Below, piece after piece: positions 1-64,000 of a stretch of DNA of 64,000 bases (its first letter is position 1; every line of letters begins with the position of its first letter). The notes under the pieces were generated by a model. The model worked only from the letters and a program-made list of their open reading frames with translations. It did no database searches and was not told the origin of the DNA. The translations under genes and the position numbers were made by a program. The stretch comes from Ustilago trichophora (Eukaryota; Basidiomycota; Ustilaginomycetes; Ustilaginales; Ustilaginaceae), in assembly GCA_900323505.1 (NCBI GenBank), contig OOIN01000006.1, forward strand, positions 62,001 through 126,000, given 5' to 3'.

Positions 1-2872
1 ATGCCATTCTCTCTCCGTGCCATCCGTCTCGATCAGCTTGTCCTCTGAAGCGACCTCTCTTGCCCGCTTGAATCAATTGTCTTTCCTTCAACGGGATATA
101 AAACATGCCTATACTGGAATGAGGAGATAGCCATCATTTCGCCGACGACCAGCCGCTGCACCATCACCCCTTGGGCCAGAGCGTCGCTTAGCCCAGTGCC
201 TGCATCTGCGTTGGTCGGAGTTGACACCATCGTTACCTTATGCTTTCGAGCAGCTATAGCAAACAACGTTTCGCCTGCCTCTTTCTTTCCCGATGTCGGC
301 AATATTGGTTGCAAAGTGCATCACAAAGACCGTCGTCCAGGCGAGACCAACACTTGCTTCAAAGTGTTGGTCTAATCGTGCCACGATGGCGACGGGCAAG
401 TGATCCAAGAGAGCGCGTGACTTGCGCCCCTCGATCTTGCCATCCCATTTCCTTGCTGTCGACTTACAGCGGCTTCCTAGCCCTCGCTTAGTCCAGAACT
501 CCTTGCCTCGCCGAACAGCACCATCCCCGCTGCTGACCAAGCTGATCATAGGGGCTCAATACATGATCACAGATGAGAAATTGAGATCGGTGTTCATCTC
601 ACCAACGTTGCGAACAGGTCGTCCCTTCTTTCGTTGCCAAAAAATGATCGAGTCGCAGGCTGTACACTTACTGCAAGTTATTGAAGCGTCGAAAAACGAC
701 GGGAAAGATTTGAATGAATCGATCGGGCAAGACTGTCAAGTCGGAGGGACGGCTCCTCTTCAGCTGGAAGTGATGGCGAAATCACTTTGCTCGTCGCAGC
801 TTAGCAGGACCAAGATTGACGGGCGGAAAAACAAGGATCTTGCTGAGGTCGGGACCAGTTGTCGGAGTCGAAATTGTCGAGGCGACCTCAAGTGAGCGCC
901 AGGTGCCAGAAGGTGGAAAGTGTGGCGGTCGGTGTCGATGGCGCTGAAAGAAAAAGGGATGATGGAGCTCAAGAGAGATCAGAAACGAGAAGAACGGGAT
1001 GAGAACCATGGCTTGATTAAAGTCGCCAGCTAATATTTGTGATAAGCAAGGGGCTGTGACAATGCAATGCGAGGGGGTACTTCGTAGAGAAGACTTGTCC
1101 AGGAAAGGACGGCGAAGTCATCCGTAGCATCGTGGACGTCCTCAGGGGAGACATTTGCACTGGGTCTGCATCCTCGTCGGTGCAGAGATGAGGGCGACTA
1201 CCTTCTAGCAGCTATGACAACGGCATTTCCGGCCTCCGATCTAGCGCCTTAAGACGACATCCCAAACGAATATGCTCTCGTCGTCTCGTATTGCCGAGTG
1301 ACATGTGGCTATCGACTTCTTCGCTCTCGGCAAGTGGCCTGATCTGGATGGCGAGAGCAGGACTTGTGTCATCACAAGAGAAGCAAGATCGCACAGAGAC
1401 GAACAAGCTCAGCCAAATAGGGTATGCAAAATGCAGGTTTGAGACCTTCGCCGACCGCAGCCGTTAAGGTGCAAGTGATCAATTGGTTACCTGCCACTGT
1501 CTCCGTGTACCTCGCAAGGCAATCTACAAGCTAGTATGTAGATGACACTTGGCAGAAAACTGCCGAGCTGCCAGCTTATGGCACCATGTCTTTTTTTGCT
1601 TTCATTGCGGGTCCAAGATCTGGGAAGCCGTCAAGCGAATCGGCAAATGTGTGGAACCATCAACCCAAAGGTGCTAAGCCAACACACGAGATCCAATACT
1701 GCGGTCTCGGGATACCCACAGAGACGAGATCGAACCGTCTCTAGTCTGCGCAGATCGAAGTGAAACCTTCTCTCCAACGCCGTCGCTATCATCGTCGCTG
1801 CCATCAACAGAAGCCGTTAACCCTCATCCCACCCTGCCAAGGTCAAGATGGGGGTTGGGAGCAGACACATTTCGAAATTTGGCTCGAAGAAGGACTGAAA
1901 ATTGAAAGCCGAATTGGACAGCTGCAAATATACATCTTGCATTCCTCGCTCCAGCGCATCTCAGACACAATTTGTCTCGCCAATACGACGTCCCGGTTTG
2001 CCATGAGGGACTCACAACCGAGTGGCACTTTCTGAATCTAGCGTCGCTCGGGACCACAATTTATTCTCTGCCATCCGCACCCGTTTGTCCCTTATGTGTT
2101 CTCGAGCGAAAGCGATTGTTCCGGAGGCTTGTCACGCTTGCTTGACCCCCACCTTGACTTGGCGCCAGAAAGATGGCGGTCTCAGCTGCGCACATCATGT
2201 GGTCAAGGTGGGCTTCCATCGGAACCGCATCCTTGGCGATGGGCAAATACAGCTTCTCGGCCTAGCTGCTTCAGGATGGTTCTGTGTGGGCGCACTTGCT
2301 AGCGTGAGAAGCACGCGTCATTTTGCTACCGGCTCACCGCACCAGCTCGGCATGGGAGCCGCTGAGAGATCCGTCGGGTATGACGGTGGGATGATGCTGT
2401 CTCTACTTGTGGCAAAACCCAAGTAGCTCAGAAGTGATAAGGATATCTTGACATTTTATGGTCCACTTTCTTTGGAGGGATTTTTTTTCTTCTGGAATTT
2501 TGTCGTGATGTTTCTCTGTCGATGCCCAGCATTCCTCATACCGCCAAAGATCGCTGGATGTAGAGCCTTATGGAGCCCGGGCATACATTGATCGTCTACG
2601 ATCAGGTGCGTTTAGTTTGTCGAGGGCTCAGGACTGTATTGGTGAAGGTAGAAGGACCGCTCCCCGATCCACAACAGCAATCGGCCCGATTTGCGCGTCG
2701 GCAATCAACGCGGCGCTCATGCAGACCCTGAACTCCCAGATTTTGCTTCTGAACAGCCAACACCACCAACACACGCTTCCCTGCTCGGATCGAACGCCTT
2801 TCAAATCATCAATCATCAAAGAGGACATGCCCTAACACACACGTAGCATCCGATTGACTCGATCAAAGCAGC
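1..2872. other. Gene-poor left end, possible relic coding sequence
   Basis: I see no intact gene here. Open frames are short, overlap on both strands and lack the Ser/Ala/Pro-rich style of the neighbouring genes. On the minus strand between about 33 and 549, two overlapping frames carry a protein-like stretch. One contains ILPTSGKKEAGETLF followed by a KVTMVSTP strand, which resembles a helicase Walker A region followed by motif Ia. It is broken by a frame change near 250-310 and no further helicase motifs follow. This is compatible with a decayed RecQ-like or other SF2 helicase copy, but the evidence is weak. The rest (about 900-2870) shows nothing I can name. Confidence 0.3.
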
Positions 2873-3652
2873 ATGTCGTATCTGCCACCCATCAACACTC
2901 TTTGGGACCACGCCTCCCACCCGTCCAAAAGAGCATGGTCCCGGTCGCCCTCACCGGAACCTGTACACCACGACGGCGCCGCCAACGTTCAAGCTGGACC
3001 CAGCACCCAACTCGCCCCCGCCCGTCAAGCTGCCGTACAGCGGCGTCTGGTGCGCCAATCCACGCGAAGCGATCACCTCCCTATGCGCACCAGGAGCGCC
3101 GAACAAGCGCGCCTCCTCCGTGCGCTGAAAGGCTATCCACCGATCGGAAGCTCGGCCGACGCCGACCAGCTCAGCGACCTCGAGGAGTCAATCGAGGTGG
3201 GGAAATACCAGATGGTTCGTTTTGGAGAGCGATACATTGTGCAGATAGGAAGACGGCGAACGATGCGCGAGGAAGAACTGTCGATCGAGGAGGATGATGG
3301 AAGGCGAGCGGCTATGTCGGCTGTAGATGCAGGATTGTCAGTGGGCCCAGAAGGGGCAGTGCTGACGGCGGAAGATGGGTCGGTGCTGGGTGACAACGAG
3401 GGTGGAGCGGGGCCTTTTGTTGGCGGCCACACTGGCCACGCACAGGCAGAGCTAAATCAAAGACAGGTGGCGGAGGCGGAGAGAAGGGCGAGAGATGCGG
3501 AAGCTGAGGCGAACCGAGCAGCTGCAGCGGCAGAAGCAGCGAGAAGTCAAGCGGAGAGGCAGGCTGCATTTCAGGAGGAAGAGGATGCGGTGGATCTCGA
3601 TGGCGATATTGAGGATCTGGACGAAGGCGATGACGAGGTCGACTTTGATTAG
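2873..3652 (+). CDS. Apc15/Mnd2-like anaphase-promoting complex subunit (probable)
   Basis: This 259-aa acidic protein starts at the ATG at 2873 (MSYLPPINTLWDHASHPS). Three features match fungal Apc15 (PF05841-type) proteins. There is an N-terminal Leu-Trp motif, then a central block MVRFGERYIVQIGRRRTMREEE that recalls the family's 'RFG..WIRPPG..KT' core, and a C-terminal Ala/Glu-rich coiled coil (about residues 190-230) ending in a strongly acidic tail DLDGDIEDLDEGDDE. Known Apc15 proteins sit in the APC/C near the mitotic checkpoint complex and promote Cdc20 turnover. The assignment rests on remembered family patterns in a low-complexity protein, so a generic acidic nuclear protein remains possible. 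It is a single exon with no close partner gene. Confidence 0.45.
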   Translation: MSYLPPINTLWDHASHPSKRAWSRSPSPEPVHHDGAANVQAGPSTQLAPARQAAVQRRLVRQSTRSDHLPMRTRSAEQARLLRALKGYPPIGSSADADQLSDLEESIEVGKYQMVRFGERYIVQIGRRRTMREEELSIEEDDGRRAAMSAVDAGLSVGPEGAVLTAEDGSVLGDNEGGAGPFVGGHTGHAQAELNQRQVAEAERRARDAEAEANRAAAAAEAARSQAERQAAFQEEEDAVDLDGDIEDLDEGDDEVDFD

Positions 3653-4466
3653 GATACGCAAGCCAGGACCGAAGGAAGGCGCGGATCAAGCGATCAACAA
3701 AGTCTCGCATCGACCATCATTCATACATGCTTCGAGCCATACTCTGCTCTGTTCATACGATACCCAATCATAGATTAAGCTACAAGCAGCCGGTACAGGC
3801 CACACAACATCACGGGCGATGCATCACACGCGACCCACTAATCTGATATCTGTGGTCATGTTTGAGCGTCGTTGGCTGTTCGACGAGACAACAAGAGCGT
3901 GATTCCAGCCGCAGCAAGGCATCGAACTGTTCGTTCTGTTGTGTAGTGTATATTTGGGTGTTGGATGCAACCCAAAGGTGGAGGATTGAGTATTGAGTTC
4001 TAACTCGGGCGAGAAATGCAAGATTGGCGTGTCGCATGGCAAGGTTGGACTTTGGAAATTGCGCACAGGCCGATGGCGGTGCGAGTTGGAAATGCAATCG
4101 GTCATTCAGTCTCAGAGTGTCAGCCGAAGCCCATCCAATCCAGCCAACTCCACACCCTCTCTCTCGGACCATCTCTCAATTCTCTCTCTCCATCATCCGT
4201 TCCTCTTTCTCACGCGCATTCTATCATCTTCATCTCGAATCCTACGAGCTGATCAAACCGCAAACAACGTAGTCTCGTAGCATTACGCAGCTCAGTCGAA
4301 CGTAACACGGACGCACGGTCTCGAAAAGCCCTCGACAGGTTCAAATTGCCCACTCCCCCTCGTCGATAACAGCTCAGAAGCAAAATAGCAGGCATCCAAG
4401 GCCCTAGCATCGCCACTACACCTACCGCAAAGAGTACCATTCCGCAACTTGAAACCTGCAACCACG
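3653..4466. other. Intergenic, upstream of ARPC2
   Basis: This 0.8-kb stretch carries no supported gene. The last 300 bases before ARPC2 are CT-rich (runs of ctctct between about 4155 and 4215), the usual look of promoters and 5' leaders in this window. Confidence 0.5.
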
Positions 4467-5586
4467 ATGATCTTGCTAGGCACCGAAAACATCATCATCC
4501 GCGATGTCTTGACAGAAAAGTTCGAAAGGTGGGACCTCGAAATAGGCATTGTCCATTGCACCAGTATCCAGGGAAGCATTCACTGACATTCTCTTCCTCA
4601 CCATTCGATGTTTGCAACGCGACTCTCATTCACCAGGCCGGCCTCGGTGGACCAGACATTCACAGACTTTGACGGCGTAGCATACCACCTCGAGTCAACG
4701 AGCAAAGCTGGCCCACTTACTCTCTCCATGGACATTCGATGCTGGTCCGAGCTCGTACAGGCTGGTGCTCTCGATGTGCTCAAGCGCGAGTACGGTTCAT
4801 GGATCCGTGACTCTGTTGAGCCAGAGTACAGTGTCACGCTCGAATTCGACTATGCCAAGGTGCCGGCAGCCGGTCCCGAACGTGATGCGCTGATCGCCAA
4901 CGTCTCGCTTCTCAAGCGCCATGCCATGGCCGCACCATTCGAGCGGGCATTCGCACTCCAAAAGCAGCTCGAAGAGGCGTACGAAGGCGGTGCGGCTCCT
5001 AGCACAGGAACCGATATCATGCCCATCAACTACCGCGACGATGAAGCGATCTACGTTATCCCCTCTGCAGACCGTGTCACCGTCGTCTTCACCACGACAT
5101 TCAAGGAGGAGACGGACAAGGTGCTCGGTAAAGTCTTTTTGCAAGAGTTTGTCGATGCCCGTCGTCAGCCTTCGATTCAGAACGCTCCTCAGGTATTGTA
5201 CTCGAATCGCGAACCGCCTCTGGAAGTGCGTAATGTGCAAGGGCTCAACAGGGGTGACGACGTGGGATATGTCACTTTTGGTAAGTTTTTCTTCGACTGC
5301 CTCACGTGTCCTTTAGTGATGGAGCTGCATACTAACCTCTGCTTATGATTACGTAGTGCTATTCCCGAGACACTTTGCCAACGCCCAAGTCATGGAAAAC
5401 ACAATCTCGCGAATCCAACTCTTCCGCGACTACCTCCACTACCACATCAAGTGCTCGAAAGCCTACATGCACAGTCGCATGCGTCACCGTGTCGCTGAGT
5501 TTCTCAAAGTTCTCAACCGCGCCAAACCCGAATTGGCCGAGAAGGAGCGAAAGACGGCCAGTGGAAGGACTTTCCGCCGCGCATAG
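4467..5586 (+). CDS. ARC35: Arp2/3 complex subunit 2 (p34-Arc)
   Basis: Three exons, 4467-4528, 4637-5280 and 5357-5586, splice in frame to 311 aa. Introns of 108 and 76 nt have GTGGGA..CACCAG and GTAAGT..CGTAG ends. The protein matches ARPC2 along its whole length: N-terminal [15 protein letters not shown], then [46 protein letters not shown], and the very conserved [19 protein letters not shown] and [21 protein letters not shown], ending [15 protein letters not shown]2 and ARPC4 form the core that holds Arp2 and Arp3 on the mother filament, so this gene serves branched actin at endocytic patches. The first exon was placed because the MILL start and the phase (20 codons plus 2 nt) restore the family N-terminus exactly. 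The 3' end converges on the next gene, about 100 bp away. Confidence 0.96.
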
Positions 5587-5687
5587 ATGTACTGGACCGC
5601 TGTCACTCTGGAAGCTGTTGCAATATCGCTTTTGAACACGATCAAGTCTAGTATACATTTTAGCAAGTCGAGGAGCTGTATCGACTG

Positions 5688-6623
5688 TCAAGTGATGGTG
5701 ATGTGTTGGCCGGGAGAAAGCTGTGTGAGCACGCAGCTGGATTGCGGATGGGTATCTCTCACTAGCTGTTGAGCGTGGTCTAGTGAGAAAGATTGACGAG
5801 AGAGAAGAAGGCCAACGACTCCTTCGCCGCGTTTATGCTCGTCGTGTGTGGCCAGGATGATATCTGGTTTGAAGGAGGGGATCAAGTGCAGCACGTTGGG
5901 AATTCCACATGCGACGGTGCCGATCAAGGGGAGTGTTTGACGGTCAAAGCTGTGGATGAGCACTCTCTTCTCCCCATCTGGCTTGAAATGGAGATCGGAA
6001 GGGAGAGACGTGGGAGTGATGCCGTGGGGTGAGTACAACACTTTGACCTTTTGCGCAGAGTCATTGCAAGAGATGAGAATGCCTCCGTGGAGCTTGGCCC
6101 ACGCAGGGCTGAGAGCCCAGTCCTTCGCTGACAGATGTTCTATTGAAATACCATTTGGCAAGTTTGCTCCTTGCTGATCTGCGTCGTGCTTCACAGCAAT
6201 CGAGGAGAGATTTACCAACCTCTCAGCGTCCAGCTTGATCCTCAGCGAGCGTAGCGCCGAGAGCGAATCGCCAGTGGTGAAGATCGTTGCCCGCTGCAGC
6301 ACTGCCAACGAATCCTCATCCGTCAGCGTCTCGGGATGCAGATGATCGGTGAAAGGATGGCTGAAGAGGATCGCGTCTATGTATCCTTCGCTCGACTGTG
6401 AGCGCAGCCATTGATCAAGCTGTGCGAGGGAGGGAAAGGCTGCAGAGTCGATGCGTGTCTGACGAGAGAAGAAGGGTGATCCATCAACTTGTGGTGTAGG
6501 GTGCAACCACGGGTCCAGGACCAAGTTGTAGAAGCAGGCTGTTGCGGCAGCGTCTGAAGATGTCGGCAAGCGGACGAGCCAGGAGGTGTCACCGTTGAGC
6601 TTGTGCAATTCGACCGCCGCCAT
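5688..6623 (-). CDS. Metallo-hydrolase-like (MBL-fold) protein with altered metal motif
   Basis: This frame encodes 311 aa from the ATG at 6623 (MAAVELHKLNGDTSWLVRLP); the open frame extends 14 codons further without an ATG. The N-terminus reads like a metallo-beta-lactamase-fold protein: a substrate-facing strand (ACFYNLVLDPWL), then a segment ending DAILFSHPFTDHLHPETL where the canonical HxHxDH would be. Here the first histidine is followed by PFTDH and a further histidine, so the ligand spacing is H-x4-DH-x-H. A later DIILATHDEHKRG may supply the distal histidine. The fold is a fair call but the substrate is unknown. Its 3' end faces ARPC2 and its 5' end faces the F-box gene. Confidence 0.6.
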   Translation of the reverse strand: MAAVELHKLNGDTSWLVRLPTSSDAAATACFYNLVLDPWLHPTPQVDGSPFFSRQTRIDSAAFPSLAQLDQWLRSQSSEGYIDAILFSHPFTDHLHPETLTDEDSLAVLQRATIFTTGDSLSALRSLRIKLDAERLVNLSSIAVKHDADQQGANLPNGISIEHLSAKDWALSPAWAKLHGGILISCNDSAQKVKVLYSPHGITPTSLPSDLHFKPDGEKRVLIHSFDRQTLPLIGTVACGIPNVLHLIPSFKPDIILATHDEHKRGEGVVGLLLSRQSFSLDHAQQLVRDTHPQSSCVLTQLSPGQHITIT

Positions 6624-6936
6624 GATGGCCGAGACGTTGCGTTCTAGGATGTATGGCCGAGTCACGTTGAGCGTTGAATTGAGTCATACGCCAGCCGCAT
6701 CTTGATACTGAAGCTGAGCAAGCTTGATGATTGAACTGTAGAGAAGGGAGGCCCAAGCGCGTGCATCCTGACGTTACAAGCTGCATTTGCACAGACAACT
6801 GGGATTTGTGGAGGCTGAAATTTCATGGTTGCAGCGACTGAGCCTTTCTTTTGGAAACTAAGGAAGTGGCGTGGCGTGTGACTCTGTGACTTGGCACATT
6901 CCCGCTTTTCCATATCGAGAAACAGAGACAGACACT

Positions 6937-6973
<37 letters not shown>

Positions 6974-7109
6974 CCCTGCAGCTGACACTACTGCGAGTCA
7001 CTTGCCGCTGCCTTTGCCCGTTGTCGTTCCTCTTCTCCTTCTACCACCACCATCGCCACCCTCCTAAACACCAATCACGCAACATCATCTGCACTAAGTG
7101 CAATTCTCG
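6624..7109. promoter_or_regulatory. Divergent promoter region, with (TG)n(AG)n tract
   Basis: 486 bp separate the starts of the MBL-fold gene (minus) and the F-box gene (plus). A perfect TG run followed by an AG run lies at about 6937-6973, and a CT/CAC-rich leader precedes the F-box ATG. No TATA box is obvious. Confidence 0.4.
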
Positions 7110-8033
7110 ATGATGTCGAACCTACTCCAGAGCGTACTCAGCTCACGGCTCGCCAATGCCACGCTGGGCACATCCAACGACAACTCCACCGATAATGGCG
7201 CCGAATCCAAAGAAGCTCTCAACGATTGGGAGCAAGTCGACACCGATGACGAACTCGTCAATGTCCAATCTACTCCCGGCACCGCCTCGGCTACACCGTT
7301 GGAACGCAGTCGACCGGCCTCTCCCACACGCGCCAATTCTTCCTCTCGTCTCGCTGTCGAAACCGACACGACCGACTTTGAGAGCGATGTCGATGCCGCC
7401 TCTTCCTCCGTAAAGCCTCGCACGGGGGGCAGCAAACTCAGCAGTAGCACAACCACAAAACGCTCTTTCTCTTCCAGACGTAGCAAGACGGACCCTCTCC
7501 GCTCGCTAACCAGCGAAATCGCCCAACACATCTTCCTCCAGCTCCCCGTCGAATCGCTCCTCGCCTGCTCTGGCGTCTGCAAGCGCTGGCGTCGCTCTGC
7601 CACCCTCAACTACTGCTGGTATCGTCACTACCAGCACAATGTTTCCGCCACTTCACTCGACTCTGCCATTCCCGTGCTTCCCGCTTGGGGCAGCGGCGGC
7701 GCAAAATGGACGCGACGAGAGAGCAAGACCGATTGGAAGACGCAGTATGGCAAGCAGAAACGCATCGAAGCAAAAGATGCCGCTCGAGCCGAGAGTCTGC
7801 CTGGATCCGGTACCGCCACACCAAGCAGAACACAGAGGATGCAGGATGCAGGTATCTTGACAACGCACGAGGCAAGGATGCAGCAGTGGAAACAGGAGCA
7901 AGACGCTCAATGGACCAAACAAGAGATGCGCGATTACTATAAATCAGGTGCCAAAGGAGGTAAATTCAAAGGCAAAAGGGAGAAAGGAGGTGTCAAGACA
8001 GGAGCGGCCGATGATGGCGGGCTGTGGGAGTGA
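7110..8033 (+). CDS. F-box protein
   Basis: 307 aa from the ATG at 7110 (MMSNLLQSVLSSRLAN). The upstream in-frame triplet at 7098 is GTG and is not used. The first 120 residues are Ser/Thr/Asp-rich and look disordered. An F-box follows at about residues 127-175: LRSLTSEIAQHIFLQLPVES, then LLACSGVCKRWRRSA and the aromatic WYRHY. F-box proteins bind Skp1 and bring substrates to the SCF ubiquitin ligase. The C-terminal part is basic and rich in Lys/Gln (WTRRESKTDWKTQYGKQKR, later KGGKFKGKREKGG) with no WD40 or LRR repeats, so the substrate-binding mode is not visible. The substrate is unknown. Confidence 0.85.
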   Translation: MMSNLLQSVLSSRLANATLGTSNDNSTDNGAESKEALNDWEQVDTDDELVNVQSTPGTASATPLERSRPASPTRANSSSRLAVETDTTDFESDVDAASSSVKPRTGGSKLSSSTTTKRSFSSRRSKTDPLRSLTSEIAQHIFLQLPVESLLACSGVCKRWRRSATLNYCWYRHYQHNVSATSLDSAIPVLPAWGSGGAKWTRRESKTDWKTQYGKQKRIEAKDAARAESLPGSGTATPSRTQRMQDAGILTTHEARMQQWKQEQDAQWTKQEMRDYYKSGAKGGKFKGKREKGGVKTGAADDGGLWE

Positions 8034-8331
8034 TTGTAGAGATGCTTATCCCGTCGTTGCTCTGCCTCAGTTAACTTGAAAGGATATCTATACAGTACAG
8101 TACTTGGGTTATCAACCATCCCAAGCACTCTATCATTTTGTCTCGTAGCAAACAATAAGCTGAATCTTTTCACAGCTATGCCATTGTAGATCACTCATCA
8201 AAGCTTCATCCGATTTTTGTTCTGTGCAATCACTCATAACATCTATCACTGCAATTCTCCTGTCTCGGCAGTCTTTCGCTGGAGTTAAGTTCTGAGAGAC
8301 GGTTTTGAAATTGTACGAAATGAGTTGCTGG

Positions 8332-9843
8332 CTAGTATGTCGCCTTGTCTTCGCGACTATCGTCTTCACCGTGAGTCCCACCGCCCAAGCTTACGTCGTC
8401 CATCTCACCATCTCCATCTGCGTCGTCGTCGGCGTCCAGCGCGTCTGTGTGTGAGGTCTCGCTGGGTTTCGCTTCCTCCTCTCCGTGTGCGTGTTGTGTG
8501 GGCTCTGGTGCCGAGATATGTTCTTCCGACTCGCTGGGTGTGATCACTACCTGCGGCGGGGCTGGGGTTGGAGCAGAGGCGGTAGCCGCTTCGGGTTCAG
8601 GTTCAGGTTCAGGTTCGGGCTCGTGCTCGCGTGGTTCGACATCGCCATCATCGGATGGAGCCGAGGTGGTGATGATGGGTGTTGGTTGTGTAGGTTGCGT
8701 TGGCGTGGCTTCTTCTTCATTGGCTAGGTTGAGCCCGAGTGCAGAGCCCGATGCCTCCGGAGCGGGAACCTCGGTCCGTGGCGAGACGTCCTCGGCTGCA
8801 AATGGAGCAGATTTCGCCTCGACTTGCTCCAGTTGCACGACAGGTGCTTCTGCAGCTGGCGTCTGGCCATCCTTCTCCAGTGGTGGCGGTGGGCTGGTCG
8901 TGTTGGACGAGCTCGCCTGCTTCCCAAGCACCTTGTCAATGCTGCCCCTAATCGTGCTGGCATTGGGCGGATCTTGGTCGAGGTAGAAAGGTGAGATTCC
9001 CACCATCTTTTTCTGATCATGACAGGCAAAGATCCAGTGCGGCAGCACAGCAGGAATACTCAACTGCATCGCCTTGGCGTACCCGTGACCCTGGCTTCCC
9101 TGCGGCGCATTTACATCGCCTGGATTCCTTGGATCGGTGCAGATGTAATGCGTCGTGTCAATCTGGATACGGTCGTGCCATTTCGCTTTCATGTTGTTCA
9201 AAGCTTGCTTGGCGGCTTCAAGCATTTCCGAGTCGTGCACGTGGCCAAAGCAGACGCTGATGCCAGAGGTGTCGTTGATGGTGTGCGTACGGGTCTTGAT
9301 GACAGGCGAGGAGAAGGTGCCGGCAGTGGTCTTCATGACCAGGTGGAAGGTATATTCTGCGTTGACGTCGAGACCGGACAACTTGGTGGATGTGTTGTGC
9401 AGTGGGTTCGGAATAGGTGCCAGTCTCTGCCCGTTTCTGTAGATGTCGAGCGAGAGAAGTGTTGCAGTCGCCAATGTCAAGCGATCCCATTCGAGAGTCA
9501 CTGAGGTCTGCGTGACGTTGCGCAATCGTAGCGCTGGTGCTTTGGGAGACTGCTGCCCAAACGTGTGGAGGATGTCCTCTTGGAGCTGATCAAACTCGTC
9601 CTTTTGTCGACGTTCTTGCTGATCGTTGCGCATGACACGGATGTTGACCACACTTCCCGAAGAAACACCAGGTGGGAGAAGCAGAGAAGGAAACTCGATC
9701 AGCGAGGCCTTCTCGCCGATGAGGATGGCCATGCCCGCATCGAGCTTGCCAACCGTAAAGGTGAACGAGTCATCGGCGCTGTTGGACTGCATGGTCGAGT
9801 GGATGTAGTTGGGCGCTATTTGACCGACGTAGTGAGCCGACAT
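8332..9843 (-). CDS. CHS5: Exomer component Chs5 (chitin synthase export)
   Basis: 503 aa from the ATG at 9843 (MSAHYVGQIAPN). The N-terminus matches yeast Chs5: FTFTVGKLDAGMAILIGEKASLIEFPSLLLPPGV. A fibronectin-III domain follows at about residues 95-180 (RLRNVTQTSVTLEWDRLTLA, IPNPLHNTSTKLSGL), then a BRCT domain at about 190-290 (ISVCFGHVH..., DTTHYICTD, IPAVLPHWIFACHDQKK). The last 200 residues are acidic and disordered, with an EP dipeptide run encoded by repeats near 8590-8625. Chs5 scaffolds the exomer coat at the trans-Golgi network and carries chitin synthase and other cargoes to the plasma membrane. A polypyrimidine tract and AG lie just upstream of the ATG (about 9863-9885), so a 5' UTR intron is likely. 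No in-frame upstream coding exon was found. Confidence 0.94.
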   Translation of the reverse strand: MSAHYVGQIAPNYIHSTMQSNSADDSFTFTVGKLDAGMAILIGEKASLIEFPSLLLPPGVSSGSVVNIRVMRNDQQERRQKDEFDQLQEDILHTFGQQSPKAPALRLRNVTQTSVTLEWDRLTLATATLLSLDIYRNGQRLAPIPNPLHNTSTKLSGLDVNAEYTFHLVMKTTAGTFSSPVIKTRTHTINDTSGISVCFGHVHDSEMLEAAKQALNNMKAKWHDRIQIDTTHYICTDPRNPGDVNAPQGSQGHGYAKAMQLSIPAVLPHWIFACHDQKKMVGISPFYLDQDPPNASTIRGSIDKVLGKQASSSNTTSPPPPLEKDGQTPAAEAPVVQLEQVEAKSAPFAAEDVSPRTEVPAPEASGSALGLNLANEEEATPTQPTQPTPIITTSAPSDDGDVEPREHEPEPEPEPEPEAATASAPTPAPPQVVITPSESEEHISAPEPTQHAHGEEEAKPSETSHTDALDADDDADGDGEMDDVSLGGGTHGEDDSREDKATY

Positions 9844-10198
9844 GCCCGTCTTGCTCTTTTCCACTGAAAAGAGACGAGAGAGAGTCAAGTAGGATGAGGT
9901 TGAGAAGTAACTTAGCAGAAGGTGGAAGATGTGTGTGTGTGTTGGTGTTTCACTCGAATGCAGTCCAAGCGCACATTCGCATTTCAGTCAGAAGATGGCC
10001 CACGCGCTTGTCACTGATCTTGGCCCCGATGTTCCCCGATACGTATACCTTCTCGCAACGCACGGGACAGACTCAGGAAATCGGAACCGAATTTCGTGCT
10101 TCCAATACACTACACTTTTCGTACCACACCCTCTTGCTCTCCTTCTCACCAACACCCTGCTCTCCATCACTTGTCGTGTGACATCCTGACACAGAGGC
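9844..10198. promoter_or_regulatory. Shared divergent promoter CHS5/CFT2
   Basis: 355 bp lie between the start codons of two divergently transcribed conserved genes and must hold both promoters. It contains a short GT run (about 9930-9941) and a likely 3' splice site for a CHS5 leader intron. Confidence 0.5.
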
Positions 10199-13100
10199 AT
10201 GATCACATTCATCCCTCTCTCGGTACCTTACGCTGCGGCGGGGTCCGAAATCTCGGTTCGCACCAAGCTCGAACCAAATGCTCCGGAAGAGGAGCATCCT
10301 CGTGCGCTCGCCTATCTGCTGCAGATGGACGACGTACGCGTTCTCATCGACTGCGGATCTCCTGAAGACTTTCTCTTCTCTGATCCGACCCATTCGGAAG
10401 CCTCTGCAACACTACAAGCTGAAGCCGAATCGTCATCGATGGCTCAGCAGCGGGAAGCAGACTCGGCAGCACTCGATCTTAACCAGCTCAAAGCAGCCCC
10501 TCTCGACACACTTCTCCGCCAACTCGCACCGACCATCGATCTTGTGCTGCTATCACACTCGTCGCTCGACCACTTGGGACTCTATGCATATGCACACGCC
10601 AGATTGGGGCTGAAATGCCAAGTCTACGCCACAATGCCCGTACAGAGCATGGGAAAGCTCACCGTCCTCGAGGCCATCCAGACGTGGAGGAGTGAGGTCG
10701 ACATCGAAAAGGAATCTCTGTCTCTTCAACGCCGCTGCCTCCCAAGTGTAGATGAAGTTGAAGACGCCTTCGAAGAGATCAAGACAGTCCGATACATGCA
10801 GCCCACCCATCTCGAGGGCAAGTGCGCCAGTCTGACGCTCACAGCTTACAACGCAGGTCACTCGCTTGGTGGTGCGATTTGGAAGATCCGCAGTCCTACT
10901 TCGGGAACAGTGGTAGTTGCGCTTGACTGGAATCACAACAGGGAACGTCATTTGGATGGCACAATTCTGCTCTCGTCTTCTGCTGCTGCTCCGGGCGCTC
11001 CTGGATCGGGCAGTGGCGCAGATGCTGTGCGACGACCCGACCTTCTCATTACCGAGGTCGAACGCGGGCTTGTCGTCAATACCCGCAGAAAAGATCGTGA
11101 TGCAGCTTTGATTGATCTGGTCCACACAACCATTCAAGCGGGCAACTCGGTCCTTTTCCCCATCGATGCCTCCGCTCGTTTGCTGGAGCTTATGGTTTTG
11201 CTGGACCAGCACTGGGCCTACGCCTACCCACACGCCCGCTTCCCACTCTGCCTCATCTCTCGTACCGGTAAAGAAGTCATCGAACGTTCGCGAACTTACA
11301 TGGAATGGATGACGCGCGAGTGGGCAACAAAGGCAAACGAGACTATCGAAGCAGACAAAGACAAGCAGCTCTCCAAGAATCAACCTCGTTCCTCCGCTCG
11401 TGGCAACCGTCCTGCTGCTGCGTCCTCCCCACTCGATTTTAAGTACGTCAAAGTCTTCTCCTCTCTCCAAGCCATGGACGAGGCCATCCCCCAGGATCAG
11501 GCCAAAGTAGTCCTCGCCGTCCCACCATCCATGACACACGGTCCGTCTCGTCGCCTCCTCGCGCGCTTTGCAGCCAATCCAAATGACCTCGTCATTCTCA
11601 TCTCTCGTGGGGAGCCCAACTCTCTCTGTCGCCAGCTGTGGGACGCGTGGAGCCACCACCAGTCCAAAGGATTCTCCTGGTCGCATGGCAAACTCGGCCA
11701 AGCGGTGGTTCCCAACACATCGGTCCGTTTCGAGCTGAAAAGCAAGGTGCCATTGGCAGGCGAAGAGCTGCGCGCACACTTGGAAGCAGAGCAAGCCGAA
11801 CGAGACCGCCTCGCACAGCAACGAGCTCTCCTCGCCCGTAGCAGGAGACGCTTGGAAGCGGATGAAGATGATTCTTCCGACTCCGACTCTGATGGGGACG
11901 ACGGCGATGAGCAAGGAGAAGACGTGTATGATGTTGCTCGCACCGGATCTGGCGAAGCGCCTTCTGGCAATCTGATTCGCAAAAGACCTTATGGCGCCGC
12001 ATTCTCCACCAACCCTGCCGACGACGCGGCGGGCCAAAACGCAGACACCAACCAACTCTCTTTCGATATCTACCTCAAAGGCAACGCTTCTCGCGCTACA
12101 TCCTTTTTCGGCTCAAAGGCGGGACAAGAAGGTCCATTTGGCTTGGGAGTACGCTACCGACTTTTCCCCGCCATCGAGAGGAAGAGGATGGTAGATGGCT
12201 TTGGTGAGGTCACCGATGTTGCACGATGGCTTTCACGACGACGAGCTGTAGAGGCAGCCGAATCCGCCGCCGCCGACCCCCTGTCCGAGTCCGCCGCACT
12301 GACCGCCGAAGCCAAACGCAAAAAGGCCGCCGAGGAAGAAGCCAGAGCCGCCGCCGCCATCCCCTCTAAATTCATCACCGAGCTCGTCGACCTTGTTATC
12401 AGCTGCAAGGTCGCTTTCATCGAAATGACCGGTCTCAATGACGGGCGAGCTTTGAAGACCTTGATCCCACAGTTACACCCACGCCGGTTGATCATGATCA
12501 ATGGCGACACCGAGACCCGTCAGGACATGCAAACCACCCTGGAGGCGATCAAGAGCCTTACCAAGGACGTATATGCACCAGAGTGGATGCAGAGCATCCG
12601 CATTGGAGAGGTTACCAATTCGTACACGGTCAATCTGGGAGAGGGTCTCTTGGCAGGATTGCAACTGAGCAGGTTTGAAGAGTTTGAAGTGGCTCATGTG
12701 AGGGCTATTGTTCGAGCTGGTGGTGAGGGGGCGGGAGCTATTCCCGTGCTGGAGACTGAAGAAGCTGTCGCCACTGCCGCTGTGGTCGGAGATGAAGACG
12801 AAGAATCTACGTCCAACGAAATCATCATCTCTGAACTCACCTCTTCGGGAATCATCAGATCCGCGCCTTCCACCAACATCCACCCGATCCGCATCATCCC
12901 CTCGCACCCCCCCTCCTCCTCCGATACCGGAGGAACATTGTTCATCGGCGACTTGAAGCTCACGACATTGAAGAGCACCCTTTCCTCGCCGCAATTCAGA
13001 CTACCGGCAGACTTTGCGGGAGAAGGAATGCTTGTCTGCGGTTCGGGGTCCGGTGGGGAGGCGGTGACGGTTCAGAAACAGGCCAAGGGAAGGATTGTTA

Positions 13101-13219
13101 TTGAAGGAAATGTCACGAAATCTTTCGGGACTGTCAGGAGGGCTGTCTATGGGCTTCATGCTAGGGTGGCTGGTGGTGCCAGTGGACAGGGGCAGCAGCA
13201 ACAGCAGGAGCAGATTTGA
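10199..13219 (+). CDS. CFT2: Cleavage and polyadenylation factor subunit Cft2/CPSF100
   Basis: One exon encoding 1006 aa, the usual size or slightly larger than the family. The N-terminus MITFIPLSVPYAAAGSEIS opens a metallo-beta-lactamase fold. Residues near 118 read LLSHSSLDHLGLY, the inactive version of the HxHxDH motif that marks CPSF100 rather than the CPSF73 nuclease. LTAYNAGHSLGGAIWKI (about 217-233) and VVALDWNHNRERHLDG are family blocks. The beta-CASP region follows (AGNSVLFPIDASARLLELM). A linker at about 555-580 is acidic (DSSDSDSDGDDGDE). The C-terminal domain includes ALKTLIPQLHPRRLIMINGD. The protein works in the nuclear pre-mRNA 3'-end processing complex as the pseudo-nuclease partner of CPSF73/Ysh1. 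The last residues are a poly-Gln stretch. Confidence 0.96.
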   Translation: MITFIPLSVPYAAAGSEISVRTKLEPNAPEEEHPRALAYLLQMDDVRVLIDCGSPEDFLFSDPTHSEASATLQAEAESSSMAQQREADSAALDLNQLKAAPLDTLLRQLAPTIDLVLLSHSSLDHLGLYAYAHARLGLKCQVYATMPVQSMGKLTVLEAIQTWRSEVDIEKESLSLQRRCLPSVDEVEDAFEEIKTVRYMQPTHLEGKCASLTLTAYNAGHSLGGAIWKIRSPTSGTVVVALDWNHNRERHLDGTILLSSSAAAPGAPGSGSGADAVRRPDLLITEVERGLVVNTRRKDRDAALIDLVHTTIQAGNSVLFPIDASARLLELMVLLDQHWAYAYPHARFPLCLISRTGKEVIERSRTYMEWMTREWATKANETIEADKDKQLSKNQPRSSARGNRPAAASSPLDFKYVKVFSSLQAMDEAIPQDQAKVVLAVPPSMTHGPSRRLLARFAANPNDLVILISRGEPNSLCRQLWDAWSHHQSKGFSWSHGKLGQAVVPNTSVRFELKSKVPLAGEELRAHLEAEQAERDRLAQQRALLARSRRRLEADEDDSSDSDSDGDDGDEQGEDVYDVARTGSGEAPSGNLIRKRPYGAAFSTNPADDAAGQNADTNQLSFDIYLKGNASRATSFFGSKAGQEGPFGLGVRYRLFPAIERKRMVDGFGEVTDVARWLSRRRAVEAAESAAADPLSESAALTAEAKRKKAAEEEARAAAAIPSKFITELVDLVISCKVAFIEMTGLNDGRALKTLIPQLHPRRLIMINGDTETRQDMQTTLEAIKSLTKDVYAPEWMQSIRIGEVTNSYTVNLGEGLLAGLQLSRFEEFEVAHVRAIVRAGGEGAGAIPVLETEEAVATAAVVGDEDEESTSNEIIISELTSSGIIRSAPSTNIHPIRIIPSHPPSSSDTGGTLFIGDLKLTTLKSTLSSPQFRLPADFAGEGMLVCGSGSGGEAVTVQKQAKGRIVIEGNVTKSFGTVRRAVYGLHARVAGGASGQGQQQQQEQI

Positions 13220-13949
13220 AGTCGAGTCATTCCACACATGCAATACGAATACAATGCAGGATCTAAGTTCCACCTCAAGAAAAGTTTATCTTCGAGCTTG
13301 TGCCACAGATTCCGACGGGTTCCTACATTCCAAATCGTCATTGCATACTTGTCCCAGAGAGAAAGGGAGAAAGAGAGGAAGATTTGTTGTTTTCCCCATC
13401 ACCAGTGCAATCAACCGCGCGGTGGTGGTGATTACCAAGAGTGTGATCGCGAATGGGCGACGAGCGACTCTGGGTATGAGGTTGGCCGGTTCCCTATTTT
13501 TGGCTATACAGTGGTGTTGATACCGATCTCTCCTGCATGCACCTTCACAGGCATCGCTTCTAATAATGACAGCCCTTCAAACCAGGTGACTCCTCATCTA
13601 GCACATTTCGGATAAAGGAAAGGCTCTTGATGGTAAACTAAAGCACAGCTTCAAGTTTGTAGCAACAATGTGTAGATTAGACGAAACCACAAAGCAAACA
13701 ACAATTGAGATAAGTTAAGTTCAGATACATAGGGCATGGTGGGGACATGTTTTGTGTGCAGCATGTGGGAGATGAAGTATGACGAGCATGCATGTGTAGG
13801 TGGCGTTGCTGTCAGGTAGCGAAATAGAATAAAAGTCAAGAAACAGTGGATGTGAAATGCGCATCGCGCTCAGTACTCCATGGTCTGTATCATTAGGATC
13901 ATCAGTTAACGATGTGATGCGATGGATCGGTCAAGGGGATGAATGGCGA
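13220..13949. other. Intergenic between convergent CFT2 and aquaporin genes
   Basis: 730 bp with no supported gene; it should contain both 3' UTRs. Nothing else recognised. Confidence 0.5.
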
Positions 13950-15687
13950 TCATGCTACGTTGTTGTTGACCTCTGAAGGGGCCAAGTTGATTGCAGCTGC
14001 CTTCTCTTGGTCCTCCCTAGCCTTCTTTACCATGCCTGCACTGGTCAGGCCGTGCTGCTGCGAGCTGTTGGACACCACCGTGCCCTCGTTCTCAGCTGGC
14101 ATAGCAGTCTGCTTAACGAAGGAGAACTCGGATGCGGCCATGGTCTCGAGAACACCGATAACGTTTCCGTAGGCATCCTTGAAGACTTGCTTGCTGTCAT
14201 CGGCATCCTGACCAATGTTGGCGGATTCGTACTGAAAGTACTTGAGCAGCTGGTAGAATCCGGCCGTGATGATGGCGGCTGAGTAAGGGGCGATGAAGTA
14301 GATCCAGTCATAAGACTCAAAGATACCAAGGACGACGTTGGGACCGAGAGTTCGGGCTGGGTTAAGGGAACCTCCAGTGTAGTTTGTGCCCAACAGTTCG
14401 GCAAGGAAGAGGGCAAGACCAATTCCGACGGGGGCAAGGAAGGTACCGCGGTGCTTCTCTGCCGCCAACAGGAAGATTGCAAGAATAAGCTGGCATGTCA
14501 AGAAGAACTCGAGCCAGAAGCCTTGAGCAACGTTGGTTCCGTTGGCGAGAGTTGTACGAGCGTTGATCTGACCGGGGAGGATGCCCGAGGCAAGTGCTGC
14601 AGCAGCAATACCACCGATGAATTGAGCAATGGTCAAGTGGATCAACTGGAACCAGCCCAAAGTGCCGGTCAAGAAGAGTGCGAGGGTGACGGCAGGATTG
14701 AAGAGACCACCAGAAACACGGTAGAAAGTCCAAGCGTTGACCGCAAGCGAGAAACCGAAACCTAGCGAGCTGTAAAGCAAAGCGCTAGTATCAGGTGGGG
14801 CGTTCTGACTGAGCGAAGTCGCCTGTCCATTGTTCTGGCTAGACGCACGAGCGTTCGTAGCTTCGGTAGCGATACCAAAGGCGAAGAAGAGGAAGAGGAC
14901 CGTTCCGACGAATTCGGATACAAAGGCAATCAAGTTGTTCTTAATCTCGAGACGACGACGGAGAGCAGCGCGGTAGTGGTGACGATGCTTGTGCTCGCCT
15001 TCATCGACTTTCATGAAGTCTGGAAGTTGCTCTTCGATAATGATGCTTTCCCGACGTTCGAGCATCGTAGGTTGTTCGGTGACGCCGTGACCTTCAGGAC
15101 CGGAGCCGAGCGAGAAGATCGAGGGTTGGGCGACCATCTGACGAGGGTTTCCATCGCCAGTGGTTACGGGAGCTCCGGTGGGGGCTGTGGCGAGTCCGCC
15201 ATGCTGGTGCTCATGAGTAGGTGAGCCATTGTGGTTGTAAGAGTTGCCATAGCCAACGGCTGTGCCAGAGGAGGAGCGAGGACCTTCAGAACGCTTTTGA
15301 GCGTCAGCGTAGACGCCTGTTCCAGCAGCGGGGAGCTCTGGGTTGGCTGTTTCGAAAACAGAACAACAAATCAAGTGGATTTCGTCAATTTGCTGATCAA
15401 GATCGCATATCACACATCACACAGTTGACAGTGGACATCGCCAACTTGCTTGAGGGAATCGTTCGACCGATCCAAAGACTGGCTATGGTCCACAACGAAC
15501 ATGTCCCAGACTTGCTGGGTGTAAACTTGAAGCTGAGCCGCTAGCGCTACTGAGCATGAGTACCTCGAGCGTGAGGCCCAAAGCTGCTCAGCATCATTCT
15601 CTGGCTGAATGGATGGGAAGGGTGAAAAAAAGGAAACTTACTCAAGTTGGTAGTAGGCGAGATCTGCTTTTCGCCGGAGGTCGACAT
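13950..15687 (-). CDS. Aquaporin (MIP family water/solute channel)
   Basis: Two exons, 15642-15687 and 13950-15346, splice in frame to 480 aa. The 295-nt intron starts GTAAGT and ends AACAG. The first exon gives MSTSGEKQISPTTNL and the junction codon becomes Thr. The first 180 residues are a hydrophilic N-terminal extension. The channel then shows six membrane spans and both signature boxes: SGGLFNPAVTLALFLTG (about residue 229) and GGSLNPARTLGP (about residue 342). The second box has Thr rather than Asp after NPAR, which favours a water-type pore over a glycerol facilitator. The C-terminal tail of about 110 residues is cytosolic and charged. MIP proteins act in the plasma membrane or vacuole in osmotic adaptation. 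Confidence 0.93.
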
Positions 15688-17914
15688 TTTTGCGATACTG
15701 ATGCCACCTTTCGAGGTCTGTGGAACGGTGAGGTATTCCTTCTTATCGGAGGAGGGTGTAGAGGGGGTAAGAGAGATACACGGTAGGGTGCTGTCTCCTG
15801 CAAACGTATCGTAGGTATTACTGATCCAGTGTGAGGGTGAAGGAGGATCAGTCGGTGGGATGATGTGGTTGGGAGACAAAGTACGGTGCATCCGTGCGGA
15901 AGTGATCCTTAAGAGGCGCTTCCTGCGACCAGAAGCCTGAGAGAGCGGATGATGCTGGAATGGCGTTTTGAGTCTGGCGTAAACGATTCTGCCGCTAGCG
16001 TACTGCTGCGCTAAGCGAAGTTAGAATGTGGTACGGAACTGTTTCCAGACTTAGAAAGTGCAAGCAACGGAGATCAGACGTTTTCACTCCCCATTGCCGA
16101 CTTTTGCATTAGGAAGAAGCTGCCAGATCTGGCAAGTGCAGCCAGAAGGACCAAAAAAAAAAAGCTACATCAGTGCCAAGTGTAGGCACTTTTGCTCACA
16201 CACTGCCGGCGACTACTGCAAGGGCAGTCGAAGTGGGCGCACCACAATCCAGTACACTAGAGCGTGAGAGAGGGTCAGACTGGTTAGGATTACCTCAACG
16301 TGCAAAACTCTTCTCTTTTGACAGGTCAAACTCCGCAAATCAAAAAATCCCTTCCTCTCAAACAGTACTTTCAGTCTCCCTCTCACACTCTCTTCGTCAT
16401 GGACCAAACGGCGGAACTTGAAAATCTGTCAAGCTGATCGTTTCAACCATCATCTGACACTTTGGCTAAGGTCAAAACGTACTCTGCCTAAGCGTGGTGC
16501 TGGCTGGGCAGCGCACGCGCGAGGGAACATGCCAACGTCTCATACCCGCTCCGCGATGCATACATCCAAGTGGCGCCAGATCGCGCATTTCACACCCGCT
16601 CTTCTCTTCACTCTCCGCCTCCTCCACCACCACCATCTTCGGCCCGCTTCTTGGCTCTCCTCTGCTCTGCTCTGGTCAGACAAGCGAGACACAAAGTTAC
16701 CCTTGCACACCATCCCCGCCCACTCTCTCGATTTTGTGTGAATTCCGAAAAACCCAAAACACTACGCCACATGAATACGTGGATGTGGCAAGACGGCGGT
16801 TCTGAGTTGGTTTATTGTTTTGTTTCCAATCATAGAAACATCATTCCCACCTTACCTCGCCCTTGCCTCTCCTTGCAGCGACCCCTCCGCCGACAGAGAT
16901 CCTTCCTGCTCATAACGAATTTTTTTTTTGGTCTCCACCTCATTGCAGTCGAAGAAAAGTCTCCACCACCCAACTCACCCACTGTGGTATTGTGTGTCGA
17001 AGTCATCCTCACCAACGAAGCCCCACTTCCTGACTGTATATTCTCTGAAGAATGTTTTCAAGAGATGAAGTCTTGCATCATGCAGAAGCCACCTTGCTCA
17101 TCTCATGTGCACTTCCCTTCTCTGTTGTGCAAACGGTGGGACCAACTTAGTTTTGGCTCAGGAAGGGAGCGTGTGGGTGTGCGTTGTGTTCCCACCGATC
17201 CCCGTGCAACCAAAGCCTGCCCGGAGGACCAAGCCTCGGATCTGCAAGGACCAAATAGACGAAGCAGTCTCGAGAAGAGCAAAGCAAATGCCGATGCTGT
17301 CTGTATCCGGTCCATGCCTGTGTATATCTGCAGCGGAAATCCTAAAATCTGCAAGCGGAAAGGTGAAATGCATGAGGACGTCATCTTCTCCGTCGGGTAA
17401 TATTTTCCGCTCTGAATCTTGCAACTAACATTTGACGTCGGGCTCCGACCAAACCTTGCTATCGCCTTGGCACTGCTATCCACCATGGCCACTTTGAATT
17501 TTGCTGATGAGGATCTGCACATTTACAACGACTGCACAGATACCACGACGTAGTGTTTGAAGGTTTGTCGCCCAACAACCCGCGCACCTCACACGACAAG
17601 AACAGCGGGGCAGACCAGCTGTGAATGGAAATGCTATTTTTAGACGCACTAGCGAGAAAGAAATCATCGGGTAGGAGCAAATCAGATTCGAACGCTTACC
17701 AGATCCATACACCAGCCCGATCTATCCAGAAGTACCCCCCCAGAGCCAATCTGCGACCCGTTTCAGCGATCTCACACATCTCGACTGACTGCAAATCTGC
17801 TGTGCAAATGTAACAATGAAACAATGCGATTGCAACAACCATCTCAGTGATAGCAGATAGAATTGATGATAAGCAAGTTGGTCATCTTCTTCAGGGGACG
17901 AACTTTTTTTGCTG
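15688..17914. other. 2.2-kb gap, no secure gene
   Basis: Open frames exist (for example 276 codons on plus ending at 17400), but they start at non-ATG triplets, are built from leader-like CT-rich and mixed DNA, and match nothing I know. A 22-codon ORF with a strong CACCATGG start lies at 17485-17553 (MATLNFADEDLHIYNDC...). It could be a first exon or chance. The rest is presumably the aquaporin promoter and the kexin 3' region. Confidence 0.4.
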
Positions 17915-20900
17915 CTATTTTTGACCGAGACCAGCAATCAGATCTCTCCCCTCAGCTGCGTCCTGCCAGCTACCATCTCCACCAGAGCCCGAGCCAGAAC
18001 CGCCAGATCGACGGTCTTCTTGTTCATCGACATCGTCGTCAATGTCAACAATGGCACCCGTGGCTGCAGTCTTTTTCTCCCCGCTCTCAACACCCCTAGT
18101 CGCAGAAGCAAGCGTGCTCTCTCCCTCCTCGTCCTCCTCAGCTTCGTCGTCGTGCAGAGCAAAGCGGCGATCACCATTCTCGTCATCGTCAATGTCGTCC
18201 CGGTACGGCTCGTCGGCCCCTGTTCCACGTCGGCCGAGCAATCCCCGAGTGTCCTGTCCACCTGATGCACCAGCGCGCTGATCCAATTCCTCGTCGTCAT
18301 CATCCGAACCTTCAGCAAAAGCGTCGTACAGCTCCTTGGTCCTACGCGACTTTTCACCGCGACGAGAAGCTCTTGCATCGTCGTCCAGTTCTCCCATCGC
18401 CACCTCTTCATCGTTTGCCAAAGACTCGTATCCACCTCCATCGCCACGACCGCCGCCACCCCCAGCGCCACGACTCATCTTGCGCTTCCTCATCACAAAG
18501 AATGCCGCGAGCGATCCGGCAAAGATGACCACCAGTCCACCGGCGATCACCACCCAGGTGCTGTTCTTCTTCAGTCCCGAGATGTAGCCCGTATCGGCCT
18601 CGGGCTGAACAGCGATGGGAACGCTGCCGTTGTGGTTGGTGAAATCGATGTGCGACTCTCCTTCAGCAGAGCCGTGATCGGAGGGAAGGTGGTCGGTAGG
18701 CTTCTTGAGCTTGGCAGAGGATGTAGGGGTGGGCGGAAGCTTGATGATGGTAGTGTCAGGAGCGGCGGCGAGAGTCTCGTGATACTCGACCGAGTCCTCG
18801 GGGAAGTTCCAGGGCACCGCTTTCGACGGGTCGATGGATGCACCCCACAGAGACATGCTCCACGCATACAGATTGCCAACCTTGTTCGGGTGTGCCGGGT
18901 CAAAGACTCGCAGCTTCCACTCGCCGATGGGGGACTCATCCCAATGCTTGAGAGTCATGAACGACCAACCGGGGAAACCGGTCATGGCGTCATCGTATCG
19001 TCTCGATCTGGCCAATGCCGACTTGGTGCCGTGGGGCGAGATGAGCTCGACGTTGACATCTCCGCGACGCTGGTGCGTGATCCAGACCCGAACGGTAACA
19101 TGCTCGAGCGAGGCCAAGTTGGCCTTCTTGAGCTGATCCTCGGTGATGAGGAACTTGGACTCGGTGCCCGACTCTGTGATGAGCGTCTCAGTAGCCGGCA
19201 AAGTAATGTTGGGCGACTCGTACCAGGCCTGAGGATTGACGAGCTTGTGGCGTTTTGTTTCCTCAACAAACTGATAAGCGTCGATCAGACCGTAGCCGTA
19301 CTTGTGGTTGAAATGACGACCTGCTTGCGTCTGCTGCCAGTCGGGGTCTTCAGGGTTGAACTTGACAGCACTGCGAACAGCAATGTGCTGCACATCACGC
19401 CATGTGAGTTCGGGTCGGATGCTGAGACCGAGCGCGATCACACCAGCAGCTAGGGGGGCAGCGGCACTTGTGCCACCGTGCGAAGCAGTGCAGCGGTTGA
19501 CACCGTTCCAAGCGACATCGGTGGTGTGAATGTGGTCTCCACTACCGGAACTCCAGCTGGTGGCAATGATGGCCGAGCACATCTCCGAGTACCAGGGATG
19601 TTGGCCTTCGCGATCGACAGCTGCAATGGTCATCGAGTAGATCGAGTTGGTGTATCCATCAAAGTTGCACTGATCGTCGGAAGCACCTCCGTTGCCGCCG
19701 GCAAAGACAAAGATGCTTCCCTTACCGTCACGTCCGTTCTGCACACCATTGAGCATAGCTTTTGCAATGAGACCCTTGGGAGCGTCCATGCTGCGACCAT
19801 CGTCGGGGGGACCCCAACTGCAGCTATAGATGTCGTTCTCTTGGTAAGCATAGTTGAGCGAAGCAGCCTCATCCACATCCGAGATGGGGCCCGAAAGGAT
19901 GCGAACGCCCGAAACCTTGGCCTGGTAAGCGACACCGACACCGCAGACGTCGTTTTTAACGGCAGCAATCTCGCCGGCACATCGTGTGCCGTGCTGATCA
20001 TCGCTCTCGCGAGGCTCGGGGAGCTCGGTGTGCGAGTTGAAATCGTAACTGCCTGGGGCGTAGAAGTTTTCCTTGAGATCGGGACTGTGCATGTCAAGGC
20101 CATCGTCAATCAGACAGACTGTGATACCTTTGCCCAAGATCTCCTGATCCCACACGGCGGTGACATTGAGATCGTTGCCAAGCTTGCGGTTGTTGGCGAG
20201 ATGCCATTGATCGGTGAAGATGGGGTCCTTGATGTCGAACTTGGACATCATCTCGGCCGTCTTTGCGGTAGGAATGACAGGTGGGCGCGGGGAAGGATCC
20301 GCCGACCTCACGTGAAATGGCCATGCATCAGGTGCTGGTACAGGGCCGCGGATTTCGGGGTAGATGTGCGGCATCTCTTCTGGGTTGTAGATGACGTTGC
20401 GCTTGTGTCGCCGCCTGACGTGTTGGCGTTCGACGGCCTTTATTGAGAGCGCGGCAGCGTGCTGGCGCTTGGAGAGACTGTGCTTTGTGCTGAAACCAGG
20501 TTCGCGAGCCGAGCGTCGAATACGATTCCATCGTTGCAGAATCGGATCTTGGTGTTCTGGGACATCAGGACGTGGGGATGATGCAGCCGATGAGGATGTG
20601 GACGAGGAAGGATCACGCTTCTTCAACACCTCGGTCAACTCTGGAACGGGCTTCTCGGAACGAATGAGCCAGTGATTCTGCAGCTCTCCTGCCCTCTCGA
20701 CAAACTCGGCGCCAAGTGATTCTGCCACATGACGAGGGTCGACATCTTGACCTGCCCGCGCGTGCACCTCGACGACGTAGTAGTGGTGTGTGTCGTAGGA
20801 TCGCTTGGCAGGAAGGGGGACGGTTCGCTTTTGGTGAGCCCATGCGTTGTGAGCTGAGCGCCTGTGCAGCTGGGGAGCTTGTGCTGCCTGTCCATCAGAG

Positions 20901-21013
20901 CAACTTCTGGCGGCAAGCGAGGCATTGGCGTAGACTTGAGGTTGAGCAGAGGCGACGGCCAAGATGCAGCTGAGTAGCAGCGAGAGGGAGCTGGAGAGCT
21001 TGATGGCCTTCAT
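17915..21013 (-). CDS. KEX2: Kexin, Golgi proprotein convertase
   Basis: 1032 aa from the ATG at 21013; the open frame extends 10 codons upstream without an ATG. A signal peptide (MKAIKLSSSLSLLLSCILAV) leads into a propeptide ending in basic sites (VRRRHKRN, about residue 205). The subtilisin domain carries the triad: Asp in LIDDGLDMHSPD (about 301), His in DDQHGTRCAGEIAA (about 340), Ser in HGGTSAAAPLAAG (about 515), with the oxyanion Asn in FAGGNGGASDDQ (about 441). A P-domain follows (TVRVWITHQRRGDVNVELISP, GEWKLRVFDPAH). One membrane span lies at about 819-840, and the roughly 190-residue cytosolic tail is Asp/Glu/Gly-rich. Kex2 cuts after Lys-Arg and Arg-Arg in the late Golgi to mature secreted precursors. 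It is longer than the yeast enzyme, mostly in the propeptide and tail. Confidence 0.97.
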   Translation of the reverse strand: MKAIKLSSSLSLLLSCILAVASAQPQVYANASLAARSCSDGQAAQAPQLHRRSAHNAWAHQKRTVPLPAKRSYDTHHYYVVEVHARAGQDVDPRHVAESLGAEFVERAGELQNHWLIRSEKPVPELTEVLKKRDPSSSTSSSAASSPRPDVPEHQDPILQRWNRIRRSAREPGFSTKHSLSKRQHAAALSIKAVERQHVRRRHKRNVIYNPEEMPHIYPEIRGPVPAPDAWPFHVRSADPSPRPPVIPTAKTAEMMSKFDIKDPIFTDQWHLANNRKLGNDLNVTAVWDQEILGKGITVCLIDDGLDMHSPDLKENFYAPGSYDFNSHTELPEPRESDDQHGTRCAGEIAAVKNDVCGVGVAYQAKVSGVRILSGPISDVDEAASLNYAYQENDIYSCSWGPPDDGRSMDAPKGLIAKAMLNGVQNGRDGKGSIFVFAGGNGGASDDQCNFDGYTNSIYSMTIAAVDREGQHPWYSEMCSAIIATSWSSGSGDHIHTTDVAWNGVNRCTASHGGTSAAAPLAAGVIALGLSIRPELTWRDVQHIAVRSAVKFNPEDPDWQQTQAGRHFNHKYGYGLIDAYQFVEETKRHKLVNPQAWYESPNITLPATETLITESGTESKFLITEDQLKKANLASLEHVTVRVWITHQRRGDVNVELISPHGTKSALARSRRYDDAMTGFPGWSFMTLKHWDESPIGEWKLRVFDPAHPNKVGNLYAWSMSLWGASIDPSKAVPWNFPEDSVEYHETLAAAPDTTIIKLPPTPTSSAKLKKPTDHLPSDHGSAEGESHIDFTNHNGSVPIAVQPEADTGYISGLKKNSTWVVIAGGLVVIFAGSLAAFFVMRKRKMSRGAGGGGGRGDGGGYESLANDEEVAMGELDDDARASRRGEKSRRTKELYDAFAEGSDDDDEELDQRAGASGGQDTRGLLGRRGTGADEPYRDDIDDDENGDRRFALHDDEAEEDEEGESTLASATRGVESGEKKTAATGAIVDIDDDVDEQEDRRSGGSGSGSGGDGSWQDAAEGRDLIAGLGQK

Positions 21014-22191
21014 CCTTGTTATGGGATTGTTGATTGGGGACAAGGTAGATTAGATGAGATGTGCTGATATGATCAAGATTTCGATCGAAGCCGAAGAGAG
21101 CACTCGGCCAGGAACCGCAACCGCAGAGCCAAAAGGATGTAGAGCAAGACGCTGCTTGATAAAAAGCAGGTCCTCGAAGAAGGAATCGGGTGGTGCCGTT
21201 GGGGCGGTGAAGAGAGAATGAAAAGAAGAGCTCGAGATCTTTAGAGCATTGGTTTGAGAGAGAGAGAGCGAGCAGCCTAAAGGATGTCGATGCTGAGATG
21301 ACGGCAGGAACCGAGAGCAATTCACCACTCTTGTCGAAAGGCGAGCAGCACTTTGTCTTGACTGATCGTATCCACTTGCGATGATGTTGAGAAAGGAAGC
21401 ACAGGTTGAGTGATGAAAGACAAGAAGAAAAGCATCCACGCAAGGGGATGGCAGGTGTGTGTGCTGTGTGCTCAAAGTGTTGGACGAACGACCTGGCCTG
21501 TGTGACAGACACCTCATGAGCCAGGGTCGTCTGTGTGTGTGGGCTGGCAGAAGGAGTCGCTGAAATTGGATTAAAGCTTGATTGGCTGTGTGACAGTGAT
21601 TCGCAGCCAGCACGCGCGCCACTCTGCGTTCCCTTGCACAAAAACTCTTTTTGGCAGCCAGTCGGCCAGAGCGCCAGAGTGAGCTGTCTTGAATTTCACG
21701 CCTTTCTCTGTGCTGTGCTGGCTTGTTGCTTTTGGTGCGTGTTGCTGCCACTACTGCTGCTCTATGCAAGGGTCCCCGCATCGGAGCCTCATCGTTCGCC
21801 ACGCCATACAATTAGTTACGCACTGCACTCTCACAACACACAAGACACGATTCTATGATTAGATCGATGCACCGTTCGGCAGCGTCGATCTCGTGTGATC
21901 GTCAAACCACCTCGCACAGGAGCGCTGTTGACATTCAAGTGTGCTCTTCACTCAACAGCCAGAGTGCTTTGGTCCACCGCTCACGTACGATTAACCAAAT
22001 GCGTTTCTGGTCAGCAAACGTCTGTGCGTGAAAGGATGAGAAAATGTCCATGCATAGCATTGCGAGAGAATCGATACAAGTAAGAGGAAAGAGTCACAAG
22101 AGAGAGTGGATCCGCTCGTGAGCGAGCGATATCAAAACATGGCGCAACGTCCCAGCATTCGCCCAACTAGGCTACAACAGTTTCCGAAGTT
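21014..22191. other. Intergenic upstream of KEX2
   Basis: 1.2 kb with overlapping minus-strand open frames that lack conserved content. It probably holds the KEX2 promoter and leader plus the 3' region of the next minus-strand gene. A GA run lies at 21258-21270. No RNA gene seen. Confidence 0.4.
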
Positions 22192-23445
22192 TTAGAGAGC
22201 ATCGTGCTCGTCAGCAAGCGATCGTTTGCTCTCTGCAGAGCCAAACAAAGGCGAATAGCGCCTCACCAGCCCGTCGGCCGCAGCTGCCACCAGCTCGACG
22301 GGGCTCACGTCGCGCTTAAACGTTGCCATGTCAACAACGTCGGCTTTGGCAAGCTGTCTGCGTACCAGTGCTGCTGCCAGGCTTTCATCCTCACCAGCTC
22401 CCAAAGAACGACGACCTGCACCGGTTAAAGCACTGCCCAGACCGCTGAGGATACCCTGCAGGCTCGATCCGCTCAACGGGCACGGGAATGACACGTTCCT
22501 GTTGATGTTGACCGGCACAGTGATACTGAGCACCTCGACGTCCACCTCGACCTTGAACAGGAAGCTCAGGTCACCCGATCCGCTGCTCGATCCGCCAAAG
22601 ATGTTCAAACCGCAATCCGAAGCAATGTTGCGAATGATGCTCAGATCCGTGTCCTGGCTCTGGTCGTACTTGATCTGGAAGGGGAAGACGACAGTCGTGT
22701 TGGCGTTGGGCTGGATCTTTTGGTTCTCAACCAGACCATGTCCCAGCGCTGTAGACTGGTCCTGCGAATCGTATGCGGTGGCTTTGAGCTTCTTGATGTT
22801 GGCCGAGATCGAGTTGGGGTTGCTAACCGAGATATCTACGCTGACGTTGAAGGCGAAAGCGCCGTTTTGGTACGATACGCCGTTCTGGCTGGGCACGCTG
22901 ACACCCGAGATGGCAACATTAGGAGGACGAAGGAACATGACAATGAGGCAGATGATCGAGACGATCAAGATGACAGCCAGGATGATATTTCCGATCAAGA
23001 CTCGGCAAATCTTGGCGGGAACACTGCGCGAGGCGAGCGCCCGCTTGTCATCCTTTGTCCAGATGCTGTTGCCGCTCGCACGCTTGGCTGCGTACGGGCT
23101 GCCATAGTCGACCTTTTCTGAAGTCATGTTGTGTGCGTTGTCGTTATAAGGGTCACCAGCGCCAGCACGAGTGTCGGCGTAGTTGTTGTAGTCTTGGTCG
23201 TTGTCCCGTTCTCTGTGCAGTCCACGCGATGGATTGTCGTCGTAGCTATCGCCTGCTTGATCGCTGTAGTGATCCGGGTGTGCGCTGCGGGAAGCGTGAT
23301 CTGCGTGGTCCTGATCTGGATGTTGGGCAGAGTATGGATCGTAGTTCTGCTGCGAGTTGGCAGAGTAGGGATCGCGATGAGGATAGTTGGTAGGTGGTAA
23401 GGAAGAAGAGACTTGGGCTCTGGGACTCTGGAAGGCGTACGACAT
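22192..23445 (-). CDS. LEA-2/NDR1-HIN1-like single-pass membrane protein
   Basis: 417 aa. The first 145 residues are hydrophilic and rich in His/Asp/Tyr/Ser (repeated DPYSA and DHAD patterns). One strong membrane span lies at about 147-170 (LIGNIILAVILIVSIICLIVM). The lumenal or extracellular part resembles the LEA-2 (LEA14) beta-sandwich: AFNVSVDISVSNPNSISANIK, later NTTVVFPFQIKY and VEVDVEVLSITVPVNINRNV, closing with a Cys-containing SFPCPLSG. The family is common in fungi and plants, and a lipid-binding or stress role is proposed in plants; no reaction is known. Topology is inferred as type II. The tail after about 330 is Ala/Arg-rich and without known motif. Confidence 0.75.
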   Translation of the reverse strand: MSYAFQSPRAQVSSSLPPTNYPHRDPYSANSQQNYDPYSAQHPDQDHADHASRSAHPDHYSDQAGDSYDDNPSRGLHRERDNDQDYNNYADTRAGAGDPYNDNAHNMTSEKVDYGSPYAAKRASGNSIWTKDDKRALASRSVPAKICRVLIGNIILAVILIVSIICLIVMFLRPPNVAISGVSVPSQNGVSYQNGAFAFNVSVDISVSNPNSISANIKKLKATAYDSQDQSTALGHGLVENQKIQPNANTTVVFPFQIKYDQSQDTDLSIIRNIASDCGLNIFGGSSSGSGDLSFLFKVEVDVEVLSITVPVNINRNVSFPCPLSGSSLQGILSGLGSALTGAGRRSLGAGEDESLAAALVRRQLAKADVVDMATFKRDVSPVELVAAAADGLVRRYSPLFGSAESKRSLADEHDAL

Positions 23446-23924
23446 GATGGGCAGAGCGAATCGAGTCGAAGGAGGGGCGAAAGCAGAGGCGGATAAAGAC
23501 GGAGTCGTTATGGCAGCTGGGAGTGGATACTACTTGAGGCTAGTCAACGTCACGATCCGACACTCTACCTTGTCGCTGCAAAGTTTGGACTCTTCTCGCC
23601 TCGTTTTGCTTTCTTGGCGAGCGAGGAGAAAACGGTCGGGGAATAGAATGCGGCACTGTAGCTCGAAAGGATGGACCCTTGCGACAACAATTTGGGCTAG
23701 GTTATGGCGAGGCAGCGATGGATCAATGACGAGAGGCGAGAGAAGAGTCGTTCAGTCGCACTTTTTTGTTTCGATTAGGGGGAGGGCAGAAGACCGGCTG
23801 TGCAGCGTGGATGCATTGGAACGGATTCATGTGGATTTGATTTGACTGGCAGTGCGTCCATGTGCAGAAGTGAGACCTTTTTTTAGTCGGTGTCTAGCAG
23901 CTACAGTGCAGTACACAGGTCAAA

Positions 23925-23980
<56 letters not shown>

Positions 23981-24793
23981 AAGACAAGCTTAGGCTGTGC
24001 TATGTCAAACAAAGGGCGTCAATGCACACACACAGAGCACAAGACCGGTGTTCGAATTCAACGGCAAAAGTGGAGTTTTCCCAAAAAGCCAGAAAAAGCT
24101 GTGCAGCGCGCATTCACCTCTGATGCCGAGTGGTTGAAATCCTCACCCCGCGCAATGGGCCAGAGTGCAACTTGCCGAGAGCGGTGTGTTGGCTGTTCTA
24201 AAGTTGAGTGATAAATCGCCGATGGACAGGTTGGCCAGGTCGAAATCAAGCGACATCTTTACGACCCTCTGTCTCTGGTTCCCATATTCTATCGGGTGGA
24301 AGTCTCAGCACTCGTAGTAGACTATCAATCTCTCGTGTTGATCTGTGGCAACTTGTCGGATCTGAGGGAGGAAGAGGCTCCTGTGTGTCTTGCATCAGAG
24401 ATGCGGCAAGAGCCATGCCTTGCGTTGGCAGCATCAATTGCAACCTGATGTATTAGCTTGTGCGAGACGTCGTGTCGGTTGTCTTGTTCGTTCATGTCTC
24501 GAAAAGTCAGTGCTTGTCTTCACTTTCGACATCTCAGACTCGGACAAATCGCGTCGGTGTCTCCTCGTTACCAGCAAATACACATGCTGCTCGATGCACT
24601 GCTTGCTGCGACCTTTACATCATCCTCGACGCCCTTCTTGACCCTTCCTGTCTCGCTTTCGGCCTCTGTGCGCTCCTGAGACCTCCTCACGGTCGCCACA
24701 AGCATCTCACCACTTCCTTGCCCCGCAGCTGACTTGTAAAATGACACCAGATGATTGCGCAGTGATCGAATCGTAAATGTACAGGGTGATAGA
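23446..24793. other. Intergenic with (AG)n microsatellite
   Basis: 1.35 kb between two minus-strand genes. A near-perfect AG run lies at 23928-23977. No gene is supported; plus-strand frames here are short and antisense or CT-rich. Confidence 0.45.
23928..23977. repeat. (AG)n microsatellite
   Basis: About 25 uninterrupted AG units in the promoter region of the LEA-2-like gene. Confidence 0.9.
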
Positions 24794-26662
24794 CTAAACT
24801 GGCGCAGCGCATCCAAAAGAAGTAGCAGCGGCACTAGAAGCGAACGTTTCCTTGATACTCGTGCCAGATCCGTACATACCTAAAACGCTAAGCACGTACG
24901 ATCCTAGAGTTACGATCAGAAGGACAATCTTGACGAGGATACCAGGAATGACGACACCCAAGATCTCGTAGTGGCCGCCGAACAGACCACGCTTCCATCG
25001 CGACCACTGACCCCACGTGTCCTGTTTCTGACCGGTGTAGCCGGGGGCGAATGGCACGTCGCCCTCCATCGCATCGCGCCTGATGTAGAAGATGAGTGCG
25101 AGCATGAAGGGGAACGAGTAGGAGAAGTTCATGATGGCGATGGCAGCGATCAAACCCGAAATGGTCTGGACCTGGGGAATCGACGAGGCAATGACAAACG
25201 CAAGTGCCCAGTACACCACCGAGATGCAGGCCCAGATGACTCGACCCCTTGGCGTGTTGAGCGCAGGACCCTTCATGAAGGACTGGACGGTGTTGACGTA
25301 GATGACCTTGAGACCGACGTTACCGTAGAGCGCAGCGGCGATGGTACCGGAAAGAATGGCGAGCATGTTGCAGACGGTCTGGAAGGCGTACTTGTCGATG
25401 CCGTTGTACGACTGTCCGAGCACGTACTGGCCTTGGTAGGCGTAAATCACATTAGCGTAAACGAGGTAGACGGTGCAGATCAAAGCCTGAGCAGAGATCA
25501 TACCCTTCCAGAAATCCATGGGACGACGCATCTCGGCCATGAGTTCAGGGAAGATCATAGCACCACCGTAAGCGAACACCATGTTCATCAATCCGTTGAT
25601 CTTCTGGGAAATGTCGTAAGATACGAAAGCCGAAGTCATGACGGGCTGGTTGTTGTAAGGGTAGTCGGTTCCGTACGAAGCCTGAGCACCGGCAATGTAA
25701 GGACCATACTTGATAATGGCAGCCATCGAGACGACGACGATGATCAAGTTCTGGTAGACGGCGGTGGAAGCGGCGAAACCAAGACCACGGAAGGTCTGCA
25801 CCTGGGCGAAGGCCATACCGATCAGAGCAAAGATGACGACGCAGACCGAGAAGCAAAGGTTGGCGTTACCAGGAGCACCGCTGATGACCTGGCTGAGAGC
25901 CTGGCCATTGGTGAGGCAGATCAAACCGACGTTGATGATAAGCTGGAGCGTCTGGAGGGCGTTGAAGGTCCATCGCATGGGGTAGCCGACGATGCGCTCA
26001 CCGAGGTCACCGTAGGTCTTGACGGGGTAACGAGCCGAATCCACCTGCATAAAGAGCTTCCAGAGCAGAATACCACACCACCAGGCACAGAAACCCATGA
26101 CGATGTACATGACGTTACCTGTCACCCAACCGTTTTGAGACATGGCGTAGGGTGCACCATAAGGACCAAGGATATCGGTGGTGATAAGATAGAAGACACC
26201 AACCCAGGAAGCAGTCTTGATGGCTCGATGGGCATTGCGGCTCTCCTTCTCAACCTCAGAGAGACCGTCGAGCTGGTCAAAGGTGGAAGCGTCGGTGTTG
26301 TTGACGTGAGGCTTGACAGCGCCGGTCTCAGCGGAACCGCTGTGCTGGCTAGTTTTCTCGAAAACGTGCTTTTCGTTGGCATCCTCGAGGTATCCAGCAC
26401 CGTTGGGAGCGCTGGGCTCGACGGCGACACCAGCGGCACCGTACAGCTTTTCCTGCTCGCGCTGAATCTGGGCGTAAAACATGTACTCCTCGAGCGAGAT
26501 ACCGCTTTGAGGAGGTGCCTCGTAGAGCGCAGGGACGGGAGCAAGACCGGGAACACCCTGACCGGGAAGATCAGACTGGTGAGTCTCCTCCTGGTTCGAG
26601 GTGTGGTGAGTCCTCTCGACCTCATGGGCCTTGACGTGTTCTACAGCGTCCTTGATACCCAT
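24794..26662 (-). CDS. AAAP-family amino acid transporter
   Basis: 622 aa from the ATG at 26662 (MGIKDAVEHVKAHEVER). A 145-residue cytosolic N-terminus is followed by about eleven membrane spans of the Aa_trans type (PF01490). The first reads TASWVGVFYLITTDILGPYG and APYAMSQNGWVTGNV, as in fungal vacuolar and plasma-membrane neutral amino-acid transporters. Others include LLIYLV-like spans, MVFAYGGAMIFPELMAEMRRP and NFSYSFPFMLALIFYIRRD. The family moves amino acids with protons. Substrate and membrane cannot be read from sequence, although the long N-tail is common in basidiomycete members. A long antisense frame covers the gene and is a codon-bias shadow. Confidence 0.88.
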   Translation of the reverse strand: MGIKDAVEHVKAHEVERTHHTSNQEETHQSDLPGQGVPGLAPVPALYEAPPQSGISLEEYMFYAQIQREQEKLYGAAGVAVEPSAPNGAGYLEDANEKHVFEKTSQHSGSAETGAVKPHVNNTDASTFDQLDGLSEVEKESRNAHRAIKTASWVGVFYLITTDILGPYGAPYAMSQNGWVTGNVMYIVMGFCAWWCGILLWKLFMQVDSARYPVKTYGDLGERIVGYPMRWTFNALQTLQLIINVGLICLTNGQALSQVISGAPGNANLCFSVCVVIFALIGMAFAQVQTFRGLGFAASTAVYQNLIIVVVSMAAIIKYGPYIAGAQASYGTDYPYNNQPVMTSAFVSYDISQKINGLMNMVFAYGGAMIFPELMAEMRRPMDFWKGMISAQALICTVYLVYANVIYAYQGQYVLGQSYNGIDKYAFQTVCNMLAILSGTIAAALYGNVGLKVIYVNTVQSFMKGPALNTPRGRVIWACISVVYWALAFVIASSIPQVQTISGLIAAIAIMNFSYSFPFMLALIFYIRRDAMEGDVPFAPGYTGQKQDTWGQWSRWKRGLFGGHYEILGVVIPGILVKIVLLIVTLGSYVLSVLGMYGSGTSIKETFASSAAATSFGCAAPV

Positions 26663-27183
26663 CTTGACGGCGACGGCGGCAGAAAGCGGAAAGAAACGAG
26701 GAAAGGAGAAAGGGGGTGGATGGGGGGCGAGACGATAAGAAGGGAATCAAAGTTGGTGCTCGACTATATACTAGCTTCGAGGTCCAAGCGGCGGTCCAAT
26801 CAAAATGGATGTGTATCGCAGCATCGCAGGCGAATCACAACCGGATGGACAAAGCTCACAGAGAGAGACCGACTGGCGTATCTACCAGACTGTTACTGGC
26901 GAAAAACGCGGCACATGAAGCTGAGCCAGAAAAGATGCCGGCGGCGCGGCGGCAGAAGCACCAGCTGCACAAACGGGAGATGGGAGATGGGAGATTGACC
27001 ATACGAATACTGTAGCGGAATTTGAATCAGCTGCCGTCAGGTACAGGAGAGACCACAGAATCGTCTTCAACCCAGCCACGCAACCCTTTTGCCAAAGCGG
27101 CCAACGGTGAGCCGGTCGGGCGATAAGTGGTGAGGGAGACGGGGGAGCTCGGCTATTTGACGAATGCGAGATTGTGGACGAGC

Positions 27184-27245
<62 letters not shown>

Positions 27246-29992
27246 CCGATGGGCTTAGGGTAGAAGAAAGAAAAGAGGGGTGAAGTACGTTCCACTCTCG
27301 ACGCTCGCCCAGTCACGAGGTGAGATCGTGATTCGACCAGAGTACGATTCTGTTTCTGAGACATCCTCTTACTATCGTTTCTTGTCCACTACCAATAGAC
27401 CCGAAGTGTCGACGAGACCCACGATTGGTTGGATGATAAGAATATGTCGTTTAAACCTCACAACTGAGTGCCAACCAACCAGAACCGTCGTCTCTCATTG
27501 TGTTCCACCGCGTGACGCACTCTGTTTCTTCACAGTCAGAAATGTTCGCCGATTCGTCACTTTGCGTGCACCAATCGGCGTGGCCGACAATCTCGTACGA
27601 CGAGAAGCTGAACTCCAACGGGCGAGCGAACAAGGAAGGAAGAAAAAGGAAAAGACCATGTGATAGTAAATTCGCGCGCAAAAGCTCATCTCTTGCCTTT
27701 CCTCCCCATCCTTCGCACGCACAGTCTTTGTGTAACCGATGGGACGGAGCGAACGGCCCGACACAGAGGGAATTGATAAGGTAGAAGAAGAAGAAAAAAA
27801 ATAAAAATAAAAATAAAAATACAGAGCCCGACGCCGTCTGAACCGCAGGCAACAAATGCCGACATTTCGCAGTCTATAGAACGATCCGCGGTAAATGCGC
27901 CGGTTTCCCAACTGATGGCTCTTTTATTTATTTATTTTTTGCTTCGCCTCCCTTCGCACGACGTGGGTCAACCTTTGCTATCATTCCTCAGGAGTAATCC
28001 CTATCGCTTTCGAGCTTTCTTATGAGAATTGCGAGGTGTTCGAGGAAGCTCACATATGAACCGTGAAAGAAAGGCAGTCCCGCGGACGCAAAAGGGGAAA
28101 GAGAATCTGTCGATATCAGTGTGCGACCTCACGCCCAAATGGCCAACTTCGGCACCCAAAAAATTATAGGAAAAAAAAAGAAAAAGGTTTCAAACTCCAC
28201 CTCCTGGACCGGCGGACGTTGCTCCGATGCGCTCAAAGCCCTGGCTTTCTTCTTTTTCTTGCCGAACGCATGGGTTTGACTGCGGTAACCCAGGAACAGG
28301 ACACTGCATGCGTTGCTGCACAGCGGACAGTATCTCTTCTTGGACATGTTGCTTTCATGTATCTGTACCTCCGCCCTACTACTTGTAGGCGTGGCGCGAC
28401 GTGGCTGTCGAGAGAGAAAGGCGATGGCGTTTGGACATTGCTCCGAGGAGGTCATGGCGAAGTTGGCTTGGTGTGGGGCTTCTCGGTTGTGCTACCGACA
28501 CCGACTCTAGGAACACGAGATGGGCGCGAGAAGAATTGCTCCCTACTTTTAATATTGTACTGCAACGTCCGCTGTCCTCTCGAGCTCTTTGCAGGTGTGT
28601 AAAGACCCTTTTCAAGTCCCACAAAGGTGCACAACAAACACATGTCACGCAAGTCAGTTCCTGTACTTCTGTACACAGGCAACGACCGATCAGCAGATCA
28701 CAAGTCCTGTAACTACCACATAGATGGAAACTCACCACTCAACGTTAAACTTCAGTGTGGGACGCAACAGATGCGCAAAGGACATGTAGGCGAGATCACA
28801 AAGACATCGAAGTGTGCGATTGTGCGGGGTATCTAACCCACCTCATCAGATAGCAGCATGTGTTTACGTCGCATATATCTTAGCGATTCCCCGCGCCAGT
28901 GGGTTGCCTGGTTCTCGTTATGCATCGGTTTTTACGGTCGACCGAACCACCTCCCATCAGGTACTTGTGCCGGCGGCAACATACCCGTCATCAGGAGCAA
29001 CCCACCCATCCAGCTACTGAAACTCCATCTTTTGTGCGCACACTCGTGTATCTCCAGGTTTGCCGGCCTGATACCCGCCCAACATCCCCCACAACCGTCG
29101 TTTCGTCCAATAAGATTCTCGTCTTGTTGCCCGACTGTTGGCATTGTTGACCGATCCGAAGCGGCATGTGCAGTCAGCACCGGCATTGAATTGCTCTGCA
29201 GTATCTTTCCTTTCAAGAACAAATGACGGAGTAAGATTCGATTACGATTTTCGACTCTACAAATGAGGTGTGGTGATGTGTGGGGTCTGGGGTAATGCAA
29301 TGTTATCGCCGTCCAATCGGCAACGGTGCCATGGAGACCGGCAGTCTTTAGCGATGGTTTGGGCCACGACTTTGCTTGGCTTGTACATTTCGTTTCTCGA
29401 CACTCACGACCTGAGTGAGTTGGTGCAAGGGGCTTGTTCACGGAGGATGCGCAAGTGCGCCATGAGAGAAAATCGGTATCGGGATTCATGTCGGAATGTG
29501 CCGATCGATCCGAAGTGTGATGTGGCGAGATGGAGAGGAAAGTCGTGTCGCTCGACGTCGCTCCCTCGCTCCCTCTCTCTCTTTTTCTACATGTTGCGCC
29601 TTCGTTTCTGCTCTCTCCCGTTCTTTCGATCCTCCCGCACTCCATCCAACAGAGAGACTAGCGCAATGGCGCAGCAGACAGTCTCATCAACAAAGCCCAG
29701 TGCCTTGAGAAAGCATTTCGACTCAGGGCGAGCGTGATGATTCATTTTCACGTGGCTTGTGCGTCCTTTTGAGTCAGCGTGTACTGTCGCCTCTATCCTC
29801 AGTTTGGATGGCTGAGTCTTGGCCTTCTGCCGTGGATACTTGTGAATCGCCACGCCAGCAATGCGAATCCGCACAACCTCACCGCCTCAGCAAAGCTCGA
29901 GTGTGTATAAGAATCCAATTCTCCAACAAGCGTCTCGTTCTAACAGTACTACCATTCGATTCGCCATCGAACGCATCATCTAGTCAAAGACA
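26663..29992. other. 3.3-kb gene-poor stretch with homopolymer and AT-rich tracts
   Basis: It contains a 58-base T run (27188-27245), AAAAT repeats near 27797-27822 and TTTA repeats near 27924-27940. No gene is supported. Frames such as the 237-codon minus ORF at 28932-29645 are short-codon-bias noise. A 72-codon minus ORF starting at 28347 has a CPLC pair (MSKKRYCPLCSNAC) but no other support. Confidence 0.45.
27188..27245. repeat. Poly(T) tract, 58 nt
   Basis: An uninterrupted T run about 525 bp upstream of the AAAP transporter start. It could be the poly(A) end of a retroposed sequence on the minus strand, or simple slippage. No flanking duplication was found by eye. Confidence 0.85.
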
Positions 29993-30994
29993 ATGTCGTC
30001 GAAAGGAGATCATCCTACAAAAGGGCAGTCTAGTGTGCCGCCCAAGGTAGGTCTAGGTCATTCCTCACACCGCACGCTACATCACAGAGAGAGAGAAAAG
30101 GTGATTCTGACAATATTATCGTGTACTTGATTGCTTGCGGTGATGTCTAGCCACCGGGACACGACCAGATGCCGCTGTACAAGCGCATGGCCAACACATC
30201 GAAGCGATTTATCAAACGCGACCCCCAGCTGGCGCCTCTGGCTGCTATGTAAGCTTTTGTGTGAGGGTGATGTGGAATTCGCTCGAAAAGCTGCTCTGAC
30301 TGAAACCTTCTGTTCTGGAACCATCGTCTTTGTGATGCTGCCATGCTCCACTCTGGCCTTCCCGCCAACTCTCGATGATCATAGTAGTAAGAAGACCCTG
30401 AGATCGAAGCGATACTGGATCGGGCCGACAGCATGCTGATCCGCGCTCTTTTCTCTTGTCCTGACGCTTTCCATCCTCATTGAATGGTGGCCAACGTCAC
30501 CTTCTTTCCCGACGTCGTATCCTCTAGCCCTGGGCACCGTGGGAGTCTTCTGGTACTTTCATCACACAAAAGTGGCCGACGTCGCCAAAGAAACCGGTCT
30601 TCCACGCCACAACGAAACCAAAGCCTCCGGTCGTGGTTCCTCTGCCCGTACTGCCACCGGTGAAGCACCCTCGACCAAAGGGACCAACTATTACGCCGAG
30701 TCGGATTCCGCATCCTCCAGTGGTGGTATCGCCCAGTATCTCTATCCAAACCTCGACGAATCCGAAAGGAAAGACTTGGAGGATGTGACGGTGCCAGCGA
30801 ATGAAGGGAGGTTCGGGAGGTCGATCAAGCAGGCTGCTGTGCGTGATCAGAAGCGCAAGGATAGGGACTTCGAGGAGAGGCTCAAGCAGCAGCGGGACGT
30901 GCTGCGTGGAGAGAAGGCCAGGGAGGGAGGAGACACACCAGCAAGGAGCAAGGATCACCTGGCTGATTTGCAGGGTCATAAGCGCACTATGTGA
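29993..30994 (+). CDS. Unrecognised small membrane protein, three exons, apparent frameshift
   Basis: Exon 1 is 29993-30046 (MSSKGDHPTKGQSSVPPK, donor GTAGGT). Exon 2 is 30151-30248 (MPLYKRMANTSKRFIKRDPQ, donor GTAAGC). The third exon probably starts at 30432 after GACAG and runs to 30994. Exon 3 opens in the frame given by splicing (MLIRALFS), but the clear downstream protein (VLTLSILIEWWPTSP, then a second hydrophobic segment LALGTVGVFWYF and a charged tail with a Lys/Arg/Glu coiled coil) is in another frame, which meets a TGA at 30437 upstream. No AG lies between 30440 and 30525. A missing CT dinucleotide around 30447-30457 would restore one frame. I do not recognise the family; two membrane helices are likely. 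Confidence 0.6.
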
Positions 30995-31163
30995 CGCAAC
31001 CTTGGGTTCTCGCGCGCGCCTTGGAGTGCTATCAACAACCGACGAATTCTTGTGGATCTAGTTGTCGCCAGCTGTGGCTGAAATCAAAGCATGACTCTTC
31101 TGGGCATCTGCTGTTTGGTTGGCGAACGTTTGGTGTGTTCGCAGAATGCCGATGGAAGCCCGA

Positions 31164-32015
31164 TCAGGGAATGATGCTCCCAGATCCTGCACCGGCTTGG
31201 CGATGTAAGAAGGCCGCTGTCCTCGCCTGATCGTTGTTGCGGACGGTGCCGCGAAAAGTGACTATTTCGGTTGGCGCCGTAACAGTAGGAGTCTCGCCTT
31301 GGGTCGCAGAAGACGAAGCAGGCTTAGCAAAGATGCTTACCGGTCCGTCTGCGTTGCTGGTGCTGCCGACAGTGTCGAAAGACAAGATCCTCGATCTGGC
31401 CTTTGCGTCAGCATTCTGACCGTCTCCAGCAAGCGAAGGGATGGCACCTCTCCAGCTGGTTTTGTCAAAGTAGTGGCTGCCGTGCACACCGAGTCCTAGA
31501 GTCAAGACAGCTGCTGAAAGCGACAGTGCCAATGGATTCCGAGGCAGCTGCTTTACCGATGGCACCGTCTTGAAGAGCAGATACGTGAGCGACCAGGCAG
31601 TCACGACGCCGCTTCCATTGAGTACATCTCCTTGATCTATCATGTAGCCCCCGGTTCCGAACGCAGCTGCAAAGAAAGCCAGTTGCCAGAAGGGCGGCAG
31701 TGTACGCAGAGGTGCCTGCGTTTGAGCAGATGCCGCGCGTTGTGTTTGAACATTGGCGACGAGACGAGCGACAAGACTGGAAGAACCTTTGTACGAAGCA
31801 GCGGCGGAGGCTTGTGCGAGTTGCTGTTGACGTTGAAGCTTGGCAGCGGCCTCAGCGGCGGCTTGAGCGGGCGAGGCAAAGCCAAAGGGCGTGGAGAGGG
31901 CGAAGAGGGCGGTGAGGGTGTAGGCTGGAGTGCTAGTTTGGGCGTACGATCCTAGTGTATGGACGCTGTTTTGCAGCCAGCCATCTTGCTGTGGTGCTGG
32001 TTCGAGCGCCTGCAT
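31164..32015 (-). CDS. AIM19: AIM19-like mitochondrial membrane protein
   Basis: 283 aa from the ATG at 32015 (MQALEPAPQQDGW); the open frame upstream has no better start. It resembles yeast Aim19: an early PAYTLTALFALSTPFGF block, then FFAAAFGTGGYMIDQGDVLNGSGVVTAWSLTYLLF with the family's G-Y-M-I-x(2)-G-D/N-x-x-N-G-x-G motif, then a third and fourth hydrophobic stretch. Family proteins are small multi-span mitochondrial proteins of unknown reaction; deletion in yeast alters mitochondrial inheritance. This copy has a longer Gln/Ala insertion (about 70-95) and a roughly 80-residue polar C-terminus. It converges on the preceding gene (169 bp apart). Confidence 0.8.
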   Translation of the reverse strand: MQALEPAPQQDGWLQNSVHTLGSYAQTSTPAYTLTALFALSTPFGFASPAQAAAEAAAKLQRQQQLAQASAAASYKGSSSLVARLVANVQTQRAASAQTQAPLRTLPPFWQLAFFAAAFGTGGYMIDQGDVLNGSGVVTAWSLTYLLFKTVPSVKQLPRNPLALSLSAAVLTLGLGVHGSHYFDKTSWRGAIPSLAGDGQNADAKARSRILSFDTVGSTSNADGPVSIFAKPASSSATQGETPTVTAPTEIVTFRGTVRNNDQARTAAFLHRQAGAGSGSIIP

Positions 32016-33820
32016 TGTTGTTCTCAGTGTTCGTATACAAGGGGAGAAGGATGAAGTCCATGGCATGTGAAGAAGCAATGCTTGAACCTCGAAAAAAAGT
32101 GTCGTTCTCCTCCACGTCTTTTGACCGTCTTCCGAGGATTTTGATGTGCGTGTAAAATGTTAGCCTATCACGCTAACACTTAGAAGAATAATTTTGGCGC
32201 GCGTCAAAGGAGAGACCAACAGCGATGTGAACTGAGACACTCTTCTGTGCACATCTGCTCAGATCCCACGCAGTCCACAGCGGACACGGAGCACCGCGTC
32301 TTTCGGCTGACCGTGTCAAGTGTCTTGGCAATCGTGGTACAACCACTTTCTGTCCTCACATCATCGATTCTCTTTGGAGCTGTATTGTACAGTACTGTAC
32401 ACCACGTCTGACTCAGACATCATTGAGAGCGGGCGAGAGGAAGGGAGTCAGCGAGAGTGAAAAAGGCGAGCAAAATGCAAGGCTTCATTCGAGGGATCAG
32501 TCGGAGAAAAGGAGGCAAAATACTGTAGAAAGTCCCATTGCTGCTAGCTGCTGATGGGCGCAATTGCCCACCGATTCGAAAAAGAAAAGGAAGGAAAAAA
32601 AAATAAAATAAAATGCATGTGCGCTGACAGCAACACACAGCACCAAAAGTTTCAATCTTGGTGCGAAGAATGCAGCAGCCATGCACAACCAACACAGCAG
32701 CATCAACCGCCGCCTCGGCCGCTGCCACGGCCTTTTGTTTCAAGAGGCTTTTTCAAAGAAAGGAGTTCGTCGGATCTGCGACGTTGTTACCTGGAGAGAG
32801 CGCGACTAAATGGCACAGCACTTGCACACAGTAGTCTCACACAAGTAAGTCAGTGGAAAGCATGGATCTTCAAGACTCTGGATCCACGTTCGAATACAGT
32901 GTCAACCGAGGTTGCGGAATGTTGTTCGAGTGTTGGTATTGACGGTTACTAAAGGCAGATCGATTAGTCTTTTGGATGCCGTTCTTGTGTGATGGACAGG
33001 AAGAATGTGCTAGGTAAGCGTAAACGAAGCAGCGTCGACGTTGAACTGGGCGTAAAATGGAGTTTGAAAAAATTCAAAAAAGTGACAGGAGACAGCGCAA
33101 GGCAAACAAGATTCCTACAGTAACCACCACGGCTGTATTTTGTATTTTGTAATTTGTAATTTGTAATTTGTAATGGTTGGGTGTTGGTTTGAGGCCAAAA
33201 AGCAAGGGTTTGGTGGATTTCGAAATGAGCCGATTCTCAGGGTGAAACTCGCCAAATGAGCACGGAACCCCTTTGAATCCATATTTCACTCTCTCTCTCT
33301 GTCTGTGCTGTGTGCTGGCCAAACCAAACCCTGGCCAAGCAGCCAAGTCGTTCGACTTCACTTGCTCCCTTGCTCCTCCCTCGCTCGTGTGTTGGTCTCC
33401 GTCCTTGCTTTGCTTTGTTGCCTGCTTGCGTGACACCGTCATCCTCTCCATCATCACCTATCACCTCCTGATCACCGCACAGCAACCCGCAAACGCTTCT
33501 CGCCGTCCTATCTCGCGAGCCTATCAGCTGCGGCTGCATCTTTCAATCCTTGACCAGTTACATTCAACTCACACCTTTCGCTTGCGGAACACGACAACGA
33601 AACCTCTTCACCAGGTTCATTACAACGTTGTCAACCCTTGGACTCTAGAAAACATCATCGTCTGCTCATCTACATCATCGCTCGTGTCTTGTACCTCAGC
33701 AGAGCAGTGACGGTCTCAACCATTTCCTAGGCTATACAGCCTCCGATTCCCCTGCGTGCGCACTTGTAGCGCATCGCCTTCCGACTTCTGCCCCCTTCCG
33801 CCGCAGAGCTTATCGCCACC
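32016..33820. other. Intergenic and long leader upstream of chitin synthase
   Basis: 1.8 kb. It contains a palindromic TTGTACAGTACTGTACA at about 32385-32401, A-rich runs near 32592-32614, and a TTTGTAA-type tandem (about 33134-33173). A CT-rich leader runs from about 33280 to the chitin synthase ATG. No coding sequence seen. Confidence 0.5.
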
Positions 33821-36800
33821 ATGTCGGTCAAGAACGCACAAGATCCCTTTGCGACGCCGCTCGAGACCTTTTCGCCCAACGACCCTCTCGCAGAAACTGC
33901 CGGTCTCAAGTCGGATTACGACAAACGAGCATACGGTGAAGCCAACCCTGCCCTGATCGGCACTCTCGAGAAGGATGACATCGCAAACCGCCCCATCGAT
34001 GCCGTTGAAGAAGTCCCTACCACTTCCATCCGCAAATGGTGGGTTCGTCTCACCTGGTTCACCACTTGGTGGATCCCTTCTTTCGCATTATCGAAATGCG
34101 GTGGCATGAAGCGTCCCGATGTTCAGATGGCATGGCGTGAAAAGTTTACCATTTGCGCCATCATCTTTTGGCTCTGTGCCATCATCCTCTTCTACATTAT
34201 CGCTTTCGGTCGTCTCCTCTGTCCCGACTACGACAAGGCCTGGAACGAGAGTCAGCTCAGCCAGCACGCTGGTCAGAACGACTACTATGCTGCTATCCGC
34301 GGTACCGTCTACGACTTTTCCAAGTTCTACAAGGGCGACCACTCCGACATCACCAACTTGCAGACCAGCTCCGATCTCATGCTTCAGCTCGCCGGTCAGG
34401 ATCTCACCGAGTACTTCCCCGTCCCACTCACCGTCGGCTGCCAGTCGCTGGTTTCCGACACGGCGCTTGCACTCTTGCCCACTGCCAACAACACCCCCGC
34501 CATCGCCCAGGCCGTCCACACCTCGGGTCCTTTGCAGGGTGATGCCTCTTCGAAATTACACAACATCAACTGGTACCCCGACCGCTTTCTTCCCTTTGCC
34601 AAGAAGCTCAAAAAAGGTTACTACGTCTACTCGAAGAAGGACGTTGAAAACCAGGGTCAGTGGAGGCAATGGGCTATCATCAACAGCAAGGTCTACGACA
34701 TCTCGGACTACCTCAACACCGTCTCCATCTACCAGACCAACCCCGCCTACTCTTTCCTCGACCAGTCCATCACCTCTCTTTTCAAGCAGCAGGCGGGTGG
34801 TGACATCTCGGGTGACTTTGAATCCGCCATGAGCCAGTTCAACGAGACCTACCGCGGCGCCACTCAGGCTTGTCTCGACAATGTCTTTTACGTCGGAAAG
34901 ACCGACTTCCGTGATACACCGCGTTGCGAGGTCCAAAACTACCTCTTGCTTGCCTTCTCGGTGCTCCTCGTCACCACCGTCTTGGCCAAATTCATTGCTG
35001 CCTTGCAACTCGGTACCAAGCGTACGCCCGAACAGCAGGACAAGTTTGTTATTTGCCAGGTCCCCTGTTATACCGAAGGCGAAGAAGAACTTCGCAAGAC
35101 CATCGACTCGCTTGCAGGTCTCGAGTACGACGATAAGCGCAAGCTCCTCTTCCTCATCTGTGACGGTATGATTGTCGGTAGCGGAAACGACCGATCCACT
35201 CCTCGCATCGTGCTCGACATTCTCGGTGTCGATCCCAAGATCGACCCAGAGCCGCTCATGTTCAAGTCGGTCGCCGAAGGTTCCAAGCAGCTTAACTACG
35301 CCAAGGTCTACTCGGGCTTGTACGAGTTTGAAGGTCACGTTGTCCCCTACATTGTCGTCGTCAAGGTTGGTCGTCCCAGCGAACGCTCGCGTCCCGGTAA
35401 CCGCGGTAAGCGTGATTCGCAGATCTTGCTCATGCGCTACCTCAACCGTGTTCACTTTGACGCACCCATGTTCCCGCTCGAGCTCGAGATCTATCACCAG
35501 ATGAAGAATGTCATCGGTATCGACCCCGCTTTCTACGAGTACATTCTCATGGTGGATGCCGATACGCGCGTCGAGGCAGACGGCCTCAACAGATTGGTGG
35601 CCAACTGTGCCGACGACTCAAGGATCATTGCCATTTGTGGAGAGACGACGCTGGATAACGCCGAAGGCTCGTGGTGGACCATGATCCAGGTGTACGAGTA
35701 CTACATTTCGCATCACCTCGCCAAGGCCTTCGAGTCGCTCTTCGGTAGTGTCACATGTCTTCCCGGTTGTTTCTCGCTGTACCGCATTCGAAGCTCGGAC
35801 AAGGGTCGACCGCTGTTCATTTCGAACCGCATCATTGACGACTATTCGGAGAACCGCGTCGACACGTTGCACAAGAAGAATCTGCTGCATCTCGGTGAGG
35901 ATCGATACCTGACCACGCTGGTACTCAAGAACTTCCCAGCCTTCCGCACCAAGTTTATCGCCGACGCCAAGGCGCTGACGAGCGCTCCCGAACGCTTTGG
36001 GGTGTTGCTCTCGCAGCGTCGACGATGGATCAACTCGACGGTGCACAACCTCGCTGAGCTGGTACTCATGCCCGAGCTTTGCGGTTTCTGCCTGTTCTCG
36101 ATGCGCTTCATCGTGTTCATCGACTTGCTTGGTACCGTCATCCTTCCCGCCACCGCCGTCTACCTGGTATACCTTATTGTCACTGTCGCCACCAAGACGG
36201 CAGCCATTCCTTATATCTCGATTGCCATGATTGCAGCCGTGTACGGTCTGCAGGCGATCCTGTTCTTACTCAAGCGACAGTGGCAGTACATTGGATGGCT
36301 CATCATCTACATCCTGGCGTACCCCGTGTTCTCGTTCTTCCTGCCCATCTACTCGTTCTGGCACATGGACGACTTCTCGTGGGGTAACACGCGTATTGTG
36401 GTCGGAGAGAAGGGCAACAAGAAGATTGTGGCTGGTACCGACGACGAGCCGTACGACGACACGATGATCCCGGTCAAGCGCTTCAGCGAATACCAGCGCG
36501 AGGTATGGGAGGAGGGAGCAGCTCCTTCGATCCGATCGGGCATGACGGGTGCCAGTGGACCTTTTGGCAACTCGCAAGCCATCCTTCACAGTGGACCACC
36601 TAGTCTGTACAAGGCTGGCAGCGCATATGCTGGCAGCGTGGCCGGATCGGACTATGGACAGGGCTTGGGAGACTATTACCAGAACACCAACGTTATCCAA
36701 AAGCCAGTTCACTCGAGACAGGCATCGGCAGCAGCCCTATCGCAGATGGGTGGATCTCAGGCACCTTCGATGGTGTTTGGAGGCACGCCGTCGATGTACG

Positions 36801-37354
36801 GGATGCCCGGAATGGGATCGATGTACGGCATGCCTGGCTCTTCGGCTTCGATGTATGGGATGCCGAACCCGATGATGGGCTCGACAGCCTCGATGTATGG
36901 GATGCCACCGATGCTGCCCAACCCTCTGGCAGTGACGCATTCGCCGGCGGGATCTGATCTCGGAATGGCGATGCCACTCTCGCAGCAGAACACGGGCAGC
37001 AACATTTGGGCGCAGCAAGATGGAGCAGCAGCAGCAGCAGCGGCAGCAGCTGGAGGAAGCGGAATGGGAGCGCGACCCGTTTCGACCTACTCTGCGCTCA
37101 ACGCGTCGAATCCTTTCGCTGCTGCGCCTGTGCCGCGAGCGCTGCCGATCAACGACGCATCGGATCCGACAGACGAAGAGATCAAGTCTTCGGTGCAGAC
37201 GTACCTGGCCAACCAGCCGAGCTTGATGAACGTGACCAAGCGATCGGTACGCGAGGCACTGGTGGGAGCGTACCCGAATGCGGATCTGTCGTCCAAGAAG
37301 CAGATGATCAACAAGGCGATTGACGATACGCTTTCGGGAGGCGCGCAGGCTTGA
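33821..37354 (+). CDS. Chitin synthase, division 2, class V/VII-like without myosin motor
   Basis: 1177 aa from a strong CCACCATGTC start. After a polar N-tail comes SIRKWWVRLTWFTTWWIPSF and GGMKRPDVQMAWREK, the block that follows the myosin head in class V/VII enzymes. A membrane span (about 107-130), a cytochrome-b5-like lumenal domain (DYYAAIRGTVYDFSKF), a second related repeat (WAIINSKVYDISDYL) and another span follow. The catalytic domain has the DAD motif (about 578), a GEDRYLTTL block (about 692) and QRRRWINSTVHNL (about 731), then three or more spans. The C-tail has four MYGMP repeats (about 992-1028), an Ala run, and a DEK_C domain (about 1113-1175). It polymerises UDP-GlcNAc into chitin at the plasma membrane. 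It was placed nearest class V/VII by memory of family blocks; class IV is the alternative. No myosin exons lie upstream. Confidence 0.92.
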   Translation: MSVKNAQDPFATPLETFSPNDPLAETAGLKSDYDKRAYGEANPALIGTLEKDDIANRPIDAVEEVPTTSIRKWWVRLTWFTTWWIPSFALSKCGGMKRPDVQMAWREKFTICAIIFWLCAIILFYIIAFGRLLCPDYDKAWNESQLSQHAGQNDYYAAIRGTVYDFSKFYKGDHSDITNLQTSSDLMLQLAGQDLTEYFPVPLTVGCQSLVSDTALALLPTANNTPAIAQAVHTSGPLQGDASSKLHNINWYPDRFLPFAKKLKKGYYVYSKKDVENQGQWRQWAIINSKVYDISDYLNTVSIYQTNPAYSFLDQSITSLFKQQAGGDISGDFESAMSQFNETYRGATQACLDNVFYVGKTDFRDTPRCEVQNYLLLAFSVLLVTTVLAKFIAALQLGTKRTPEQQDKFVICQVPCYTEGEEELRKTIDSLAGLEYDDKRKLLFLICDGMIVGSGNDRSTPRIVLDILGVDPKIDPEPLMFKSVAEGSKQLNYAKVYSGLYEFEGHVVPYIVVVKVGRPSERSRPGNRGKRDSQILLMRYLNRVHFDAPMFPLELEIYHQMKNVIGIDPAFYEYILMVDADTRVEADGLNRLVANCADDSRIIAICGETTLDNAEGSWWTMIQVYEYYISHHLAKAFESLFGSVTCLPGCFSLYRIRSSDKGRPLFISNRIIDDYSENRVDTLHKKNLLHLGEDRYLTTLVLKNFPAFRTKFIADAKALTSAPERFGVLLSQRRRWINSTVHNLAELVLMPELCGFCLFSMRFIVFIDLLGTVILPATAVYLVYLIVTVATKTAAIPYISIAMIAAVYGLQAILFLLKRQWQYIGWLIIYILAYPVFSFFLPIYSFWHMDDFSWGNTRIVVGEKGNKKIVAGTDDEPYDDTMIPVKRFSEYQREVWEEGAAPSIRSGMTGASGPFGNSQAILHSGPPSLYKAGSAYAGSVAGSDYGQGLGDYYQNTNVIQKPVHSRQASAAALSQMGGSQAPSMVFGGTPSMYGMPGMGSMYGMPGSSASMYGMPNPMMGSTASMYGMPPMLPNPLAVTHSPAGSDLGMAMPLSQQNTGSNIWAQQDGAAAAAAAAAGGSGMGARPVSTYSALNASNPFAAAPVPRALPINDASDPTDEEIKSSVQTYLANQPSLMNVTKRSVREALVGAYPNADLSSKKQMINKAIDDTLSGGAQA

Positions 37355-37616
37355 TGTCTGAATTTGCGACATAGAGGCGCATCATAGCTGAGCAGAGCTC
37401 GAAAGGGATATTGTCTATATTTGTTGATACATACACTCGTTTTTTTCTGTTTCATTCTTTGTCACTCTTGCTGATATCAATCATGGACTTTTTTTGTGTT
37501 TCTGTTTCAATCTTGTAGCGTGAGATCAGTAGTGTCGTGTGTATTTATGGTGTGCAAATGAGGACATGATGAGATCGGGGAAGAGAGCGGATCGCGATAA
37601 GATGCGATGCGATGCC

Positions 37617-37620
<4 letters not shown>

Positions 37621-37652
<32 letters not shown>
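37621..37652. repeat. (GA)n microsatellite
   Basis: About 16 GA units, 270 bp after the chitin synthase stop. Confidence 0.9.
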
Positions 37653-37654
<2 letters not shown>

Positions 37655-38400
37655 TTTCTAGAAGATTCTCTGCACGCGCGCATCCGTGATTGTCGGTGGA
37701 TCCGGCTTGCAAGATGCAACATGGTCTAGCGGAGTTCACGTGTCAGAGCCGATCCGCGATTATGTCAAGACACGTTGAGTGCGGATCTAACGAGCGACCT
37801 GCTGATCCACTGCCAACCCTCAACTAAGCGCCGCACCTCGATGTACAGACGCCGAGGAAGGAAAGGGTTCGCAATCTCGTTCTCAGGCTAGCGGGTGCTG
37901 CATACTGTGAACTTGAAAAGATAAAGAAGACGCCGTGTGGGACGAACGGTGACTTAAGATATGGGATGGTGGGATGCAGCATGTGGGTTGTTGGATGTAC
38001 TATGCGATGCTCGAGGATTGACACGGATGGGCGGTTGTAAAGGCGGGCTGGTGTACTGTACAGTACAGTATGCTTCGGGAGCGGTAATCCGATCTTGCGT
38101 TTTAAAAAAAAATTAAGGTTCTAGACCCTACGCCTCGACTTGGGCCGGCTTGTTCAAAGGTGGAGGCTAGTGAACCAGTGTCAGATTGCATGACTCGGTG
38201 ATACTTGATCACGTCCCACGTTCAAGGCTTTTCATGATGACTCAACACGATATGGAGCAGACCGATGCGAATCGGCGCTCTCGGGCAAAGCGAGATTGAG
38301 ATGGATCTGTTAAACTGTGGGAATTGTTTGGCGCTGGATAGTGTCGTCCGCTTCGTCATGCTGTCTTACACAAGTGGAGCAAGAGCTGAAAAAAAAAAAG

Positions 38401-38438
<38 letters not shown>
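38401..38438. repeat. Poly(A) tract, 38 nt
   Basis: A run of A preceded by a shorter A run ending at 38399. It is followed about 60 bp later by a TC run. No gene-derived sequence was recognised upstream. Confidence 0.9.
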
Positions 38439-38439
<1 letters not shown>

Positions 38440-38494
38440 AGAAAAAAGGTGGGACGCAAAATTGGGATGCAAGATCGGATGCGGCATTGCAGCT

Positions 38495-38499
<5 letters not shown>

Positions 38500-38527
<28 letters not shown>
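38500..38527. repeat. (TC)n microsatellite
   Basis: About 14 TC units, close to the poly(A) run. Confidence 0.9.
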
Positions 38528-38530
<3 letters not shown>

Positions 38531-39292
38531 GGTTTCCTCTTACGCAGTGCTTTGATCGGTCTTGTCGGTGTTTTGTTGACTGGTCCAAGCGCAACAACCC
38601 AACCCCCTGGTTCATCGTCAATGCTGCCAAATGCACTGTATGCACGCTCAACTGTGCAGCCGCCGTAAAACCGAATGAAACCATTCCGCTTCGCAACAGC
38701 AAAACGACACACCCTTTCCGATCCTGGTCCCGACGATCGCAGCTCTCCTTGCTTTACTCCTTTCCAACAAGTGGGTCAGAATGTAGACTCGTGGTTGTGC
38801 TCACGATCGTCCCACGCCGGCGATCGTACTAGCTTCGATCTCCGATGCTCGTGGATTGGTCTTGCTTCCAACCCGAAGCCCCACCGTGGTTTTCTGCTCC
38901 GTTCTGTGTACAAACGAACGAGCTGTTCTGCTTGTCACCGTTCGGTTAGCCTTCCGAACCAACGAATCAAGCTCATTGTCATGTTGAACCAAAGTGCCGA
39001 TATGCAATTTGCGAATCGATGCATTTCAATTTTAATTTTGATTTATTTATTTTTTTGAAGTAAACAGAGGGGGTGTTTTTTTTTTCCGTCATGCGCTCGC
39101 TTGGTGCTGCAGGTGGACGGAGATGAGCTCTTTTGAGATTTTTTTCTTTCCTTTCTCTTGTGTGAGTGCGATTCCACGTCGTCGCTCTTTCTCTTTTCCT
39201 CACACCATTTCATCGCATCCAAGCATTTCATACACACTCTGCAAACACAAAGAGCCGAGCATAAAGCTCGCTCTACGGCACTTAAAGGGATC

Positions 39293-39517
39293 ATGTCCAA
39301 CTCGACATCCCCTGCCTCGACACCTATCCCTCCCACAGATCTCCCTCCTACATCCACTTCCACTTCCACATCCGCTTCTACTTCTACTTCAACTCCAACA
39401 ATACCTGCCATCGCTTCAACAAAGGCGTCCGTAAGCGCACAACAACAATCAGCCTCAACTTCCGCATCCACATCATCAACAGCCACAAACACATCTTCTT
39501 CCACTCCCGCACCTGCC

Positions 39518-39613
<96 letters not shown>

Positions 39614-40196
39614 TCTGCCCCTGCTCCTGCCCCTGCCACCGTATCCGATCCAACAACAGAAGACGTCGAAATGGCCGTCTCTACCGTCTCTCATCCTGCT
39701 CCCGATCTCGTCGCAGCCGATGTCACTGGAGGTGTAGCTGCCCCTCTCAAGGCCACCAGTCCTTTCGCTTCAGCTACTTTGCCCAACAATGCTGCCGATC
39801 CTCGTCTCAACTTGCCGCTACTCGGCACAATGACCCCCGAGGAAGCACAGCGCTTCGGTCTCAACCATCTTCACAACATCGGCCCTGGATCCTCGTATAG
39901 CTCACCTCCGCAGGCTTTTCGTCCTCCATCCAACTCACCTCAGCCGTTCCAGGCCAAAATGTCACCGCCTACTCCTTCTCCGGTCGTCAAGCCAACCGAT
40001 GTGACCCCAACTCCATCAGCCGCGCCCCCTGGCGCTTCCACTTCGGCTGCTTCCGATGCCACTTCAGTGCCAGCTACTACAGCTCCCAAGATGGCTCCCG
40101 TCGTCGCTGGAATGGGCACCTTGCCTCCTAACGTCGTAGCTGCAGCAGCTGCTGCTTCTTCTGGCTCAAATGCATCCGCATCTGGCTCCGGCTCCG

Positions 40197-40269
<73 letters not shown>

Positions 40270-42643
40270 CTTTTCCGCCTCCGACAGCTTGCGCGCCATC
40301 CCAACCAACAAGAACAACCCTGCCTTCCTCAACAAGCTCCGCAGCATGGTCGACGATCCCAACACCGACGAACTCATTCGATGGTCTCCCGACGGTGCCT
40401 CTTTCTTTGTCCCCAACCACGTCCGTTTCGGCGACGAAGTTTTGCCACGCTTCTTCAAGCACAATCGATTCTCGTCCTTTGTCCGTCAACTCAACATGTA
40501 TGGCTTCCACAAGGTACCCCATCTCCAGCAGGGCGCTCTCAAGCATGACTCTCCTCAGGAGAGCGAGCTGTGGGAGTTTTCCAATCCGCACTTCCACAGA
40601 GACCATCCCGACTGGCTCTCCAAAGTGCAGCGCAAGAAGGGCCCTCGCGATGACAAGGAGACGCACGGCGAGCGCGAAGCAAGCGCAAGCACGGGTCAGG
40701 AGCTCATGCATGCAGGTGCGCTCATGAGAACCGACTTTGGCACCAAAGGCGTCGGCGTCGATGCCAATGGCGATGGTGCACTTCAGCTCGCTAGTGTGTT
40801 GAACGCCATCAATGCGATCAAGAATGCTCAGACAAGCATTAGCGCAGATCTGCGTCATTTGCAAAACTCGAACCAGAACCTCTGGCAGGAAGCAGTCGAG
40901 TCTCGACAACGCGCAAAGCGTCAACAGGAGACCATCAACAAGATTCTTCGTTTCCTCGCTGGTGTCTTTGGAAATCAGGAAGATGCCGAAACGCCTGTGC
41001 AGGGCAAGAAGGTATCGGGTAAAGGCCGTGGCGGAGGGCGAAGGGTCGGCGTCCGTCCGCAACAGCAGCGCAACAAGAGTCGGCTCATGATTGAGGACGG
41101 TTCCTCTGCCTCTGCCCTGCGTGGCTTGGAGGGCTTGGAGCTGCCCACGGATGAAGAAGAGATCGAAGAGATGCCCTCTCACCTCAGATTCCAGGAAGCC
41201 AGCAGTGGAGATTCGCCCAAGGGTCAAAGTCCCTCCAACAACGGTGGATCGAGATTCACTCAGATTGGCTCTCCGCCCAACAGCACCAGCGCCAACGATT
41301 TCAGCAGGCAACTGTCAGAAGCAGTATCTACCCCAGGCGGATCCAGAAGGTTGTCATCGCAAGCGAGCAATCAGGTGCTCAATGCATTAGCTTCAGGCGA
41401 AGGCAATGCTTGGCTGGCCAGTCTGTTCGGTGCAAGTCTGGCCAATCAGGGGTCCAAGTCGACTGGTCCTGCTTCGGGAGGTGGATTGAAGCTGGACCCG
41501 CAGATGGTAGCTGCGCTTCAGCAGGCCCTGGCTAGTGCAGGCAGTGGCACTGGTGGAGCGAATAGCACCGACAATGGGGCAGACTACTTTGGTGGAGGAT
41601 CTGGTAATGCAGATGTCGATGATTTCTCATCGCGCTTCTCTGCATTCCCTTCCTCCAGTGGCTCCAGCAGCAACGCTTCGGCGCAGCAAACAACCAACAA
41701 CCACCAGGGACTAGGATTGGACGCCGACGCACTCGCCAGAATCGCAGGCATCTCTCAGGCCCTTGTTCAGTCTCCTGCTCGACAGAACCTCAACTCCGGT
41801 GCTGGCAGCAATCACAACAACAGCAACAGCTTCAACATCTCTTCGCCCACCAAAGGCTCAGCCAGCCTGTTCGACAGCGGCTCTGTCGACGATGGTAGCA
41901 ACAATCAGCAGCTCGCTCTCTCACTCTCAAGAGCCACACGCGACCTTCAGGATACATCCAGCAACGTCGATCAAGTCACCAACAGCATCAACTCTCTCAT
42001 CGAAGGCTTGCAGACCAATCCCAACCTCTTGCAGGGCATTGGAGGTCAGCCATCGCAGCCGCAGTCTATTGCCGGTTCATGGCCAAATGCAGCTGCAACT
42101 GAACCATTCGGTGCGGGTATCAATGCGTTTGACAACTCGACGCAGCAGCAATATCCCGGAGGACCCTCAGGGGCCACTCCACCCACAACAGCAGCAGCAG
42201 CAGCAGGCGCAGGCGGAGCGAGTGGGGGGATGGACGATTTCGACGTAGACTCATTCTTGAGTCAGTTTGTCGACTCTTCCCAAGCGCCTGGAGGAGGGGT
42301 GACTAGCCCACTCTCCAACCATGCCTCGGCGGCGACTGGGGCGGCAGCGATGACGCCATATGGCGAGAGCCCCAGTTTTGCCTTTTCTCCAGCCACTACG
42401 GCGGCATTCCTGAACGGAGCTGCTGGCGTGGATGCACCTGGGATCTATGCTCAGGAGGTAGGTGGATCCGGTAGTGCCTCGGGGACCAGCTCGAGCACTG
42501 CCAGCCCACCCGAAAATAACGGGCCGTGGAATACGGCGGGCAAGAAGAGAAAGCCTTCCGCATCAGGAGTCAGCGCCAGTGGGACCGATGTAGAAATGCT
42601 CCCGGCTAGGCCGGTGAAGAAATCGGCTAGCAGGAAGAATTGA
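39293..42643 (+). CDS. HSF-type heat-shock transcription factor
   Basis: 1116 aa from the ATG at 39293 (MSNSTSPASTPIPP). The open frame begins earlier at a GTG but has no ATG. The DNA-binding domain lies at about residues 338-445: PAFLNKLRSMVDDPNTDELI, then RWSPDGASFFVPNHVRFGDE, LPRFFKHNRFSSFVRQLNMY, GFHKV, and a closing WEFSNPHFHRDHPDWL. The winged-helix recognition segment FSSFVRQLNMYGFHK is intact. A coiled-coil oligomerisation region follows (LRHLQNSNQNLWQEAVESRQ). The remainder is Ser/Gln/Gly-rich activation-type sequence ending in a basic KKRKPSASG patch. The N-terminal 330 residues contain an AP run (about 75-107) and an SG run (about 297-326) made of hexanucleotide arrays. HSF trimers bind nGAAn repeats. 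Hsf1 versus Skn7/Sfl1-like cannot be fixed, but the lack of a receiver domain argues against Skn7. Confidence 0.93.
39519..39612. repeat. (CTCCTG)n in-frame minisatellite coding (Ala-Pro)n
   Basis: About 15-16 near-perfect hexanucleotides inside the HSF gene, in phase so that each unit encodes Ala-Pro. Units are almost identical at the DNA level, which indicates recent slippage or recombination expansion rather than codon choice. Confidence 0.93.
40183..40270. repeat. (GGCTCT)n in-frame minisatellite coding (Ser-Gly)n
   Basis: About 14-15 hexanucleotides just before the HSF DNA-binding domain. The first few units are GGCTCC, the rest GGCTCT. Length changes are in-frame and would move the linker that leads into the DNA-binding domain. 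Confidence 0.93.
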
Positions 42644-42744
42644 CGAGCAGAGTGTCAATCCTGAGGGAGATGTGGGGAGGAGACCTTAGAGGGTTTCAAA
42701 ATTGAACGTTTTCGCAATGCAGCTTGTATTTGTACAGATGACTA

Positions 42745-42785
42745 ACGTAATTCATGTATTAGTCGCGCGCCCGTATTAGTCGCGC
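42745..42785 (+). repeat. Left terminal inverted repeat, 41 bp
   Basis: Starts ACGTAATTCATG and contains two copies of GTATTAGTCGCGCG (42756-42769 and 42773-42786), 17 bp apart. It matches the right TIR in inverted orientation with one C/T difference at 42772. Confidence 0.95.
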
Positions 42786-42918
42786 GTTCTCCTACCTTGA
42801 AATCGATCCTGATGGTAGTACTTGGCATGATCGTGAGCACAGCCCTCGGTGAATGGAACAACATTAAACTTCAATGACAATCACATGAGACATTAAGGTA
42901 CATGATGACTGAGTCAGG

Positions 42919-44781
42919 CTAGAGCTTGACACGAGATGAGCTTGCCACGGGAACATTGTCATAGAAGCAGGCTGGATCAATATCATTGTCTTCGATGGGG
43001 CTGAGAGGCTCACCATCATCAAGCATGTTGATAATCTCCGGCACTGCTGATGTAGTTGGGTTGGTTGATGATGCTGAGGCACTGTTGTTGTGATCAGCAC
43101 ATGCTTTGTCGCCATCACTGATCATAGCAGAAGGCGGTAGTGCTGCCCGCTTCTCCTGCTGTCGCTGTTTCTTCCTCCGTTCCTGCTTCTGCCGAGCAGC
43201 AATTGCCGGCTTCTTTCGGACCAACTCCTGCTCTGCATGCTGGCGAGTGATCATGATGTCTTTGGATAATATCATCTGATCGCCAACCTTCTTCTTACCC
43301 TTCGTTTTCTTGGCTGCTTGTCGTCGCCGCTCCTCCTGTTCCTGAAGAAGCTTATTCTCAGCTTTTAGCACTGCGATTGATGCATGTGGACCTTCAAACG
43401 CCTGCATGAGTGTGTTTTTGATTGAAGAGGCATCCCAAGGATTTGGTTCGTGCCTGAAGGAGTCAAGCACCGAGCTAACCGCCGTACTTGTTTGCGGAGG
43501 AAGGTGTTCCTGCAGCGGCGATTGTTGTGGTGTTCCTGTCCGTTGAGCTTGTTTGTGCCCAGCAAGTCGGCTCAGTACCTTCTCGGCGTTAGGTCTGACA
43601 GCAATTCCGCAGTCGGCAAATGCTTTCCGGGCTGCAGTTGGCGTAAGAGCCTTCTCTCGTGCCTGGGCGTAGAATGTAACAAACTGAGATCAATTAACAT
43701 CCGACACTGATTGTGGCGCAAGGTTGTTTATTATCTGCTTGTAAGCAGCACTGACAGGACCAAACACCGAGACATCAAGCGGCTGCATGATGTGTGTTGA
43801 ATGAGCCGGGAAGCAGAACGGAATAATGCGACGATTCCATGCAGCAACCAGAAACTCGGTACTGGTGTGTGAATTGTGGCCGTCAATGATCAGCAAACGC
43901 CACTGTGATGGCGTTGAGGGCGTAGTGTTGGCGTCAAACACTGTTTTCAGCCAATCAACAGCAAGCTCTTGAGTTGTCCAGCCTCTGTCGGTCTTTGCAA
44001 AGTGCCATGATGCAGGAACATTTGCCATTTTCCGGTGTTCGCCAACCATGTGGCTTGCGCCTTTGGTGATGATCACGGGCGGAAGTACCTGACCGCCCGT
44101 TCCGATGCATTCAATTGCCGTAGCTGACTCTCGGGTTCCTGGCTGTGCCTTGAAGCGAGCTGCTTGATCACCGGAAGGTACAATTACCCGCTCGGAACCA
44201 CCTTGACCAAACCTGAAGCCGGTTTCATCCATATTGAAGATATTCGTTGATGCCACACTGTATTCATTCACAATATTACCCAATTGCTGGTACCATTGTT
44301 GTATTCCATGCTTGTCTGTTCCAGTGAGCCGGGCATTGTCAAGACACCGGGACCAATGAGAGCGAATGCTTGGATGCCGAAGTAGGAACCCTTGGAGCCA
44401 ATTCCGTCCGACGTTGGGGGCATCACTGCAGCCGGGGATGCCACGTGAGACAGTGTTTGCATAGTCCCTGATCTGCGCTGGTGTCAAAGGAAAGCCGCTG
44501 CAGGCACAGCGCCGTATGTGTTCTAGAAGCGCTGTCTCTGCTGCCGGCGTGAGTGCCTGCATGGAAGCGTGACCTTCTTTTATAGTTGGAACACCAGAAA
44601 GTCGGCCACGCAGGGTTGATTCAGGCACATTGTTTGCAGCCGCAGCTTTACGGATGCTGGAGTATGTTCCATTGCCTAGCTCAGCTGCCGCTTGTTGAAG
44701 CCGAGCTTCTTGTTGGTCACGATCAGCGGCACGAGCAGCTCGAGATGTTGTGGAGCGCTTGGAAACTGATGGTGTAGTCAT
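42919..44781 (-). pseudogene. Pogo/Fot1-like transposase with one in-frame stop
   Basis: Reading from the ATG at 44781, 363 codons run to a TGA at 43690-43692. The same frame then stays open to a second stop at 42919, about 619 aa in all. The N-terminus has a psq/CENP-B-type helix-turn-helix (YSSIRKAAAANNVPESTLRG) and a second CENPB-like DNA-binding part (ALLEHIRRCACSGFPLT... RNWLQGFLLRHP). The DDE_1 domain follows with acidic residues in NIFNMDETGF, RLLIIDGHNSH and HIMQPLDVSVFG, i.e. a DDD triad. After the stop, QFVTFYAQAREKALTP and the coiled, Lys/Arg-rich tail (QKQERRKKQRQQEKR) continue the family pattern. The stop most simply derives from CGA by C-to-T change. A short transposase up to the stop keeps the triad but lacks the C-terminal part, so activity is doubtful. 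Confidence 0.93.
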
Positions 44782-44967
44782 TGCAGGGTCCGGAATGCTG
44801 GAAAGAAGGTTAGATTGCAGATGTAAGGGTCAGGTGGTGGTGATGACGATGGCAAAGGTTGGATCGATATACAAGATGGTGGGGCTCATGCAAGGTACAA
44901 ACACAGTGGAGGCCATCATGCAAGGCACTACCACCAGGCACGGTGGGGAATTTTGGAATTCGTCGAT

Positions 44968-45008
44968 GCGCGACTAATACAGGCGCGCGACTAATACATG
45001 AATTACGT
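44968..45008 (-). repeat. Right terminal inverted repeat, 41 bp
   Basis: Inverted partner of the left TIR; 40 of 41 positions agree. It contains the same doubled GTATTAGTCGCGC motif, with T instead of C at one CpG. Confidence 0.95.
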
Positions 45009-45193
45009 TATTTCGGTGTGTGGTGTTGTGAATCGAGTCATTCTTCACTCTTCACCGCCATGCCACTACTGTGTGCGATGTCAATTTGAGAGATGTTCCA
45101 TTTTCTACACCAATCTACGGTATATGATCTACGATTGGTATATGATCTACATCGTATGATATCTTTCTATCGTTGGAGAGTTTATGCTTAGGA

Positions 45194-46900
45194 TCAGTTG
45201 GCTTTCTCCGCCTCTGCACCCATCACCGCAGAGGTCTCTGCGGTGGTAGTTGCACTCGCCTCTTCAGCGTCGAACCGACCGAAACCTCTTGTCCTGAACA
45301 GCACCTCATCCAGATCCAGCGGGCCCTTGAACTCTCTCTTCCCCAGTGCCACCCACGCAACACCGCTCATCAGTGCCACTACGGCCACTACGACCACTGT
45401 ATAGTTCATACTGCTTCCCGTTGTGGGCAGTTCGGGGGGCAAGAGGAAGAATACGTCTGTGAACAGTACAAAGAGTACTGCAAAGGTGTTGATCATCGGG
45501 CCGAGTCGGCGGCCCAAATCGAAGCGTCTTTTGCCATCGTTTGCTTCATCATCCAGCACCTGTCTACCTCTGAGGAGTAAGAGGGTGATGGGGATGATGT
45601 AGGAGAATTGCAAGAGGACAACAGAGGATGAGAGGATAGCGTTGAGGGCGCTGGAGCTACCGAGGTAAATGCAACCAAAGACGATGACCCAAAGAGTGGT
45701 GAGGACGAGGGAAGGGATGGGCACTTCGTTTCGAGCGCTGATGCGGGCGAGAATGTTGGAGAAGGGAAGACCTTTGTCTCGTGCAAAAGCTTGGGTCATG
45801 CGTGAACTGGTGGTGAGCAAAGCTGTGGCGGTGAAAGCCATTGAGCAAACGGGGAACATGAGCAAGCAGACCGCCCCCGCTCGATTTCCAACCGCCTGAT
45901 AGATGATCTCCAACAACGGTCCCGCTGGAGAGCTGATAACCCCATCGAAATCTTTGAGAACAAACAGGAAGACCATCAGGACGATAAATGTCGAACTAGC
46001 CCCAATAGCCACGGCCAAGATCATTGCCCTAGGAGCATTGATCGACGGTTGATCGATCTCGTCGATCAGATGCGTCGCGCCATCGCTACCCAGCAACGAG
46101 AAAGCTGCCTGGAGCAAGCCCAAGATCCACGCCACGCCATTGTTCCATCCTGTCTCGTTGACAAATTTGCCAAAGACAAACTTTGCATCCTGGTAGTTGG
46201 GCGTTGCTCTAGCCAGACAGGTGATCATGATGACCAGCGCACCCAACAGGCTCCAGATCATAGCGGTTCGGTTGAGCGTGTCGAGGAGTCGGACTCCAAA
46301 TGCGTTTATGCACCATGCTCCGAGGCTGAAAGCTACGTAGACGAGGAAGATGTGCCACGGTTGAGATTCATAGTTCGGGTGGAGGAGGGCGATGATGCCG
46401 ACGATGAATTGGCCAGCGAGGGAGGATGCGGTGGCGGTAAGTGCGACCCAGCCGGCAACGCTGATCCATCCAGTGAAATAGGCTACGGTGTAGCGGTAGC
46501 GAGGAGGGCTGAGGAGGAAGCTCCAGTGATACTGGCCGCCTGTGGTGGGGAAGACGTGACAGATTTCAGCCATGGATAGGGCGGTGGCCATGACTCCGGT
46601 GAAGGCGACGACCATGCCCCAGAGAGTTACCGAGGGTCCACCCGAGATGAGGGCGATGGAAAGGGAGGCCGAGGCAGCAGTCCACGAGTTGAGAATGCAG
46701 TAGCATAGTCCGATGAGGGCGAGGGTGGAAAAGTGTTTGACTTCGATGGTGTTCGCTTGGTGGTGGGGTTTCGAAGTGGTGGCATGGGGCTGATGCGGGT
46801 GAGCACGGTAGTCGTGGAGTGACTGGGTGGCTACCTGGGCAGTCTTCTCGGCAGCCATCGTGTTTGATGCTGCCGTCTTGGTGGGCGTCGCGGTTGACAT
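45194..46900 (-). CDS. APC-superfamily amino acid/GABA/choline permease
   Basis: 568 aa from the ATG at 46900 (MSTATPTKTAASN); the frame extends 18 codons to a GTG without a better start. About twelve membrane spans follow a 50-residue polar N-tail. The first spans (FSTLALIGLCYCILNSWTAA, SLSIALISGGPSVTLWGM) and MAEICHVFPTTGGQYHW are typical of the amino-acid/choline transporter (ACT) family that includes Uga4 and Bio5. The block GSDGATHLIDEIDQPSINAPRAM matches the conserved 'A..H.aEE...a....P.ai' helix. SRMTQAFARDKGLPFS and VPIPSLVLTTLWV are also family segments. It probably imports GABA, choline or a similar amine with protons; the substrate is not readable. Its 3' end faces the pogo element 185 bp away. 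Confidence 0.9.
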   Translation of the reverse strand: MSTATPTKTAASNTMAAEKTAQVATQSLHDYRAHPHQPHATTSKPHHQANTIEVKHFSTLALIGLCYCILNSWTAASASLSIALISGGPSVTLWGMVVAFTGVMATALSMAEICHVFPTTGGQYHWSFLLSPPRYRYTVAYFTGWISVAGWVALTATASSLAGQFIVGIIALLHPNYESQPWHIFLVYVAFSLGAWCINAFGVRLLDTLNRTAMIWSLLGALVIMITCLARATPNYQDAKFVFGKFVNETGWNNGVAWILGLLQAAFSLLGSDGATHLIDEIDQPSINAPRAMILAVAIGASSTFIVLMVFLFVLKDFDGVISSPAGPLLEIIYQAVGNRAGAVCLLMFPVCSMAFTATALLTTSSRMTQAFARDKGLPFSNILARISARNEVPIPSLVLTTLWVIVFGCIYLGSSSALNAILSSSVVLLQFSYIIPITLLLLRGRQVLDDEANDGKRRFDLGRRLGPMINTFAVLFVLFTDVFFLLPPELPTTGSSMNYTVVVVAVVALMSGVAWVALGKREFKGPLDLDEVLFRTRGFGRFDAEEASATTTAETSAVMGAEAEKAN

Positions 46901-48386
46901 GGTGGCGGTCTGGGGGGCTTTGCACGTCACACCCCAGAGGAACAGAAGATCCACCAGCAGGTATACAAAGGCAGAGATATGGATGGGATGGAAGATCCCA
47001 ATACTCTGGAGCGGGGAAGGAATGATGGGATGCGGGGGAGCAGGGGCTCCTCAACAAGAAGCTGACCCTCTTTATCAGCTTGAGCAAGATGGTGAACCAA
47101 AGTCAGAGCGAAGGTAGCGAGTCACATTGCTACTGTACTGTACAGTACCTTCGGCTTCAGCGGGGGAGCAACTAGAGGTGACACACACAGGCACATGGGG
47201 TCCCCCTTTCTTCCTCCCCAAGGGCAGAGAGATACCAACAAAATCAACCGAGGACCCAATCATATCTTTACTCTATAAACTACCCCGCACACCGCAATGC
47301 TTTTGGTCACTGGACACAGATATGACCGGCAAAAGTGGAACAACAAGAACCAAAAACATCGATCCAGATAGCTAGCCGAGCATGAGCACGAACACGAGGA
47401 GAGAGTGGAAATTTTGGACGTCGGCATGCAAAGCTCTTTTCCCACCTTTGTACAGTACTGTATCTGCCGCCTGCACATGTACCTACGGTATTCTCGTTCG
47501 GCTCGTTGGAAGGCTCTTTTGCTTTTCGATGTCGGTCTGAGAAGGCAATTTCCATAGCAGCGCGAGCCCTTCGTTGGGTTGACACTAGAACGAGTGCCGA
47601 AAGTGCATCGGCCACGAAGCACCGGCGAGTAAGGACTGGGAGGTCCAGGGTCACAAGACAGAATTGTAGAGAGAGAGAAAAAAAAAAAAAAAAAAAAAAG
47701 GGCGGCTGCGCGTGTGTGCGACAGGTGAAGAAGCTCTGGTTGCCGCGGAGTATTTCTTGCCGCCTTCCCGCCCGCTCTTCCGTCTGATCTTCCTTCTTTT
47801 CCCTCCTTTCTTTGTGCCACCTGAGGATGTTGTTGAAGTTGTTCGGGTTATTTATAACACTCCATCGCTCCTCCTTATTTTGGCCATCGTGTTTCCTAAA
47901 TTTTGTTCGTTCTCTCCAAATGGCATGGGGTGGTCCTGAAACGGGAAAGATCGGACTGACCAGCCGAAGGAAGGGTTTTGTGGACGCAGGACGGAGCTGA
48001 GTTTTACTCCAAAGGATGGAGAGGAAACCAAAAGGAAAGCTGGAGCCCAGGGAACCCGAAGCGCTAGATCTGGAGCCCAGGGAGCAATCCTTGTTTGGTA
48101 GATGCCCGCAGTTTCGGAGAGTTTGCCATGCAATGTTGCTGCTGCAGCTGCTGCAGCTGACTGATTGTGTTGAGTTGTGCCGTTCCATCTTTTTGCGGGT
48201 TTAACATCGTGCAAATTAAAAATGCCTCATCGGGAGATGGGAAACGGAGATGCGATACGATCGCCAAAAAGTGGAGCCTTGATTTTGCGTTTAGACCAAC
48301 ACCACCTCTCACTCATTTCGCATGTAATCCATTGCAATCCTTCGTCCATCTCTCTCTTCATACTCAAACACAGGGTAGTTGCAACA
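46901..48386. other. Intergenic between divergent permease and TFIIF-beta genes
   Basis: 1.5 kb. It holds two copies of the GTACAGTAC motif (about 47131-47149 and 47449-47462) and a short A run after GA units (47671-47699). No gene is supported. Confidence 0.5.
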
Positions 48387-49694
48387 ATGTCGAACTACGA
48401 AGACGACACAGAGCCTATCGCTGAGCCCTCCTCTACTTCCCTCGGCAAACGTCCTCGTAGCAACAACGACGATCCTTCAACCAACAGTACTTCCGCTGAT
48501 GCCTCTGATGCGTTGTCGCGCTTGTCCCCGGAGCCGGATGAAGATCTTGATCTTACTGAAGGAAAGCATCCGGTGTGGCTGGTGAAAATCCCCAAGTTTT
48601 TGCTGCAGGCGTGGAGCGCCATTCGCACCGACGACCTGAGGCTGGGTACGGTTAGGGTGTACGATCCGGATCATACGGGACATCAACGCATGGAGTTGTT
48701 GTTGCCCGACCCACCGCAGCCTGCGGTACCGACGGAACCAGGCAAATCTAAGAATCCCAGATGGGATACAATTCCAAGGGCATACGATTTGAAGCTCACT
48801 GCGGATTCGGCGGCCACCTTGAAGCGCAACATCTATGCGTTCCGGGAGAAGGTCGAGGACGTGAACCCGGCCTCTTCTTCCAGCTCTTCTAGCATCAAGA
48901 AAGCTGATCCAGACTCCGAGTCGGACTCGGAGGGTGAAGATGGCCGAAAGAAGAAGAGGGGCAAAACACGTCGTATCACCTCGCTCTGTGGAACAATTAC
49001 CAACGAAGCCGCTCTGCAACCCCAGATCCGATCCACTCCCTCCCTCTCTCGCACCCAGGACGTCAAACCAGGTTCCTCCGGCTTTGGCTCTGCCGCACCC
49101 ATCTCTGACTCCTACCGAGAACTTCTCCGTCGTCGACGAGAAGAAGCCTCCACCCCCAAGCGCACAATAAAGATGCTCGATTCCACCGACGCCGGACGAC
49201 ACAACATGCTCGTCGCCGGAGTAGGCGCAGGTCTCTCCACCTCCAACAAGAGCAGATTCAACGCCGCCATCTCGTCCAAACCCAAATCTTCGGCCTCGGC
49301 AAGTGGTGCAGGTGGCGAAAAGTTCGCCCGAATGCCCAAGAACGAATTGCTCGATCTGCTGTTTACGCTGTTTGAACGTTGGCAGTACTGGTCTTTGAAA
49401 AAGTTGCGTGCGGAAACGCAGCAGCCAGAGAGCTATCTGAGAGAGACCTTGACGGGAATTGCCGATCTGCACAAGAGAGGACCTTATGTCGGCAATTGGA
49501 GCTTGAAACCAGAATACTCAAATATGCGCCAGGAGCAGGAGAAGAGAGATCAACAGAAGGAAGAACAGGAAAAGGCCAAGGGCAAAGGTGTGCAGCAGCA
49601 AAACAACAATAATGACGACGACGAGGATTACGGCGAGAATGACGAGAGCGATGATGATGATGATGACGGTGAGGATTTCGATGACGTTGTCTAG
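48387..49694 (+). CDS. TFG2: TFIIF beta subunit (RAP30/Tfg2)
   Basis: 435 aa from the ATG at 48387 (MSNYEDDTEPIAEP); the frame is open 70 codons upstream but that part is leader-like. HPVWLVKIPKFLLQAW and LGTVRVYD belong to the N-terminal dimerisation domain. ITSLCGTITNEAALQP matches the conserved 'v.G.v...ec.lrP' strand. The C-terminal winged helix is intact: FARMPKNELLDLLFTLFERW, then QYWSLKKLRAETQQPESYLR and ETLTGIADLHKRGPYVGNW, close to RAP30. The extreme C-terminus is Asp/Glu-rich. TFIIF binds RNA polymerase II and helps initiation and escape. The TFIIF-alpha gene is not in this window. Confidence 0.95.
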   Translation: MSNYEDDTEPIAEPSSTSLGKRPRSNNDDPSTNSTSADASDALSRLSPEPDEDLDLTEGKHPVWLVKIPKFLLQAWSAIRTDDLRLGTVRVYDPDHTGHQRMELLLPDPPQPAVPTEPGKSKNPRWDTIPRAYDLKLTADSAATLKRNIYAFREKVEDVNPASSSSSSSIKKADPDSESDSEGEDGRKKKRGKTRRITSLCGTITNEAALQPQIRSTPSLSRTQDVKPGSSGFGSAAPISDSYRELLRRRREEASTPKRTIKMLDSTDAGRHNMLVAGVGAGLSTSNKSRFNAAISSKPKSSASASGAGGEKFARMPKNELLDLLFTLFERWQYWSLKKLRAETQQPESYLRETLTGIADLHKRGPYVGNWSLKPEYSNMRQEQEKRDQQKEEQEKAKGKGVQQQNNNNDDDEDYGENDESDDDDDDGEDFDDVV

Positions 49695-49991
49695 TTGTAG
49701 CTTGAGCTGCACATGTATCTTGGGTTCGACTTTGGAATGCTACGCAATGCAAGCGCAGATTGCTCCACCAATGCTTCACTCGCTCAAGGTGTTTTGACCG
49801 CACAGACGTAAAAGAGACAGACCTTGGTGCAAAGTTGTGCTGAGAATGAGTTGGGTTACCATCGAAATGCGAGCAACCTAATACAGTAGAGCAGACGGGA
49901 AAAAATCTTTCTTGTTTTCCGTTTGTCCTTTTTGGGGATGTGTGTGTGTGTGAGCGATGCTGTTTTTTTTCTCTGTTCATAGAGATTGCTC
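49695..49991. other. Intergenic, convergent 3' regions
   Basis: 297 bp between convergent genes; a GT run lies at about 49940-49951. Nothing else seen. Confidence 0.4.
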
Positions 49992-51344
49992 CTAGTGCCT
50001 GTTCTTACCGGCAGCAGCGAGTACTTCGCTCTCACCGATCGGCTGAGCCTTGAATGTCTTGTCCAGCGGCGCTGCGCCAGCCTTACCGCCAAATTCGCCA
50101 TCGAGCGTGCTACTCGGCAGATCAAAGTCGCCCAGTGGAGTTTCTGCCAGATACAATCTCCTAAGTGCGTCTTCGGCAGCTCTAAACTCGGCCATACGAA
50201 TACTGCTTCCGCTACCTTCACCGATCTTGGTTGCACCGCTCCAGACGCCTACAACAAAGATGGGGCTGATGCTGAGCCTTCCACTCTCAGCAATCATGCG
50301 AGATTGAGGAGGTTGCTTGCCGTACTTGGCGCATGTCGAAGCAAGGGCATGTTTGGGATCGTGGAACTTGAGCAGAGGTGCAAGATTGAGTCTGCGGTTG
50401 AGGAAGTGTGCGGTGGCAAAGGAGCGAGCTGCAGAGAGGCCGGATTCTTGGAAGATGACGGCGGTGAGTGCACGCATGGCATCGGCAGTCACGTCCTTGG
50501 TGAGGAGAGTTCGCATGGGGAAAGAGGATACGTTGCTGTTGCGAGAGGTGGCTCCTCGACCAGCACGTCTCTGGTTGGTGTTGTTGGAGGTGGGGATGCG
50601 GGCTTCCTTGTTCCATCGAAGAATTCCGGAGGCTGCAAGGCCGAGTTCTGCACCGACGTCAGCCAAGGTGGTGGGGCCGACAAAGGCAGATACAGCCGCT
50701 TTGAGGACGCGTGTTGGCAAGTTGGGGTATCTCAAGTGCAGGTATTCCGTCGCGAGCATTCCCAGAAGCGAGTTGCCGACGGTTGCGAGTGCTGCATGGT
50801 GTTCCACTGCCTCTGTTTGAAGAGCGAGGAACTGGGTGCTGTCCAGTGCAGAGGCACCGTCCTTCTTGGCCAATCCAGATACAGTAGCGGAGGGCTCGAG
50901 TTGCAAGTTGGCTGTTGCGTTGACCTTGTCTACGAGGGTCTGGAAGGAAGGGTGGGTACACGCCTGGTGAACCAATCGGATACGACGATCGCGTGTCTCT
51001 GGGTCGACAGAGGAAGGAATGAGTCCCAGACGAGAGGTGAGAGCGGCGAATGCAGAGAGCGGTGGTGGACGGATGGCGGCATAGAGCTCGGGTTCGGAGC
51101 GTGCAAGTCGGGGCAGGTGGACGTTGGGAGTTGGGTCGTGGACGTAGCTCGACGAGGAGATGTCAGAAGAAGAGGAGGAGGAGGAGGAGGAAGTAGAGGT
51201 GGTGGCGACGGCTGTAGATGCGAATCGGCTGTGAGAGGGGGTGGGTCGACGTCGAGATGCGTTTGAGAAAGCTTGTGTCGAAGAGGAAGCGTTGCTCTGG
51301 GTCAATGGGCGGAGTGCCCGCGAGATGGATCTGTTTGCCGACAT
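49992..51344 (-). CDS. MRPL3: Mitochondrial large ribosomal subunit protein mL44 (MrpL3)
   Basis: 450 aa from the ATG at 51344 (MSANRSISRALRPL). The Ser/Arg-rich start looks like a mitochondrial targeting segment, followed by a poly-Ser run near residues 50-62. The middle is an RNase III-like fold that lacks the catalytic acidic signature: CTHPSFQTL, HHAALATVGNSLLGMLATEYLH, and LKAAVSAFVGPTTLADVGAELGL. A double-stranded-RNA-binding domain closes the protein (DPKHALASTCAKYGKQPPQS..., EFRAAEDALRRLYL). This is the pattern of mL44, which binds 23S-like rRNA in the mitoribosome. Yeast Mrpl3 is the homologue. It is slightly longer than usual because of Ser-rich and Gly-rich insertions. Confidence 0.88.
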   Translation of the reverse strand: MSANRSISRALRPLTQSNASSSTQAFSNASRRRPTPSHSRFASTAVATTSTSSSSSSSSSDISSSSYVHDPTPNVHLPRLARSEPELYAAIRPPPLSAFAALTSRLGLIPSSVDPETRDRRIRLVHQACTHPSFQTLVDKVNATANLQLEPSATVSGLAKKDGASALDSTQFLALQTEAVEHHAALATVGNSLLGMLATEYLHLRYPNLPTRVLKAAVSAFVGPTTLADVGAELGLAASGILRWNKEARIPTSNNTNQRRAGRGATSRNSNVSSFPMRTLLTKDVTADAMRALTAVIFQESGLSAARSFATAHFLNRRLNLAPLLKFHDPKHALASTCAKYGKQPPQSRMIAESGRLSISPIFVVGVWSGATKIGEGSGSSIRMAEFRAAEDALRRLYLAETPLGDFDLPSSTLDGEFGGKAGAAPLDKTFKAQPIGESEVLAAAGKNRH

Positions 51345-52079
51345 TGTCACACGAGGCGAGAGCGCAAAAAAGAGCCTACGGGCGAAGTGTGTGAGGTGGC
51401 GTGATGACGAGTTGGCGAGGTGATGTGATGTTGAGCAAAAGGTCGAGAGTTGGTTGGATGATCGTGATGAGATGGAGTTTGTACAACGATCAATTGACCG
51501 GGTCGTCTGTCTCTGCCTTTTTCCGTCTTTCTCCAATTCTTCTTGGCTCAAAATTCCCGGCTGACTTGAGGACGAGGCAGGGAAGGAAAAAAAAGTCAAA
51601 AAAGAAAGAAAAAAGAAAGCCTTCCGAGCCGCCCAACCAGTCAGGAGAAGGTCTGCTTCACGTGATGCTGGCCAATCTGAGATCTTCTCTCATCCGCACG
51701 AGAATCGGCAAAACTCCACCTTAGAATTCAGCGCTCTTTCCCCACTTTGGCGCTCACACCACACACTCATATGCTCAGGCCGCCTCTTTTTCCAGACCCT
51801 TGCTGCTTGCCTTCCACCTTGTTCCGTCCTTCCAGCCTCTACGTGTCGGCCTCTTTCTCTGCCATTGTAGCATTCTGCTACAGGCCACTGACACCGACGA
51901 TACCACGGTCTGCGGCGCCTATTGCCCACTATTGTCGAAGCTGCTGCCAACATCTCGTTTCACTTTGCAAAAGGTCATCTTTACCAACGCGATACACAAC
52001 GAGGACAAACATCCTGTATCACCAACAAGCGGAGTCGCACAGCTCGTACGCCTCTAGAGAGTGTCTTTAGTCCACTACA
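51345..52079. promoter_or_regulatory. Divergent promoter region mL44/LST8
   Basis: 735 bp between the start codons of the mL44 gene (minus) and LST8 (plus). It holds an A-rich tract near 51589-51620 and a CT/CA-rich leader before LST8. No gene seen. Confidence 0.4.
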
Positions 52080-53358
52080 ATGGCAGCACGCAGGGCACCA
52101 GCCCGGATGCCAGTCCAAGGCCGATCACCACCCTCCTCCGCTGCCGAGGTCCACCAGCAGCATGCGGCCGCTCAAGCAGCAGCCGCAGCGCAAGCAGCGC
52201 AGCAGAACACACAACAAGACGCACTCTCCGTACTTCTCGTCACTGCGGGCTATGACCACACCATTCGATTCTGGGAAGCATGGTCCGGCATTTGCTCCCG
52301 TACCATCCAGCATCCCGATTCCCAAGTCAACCGGCTCTCCATCAGCCCGGATAAACGGTTCCTTGCCGCAGCAGCGAACACGCACATCAGGCTGTATGAC
52401 TGTTCAATAGCTTCCCCCGCCAGTATCGCCGCGGCCAACGCTGCTGCGGGTGGAGGCGGAGGTGGGAATGGTGCCACCGCACCGGCACAACCCATTGCTA
52501 CACTGGAAGGTCATCAGGGAAATGTGACGGGAATCGCATGGCACTGCGACATGCAATGGCTTGTGTCAGGTGGAGAAGATGGTCTACTCAAAATTTGGGA
52601 TTTGCGCACATCAAGAGCCACTAGGATATACGACCACAGAGGACCTGTCAACGACGTCGTGGTCCACCCCAATCAGGGTGAGCTGGTGAGCTGCGATCAA
52701 AACGGAAGTGTCAAAGTATGGGATTTGGGGCAGAACGGATGCAGCCATGAGTTGGTTCCCGAAGAAGGCGTACCCATCAGATCAGTAACTGTTGCCGCAG
52801 ATGGAAGCTGCTTGGTAGCCGGAAACAACACAGGCAAAGTGTACGTGTGGAGATTCATCAACGGTACATACGACGCCCAACAAGCACAGCCGCCTAGCCC
52901 AGCAACAGCAGGTGGTGATTTTACAGAGTTGCAGCCCGTCACCACCTTCCAGGCGCATGAGAAGTACCTTACGAGAGTTTTGCTCTCCCCCGATGTTCGG
53001 TAAGTCCCTTTCCTACCTTTGTTGAATCCTCTGTTCGTTCAACTAACAGCTCCATCCTGACCCACAATCTATGTTTCGGCCGAGCAGACACCTGGCAACA
53101 TGCTCAGCAGACGCAACAGTCAAGATCTGGTCCACTTCACGGTACGAATTCGCCCTGGAAAAGACATTGGTAGGCCATCAGCGCTGGGTGTGGGATGCAG
53201 CTTTCAGTGCCGATTCGGCGTACCTTGTCACGGCGTCTTCGGATCACGTGGCGAGACTCTGGGAGCTGGCGAGCGGCGAGACCGTCAGGCAATACAACGG
53301 GCACCATAGGGCGGCTGTTTGTGTCGCGCTGAATGACGCTTCGCTCGGTGGGCCATAG
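52080..53358 (+). CDS. LST8: TOR complex WD40 subunit Lst8
   Basis: Two exons, 52080-52999 and 53088-53358, splice in frame (88-nt intron, GTAAGT..GCAG, junction codon CGA) to 396 aa. After an Ala/Gln-rich N-tail, seven WD40 repeats fill the protein. The first is [20 protein letters not shown] with [20 protein letters not shown], which closely follows mLST8/GbetaL. Later ones include [47 protein letters not shown], and [15 protein letters not shown] Gly-rich insertion (about 115-140) interrupts one blade. Lst8 binds the TOR kinase domain in TORC1 and TORC2. CCDC174-like follows on the same strand 255 bp later. Confidence 0.95.
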
Positions 53359-53613
53359 CAGACTACTGAAAGCTTTACAGGCTCGTAATTTAGATACCTC
53401 TTTGACATCACACAGCTCGTCGGTGTGTGTTTTCTGTGTGTGTTGTGCAGCAGGTTGTGAGAATAAGGTCGAAGTGTGGTTGCTGCGAAGGTAAAATTTA
53501 TAAGCCGATTTCCGGAAAAGAGAGAAGTGGACCCTGAATCTGTTTCCAGTTTCTACCCTTCTACGTTCCTCGCATCTCCATCAATCTGCATCCATCACGG
53601 CAAGCATGGCATC

Positions 53614-54501
53614 ATGAGCAAGAAGGTCTCCCAAGCTGGCTCCTCTGGCTCGATCTCATCCTCGTTTCTCGGCCTCAAAGCCGAGCTTGAGCGATCTAAA
53701 GCCTCCGTCTCCCCTTCCTCGTCCAAACGCAAATTGGACGACTTTGAAGAGCGCAAACCAAAGAAGCTCTCATCAAGCTTTCTCACTTCCATCTCTAGCA
53801 AACCCGCGAAGCCCAACAAACCGCCCCTCAGCCATACCCCTTCAAGCAAAGGAAAAAAGAGTACGTCGGCAGAAAGCACCAACGAACCTACATCGTCTCA
53901 ACTCGACAGCATCCGAGCAAACCTCGAGCGCAAAGCCAGGATCTATTCCCAACTTCAAGCGGGAAAATATGCGGGGATATCTTCGGATCAGTTGAAAGAA
54001 GGGAGTATCGATTGGGATCGAAAGCTTGCTGAGGCGCAAAATCGCAACTCTCCACATCATTTCGATGAAGAAGACGTCACAAGTAGTGCGGGAGTGGAGG
54101 GTGATCCGGAGATAGAATACGTCGACGAGTTTGGTCGAACCCGCAAGGCGCCGCTTAGCGAGATTCCGAGGGACTTACTACCTGTAGAGTACGGTGGAGA
54201 CAAGCAAGTAGAGGAGGTGGAAGGGGAAAATAATGCGATCTATGGACCTTCCACCAGCTTCCCTGTCTACGACCCAACCGCACATCGCCGGGAAAGAGCA
54301 GAAAGGGAGGAGAAAAAGAAACACTTTAACCTGGGCTTTGAAAACAGGTATAGAGGAGCTGCATTTTACAAGTTTGCCGAAGGGGAGGATGAGAGACGGA
54401 CGCAGATGGGACAGCTCAAGCAGCTGAGGGACGAAACTGTTGCTCAGAGAGAGGCTCGGAGTCTTGGTGAGGAGAGAGAGCGGGATGAGCGCAGGCGGTG
54501 A
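53614..54501 (+). CDS. CCDC174-like nuclear protein
   Basis: 295 aa from the ATG at 53614 (MSKKVSQAGSSGS), with the longer open frame upstream starting at a GTG. The first 100 residues are Ser/Lys-rich with a basic KRKLDDFEERKPKK patch. The central EIEYVDEFGRTRKAPLSEIP matches the CCDC174 'vD.fGR.r....' motif, and the C-terminus is a charged coiled coil rich in Arg/Glu (YDPTAHRRERAEREEKKKHF, LGFENRYRGAAFYKFAEGED). CCDC174 is linked to nuclear RNA processing in animals and interacts with the exon-junction factor eIF4A3; a splicing-related role here is inference. It shares a strand with LST8. Confidence 0.72.
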   Translation: MSKKVSQAGSSGSISSSFLGLKAELERSKASVSPSSSKRKLDDFEERKPKKLSSSFLTSISSKPAKPNKPPLSHTPSSKGKKSTSAESTNEPTSSQLDSIRANLERKARIYSQLQAGKYAGISSDQLKEGSIDWDRKLAEAQNRNSPHHFDEEDVTSSAGVEGDPEIEYVDEFGRTRKAPLSEIPRDLLPVEYGGDKQVEEVEGENNAIYGPSTSFPVYDPTAHRRERAEREEKKKHFNLGFENRYRGAAFYKFAEGEDERRTQMGQLKQLRDETVAQREARSLGEERERDERRR

Positions 54502-54780
54502 GGATGATGGTCGATCAAGAAATCGCTCATCTTGAACAACAAAGACGGAGCTGGTCAAACGCTCACGCTGCAAGCTTCACAGCATGTTACTTGACCCTCA
54601 GAAGCACATGACATGAACAAAATATACCCTCAAAGTTTTTCACATCGGCTTCGAAACGCTTCGAGCGAGCATCGGTCAGTCTACACCCTTTGCACGTTGA
54701 CGCCGAAAGCCTCTTAGCATGCATCAAACGAGAGTTTTGACATTGCCCCTCTTCGCGTGAAAGTAGAGCCGATGCGGATC

Positions 54781-56937
54781 TTACTGCTCCTCGCTGACAT
54801 ATGTTCCGGCGGCAAGATCTCGCATGATGAAAACATCCATCTCAGTCCGCATCTCTGCCACAGTCAACATTTGCAGAACCGTCTGCAATCTTTCCCAACT
54901 CTCCCTCTCCCACTCTGTCAAAAGACCCACGGTATCCAACTTGACATCGCTTCTCTCCACCTTCCTCAACAGCGGCATCTGCCTCCTCATCTCCTCGTTT
55001 CTTCTCTGACCCAATCGTGCCAGACTCTGGTAGAGATGGTCCAACAACCAGGCTCGGCACTTGGCCTCGTCGACAAACCAGAGGAAAAAAGTCTTTGCCG
55101 GATCCCTATCTTTGGTCTTGGGCACTTCCTGCAAGCCGAGCAGCGAAGCGTGGAAGAGACGACTGCAGAGATCGCGAGTCTCAGAGATGGAAACAAGGGC
55201 AAGTTTCGAGATGTGCTTCTCTTCCAGTTTGCCCTTTTCGCGGAGGATGTTCATGATTCGGATGGCGGCGGTGCCGAATTTTTCTTCGACTACGTTGCGA
55301 AGCAGGTCCTTGCGAATCCGCTCTGCCACGTTGCTGAATTCGATCGTGAGGGAAGATGCGACTTTGGATCCGCCAGCGGTTTTGGTACTGCTGTCAGAGG
55401 CGGGTGCCATGAGACGAGAGGTTTTCGACTTGCCAGACATGTCTTCCGAGTTGGAAAAGATGGCACAGTACTCGGCGAGGAATTCTTGACGACTGGGGAT
55501 CGAGGATTTGTCCTTGCCAAAGGATCTTCGATCGAATCCCTTTTGGAGGGAGAGGTCGGAGGGAAGCTTGTGCGCAAGCGTGGTGATGGAGATGGGGGCA
55601 CTGCGAATGTCGCGCACCGACTTTTTGGTGGATGCATCACCGGCATAGATGAGATGGCGAAAGACTTCAGCGGCAGTGTTGTTGTACTTTTCGCGAACGG
55701 CATCGATCATAACTTCGTCACGAAGGTGGACGTCAAAGCGGTCATAGTGGACACGCAGGAATACGTTTGGGTCGATTTCGTAGTCCTCTGCTGGGTCGAA
55801 ACCTTCCGCGGCCGACGAGGCGTGGAAGCCATTGACGCCGTTCTTGTCCTTGCCCTTGTCCTTACTGCTCTTCTTATCCTTGCTGCTGCTGCTGCTGCTA
55901 GACTTGGAGCGCTTGCTCTTGCTCGCAGCACTGGCCACAGCGATAGCGCTCTGCTTTTTGCGAATCAAACCACGCCGTGTCTCGCGGTGATCTGCGGCCA
56001 ATCCATCCGGCCCCAGCGAAACGGTGGTTCCCGAGACATCCCAATCGGCATCTCTTTCCTCGGCAATCTGGACGCGTACTTCCTCCTTGATTCGCTGCAA
56101 ATCCTTGGGAGTAGGAATACCGCGCAGTTCGCGCCTCTTCTTGGCTTCGTACTTGATCTCCTTATCTCGTGGCGAGACGTGCTGGTGAACCGAACTGGGC
56201 CGCAAGTAGGTGCGATAGAGCATGATGGTCAGCTGACGCGCCACTTCCGACTGCAGATCGGCGAGCTCATCCGTGGCGCCTGCCTTGCGCTTGTTTGAGC
56301 CGTTTGTGGTGCGGTTTGGTGGATCGCCGTTGAGTTGAGCCTCGGCGGCGAGGGATGCTGGATTGCGCTGCGCATTTATCTCGGATGCAATGCGGTTGAT
56401 GATGTCGCTAGCCTGCAGCTTGCCATGCTGGAGCACCAGCTTGACAATTCGAGCAGCAGTGTCTCCGAGCTCTTGCTCTGCGATACCAATGTACCTGCCG
56501 AAACGAGGACGGAGAAGCACCTCGTTGATGTTGATCTCGAAGAACTCTTGGTTCGGGTCGGCGACTTCAGGGTCGGTAGAACTATGCCAGGCACATCCAT
56601 GCTGGATGAGCGTCATGATGGTCTGCTCGACGAGCAGCTTTGGTACGGGGACGGGCGCATTGGGATCGCCGGTGCTGTAGCTTGTACTGGCACCTGCGAT
56701 GGGCGCCGAGACAAGCGTGGATTTGCCGTGTGTCGAGCTGGTGTTGGCGAAAGGGTCGGTAGGGCCACGGTTGGTTCGGGTAGGTGCCTGGTTGAGAAAG
56801 CGCCCAATCTCACGGATGGTCAATCGACCACGTTTGAGAAGAAGCGCGCCGACTCGTGCAGCGATGGGACCAAAGTGCTGCAACAAGACGTGCTCGCAGA
56901 GCTTGATCTTTTGGGGTGAGTGTGCGGTCGACGACAT
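54781..56937 (-). CDS. RPC82: RNA polymerase III subunit Rpc82 (RPC3)
   Basis: 718 aa from the ATG at 56937. Winged-helix repeats are visible: KLCEHVLLQHFGPIAARVGA, LLLKRGRLTIREIGRFLNQ, RPRFGRYIGIAEQELGDTAA, RIVKLVLQHGKLQASDIINR, and VVEEKFGTAAIRIMNILREK followed by GKLEEKHISKLALVS. A low-complexity Ser/Lys tract (about residues 335-370) separates the N- and C-terminal parts. Rpc82, Rpc34 and Rpc31 form the Pol III initiation trimer, which would serve genes such as the tRNA-Thr gene 3.8 kb downstream of this locus. The gene is divergent from PUS4. A 513-codon antisense frame lies over it and is not real. Confidence 0.95.
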   Translation of the reverse strand: MSSTAHSPQKIKLCEHVLLQHFGPIAARVGALLLKRGRLTIREIGRFLNQAPTRTNRGPTDPFANTSSTHGKSTLVSAPIAGASTSYSTGDPNAPVPVPKLLVEQTIMTLIQHGCAWHSSTDPEVADPNQEFFEININEVLLRPRFGRYIGIAEQELGDTAARIVKLVLQHGKLQASDIINRIASEINAQRNPASLAAEAQLNGDPPNRTTNGSNKRKAGATDELADLQSEVARQLTIMLYRTYLRPSSVHQHVSPRDKEIKYEAKKRRELRGIPTPKDLQRIKEEVRVQIAEERDADWDVSGTTVSLGPDGLAADHRETRRGLIRKKQSAIAVASAASKSKRSKSSSSSSSKDKKSSKDKGKDKNGVNGFHASSAAEGFDPAEDYEIDPNVFLRVHYDRFDVHLRDEVMIDAVREKYNNTAAEVFRHLIYAGDASTKKSVRDIRSAPISITTLAHKLPSDLSLQKGFDRRSFGKDKSSIPSRQEFLAEYCAIFSNSEDMSGKSKTSRLMAPASDSSTKTAGGSKVASSLTIEFSNVAERIRKDLLRNVVEEKFGTAAIRIMNILREKGKLEEKHISKLALVSISETRDLCSRLFHASLLGLQEVPKTKDRDPAKTFFLWFVDEAKCRAWLLDHLYQSLARLGQRRNEEMRRQMPLLRKVERSDVKLDTVGLLTEWERESWERLQTVLQMLTVAEMRTEMDVFIMRDLAAGTYVSEEQ

Positions 56938-57493
56938 GTTGTCAGCAGAGCCGAGGCAAGCCTAGAGATGCAGGCGGTAGGAAGATGATGAATGTTCAGT
57001 CGACGATGGAGGCGACACCACGCTGTGTATGTGCCAACGTCTGATCGCTTTTGTTGCGGATAATGCTGTTGGACGAGTAGCTTCGCTTATGTGGATGAGC
57101 GAGCTGCAACAAAAGTAATGGCGTGTTCACGAGTCCATCGTGTCTGAGCACTACAGCGAATGTGGTGAAGAGACTCGCAGCATCTGTTGCTGTGCGAGCG
57201 ATGAAGGTGATGTCTTGAGAGTTTTGGAAAGGGTTCGGTGGGATCTCATACTATTTTTTTTTTTCCCCCTTTCTTTTTGGAAACGTTTTCTTCGTAAAAA
57301 GTCTCAATTTCTGCAGCAGCGTGGAGGAAGACCGAGCAGCTACGGTGGATCCGATCGCCGATTCAAATTTCCGAAATGTGAGAAGAAAAGTGTCACACTT
57401 TTCTCCACTTTTGGCTCAACATGCTCCTTCCATGTCGTCCAACTGGCAAGCCTTGGTACCATCATCTTTCCTCATACATTCGCTTCCCATACA
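56938..57493. promoter_or_regulatory. Divergent promoter region RPC82/PUS4
   Basis: 556 bp between start codons. A T run (57255-57266) followed by C and T is the only simple feature. No intervening gene. Confidence 0.45.
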
Positions 57494-58858
57494 ATGTCTG
57501 CCGAGGAGCAAGTTATAACCAGAAGCGTCGATTCAGCTGAGCCTCACACGCCAACTTCATCGGAACAGACGCTGCAGCCCACACCCACCGAAAACATGAT
57601 CACTCCAGCTGCTGTGGCTTCGTCCGCCATCGGTCCTATTCGCAATGCCGTTCGCACTGCCACCACCGCCACCTCTGCTACCGCCTCAACATCGGCTCGT
57701 CCCCTCTCTGGTATCTTTGGAATCAACAAGCCCAGCGGTCCCACCTCCATGTCTCTGCTGGACGATCTCAAACCCTTGTTCGCGACCTCACCACTCTTCG
57801 CCGATGCCGACGGTAAACGTCCCAAGGACAATAACTCTCGCAAGCGCGGCAAGTTTGGCAAAGGCAAAAGCAAGTGGGCTGGTGGCGTCGCTGGCGCACC
57901 CAAACTCGGTCAAGGTGGAACTCTCGACCCGCTCGCAGATGGCGTCCTAGTCGTTGGAGTCGGAAACGGCACCAAACAGCTGCAAAAGTATCTCGACTGT
58001 ACCAAAGAGTATCGCAGCACGGGACTCCTCGGTTCTGCAACTACCTCTTACGACTCGTGCGATCCCATCCTTACTCGTAAGCCGTACGATCACGTTACGC
58101 CTCAGCAGATCGCCCACCTGCTACCGAGGTTCACTGGGACAGTCAAGCAGATCCCTCCACTGTACTCGGCGGTACGCATCGATGGCAAGCGACTGTTCGA
58201 GTACGCACGTGACAACTTGCCACTACCGAGACCCATCGAGCCTCGTAAAGTCACGATCCACGAACTGAGGCTGGTCGACTGGTTGGAAAGTGGCAAGCAC
58301 GGATTCAAGGAGCCCGAACGAGAGGTACCGGCTGAGGATAAGGCGTTGGTGGGGAGAGTGCTCGATATGGCTGGTCGCAAAGAAGGTCAGACCGACACTG
58401 TCAAAGAGGAAACGGACGACAACGCTGAGTCCGCCGATGCACCTGCACCGGCGACAAGCTGGAAACGGCTCCCAACGAGCAAAGATGGTCCTACCGAAAC
58501 AGAAAGCAAATCCACAGAAGGCGATGCAGGACCACCAGCATTCGTACTCGAAATGACCGTTTCGTCAGGTACATACGTCCGTTCGATTGTACACGACCTC
58601 GCCATAGCAGCAGGCTCAGCAGCACACGTTCAGACACTCACTCGAACACGACAGGGCGAATGGTCGATCGACACCATTTCCGAGGGCAGCTCACAGGACA
58701 ACGTGGTTCCCGGAAACTGCATCGAGTGGAAGGTGTTTGCAGACGCCATTGCCGACATGCAACGGGAAAAGACGGATGCCACATACAGATCGCCTCGTGA
58801 TGAAGAAGGGCTGCGCGAGTGGGAGCGACAGCTGCTCAAAGTCATTGTTCCTGTCTAA
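57494..58858 (+). CDS. PUS4: tRNA pseudouridine-55 synthase (TruB/Pus4)
   Basis: 454 aa from the ATG at 57494 (MSAEEQVITRSVDSAEP); the frame is open far upstream but only with leader-like sequence. The TruB core is clear: GIFGINKPSGPTSMSLLDDL, then GQGGTLDPLADGVLVVGVGN with the catalytic Asp at about residue 144, then TKEYRSTGLLGSATTSYDS, IPPLYSAVRIDGKRLFEYAR, and EMTVSSGTYVRSIVHDLA. An insertion rich in Gly/Lys (about 105-135) and one rich in Glu/Asp (about 285-335) lengthen it. Pus4 makes pseudouridine 55 in the T-loop of nuclear and mitochondrial tRNAs and also modifies some mRNAs. Confidence 0.95.
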   Translation: MSAEEQVITRSVDSAEPHTPTSSEQTLQPTPTENMITPAAVASSAIGPIRNAVRTATTATSATASTSARPLSGIFGINKPSGPTSMSLLDDLKPLFATSPLFADADGKRPKDNNSRKRGKFGKGKSKWAGGVAGAPKLGQGGTLDPLADGVLVVGVGNGTKQLQKYLDCTKEYRSTGLLGSATTSYDSCDPILTRKPYDHVTPQQIAHLLPRFTGTVKQIPPLYSAVRIDGKRLFEYARDNLPLPRPIEPRKVTIHELRLVDWLESGKHGFKEPEREVPAEDKALVGRVLDMAGRKEGQTDTVKEETDDNAESADAPAPATSWKRLPTSKDGPTETESKSTEGDAGPPAFVLEMTVSSGTYVRSIVHDLAIAAGSAAHVQTLTRTRQGEWSIDTISEGSSQDNVVPGNCIEWKVFADAIADMQREKTDATYRSPRDEEGLREWERQLLKVIVPV

Positions 58859-59039
58859 GGATTGCCTTTACGGGGCGAAGAAAAAAAAAAAATAAAAGAG
58901 CAGATGATGCTAGATTGCAACACGCGAAAACAAAGCGGGGGATATCGACACAAAAAAAGACCTGTGTATGAAGGTAAATGTTCTCGAAGCTGTATGTATA
59001 TCAGAGAGACTATATGAGGGCCCCGGAGAGCAAATAAGG

Positions 59040-60139
59040 TCACAAGTGACTGTTCAGCCAGCTGTCGTTCAGGATGATGCACATTGAGAAAAAGAAGGGA
59101 TCAGATCAGCAACATGATGCAAGGGCAAATTTCAGAACAAGTGGGATGAAACTTACTTGATGACATATTCGCCGACAATGACCTTGTCCTGGCCAGGCTC
59201 GTTGAGCAGGTCGTGGTAGTAGCCGTCGAAAAGCTTGATGGTCTTGTCGCTCGCCTTGACGCGTTCCACAAATTTCTCTGAGCCTTTGTGGCTGGTTACA
59301 AGATCGCTGGTTCCGTGGATGACCAGCAACGGCTTCGACTCTGGCCACTGCTGATATGCTTTGTCTACCATGTCCATGCCACCTTGGAGCGGTCCCTGGA
59401 TCGCCTTGAGGTAGACCTTCTTGTCCGAGAGCGGGTCATTTTCAAAGTTCTTTGCTACGACAGGATCTCTCGAGATATTCTTGCCCATCAGGTCCACACT
59501 CCAGTGCATCTCTGGGATGATGGAGAGCAACTTTGTCGCACCCCACACAACAAACCACGGCGGAGGCTTGGTAAGTGTCAACCAGGGAGCGCAAGCCACG
59601 ACACCAGCGACCATCTCCTTTGCCTCCTGCGATGGACCATTGCCACCGTGCTGCCGCTTCCACTCCTCGCTGCGCGTGTGGAACGCCGTCACGATACCAC
59701 CGCCCATACTGTGTCCCAGCAAGAAGATGGGCACCTTGTTGGTGCCCCACCTCTGATCCAAGCGCTGTCGAGTCTGGCGGATGACAAATTCGAGATCCTG
59801 AAACTGTTGCGGCCAAGTGGTGTTGCCGTAATTCTTGACAGGGTCGGAAGAGGAGCGGCAGGTGTTGCCCCAACCGCGCTGGTCAAAGCCGAGGATCTCA
59901 TGGCCTTTGCTGGGCCATAGCTTGAAAATGTTGCGGTAGCGATCTACGTACTCTACAAAGCCGTGGACAAAGATGGTGGTGGATTTGGGCTGAACTTCTT
60001 GATCGCCTTCAGTGGGGTAGAAGCGCTTGGCCCAGAAGCGTGTCTTGTCCGAGTAGTCGGTGTCGATCCAGAACTGTTCGGAGTTGCCCCCGTTGGGGAT
60101 GTCGATCTCGGGAGGGACGGTAGGCTGCTTTCCAGTCAT
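59040..60139 (-). CDS. YJU3: Monoglyceride lipase (Yju3-like), two exons, PTS1-type end
   Basis: Start ATG at 60139 (MTGKQPTVPPEIDIPNG). The alpha/beta-hydrolase core has HGFVEYVDRYRNIF near the oxyanion, LGHSMGGG with Ser at about residue 142, the acid in VIHGTSDLVTSHKG, and His in DGYYHDLLNEPG. The first exon (59157-60139) ends in codons for EYVI plus AA, immediately followed by GTAAGT. The donor's TAA makes an apparent stop (ending ...VIK). A 95-nt intron with a CGACAG acceptor joins it to exon 2 (59040-59061), giving N-W-L-N-S-H-L and a TGA, 334 aa in total. The spliced end matches the monoglyceride-lipase C-terminal 'WL' helix, and the last three residues fit the PTS1 pattern. The enzyme hydrolyses monoacylglycerol to fatty acid and glycerol; in yeast it is on lipid droplets. 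Confidence 0.9.
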
Positions 60140-60691
60140 TTCGTGGATGAGACGCTGATGATGGAAAGGAGCAAAGAGGTGTAGAAGGACGAATGTATGC
60201 AAAACTCAGCCTTGTGGTCGAGAGAGTGTGGAGTTGGAAGCGTGCGGAATTGCCGTTCCGGAGTTGGCAAGTGGTTAAAGACTGACACACAAAAATGGCG
60301 GAAAGGTGACACTCGCATTCAGTACATGGGGCATGTGCGCCGCTGATCTTCGGTTAACTTAGCGCTTGCCATCCAAGCCGATAAGTTACAGTCAGTATTC
60401 ATTCTGTGCTTCCATGTACTTTCTTCAACGCTTCCACTACTTCGCTTTCCTTGCCAATAGTTACTTGATTCTTCTCATAGGTCGAGGCAAACAGGATGCT
60501 TCCCCAGTTTCCGACCAGGGATCACACAAGCCATGTTGAAAGCAATAAACACATGGTCCCTTGCTGTCCGTGCAGAAGGGCCCTCGCCTGCGTCTCCCTT
60601 GTACTGTACATTTTTAAACACTTGTATAAACACCGATAACAATGTTGACAGGTATATGTAGGCAACTTAGGTCGTGTGTGATATGAAATCG
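60140..60691. other. Intergenic, upstream of tRNA gene
   Basis: 552 bp. A TTGTACTGTACAT motif lies at about 60599-60611. No gene supported. Confidence 0.45.
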
Positions 60692-60763
60692 GCCTCCTTA
60701 GCTCAGCGGTAGAGCACTTCACTAGTAATGAAGAGGTCAGTCGTTCGAGTCGGCTAGGAGGCA
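60692..60763 (+). tRNA. tRNA-Thr, anticodon AGT
   Basis: 72 nt, no intron. The acceptor stem GCCTCCT pairs with AGGAGGC, with A as discriminator at 60763. The D arm is GCTC..GAGC with loop AGCGGTA. The anticodon stem is CTTCA/TGAAG with loop CTAGTAA, anticodon AGT at 60724-60726. The T arm is AGTCG-TTCGAGT-CGGCT, and the variable region is AGGTC. A CTTTTT run just after (about 60767-60772) suits Pol III termination. The internal A box (TAGCTCAGCGGTAGAG) and B box (GTTCGAGTC) are the promoter. A34 would be edited to inosine to read ACU/ACC/ACA. Confidence 0.97.
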
Positions 60764-61017
60764 TCTCTTTTTGGATAATTTTTTGCACTCCTTCGCATTT
60801 TCTGATGCATTTTCAAGTGTTCTTTTCCACTCAGCTTTGTTTTCTCGCTTTGGGAGGAGGCTCGAAGGCAATCTTGACAAGAACACGATACAGTACTGGC
60901 ACTTGGTAAGGGACACACACACCATACGAAATGAGGCGCTGACGACTACCAATCTTCTATGCATGTGGGGTATATGGATGGTATAAGACAAACCGCAGTG
61001 TGATCGGTCTGTTGGAT

Positions 61018-61605
61018 CTAGCAGCTCTTGACCTGCACCTTTCGTCCAGCCTCTAACAAAGCACAAGTTTGCTTCCACTCTGCAAACCAACTCCACCCCT
61101 TGAAATACTCTCTGCTCGGTGTTTCTGCCACTCTATACTTGAACCCCTTCAACTTGCTCTTAAACGGCAGTTGGAGACAATGCAAGTGTAAGTGATCCAC
61201 ACTGCGAAATGGCGGGATGTGGAATCCAAACCGTCGCTCCTCGTTGCTGTCGTGTGACACCAGGTCCAGTGCCTTGTTTCCCAGGGCTTGCATCTCACGG
61301 ACGAGACCGATATCTCGATGGGCGAGCGTTTGTACGTTGGCAATGTGCTCGCGAGGAATCACCAGAAGATGAACAGAGGCTGCAGGGGAGCGGTCAGTGA
61401 AGCAGATGTATTTGTCGTCGGAGAGGACGATGTTGAATCGGTCCGAAGTGACGTTACAGAAGACGCATTTAGCCGGGTTGACAGAGTCGATTGCTCGATG
61501 GCCTGCTGGGGCGACAGTTCCGCTCTGCGGTTCTTGGGAGGTGAGGAGAGGCGAGTTGATGTCCTTGTTGGAGCGGCCGAAGCAGCTGCCGAAGAGCGAA
61601 GCCAT
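61018..61605 (-). CDS. HIT-family protein (HINT3/aprataxin-like)
   Basis: 195 aa from the ATG at 61605 (MASLFGSCFGRSNKD). After about 40 variable residues the HIT fold begins with CVFCNVTSDRFNIVLSDD, containing a Cys-x2-Cys as in zinc-type HIT proteins. DRSPAASVHLLVIPREHIAN follows, and the triad region FHIPPFRSVDHLHLHCLQLP supplies H-x-H-x-H. It resembles HINT3 and aprataxin-like hydrolases, which cleave nucleotide phosphoramidates or remove AMP from DNA ends. The substrate is not predictable. It lies on the opposite strand from COQ3. Confidence 0.9.
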   Translation of the reverse strand: MASLFGSCFGRSNKDINSPLLTSQEPQSGTVAPAGHRAIDSVNPAKCVFCNVTSDRFNIVLSDDKYICFTDRSPAASVHLLVIPREHIANVQTLAHRDIGLVREMQALGNKALDLVSHDSNEERRFGFHIPPFRSVDHLHLHCLQLPFKSKLKGFKYRVAETPSREYFKGWSWFAEWKQTCALLEAGRKVQVKSC

Positions 61606-62379
61606 GGAGGCCCCACGAGCGACTCTATCCCGCCAGCTTAGGTCCTTCTATGAGAGTGCCGCTTTGATGCAAATCCTGAAGGTCTCTTCGCTAGCCTCAT
61701 CAGCTTGCTATCAAGGATGGAATCGTGGTGTTGGTCTCGCGGGATACAACCCAGCGTTGGTCAATGGCAGGGTCAGGGGCAGAAGATTGAAAGGGTTCAG
61801 TATGTAGCACACAGGAGTGGAGGCTTGAGAGTCCGCTGACTCGGACGAGAAGAGATCCACTCTGGAGCCGCAGCTTTTTCGCTTCTTGTTGGCTGACAAC
61901 ACACTCATAAAGCGCGTTTTCCAGCGAGTGAGAAATGATCGCTTCTTCCAAAGCTCAGATTCATCCGACCCTTCTCCTTTCCTTTCCTTTCCACCACCAG
62001 CATCCTCAAAACGTAAGTTCCTTCCACCTTCTCGATACGATATTCACGCTTCGAATGATGATTGGATTCTGCCTGGCACCAGTCGTAATAAAGCAAATTC
62101 ATTGCCGACAACACCGATTGCAGTGGAGGCCTTTACGCTATTATCCTCCCTTAATCTGATACAAGCCCTTCTCCCTCCTCGAGATTGCACACAAGAACGT
62201 AACAAATGAGAAAACCTCAGAAGCTGACCATCTTCTCCTCGATATCACCTTCCTTTTTCGTTCGCATAATAGAGCTCTCGCTTTCTTTCTGTTACCCCTG
62301 CTTTGTAGCCCCTGCTTTGTACTTCTACTTCCACTATACCCTCTTTTGAAATTTCCCTTCTTTTGGTTGCTTTAAGGAT
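61606..62379. promoter_or_regulatory. Divergent promoter region HIT protein/COQ3
   Basis: 774 bp between the two start codons. A 65-codon ATG-initiated minus frame (61711-61908) is open but unconserved to my knowledge. The last 150 bp before COQ3 are CT-rich. Confidence 0.4.
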
Positions 62380-63551
62380 ATGATCGCACCCACGACGACG
62401 GGCGCTAGGTCGACCACGCGCTTGCTGTCCCGCCCAGGCGCGGCTTTGGTCTGTCAGTGAGTCTTCATTCTCATGGCCCTCCCCTGTCCTTGTCCTACTC
62501 TTGAGGTTTCGATTGCTGAGACCGCTTCTCCTCCTGTGCTCATCATCACATCAGATCGACAACAGCGGCAGTACGATCCTTCGCATCCACCTCGAAGCAT
62601 CGTCTCGACTCGCCTTCCCCTTCGTCGGTACATGCATCCGAGATCGAGCATTTCAGCCGACTCTCATCGAAGTGGTGGGATGAACATGGCGAATTCGGCC
62701 TGTTGCATGCTATGAATCCTGCGCGGATCCAGTTTCTTCGTGAGAAGCTAGACGAAGTATGGGGTTACGAGCTTGCTAAGCGTCAGGTCGAAGCACGGAA
62801 CTCCGGCACATCCCTTTCCCCATCTTCAACATCAGCATCTTCGACATGGTCGACCGAAGCAAGGACGCCGCTGGAGAATCTAGGCAAGACACGATTCCTC
62901 TCCGGTCTCGATGTGGCTGATATCGGGTGTGGTGGGGGACTTCTTTCCGAATCATTGGCCCGACTGGGTGCCCGAACCACTGGCGTAGACGCAAGCAGCT
63001 CCAACATTGGAATTGCCACCACCCATGCCTCTCGCGACCCCATCCTCTCTCGAACCCACCCACTCGGCGGTCCAGCGCTGACCTACCTCCATACCACCGC
63101 TGAAGACCTCGTCGCACAAAACCGCACCTTTGACATCGTCTGTGCCATGGAGGTGTTGGAACACGTTAATGGTCCCGCCGACTTCCTCCGCTCTCTCGAT
63201 AAGTTGGTGAAACCGGGAGGACATTTGTTCATGTCGACCATTGCTCGTACACCGCTGTCTTGGTTCTTGACCATCTTCATGGCCGAAGATGTCCTGCGCT
63301 TGGTCACACCTGGAACGCACACCCATCATCAGTATATCAACCCCCAGGAGTTGGTAGACTTCTTTGAGAAGGATCTCAACTGGTATGGTCAAGCGAAAAC
63401 CGACCTTCCACAAAGGTTGCACTTTGAAACCAGAGGTACAGCATATTTGCCATGGAAGGGTACTTGGAGCCTAGCGACATCTGGGACTAGCTTGCCAGGT
63501 ACTCAGGAATGCAACTACTTTTTCTGGGCGAGAAAACCTCTCCGTCCCTAG
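62380..63551 (+). CDS. COQ3: Ubiquinone biosynthesis O-methyltransferase Coq3
   Basis: Two exons, 62380-62456 and 62555-63551, splice in frame to 357 aa (98-nt intron, GTGAGT..ATCAG, junction codon CAA). Exon 1 gives a basic, Ser/Thr-rich N-terminus (MIAPTTTGARSTTRLLSRPG) suited to mitochondrial import. Exon 2 continues to ASEIEHFSRLSSKWWDEHGE and LLHAMNPARIQF, the conserved UbiG/Coq3 opening. The SAM-binding motif DIGCGGGLLSE lies near residue 147, with ALTYLHTTAEDL, IVCAMEVLEHVNGPADFLRS, and LVKPGGHLFMSTIART. The family block HHQYINPQEL is present. Coq3 carries out both O-methylations of coenzyme Q on the matrix side of the inner membrane. Confidence 0.95.
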
Positions 63552-63800
63552 AGAGGCCCCAAATCGCATCGCAATCTCATCCTCCAAAACCAACCTCTCC
63601 CCACGGACAGCGAACGATACATCACAACCCACAAAGCTGAATGCTGAAATGAGCGAGAACTGGATTGCCGATGATGTTAGTGTGAGAAGAAATGATGTGT
63701 AGAGTCTCCAGCCAGGTGAATGTGATGATGAAGTGTGGATGCAAGATGAATGAATGAATGAATGAATGAACGTGATCTCAAAGACAAAGCGTGTGCGATA
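63552..63800. other. Short intergenic stretch with (GAAT)n
   Basis: A GAAT/TGAA tandem of five to six units lies at about 63749-63771, between convergent 3' ends. Confidence 0.6.
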
Positions 63801-64000
63801 TCATAGCTTGAACTGGTTGGCAGTGGTCGGCTTTGCCGCTGATCCATTGACACCGTTGGCGCCAGCCTTGCCCTTGCCCTTGTTCTTGCTGTTTTTGCCG
63901 GTACCTGCACCTGCGGCATTGGCCTCCTTGCCAATGACCGACACGCCTCGGTTGCCAACGAGCTTCTTGAGCGCTTGCTGCTTCTCCTCCTTCTCGTTGA
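63801..64000 (-). CDS. 3' end of an unidentified gene, Lys/Gly/Ala-rich tail (partial)
   Basis: The stop is at 63801-63803 and the frame is open to the window edge, giving the last 66 residues. They start with a charged helix (NEKEEKQQALKKLVGNRGVS), then a Gly/Asn/Lys-rich tail ending TANQFKL. The tail is like those of nucleolar or RNA-binding proteins, but nothing diagnostic is included. It converges on COQ3. The rest lies beyond 64000. Confidence 0.6.
   Translation of the reverse strand, partial: NEKEEKQQALKKLVGNRGVSVIGKEANAAGAGTGKNSKNKGKGKAGANGVNGSAAKPTTANQFKL

What the first reader, a model, noticed from the sequence alone, without database searches (positions are those of the whole stretch)
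59040..59165. Monoglyceride lipase: stop codon embedded in a splice donor; spliced form ends in Ser-His-Leu (PTS1-type)
The sequence shows GTCATCAA|GTAAGT, so reading through gives ...VIK-stop, while splicing the 95-nt intron to the CGACAG acceptor adds NWLNSHL-stop in frame. SHL fits the PTS1 pattern [SAC][KRH][LM]. In Ustilago and relatives, alternative splicing and stop read-through are known to expose cryptic PTS1 signals on cytosolic enzymes. A lipase that would be cytosolic or on lipid droplets when unspliced and partly peroxisomal when spliced would link monoacylglycerol breakdown to peroxisomal beta-oxidation. Whether both forms exist is inference.
Basis: partly seen in the sequence, partly recalled or inferred. 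Interest (0 to 1): 0.75.

Follow-up and report, generated by a model that had tools for sequence, protein, structure and literature searches.

The report
Smut monoglyceride lipase, spliced C-terminal exon
A fungal fat-splitting enzyme has an ordinary last intron whose first bases happen to contain a stop codon; the normally spliced protein ends in a possible peroxisome address tag, but nothing here shows that the fungus uses the unspliced form as a second, cytosolic enzyme.

Summary
The gene is a Yju3-type monoglyceride lipase on the minus strand (ATG 60139) with a 95-nt phase-2 intron, 59156-59062, beginning GTAAGT. Unspliced it ends ...VIK-stop (328 aa); spliced, ...VINWLNSHL (334 aa). A second copy in the same 38.8-Mb genome has the same site, donor and ending. 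The dual-form reading is weak: a donor stop follows automatically from GTRAGT in phase 2 (about a fifth of Yarrowia introns), the unspliced form lacks a conserved aromatic residue and a third of the last helix, and the nearest outside relative seems to lack the donor stop. The spliced form is most likely the enzyme. The PTS1 question stays open: SHL is in published U. maydis patterns and is SHL/SRL in the close relatives read to their end, but it is the ordered end of the terminal helix, where PTS1-like triplets occur internally in 12-32% of tailed relatives. Unexpectedly, most fungal homologues listed end in a canonical PTS1 on a separate tail (98 of 98 new rows of one capped search, ascomycetes where named, bar one record; 78 of 110 of a basidiomycete-directed one). 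Peroxisomal monoglyceride lipase therefore looks widespread in Dikarya, with smuts among the lineages lacking the tail.

The parts
59157..60139 (-). exon 1 of a monoglyceride lipase (alpha/beta hydrolase, PF12146), from ATG to ...GTCATCAA
   Evidence: Pfam PF12146 E 4.5e-44; invariant S144, D279, H309 in a 16-sequence alignment
59062..59156 (-). last intron, 95 nt, phase 2, GTAAGT...CAG; its first bases give an in-frame TAA if retained
   Evidence: same site in the C7 copy with a 104-nt intron
59040..59061 (-). 22-nt terminal exon: completes codon N328 (AA|C), then W329-L330-N331-S332-H333-L334 and stop TGA 59042-59040; candidate PTS1 Ser-His-Leu
   Evidence: identical peptide in C7 copy, U. 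nuda and Kalmanozyma
59050..59061 (-). 12-nt stretch ending in a second CAG; if that CAG were used as acceptor instead the protein would end ...VINHL (no PTS1)
   Evidence: hypothetical, the stretch is also ordinary coding sequence

Best explanation
This is an ordinary Yju3-type monoglyceride lipase gene whose last, phase-2 intron is spliced constitutively. The 22-nt last exon encodes the end of the C-terminal helix that the family shares. The stop in the donor is a consequence of GTAAGT in phase 2, and retained transcripts would give a truncated, probably unstable protein or be degraded. Whether the SHL end also works as a weak PTS1, so that the normal enzyme is wholly or partly peroxisomal, is undecided (about 0.35). 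Shown: gene structure, both readings, the second copy, homologues, fold and C-terminal statistics. Inferred: constitutive splicing, instability of the short form, localisation.
For: Donor GTAAGT (a full match to the usual consensus, recalled) with a CAG acceptor, kept in both genome copies although the intron itself has diverged. The Trp inside the extension is invariant in 13 of 13 aligned homologues and in 15 of 16 in the other set, the sixteenth being P0005, an ORF that stops before it; many mushroom homologues have Phe there. The AF2 model of the spliced U. nuda orthologue has a terminal helix 321-335 of 337, with mean pLDDT 98 over the last block, so retention removes residues 331-337, including Trp332; the short form itself was not modelled. 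Closest solved fold: yeast monoglyceride lipase 4zwn/4zxf. Donor stops are common: in Yarrowia GTGAGT in phase 2 alone makes a stop in 209 of 1,083 introns (PMC2911113, passages). P0001, the closest relative outside this genome (88%), is one continuous frame through the intron position and still ends SWLESHL, so its donor appears to carry no stop (read back from protein, inference).
Against: No RNA data for this organism could be examined, so the retained fraction is unknown. The donor stop is present in 3 of the 4 loci where the intron can be inferred (window, C7 copy, P0005).
Confidence: 0.82

Rival explanations
1. The spliced enzyme is peroxisomal: in this smut group, which lacks the separate PTS1 tail of other fungi, the end of the terminal helix (SHL/SRL) serves as PTS1. 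No isoform switch is needed.
For: SHL is in the PTS1 patterns used for U. maydis (S[SNH]L in PMC4207609, section 18 read; [SA][RKHQNS][LI] in PMC11842775, passage). SHL or SRL in 6 of 6 close sequences read to their end while neighbouring residues vary (DWISSRL in Testicularia, WLESHL in P0001). The family is PTS1-ended in most fungal rows listed: 98 of 98 new rows, 78 of 110 new rows, and 14 of 14 named ascomycete rows, whose query ended SHL. SNL, the end of the Parajaminaea homologue, works as an import signal in a U. maydis acyl-CoA oxidase (PMC9133605, passages).
Against: The tripeptide is ordered in the model, whereas the SKL tail of Podospora is disordered, pLDDT below 50 at 300-305. The shortest PTS1-bearing tail among placed tailed relatives runs 6 residues beyond this point. 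The same helix position shows a PTS1-like triplet in 36 of 189 (strict), 61 of 189 (2025 pattern) or 22 of 189 (2014 pattern) tailed relatives, where it is internal and cannot act. P0045, named Mycobacterium ulcerans, ends WITARL, and unnamed rows like it end WINARL or WIEAKL. P. flocculosa KRC, Thecaphora KHL and Violaceomyces KRV do not fit. An inhibitor study in U. maydis (monoacylglycerol lipase inhibitor URB602) argues for lipid breakdown by cytosolic lipases, though it names no gene (PMC3362563, section 11 read).
Confidence: 0.35
2. One reading: regulated retention of the last intron makes a cytosolic or lipid-droplet form ending VIK, and splicing makes a peroxisomal form.
For: U. maydis has a case of this kind: about 10% of gapdh mRNA is alternatively spliced to add a PTS1 (PMC3798556, passages). 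The donor stop is present in both genome copies and, by its ORF end, in P0005.
Against: The short form lacks the conserved Trp and part of the last helix. A donor stop is an everyday by-product. It is not present in P0001 as far as can be read. The donor matches the full consensus, which favours efficient splicing (recalled).
Confidence: 0.04
3. A choice between two CAG acceptors 12 nt apart (ends NSHL versus NHL) tunes the signal.
For: Both acceptors exist in frame in both copies.
Against: The second CAG is simply coding sequence for the conserved helix; the first CAG after the branch region is normally used (recalled); skipping removes the Trp.
Confidence: 0.02

Closest known systems
Yeast monoglyceride lipase Yju3 (4zwn, 4zxf)
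   Same: Best solved fold and sequence relative; same fold, and its QWLDKH aligns with the smut NWLNSH
   Different: About 23-24% identical. Its natural C-terminus and location were not examined here; some homologue records are named 'localizes to lipid particles'.
PTS1-tailed fungal monoglyceride lipase homologues (ascomycetes, many mushrooms listed, Sporobolomyces)
   Same: Same family, same helix with a [WF]-xxx-[HR] end
   Different: They carry a tail of 6 or more residues after the helix, mostly ending SKL, AKL, AKM, SKM or PKL; the smut protein stops at the helix end
U. maydis gapdh cryptic peroxisomal targeting by alternative splicing (Freitag et al. 2012, not read; via passages of PMC3798556 and PMC3798809)
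   Same: Splicing at the 3' end can decide whether a PTS1-like end is present
   Different: There an alternatively spliced transcript was measured; here the short form is cut inside a conserved helix and no transcript is known
U. maydis stop read-through PTS1 (UGA CU context, PMC4207609, passages and section 18)
   Same: Same group of organisms, PTS1 as end point
   Different: Neither stop fits: TAA-GT at the retained donor, TGA-CC (window) or TGA-GC (C7 copy) at the end, and no PTS1 follows
Peroxisomal lipases of S. cerevisiae: Lpx1, Lpx2, Fsh3 (PMC9513677, passages)
   Same: Lipases inside peroxisomes are known in a fungus
   Different: Other proteins; Yju3 and monoacylglycerol do not occur in that text
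Monoglyceride lipase with PTS in euglenozoans and Naegleria (PMC9512073, one passage)
   Same: Peroxisomal or glycosomal monoglyceride lipase already proposed
   Different: Different eukaryotes

Membership tests
Monoglyceride lipase, Yju3/MGLL type (PF12146 Hydrolase_4) | Ser-Asp-His triad with GxSxG and domain score above cut-off | tested here: met
   GHSMG with S144, D279, H309 invariant in 16 sequences; PF12146 151 bits, cut-off 27; best fold 4zwn. Triad assignment by family knowledge; activity not tested.
PTS1 cargo protein | C-terminal tripeptide fits the PTS1 pattern | tested here: met
   SHL fits both published U. maydis patterns
PTS1 cargo protein | Tripeptide conserved in orthologues | tested here: inconclusive
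   Fits in 6 of 6 close sequences read to their end, not in P. flocculosa, Thecaphora and Violaceomyces
PTS1 cargo protein | Tripeptide accessible, in a flexible end | tested here: inconclusive
   Model shows a helix to residue 335 of 337, pLDDT 98; a tailed relative is disordered there
PTS1 cargo protein | Pex5 binding and peroxisomal location | not testable with these tools
   no wet data
Cryptic peroxisomal targeting by alternative splicing | Two stable transcripts | not testable with these tools
   no RNA reads for this organism
Cryptic peroxisomal targeting by alternative splicing | Both isoforms keep the complete conserved enzyme | tested here: not met
   By sequence the retained form lacks the conserved Trp and 5 of 15 residues of the last helix; the short form was not modelled or assayed
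Cryptic peroxisomal targeting by alternative splicing | Switch arrangement conserved in relatives | tested here: inconclusive
   Donor stop in 3 of 4 loci where the intron can be inferred; P0001 appears stop-free
UGA-CU read-through PTS1 | TGA CT context followed by an extension ending in PTS1 | tested here: not met

The most novel reading that the evidence does not exclude
A smut lineage replaced the floppy PTS1 tail of fungal monoglyceride lipase by a helix-end PTS1 encoded on a separate 22-nt last exon, so that the efficiency of splicing this one intron sets how much enzyme is peroxisomal.
Probability: 0.05. Interest if true: 0.6.

Novelty: new member of a known kind. Interest (0 to 1): 0.3.

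Why it matters
The proposed switch is probably ordinary splicing. The by-product is more useful: the listed filamentous ascomycete homologues, and most rows of a basidiomycete-directed search, end in a canonical PTS1. This predicts that monoglyceride hydrolysis is at least partly peroxisomal in many filamentous fungi, and makes the smuts and rusts whose proteins stop at the helix natural test cases of losing or re-making that signal. Six searches of the open library joining monoglyceride or monoacylglycerol lipase with peroxisome or PTS1 terms and one broader search listed, by title and start of abstract, no paper on a PTS1-bearing fungal monoglyceride lipase. Papers outside that library and most full texts listed were not read.

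Tried and rejected
Other acceptors: AGs between 40 and 650 nt after the donor were tried in both copies. Only the expected CAG gives an end that fits the 2025 pattern. Read-through of either stop, looked at by eye in the same output, gives no PTS1.

Control in the own genome: Pfam PGK (PF00162) gave no candidate at all, although a fungus should have this gene. I took this as a limit of the first look and dropped the plan to check the known cryptic PTS1 genes here, so that positive control is missing.

Base rate of donor stops in this genome: in 264 kb (the window plus 20 arbitrary 10-kb stretches), 5 of 152 non-overlapping frames of 150 aa or more end inside GTRAGT, this gene included, and 4 have a branch-like and acceptor-like sequence behind them. 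My rough arithmetic expects about 2 by chance, so this count carries little weight. The base-rate argument rests on the Yarrowia paper and on arithmetic.

Weak own-genome hits L008 and L009 (32-33% over about 135 residues): frames of 300 or more residues were printed but not pursued.

C-terminal counts: rows not placed by the helix rule were dropped, 33 of 270 and 10 of 208. The rule misplaced a few (for example WLGHGT), so I quote. One search listed the best 120 of 2,325 proteins (98 new) and the best 120 of 816 (110 new), so neither samples all fungi. The 98 were ranked by a profile that already held seven PTS1-ended ascomycete sequences, a possible bias, without them, gives 14 of 14 named ascomycetes. 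The 32 of 110 misses include fragments, rusts, Malassezia, Tilletia, Acaromyces and Sympodiomycopsis, but also mushrooms such as Psilocybe, Galerina, Ganoderma sinense, Cyathus and Hydnum.

Two peroxisome papers, one on U. maydis and one on Aspergillus, searched for SHL and lipase gave no mention, and a third, on U. maydis, had neither word.

Full report
The sequence is as described. On the minus strand an alpha/beta hydrolase gene starts at ATG 60139 and its first exon runs to 59157. A 95-nt intron occupies 59156-59062, and 22 nt of coding sequence follow to the TGA at 59042-59040. Reading on without splicing gives ...VGEYVIK and TAA; splicing gives ...VGEYVINWLNSHL. The start codon is chosen by likeness to relatives; the mechanical ORF list starts further upstream at a TTG.

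The genome holding the window has 38.8 Mb in 45 contigs, and this locus has a second copy on contig C7. The C7 copy has the same intron position, the same GTAAGT and CAG, a 104-nt intron, and encodes 334 aa ending NWLNSHL. Its coding sequence is 92.3% identical (57 synonymous and 17 replacement codons), while the intron aligns with 68 identical columns of 104. That is how a real intron between two real exons should look.

The protein is a monoglyceride lipase of the Yju3 type. Pfam PF12146 scores 151 bits. The nearest solved chains are yeast monoglyceride lipase, and S144, D279 and H309 are invariant in 16 aligned homologues.

The donor stop needs no special explanation. An intron that begins GTAAG or GTGAG and splits a codon after its second base always gives TAA or TGA at once. 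In Yarrowia the GTGAGT donor alone does so in 209 of 1,083 introns (PMC2911113, passages read). My own count in 264 kb of this genome, 5 of 152 long frames, is too small to separate from chance.

The short form is an unlikely enzyme. The extension contains a Trp that is invariant in 13 of 13 aligned homologues and is Trp or Phe in the wider set, where the placing rule itself asked for one of the two. In the model of the U. nuda orthologue the last helix spans 321-335 of 337 with mean pLDDT 98 in the last block, so retention would cut it after 330. The short form was not modelled, and AF2 does not test stability, so this is inference.

Conservation of the arrangement is mixed. The donor stop is seen in the window and in the C7 copy, and is inferred for P0005, an ORF from an unnamed contig that ends VIK. 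P0001, the nearest relative outside this genome at 88%, is instead a continuous frame through the intron position...EYVI-G-24 residues-SWLESHL. Reading it back, a 75-nt stop-free intron with a GTAT or GTAC donor fits; I could not see its DNA. In that species retention would not remove the SHL end.

Is SHL a PTS1? For: two patterns published for U. maydis include it (PMC4207609, section 18; PMC11842775, passage). SHL or SRL ends 6 of 6 close sequences read to their end: window, C7 copy, U. nuda, Kalmanozyma, P0001 and Testicularia; P0005, P0009 and P0010 were set aside as cut or chimeric. Against: three other Ustilaginomycetes end KRC (P. flocculosa, in Ustilaginaceae by NCBI), KHL (Thecaphora) and KRV (Violaceomyces) (taxonomy). 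The tripeptide coincides with the end of the conserved helix. In 189 tailed homologues the triplet at that same internal place fits a strict PTS1 pattern in 36, the 2025 U. maydis pattern in 61 and the 2014 pattern in 22, against 0.7-1.8% for internal triplets at large under the two published patterns. P0045, named Mycobacterium ulcerans and so without peroxisomes, ends WITARL; unnamed rows like it end WINARL or WIEAKL. The chance baseline here is therefore above ten percent, not a fraction of a percent. A study of U. maydis with a monoacylglycerol lipase inhibitor attributes lipid breakdown to cytosolic lipases, without naming a gene (PMC3362563, section 11 read).

The unexpected result is the rest of the family. 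All 98 new rows among the best 120 of 2,325 proteins in the second search end in SKL (56), AKL (31), PKL (9) or SRL (2); where named these are filamentous ascomycetes, apart from one record labelled Phytophthora cactorum whose last ten residues equal those of a Daldinia row. In one search, whose single query ended SHL, 14 of 14 named ascomycetes also fit. In the third search, directed at basidiomycetes (best 120 of 816), 78 of 110 new rows fit the 2025 pattern and 70 the strict one. These include 5 of 5 Sporobolomyces rows (SKL) and many mushrooms; two Melampsora rows end SHV and THA and Cronartium ends AHI at the helix end, the last of which fits the 2025 pattern. In tailed, PTS1-bearing proteins the signal ends at least 6 residues beyond the helix position, and in the Podospora model those residues are disordered (helix 281-297, pLDDT below 50 at 300-305). 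The simplest history is a peroxisomal enzyme early in Dikarya, with the tail lost in this smut group and in rusts. Whether the smut helix end has taken over the signal is a direct, easy test. No tree was built, so this history is inference.

A peroxisomal monoglyceride lipase is not new as an idea: one review notes a PTS on it in euglenozoans and Naegleria (PMC9512073, one passage), and yeast peroxisomes hold other lipases (PMC9513677, passages). Dual targeting by splicing is known in U. maydis gapdh, where about 10% of the mRNA is alternatively spliced (PMC3798556, passages). What is missing here is any transcript.

Noticed in passing
window 42743-45011: A repeat of about 2.27 kb with about 43-nt terminal inverted repeats, two 100%-identical copies elsewhere (C34, C6, the latter slightly shorter) and twelve near-full-length ones at 86-88%, absent from the matching place on C7: looks like a recently moved DNA transposon.
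   Followed up: partly
window 20000-26000, 40000-46000, 58000-59300: Each of the three tested pieces has a collinear, inverted partner on contig C7 at 82-90% identity, and the assembly is about twice a usual smut genome (about 20 Mb, recalled): the genome seems to hold two diverged sets, hybrid or highly heterozygous diploid.
   Followed up: partly
proteins P0062-P0269, not in the window: Fungal monoglyceride lipase homologues carry a canonical PTS1 on a variable tail in 98 of 98 and 78 of 110 new rows of two capped searches.
   Followed up: yes
proteins P0164, P0165, P0167, not in the window: Tilletia, Tilletiaria and a Malassezia record show the lipase together with a glycosyltransferase family 8 domain (PF01501) in one 686-709 aa model; neighbouring genes merged by annotation or a real fusion, not checked.
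   Followed up: no
window 60692-60763: tRNA-Thr (AGT) beside the lipase gene, also next to the C7 copy by eye.
   Followed up: no
window 57494-58858: Convergent neighbour on the plus strand looks like a TruB-type pseudouridine synthase; its stop lies about 180 bases from the lipase stop (family name from recall of motifs, no search).
   Followed up: no
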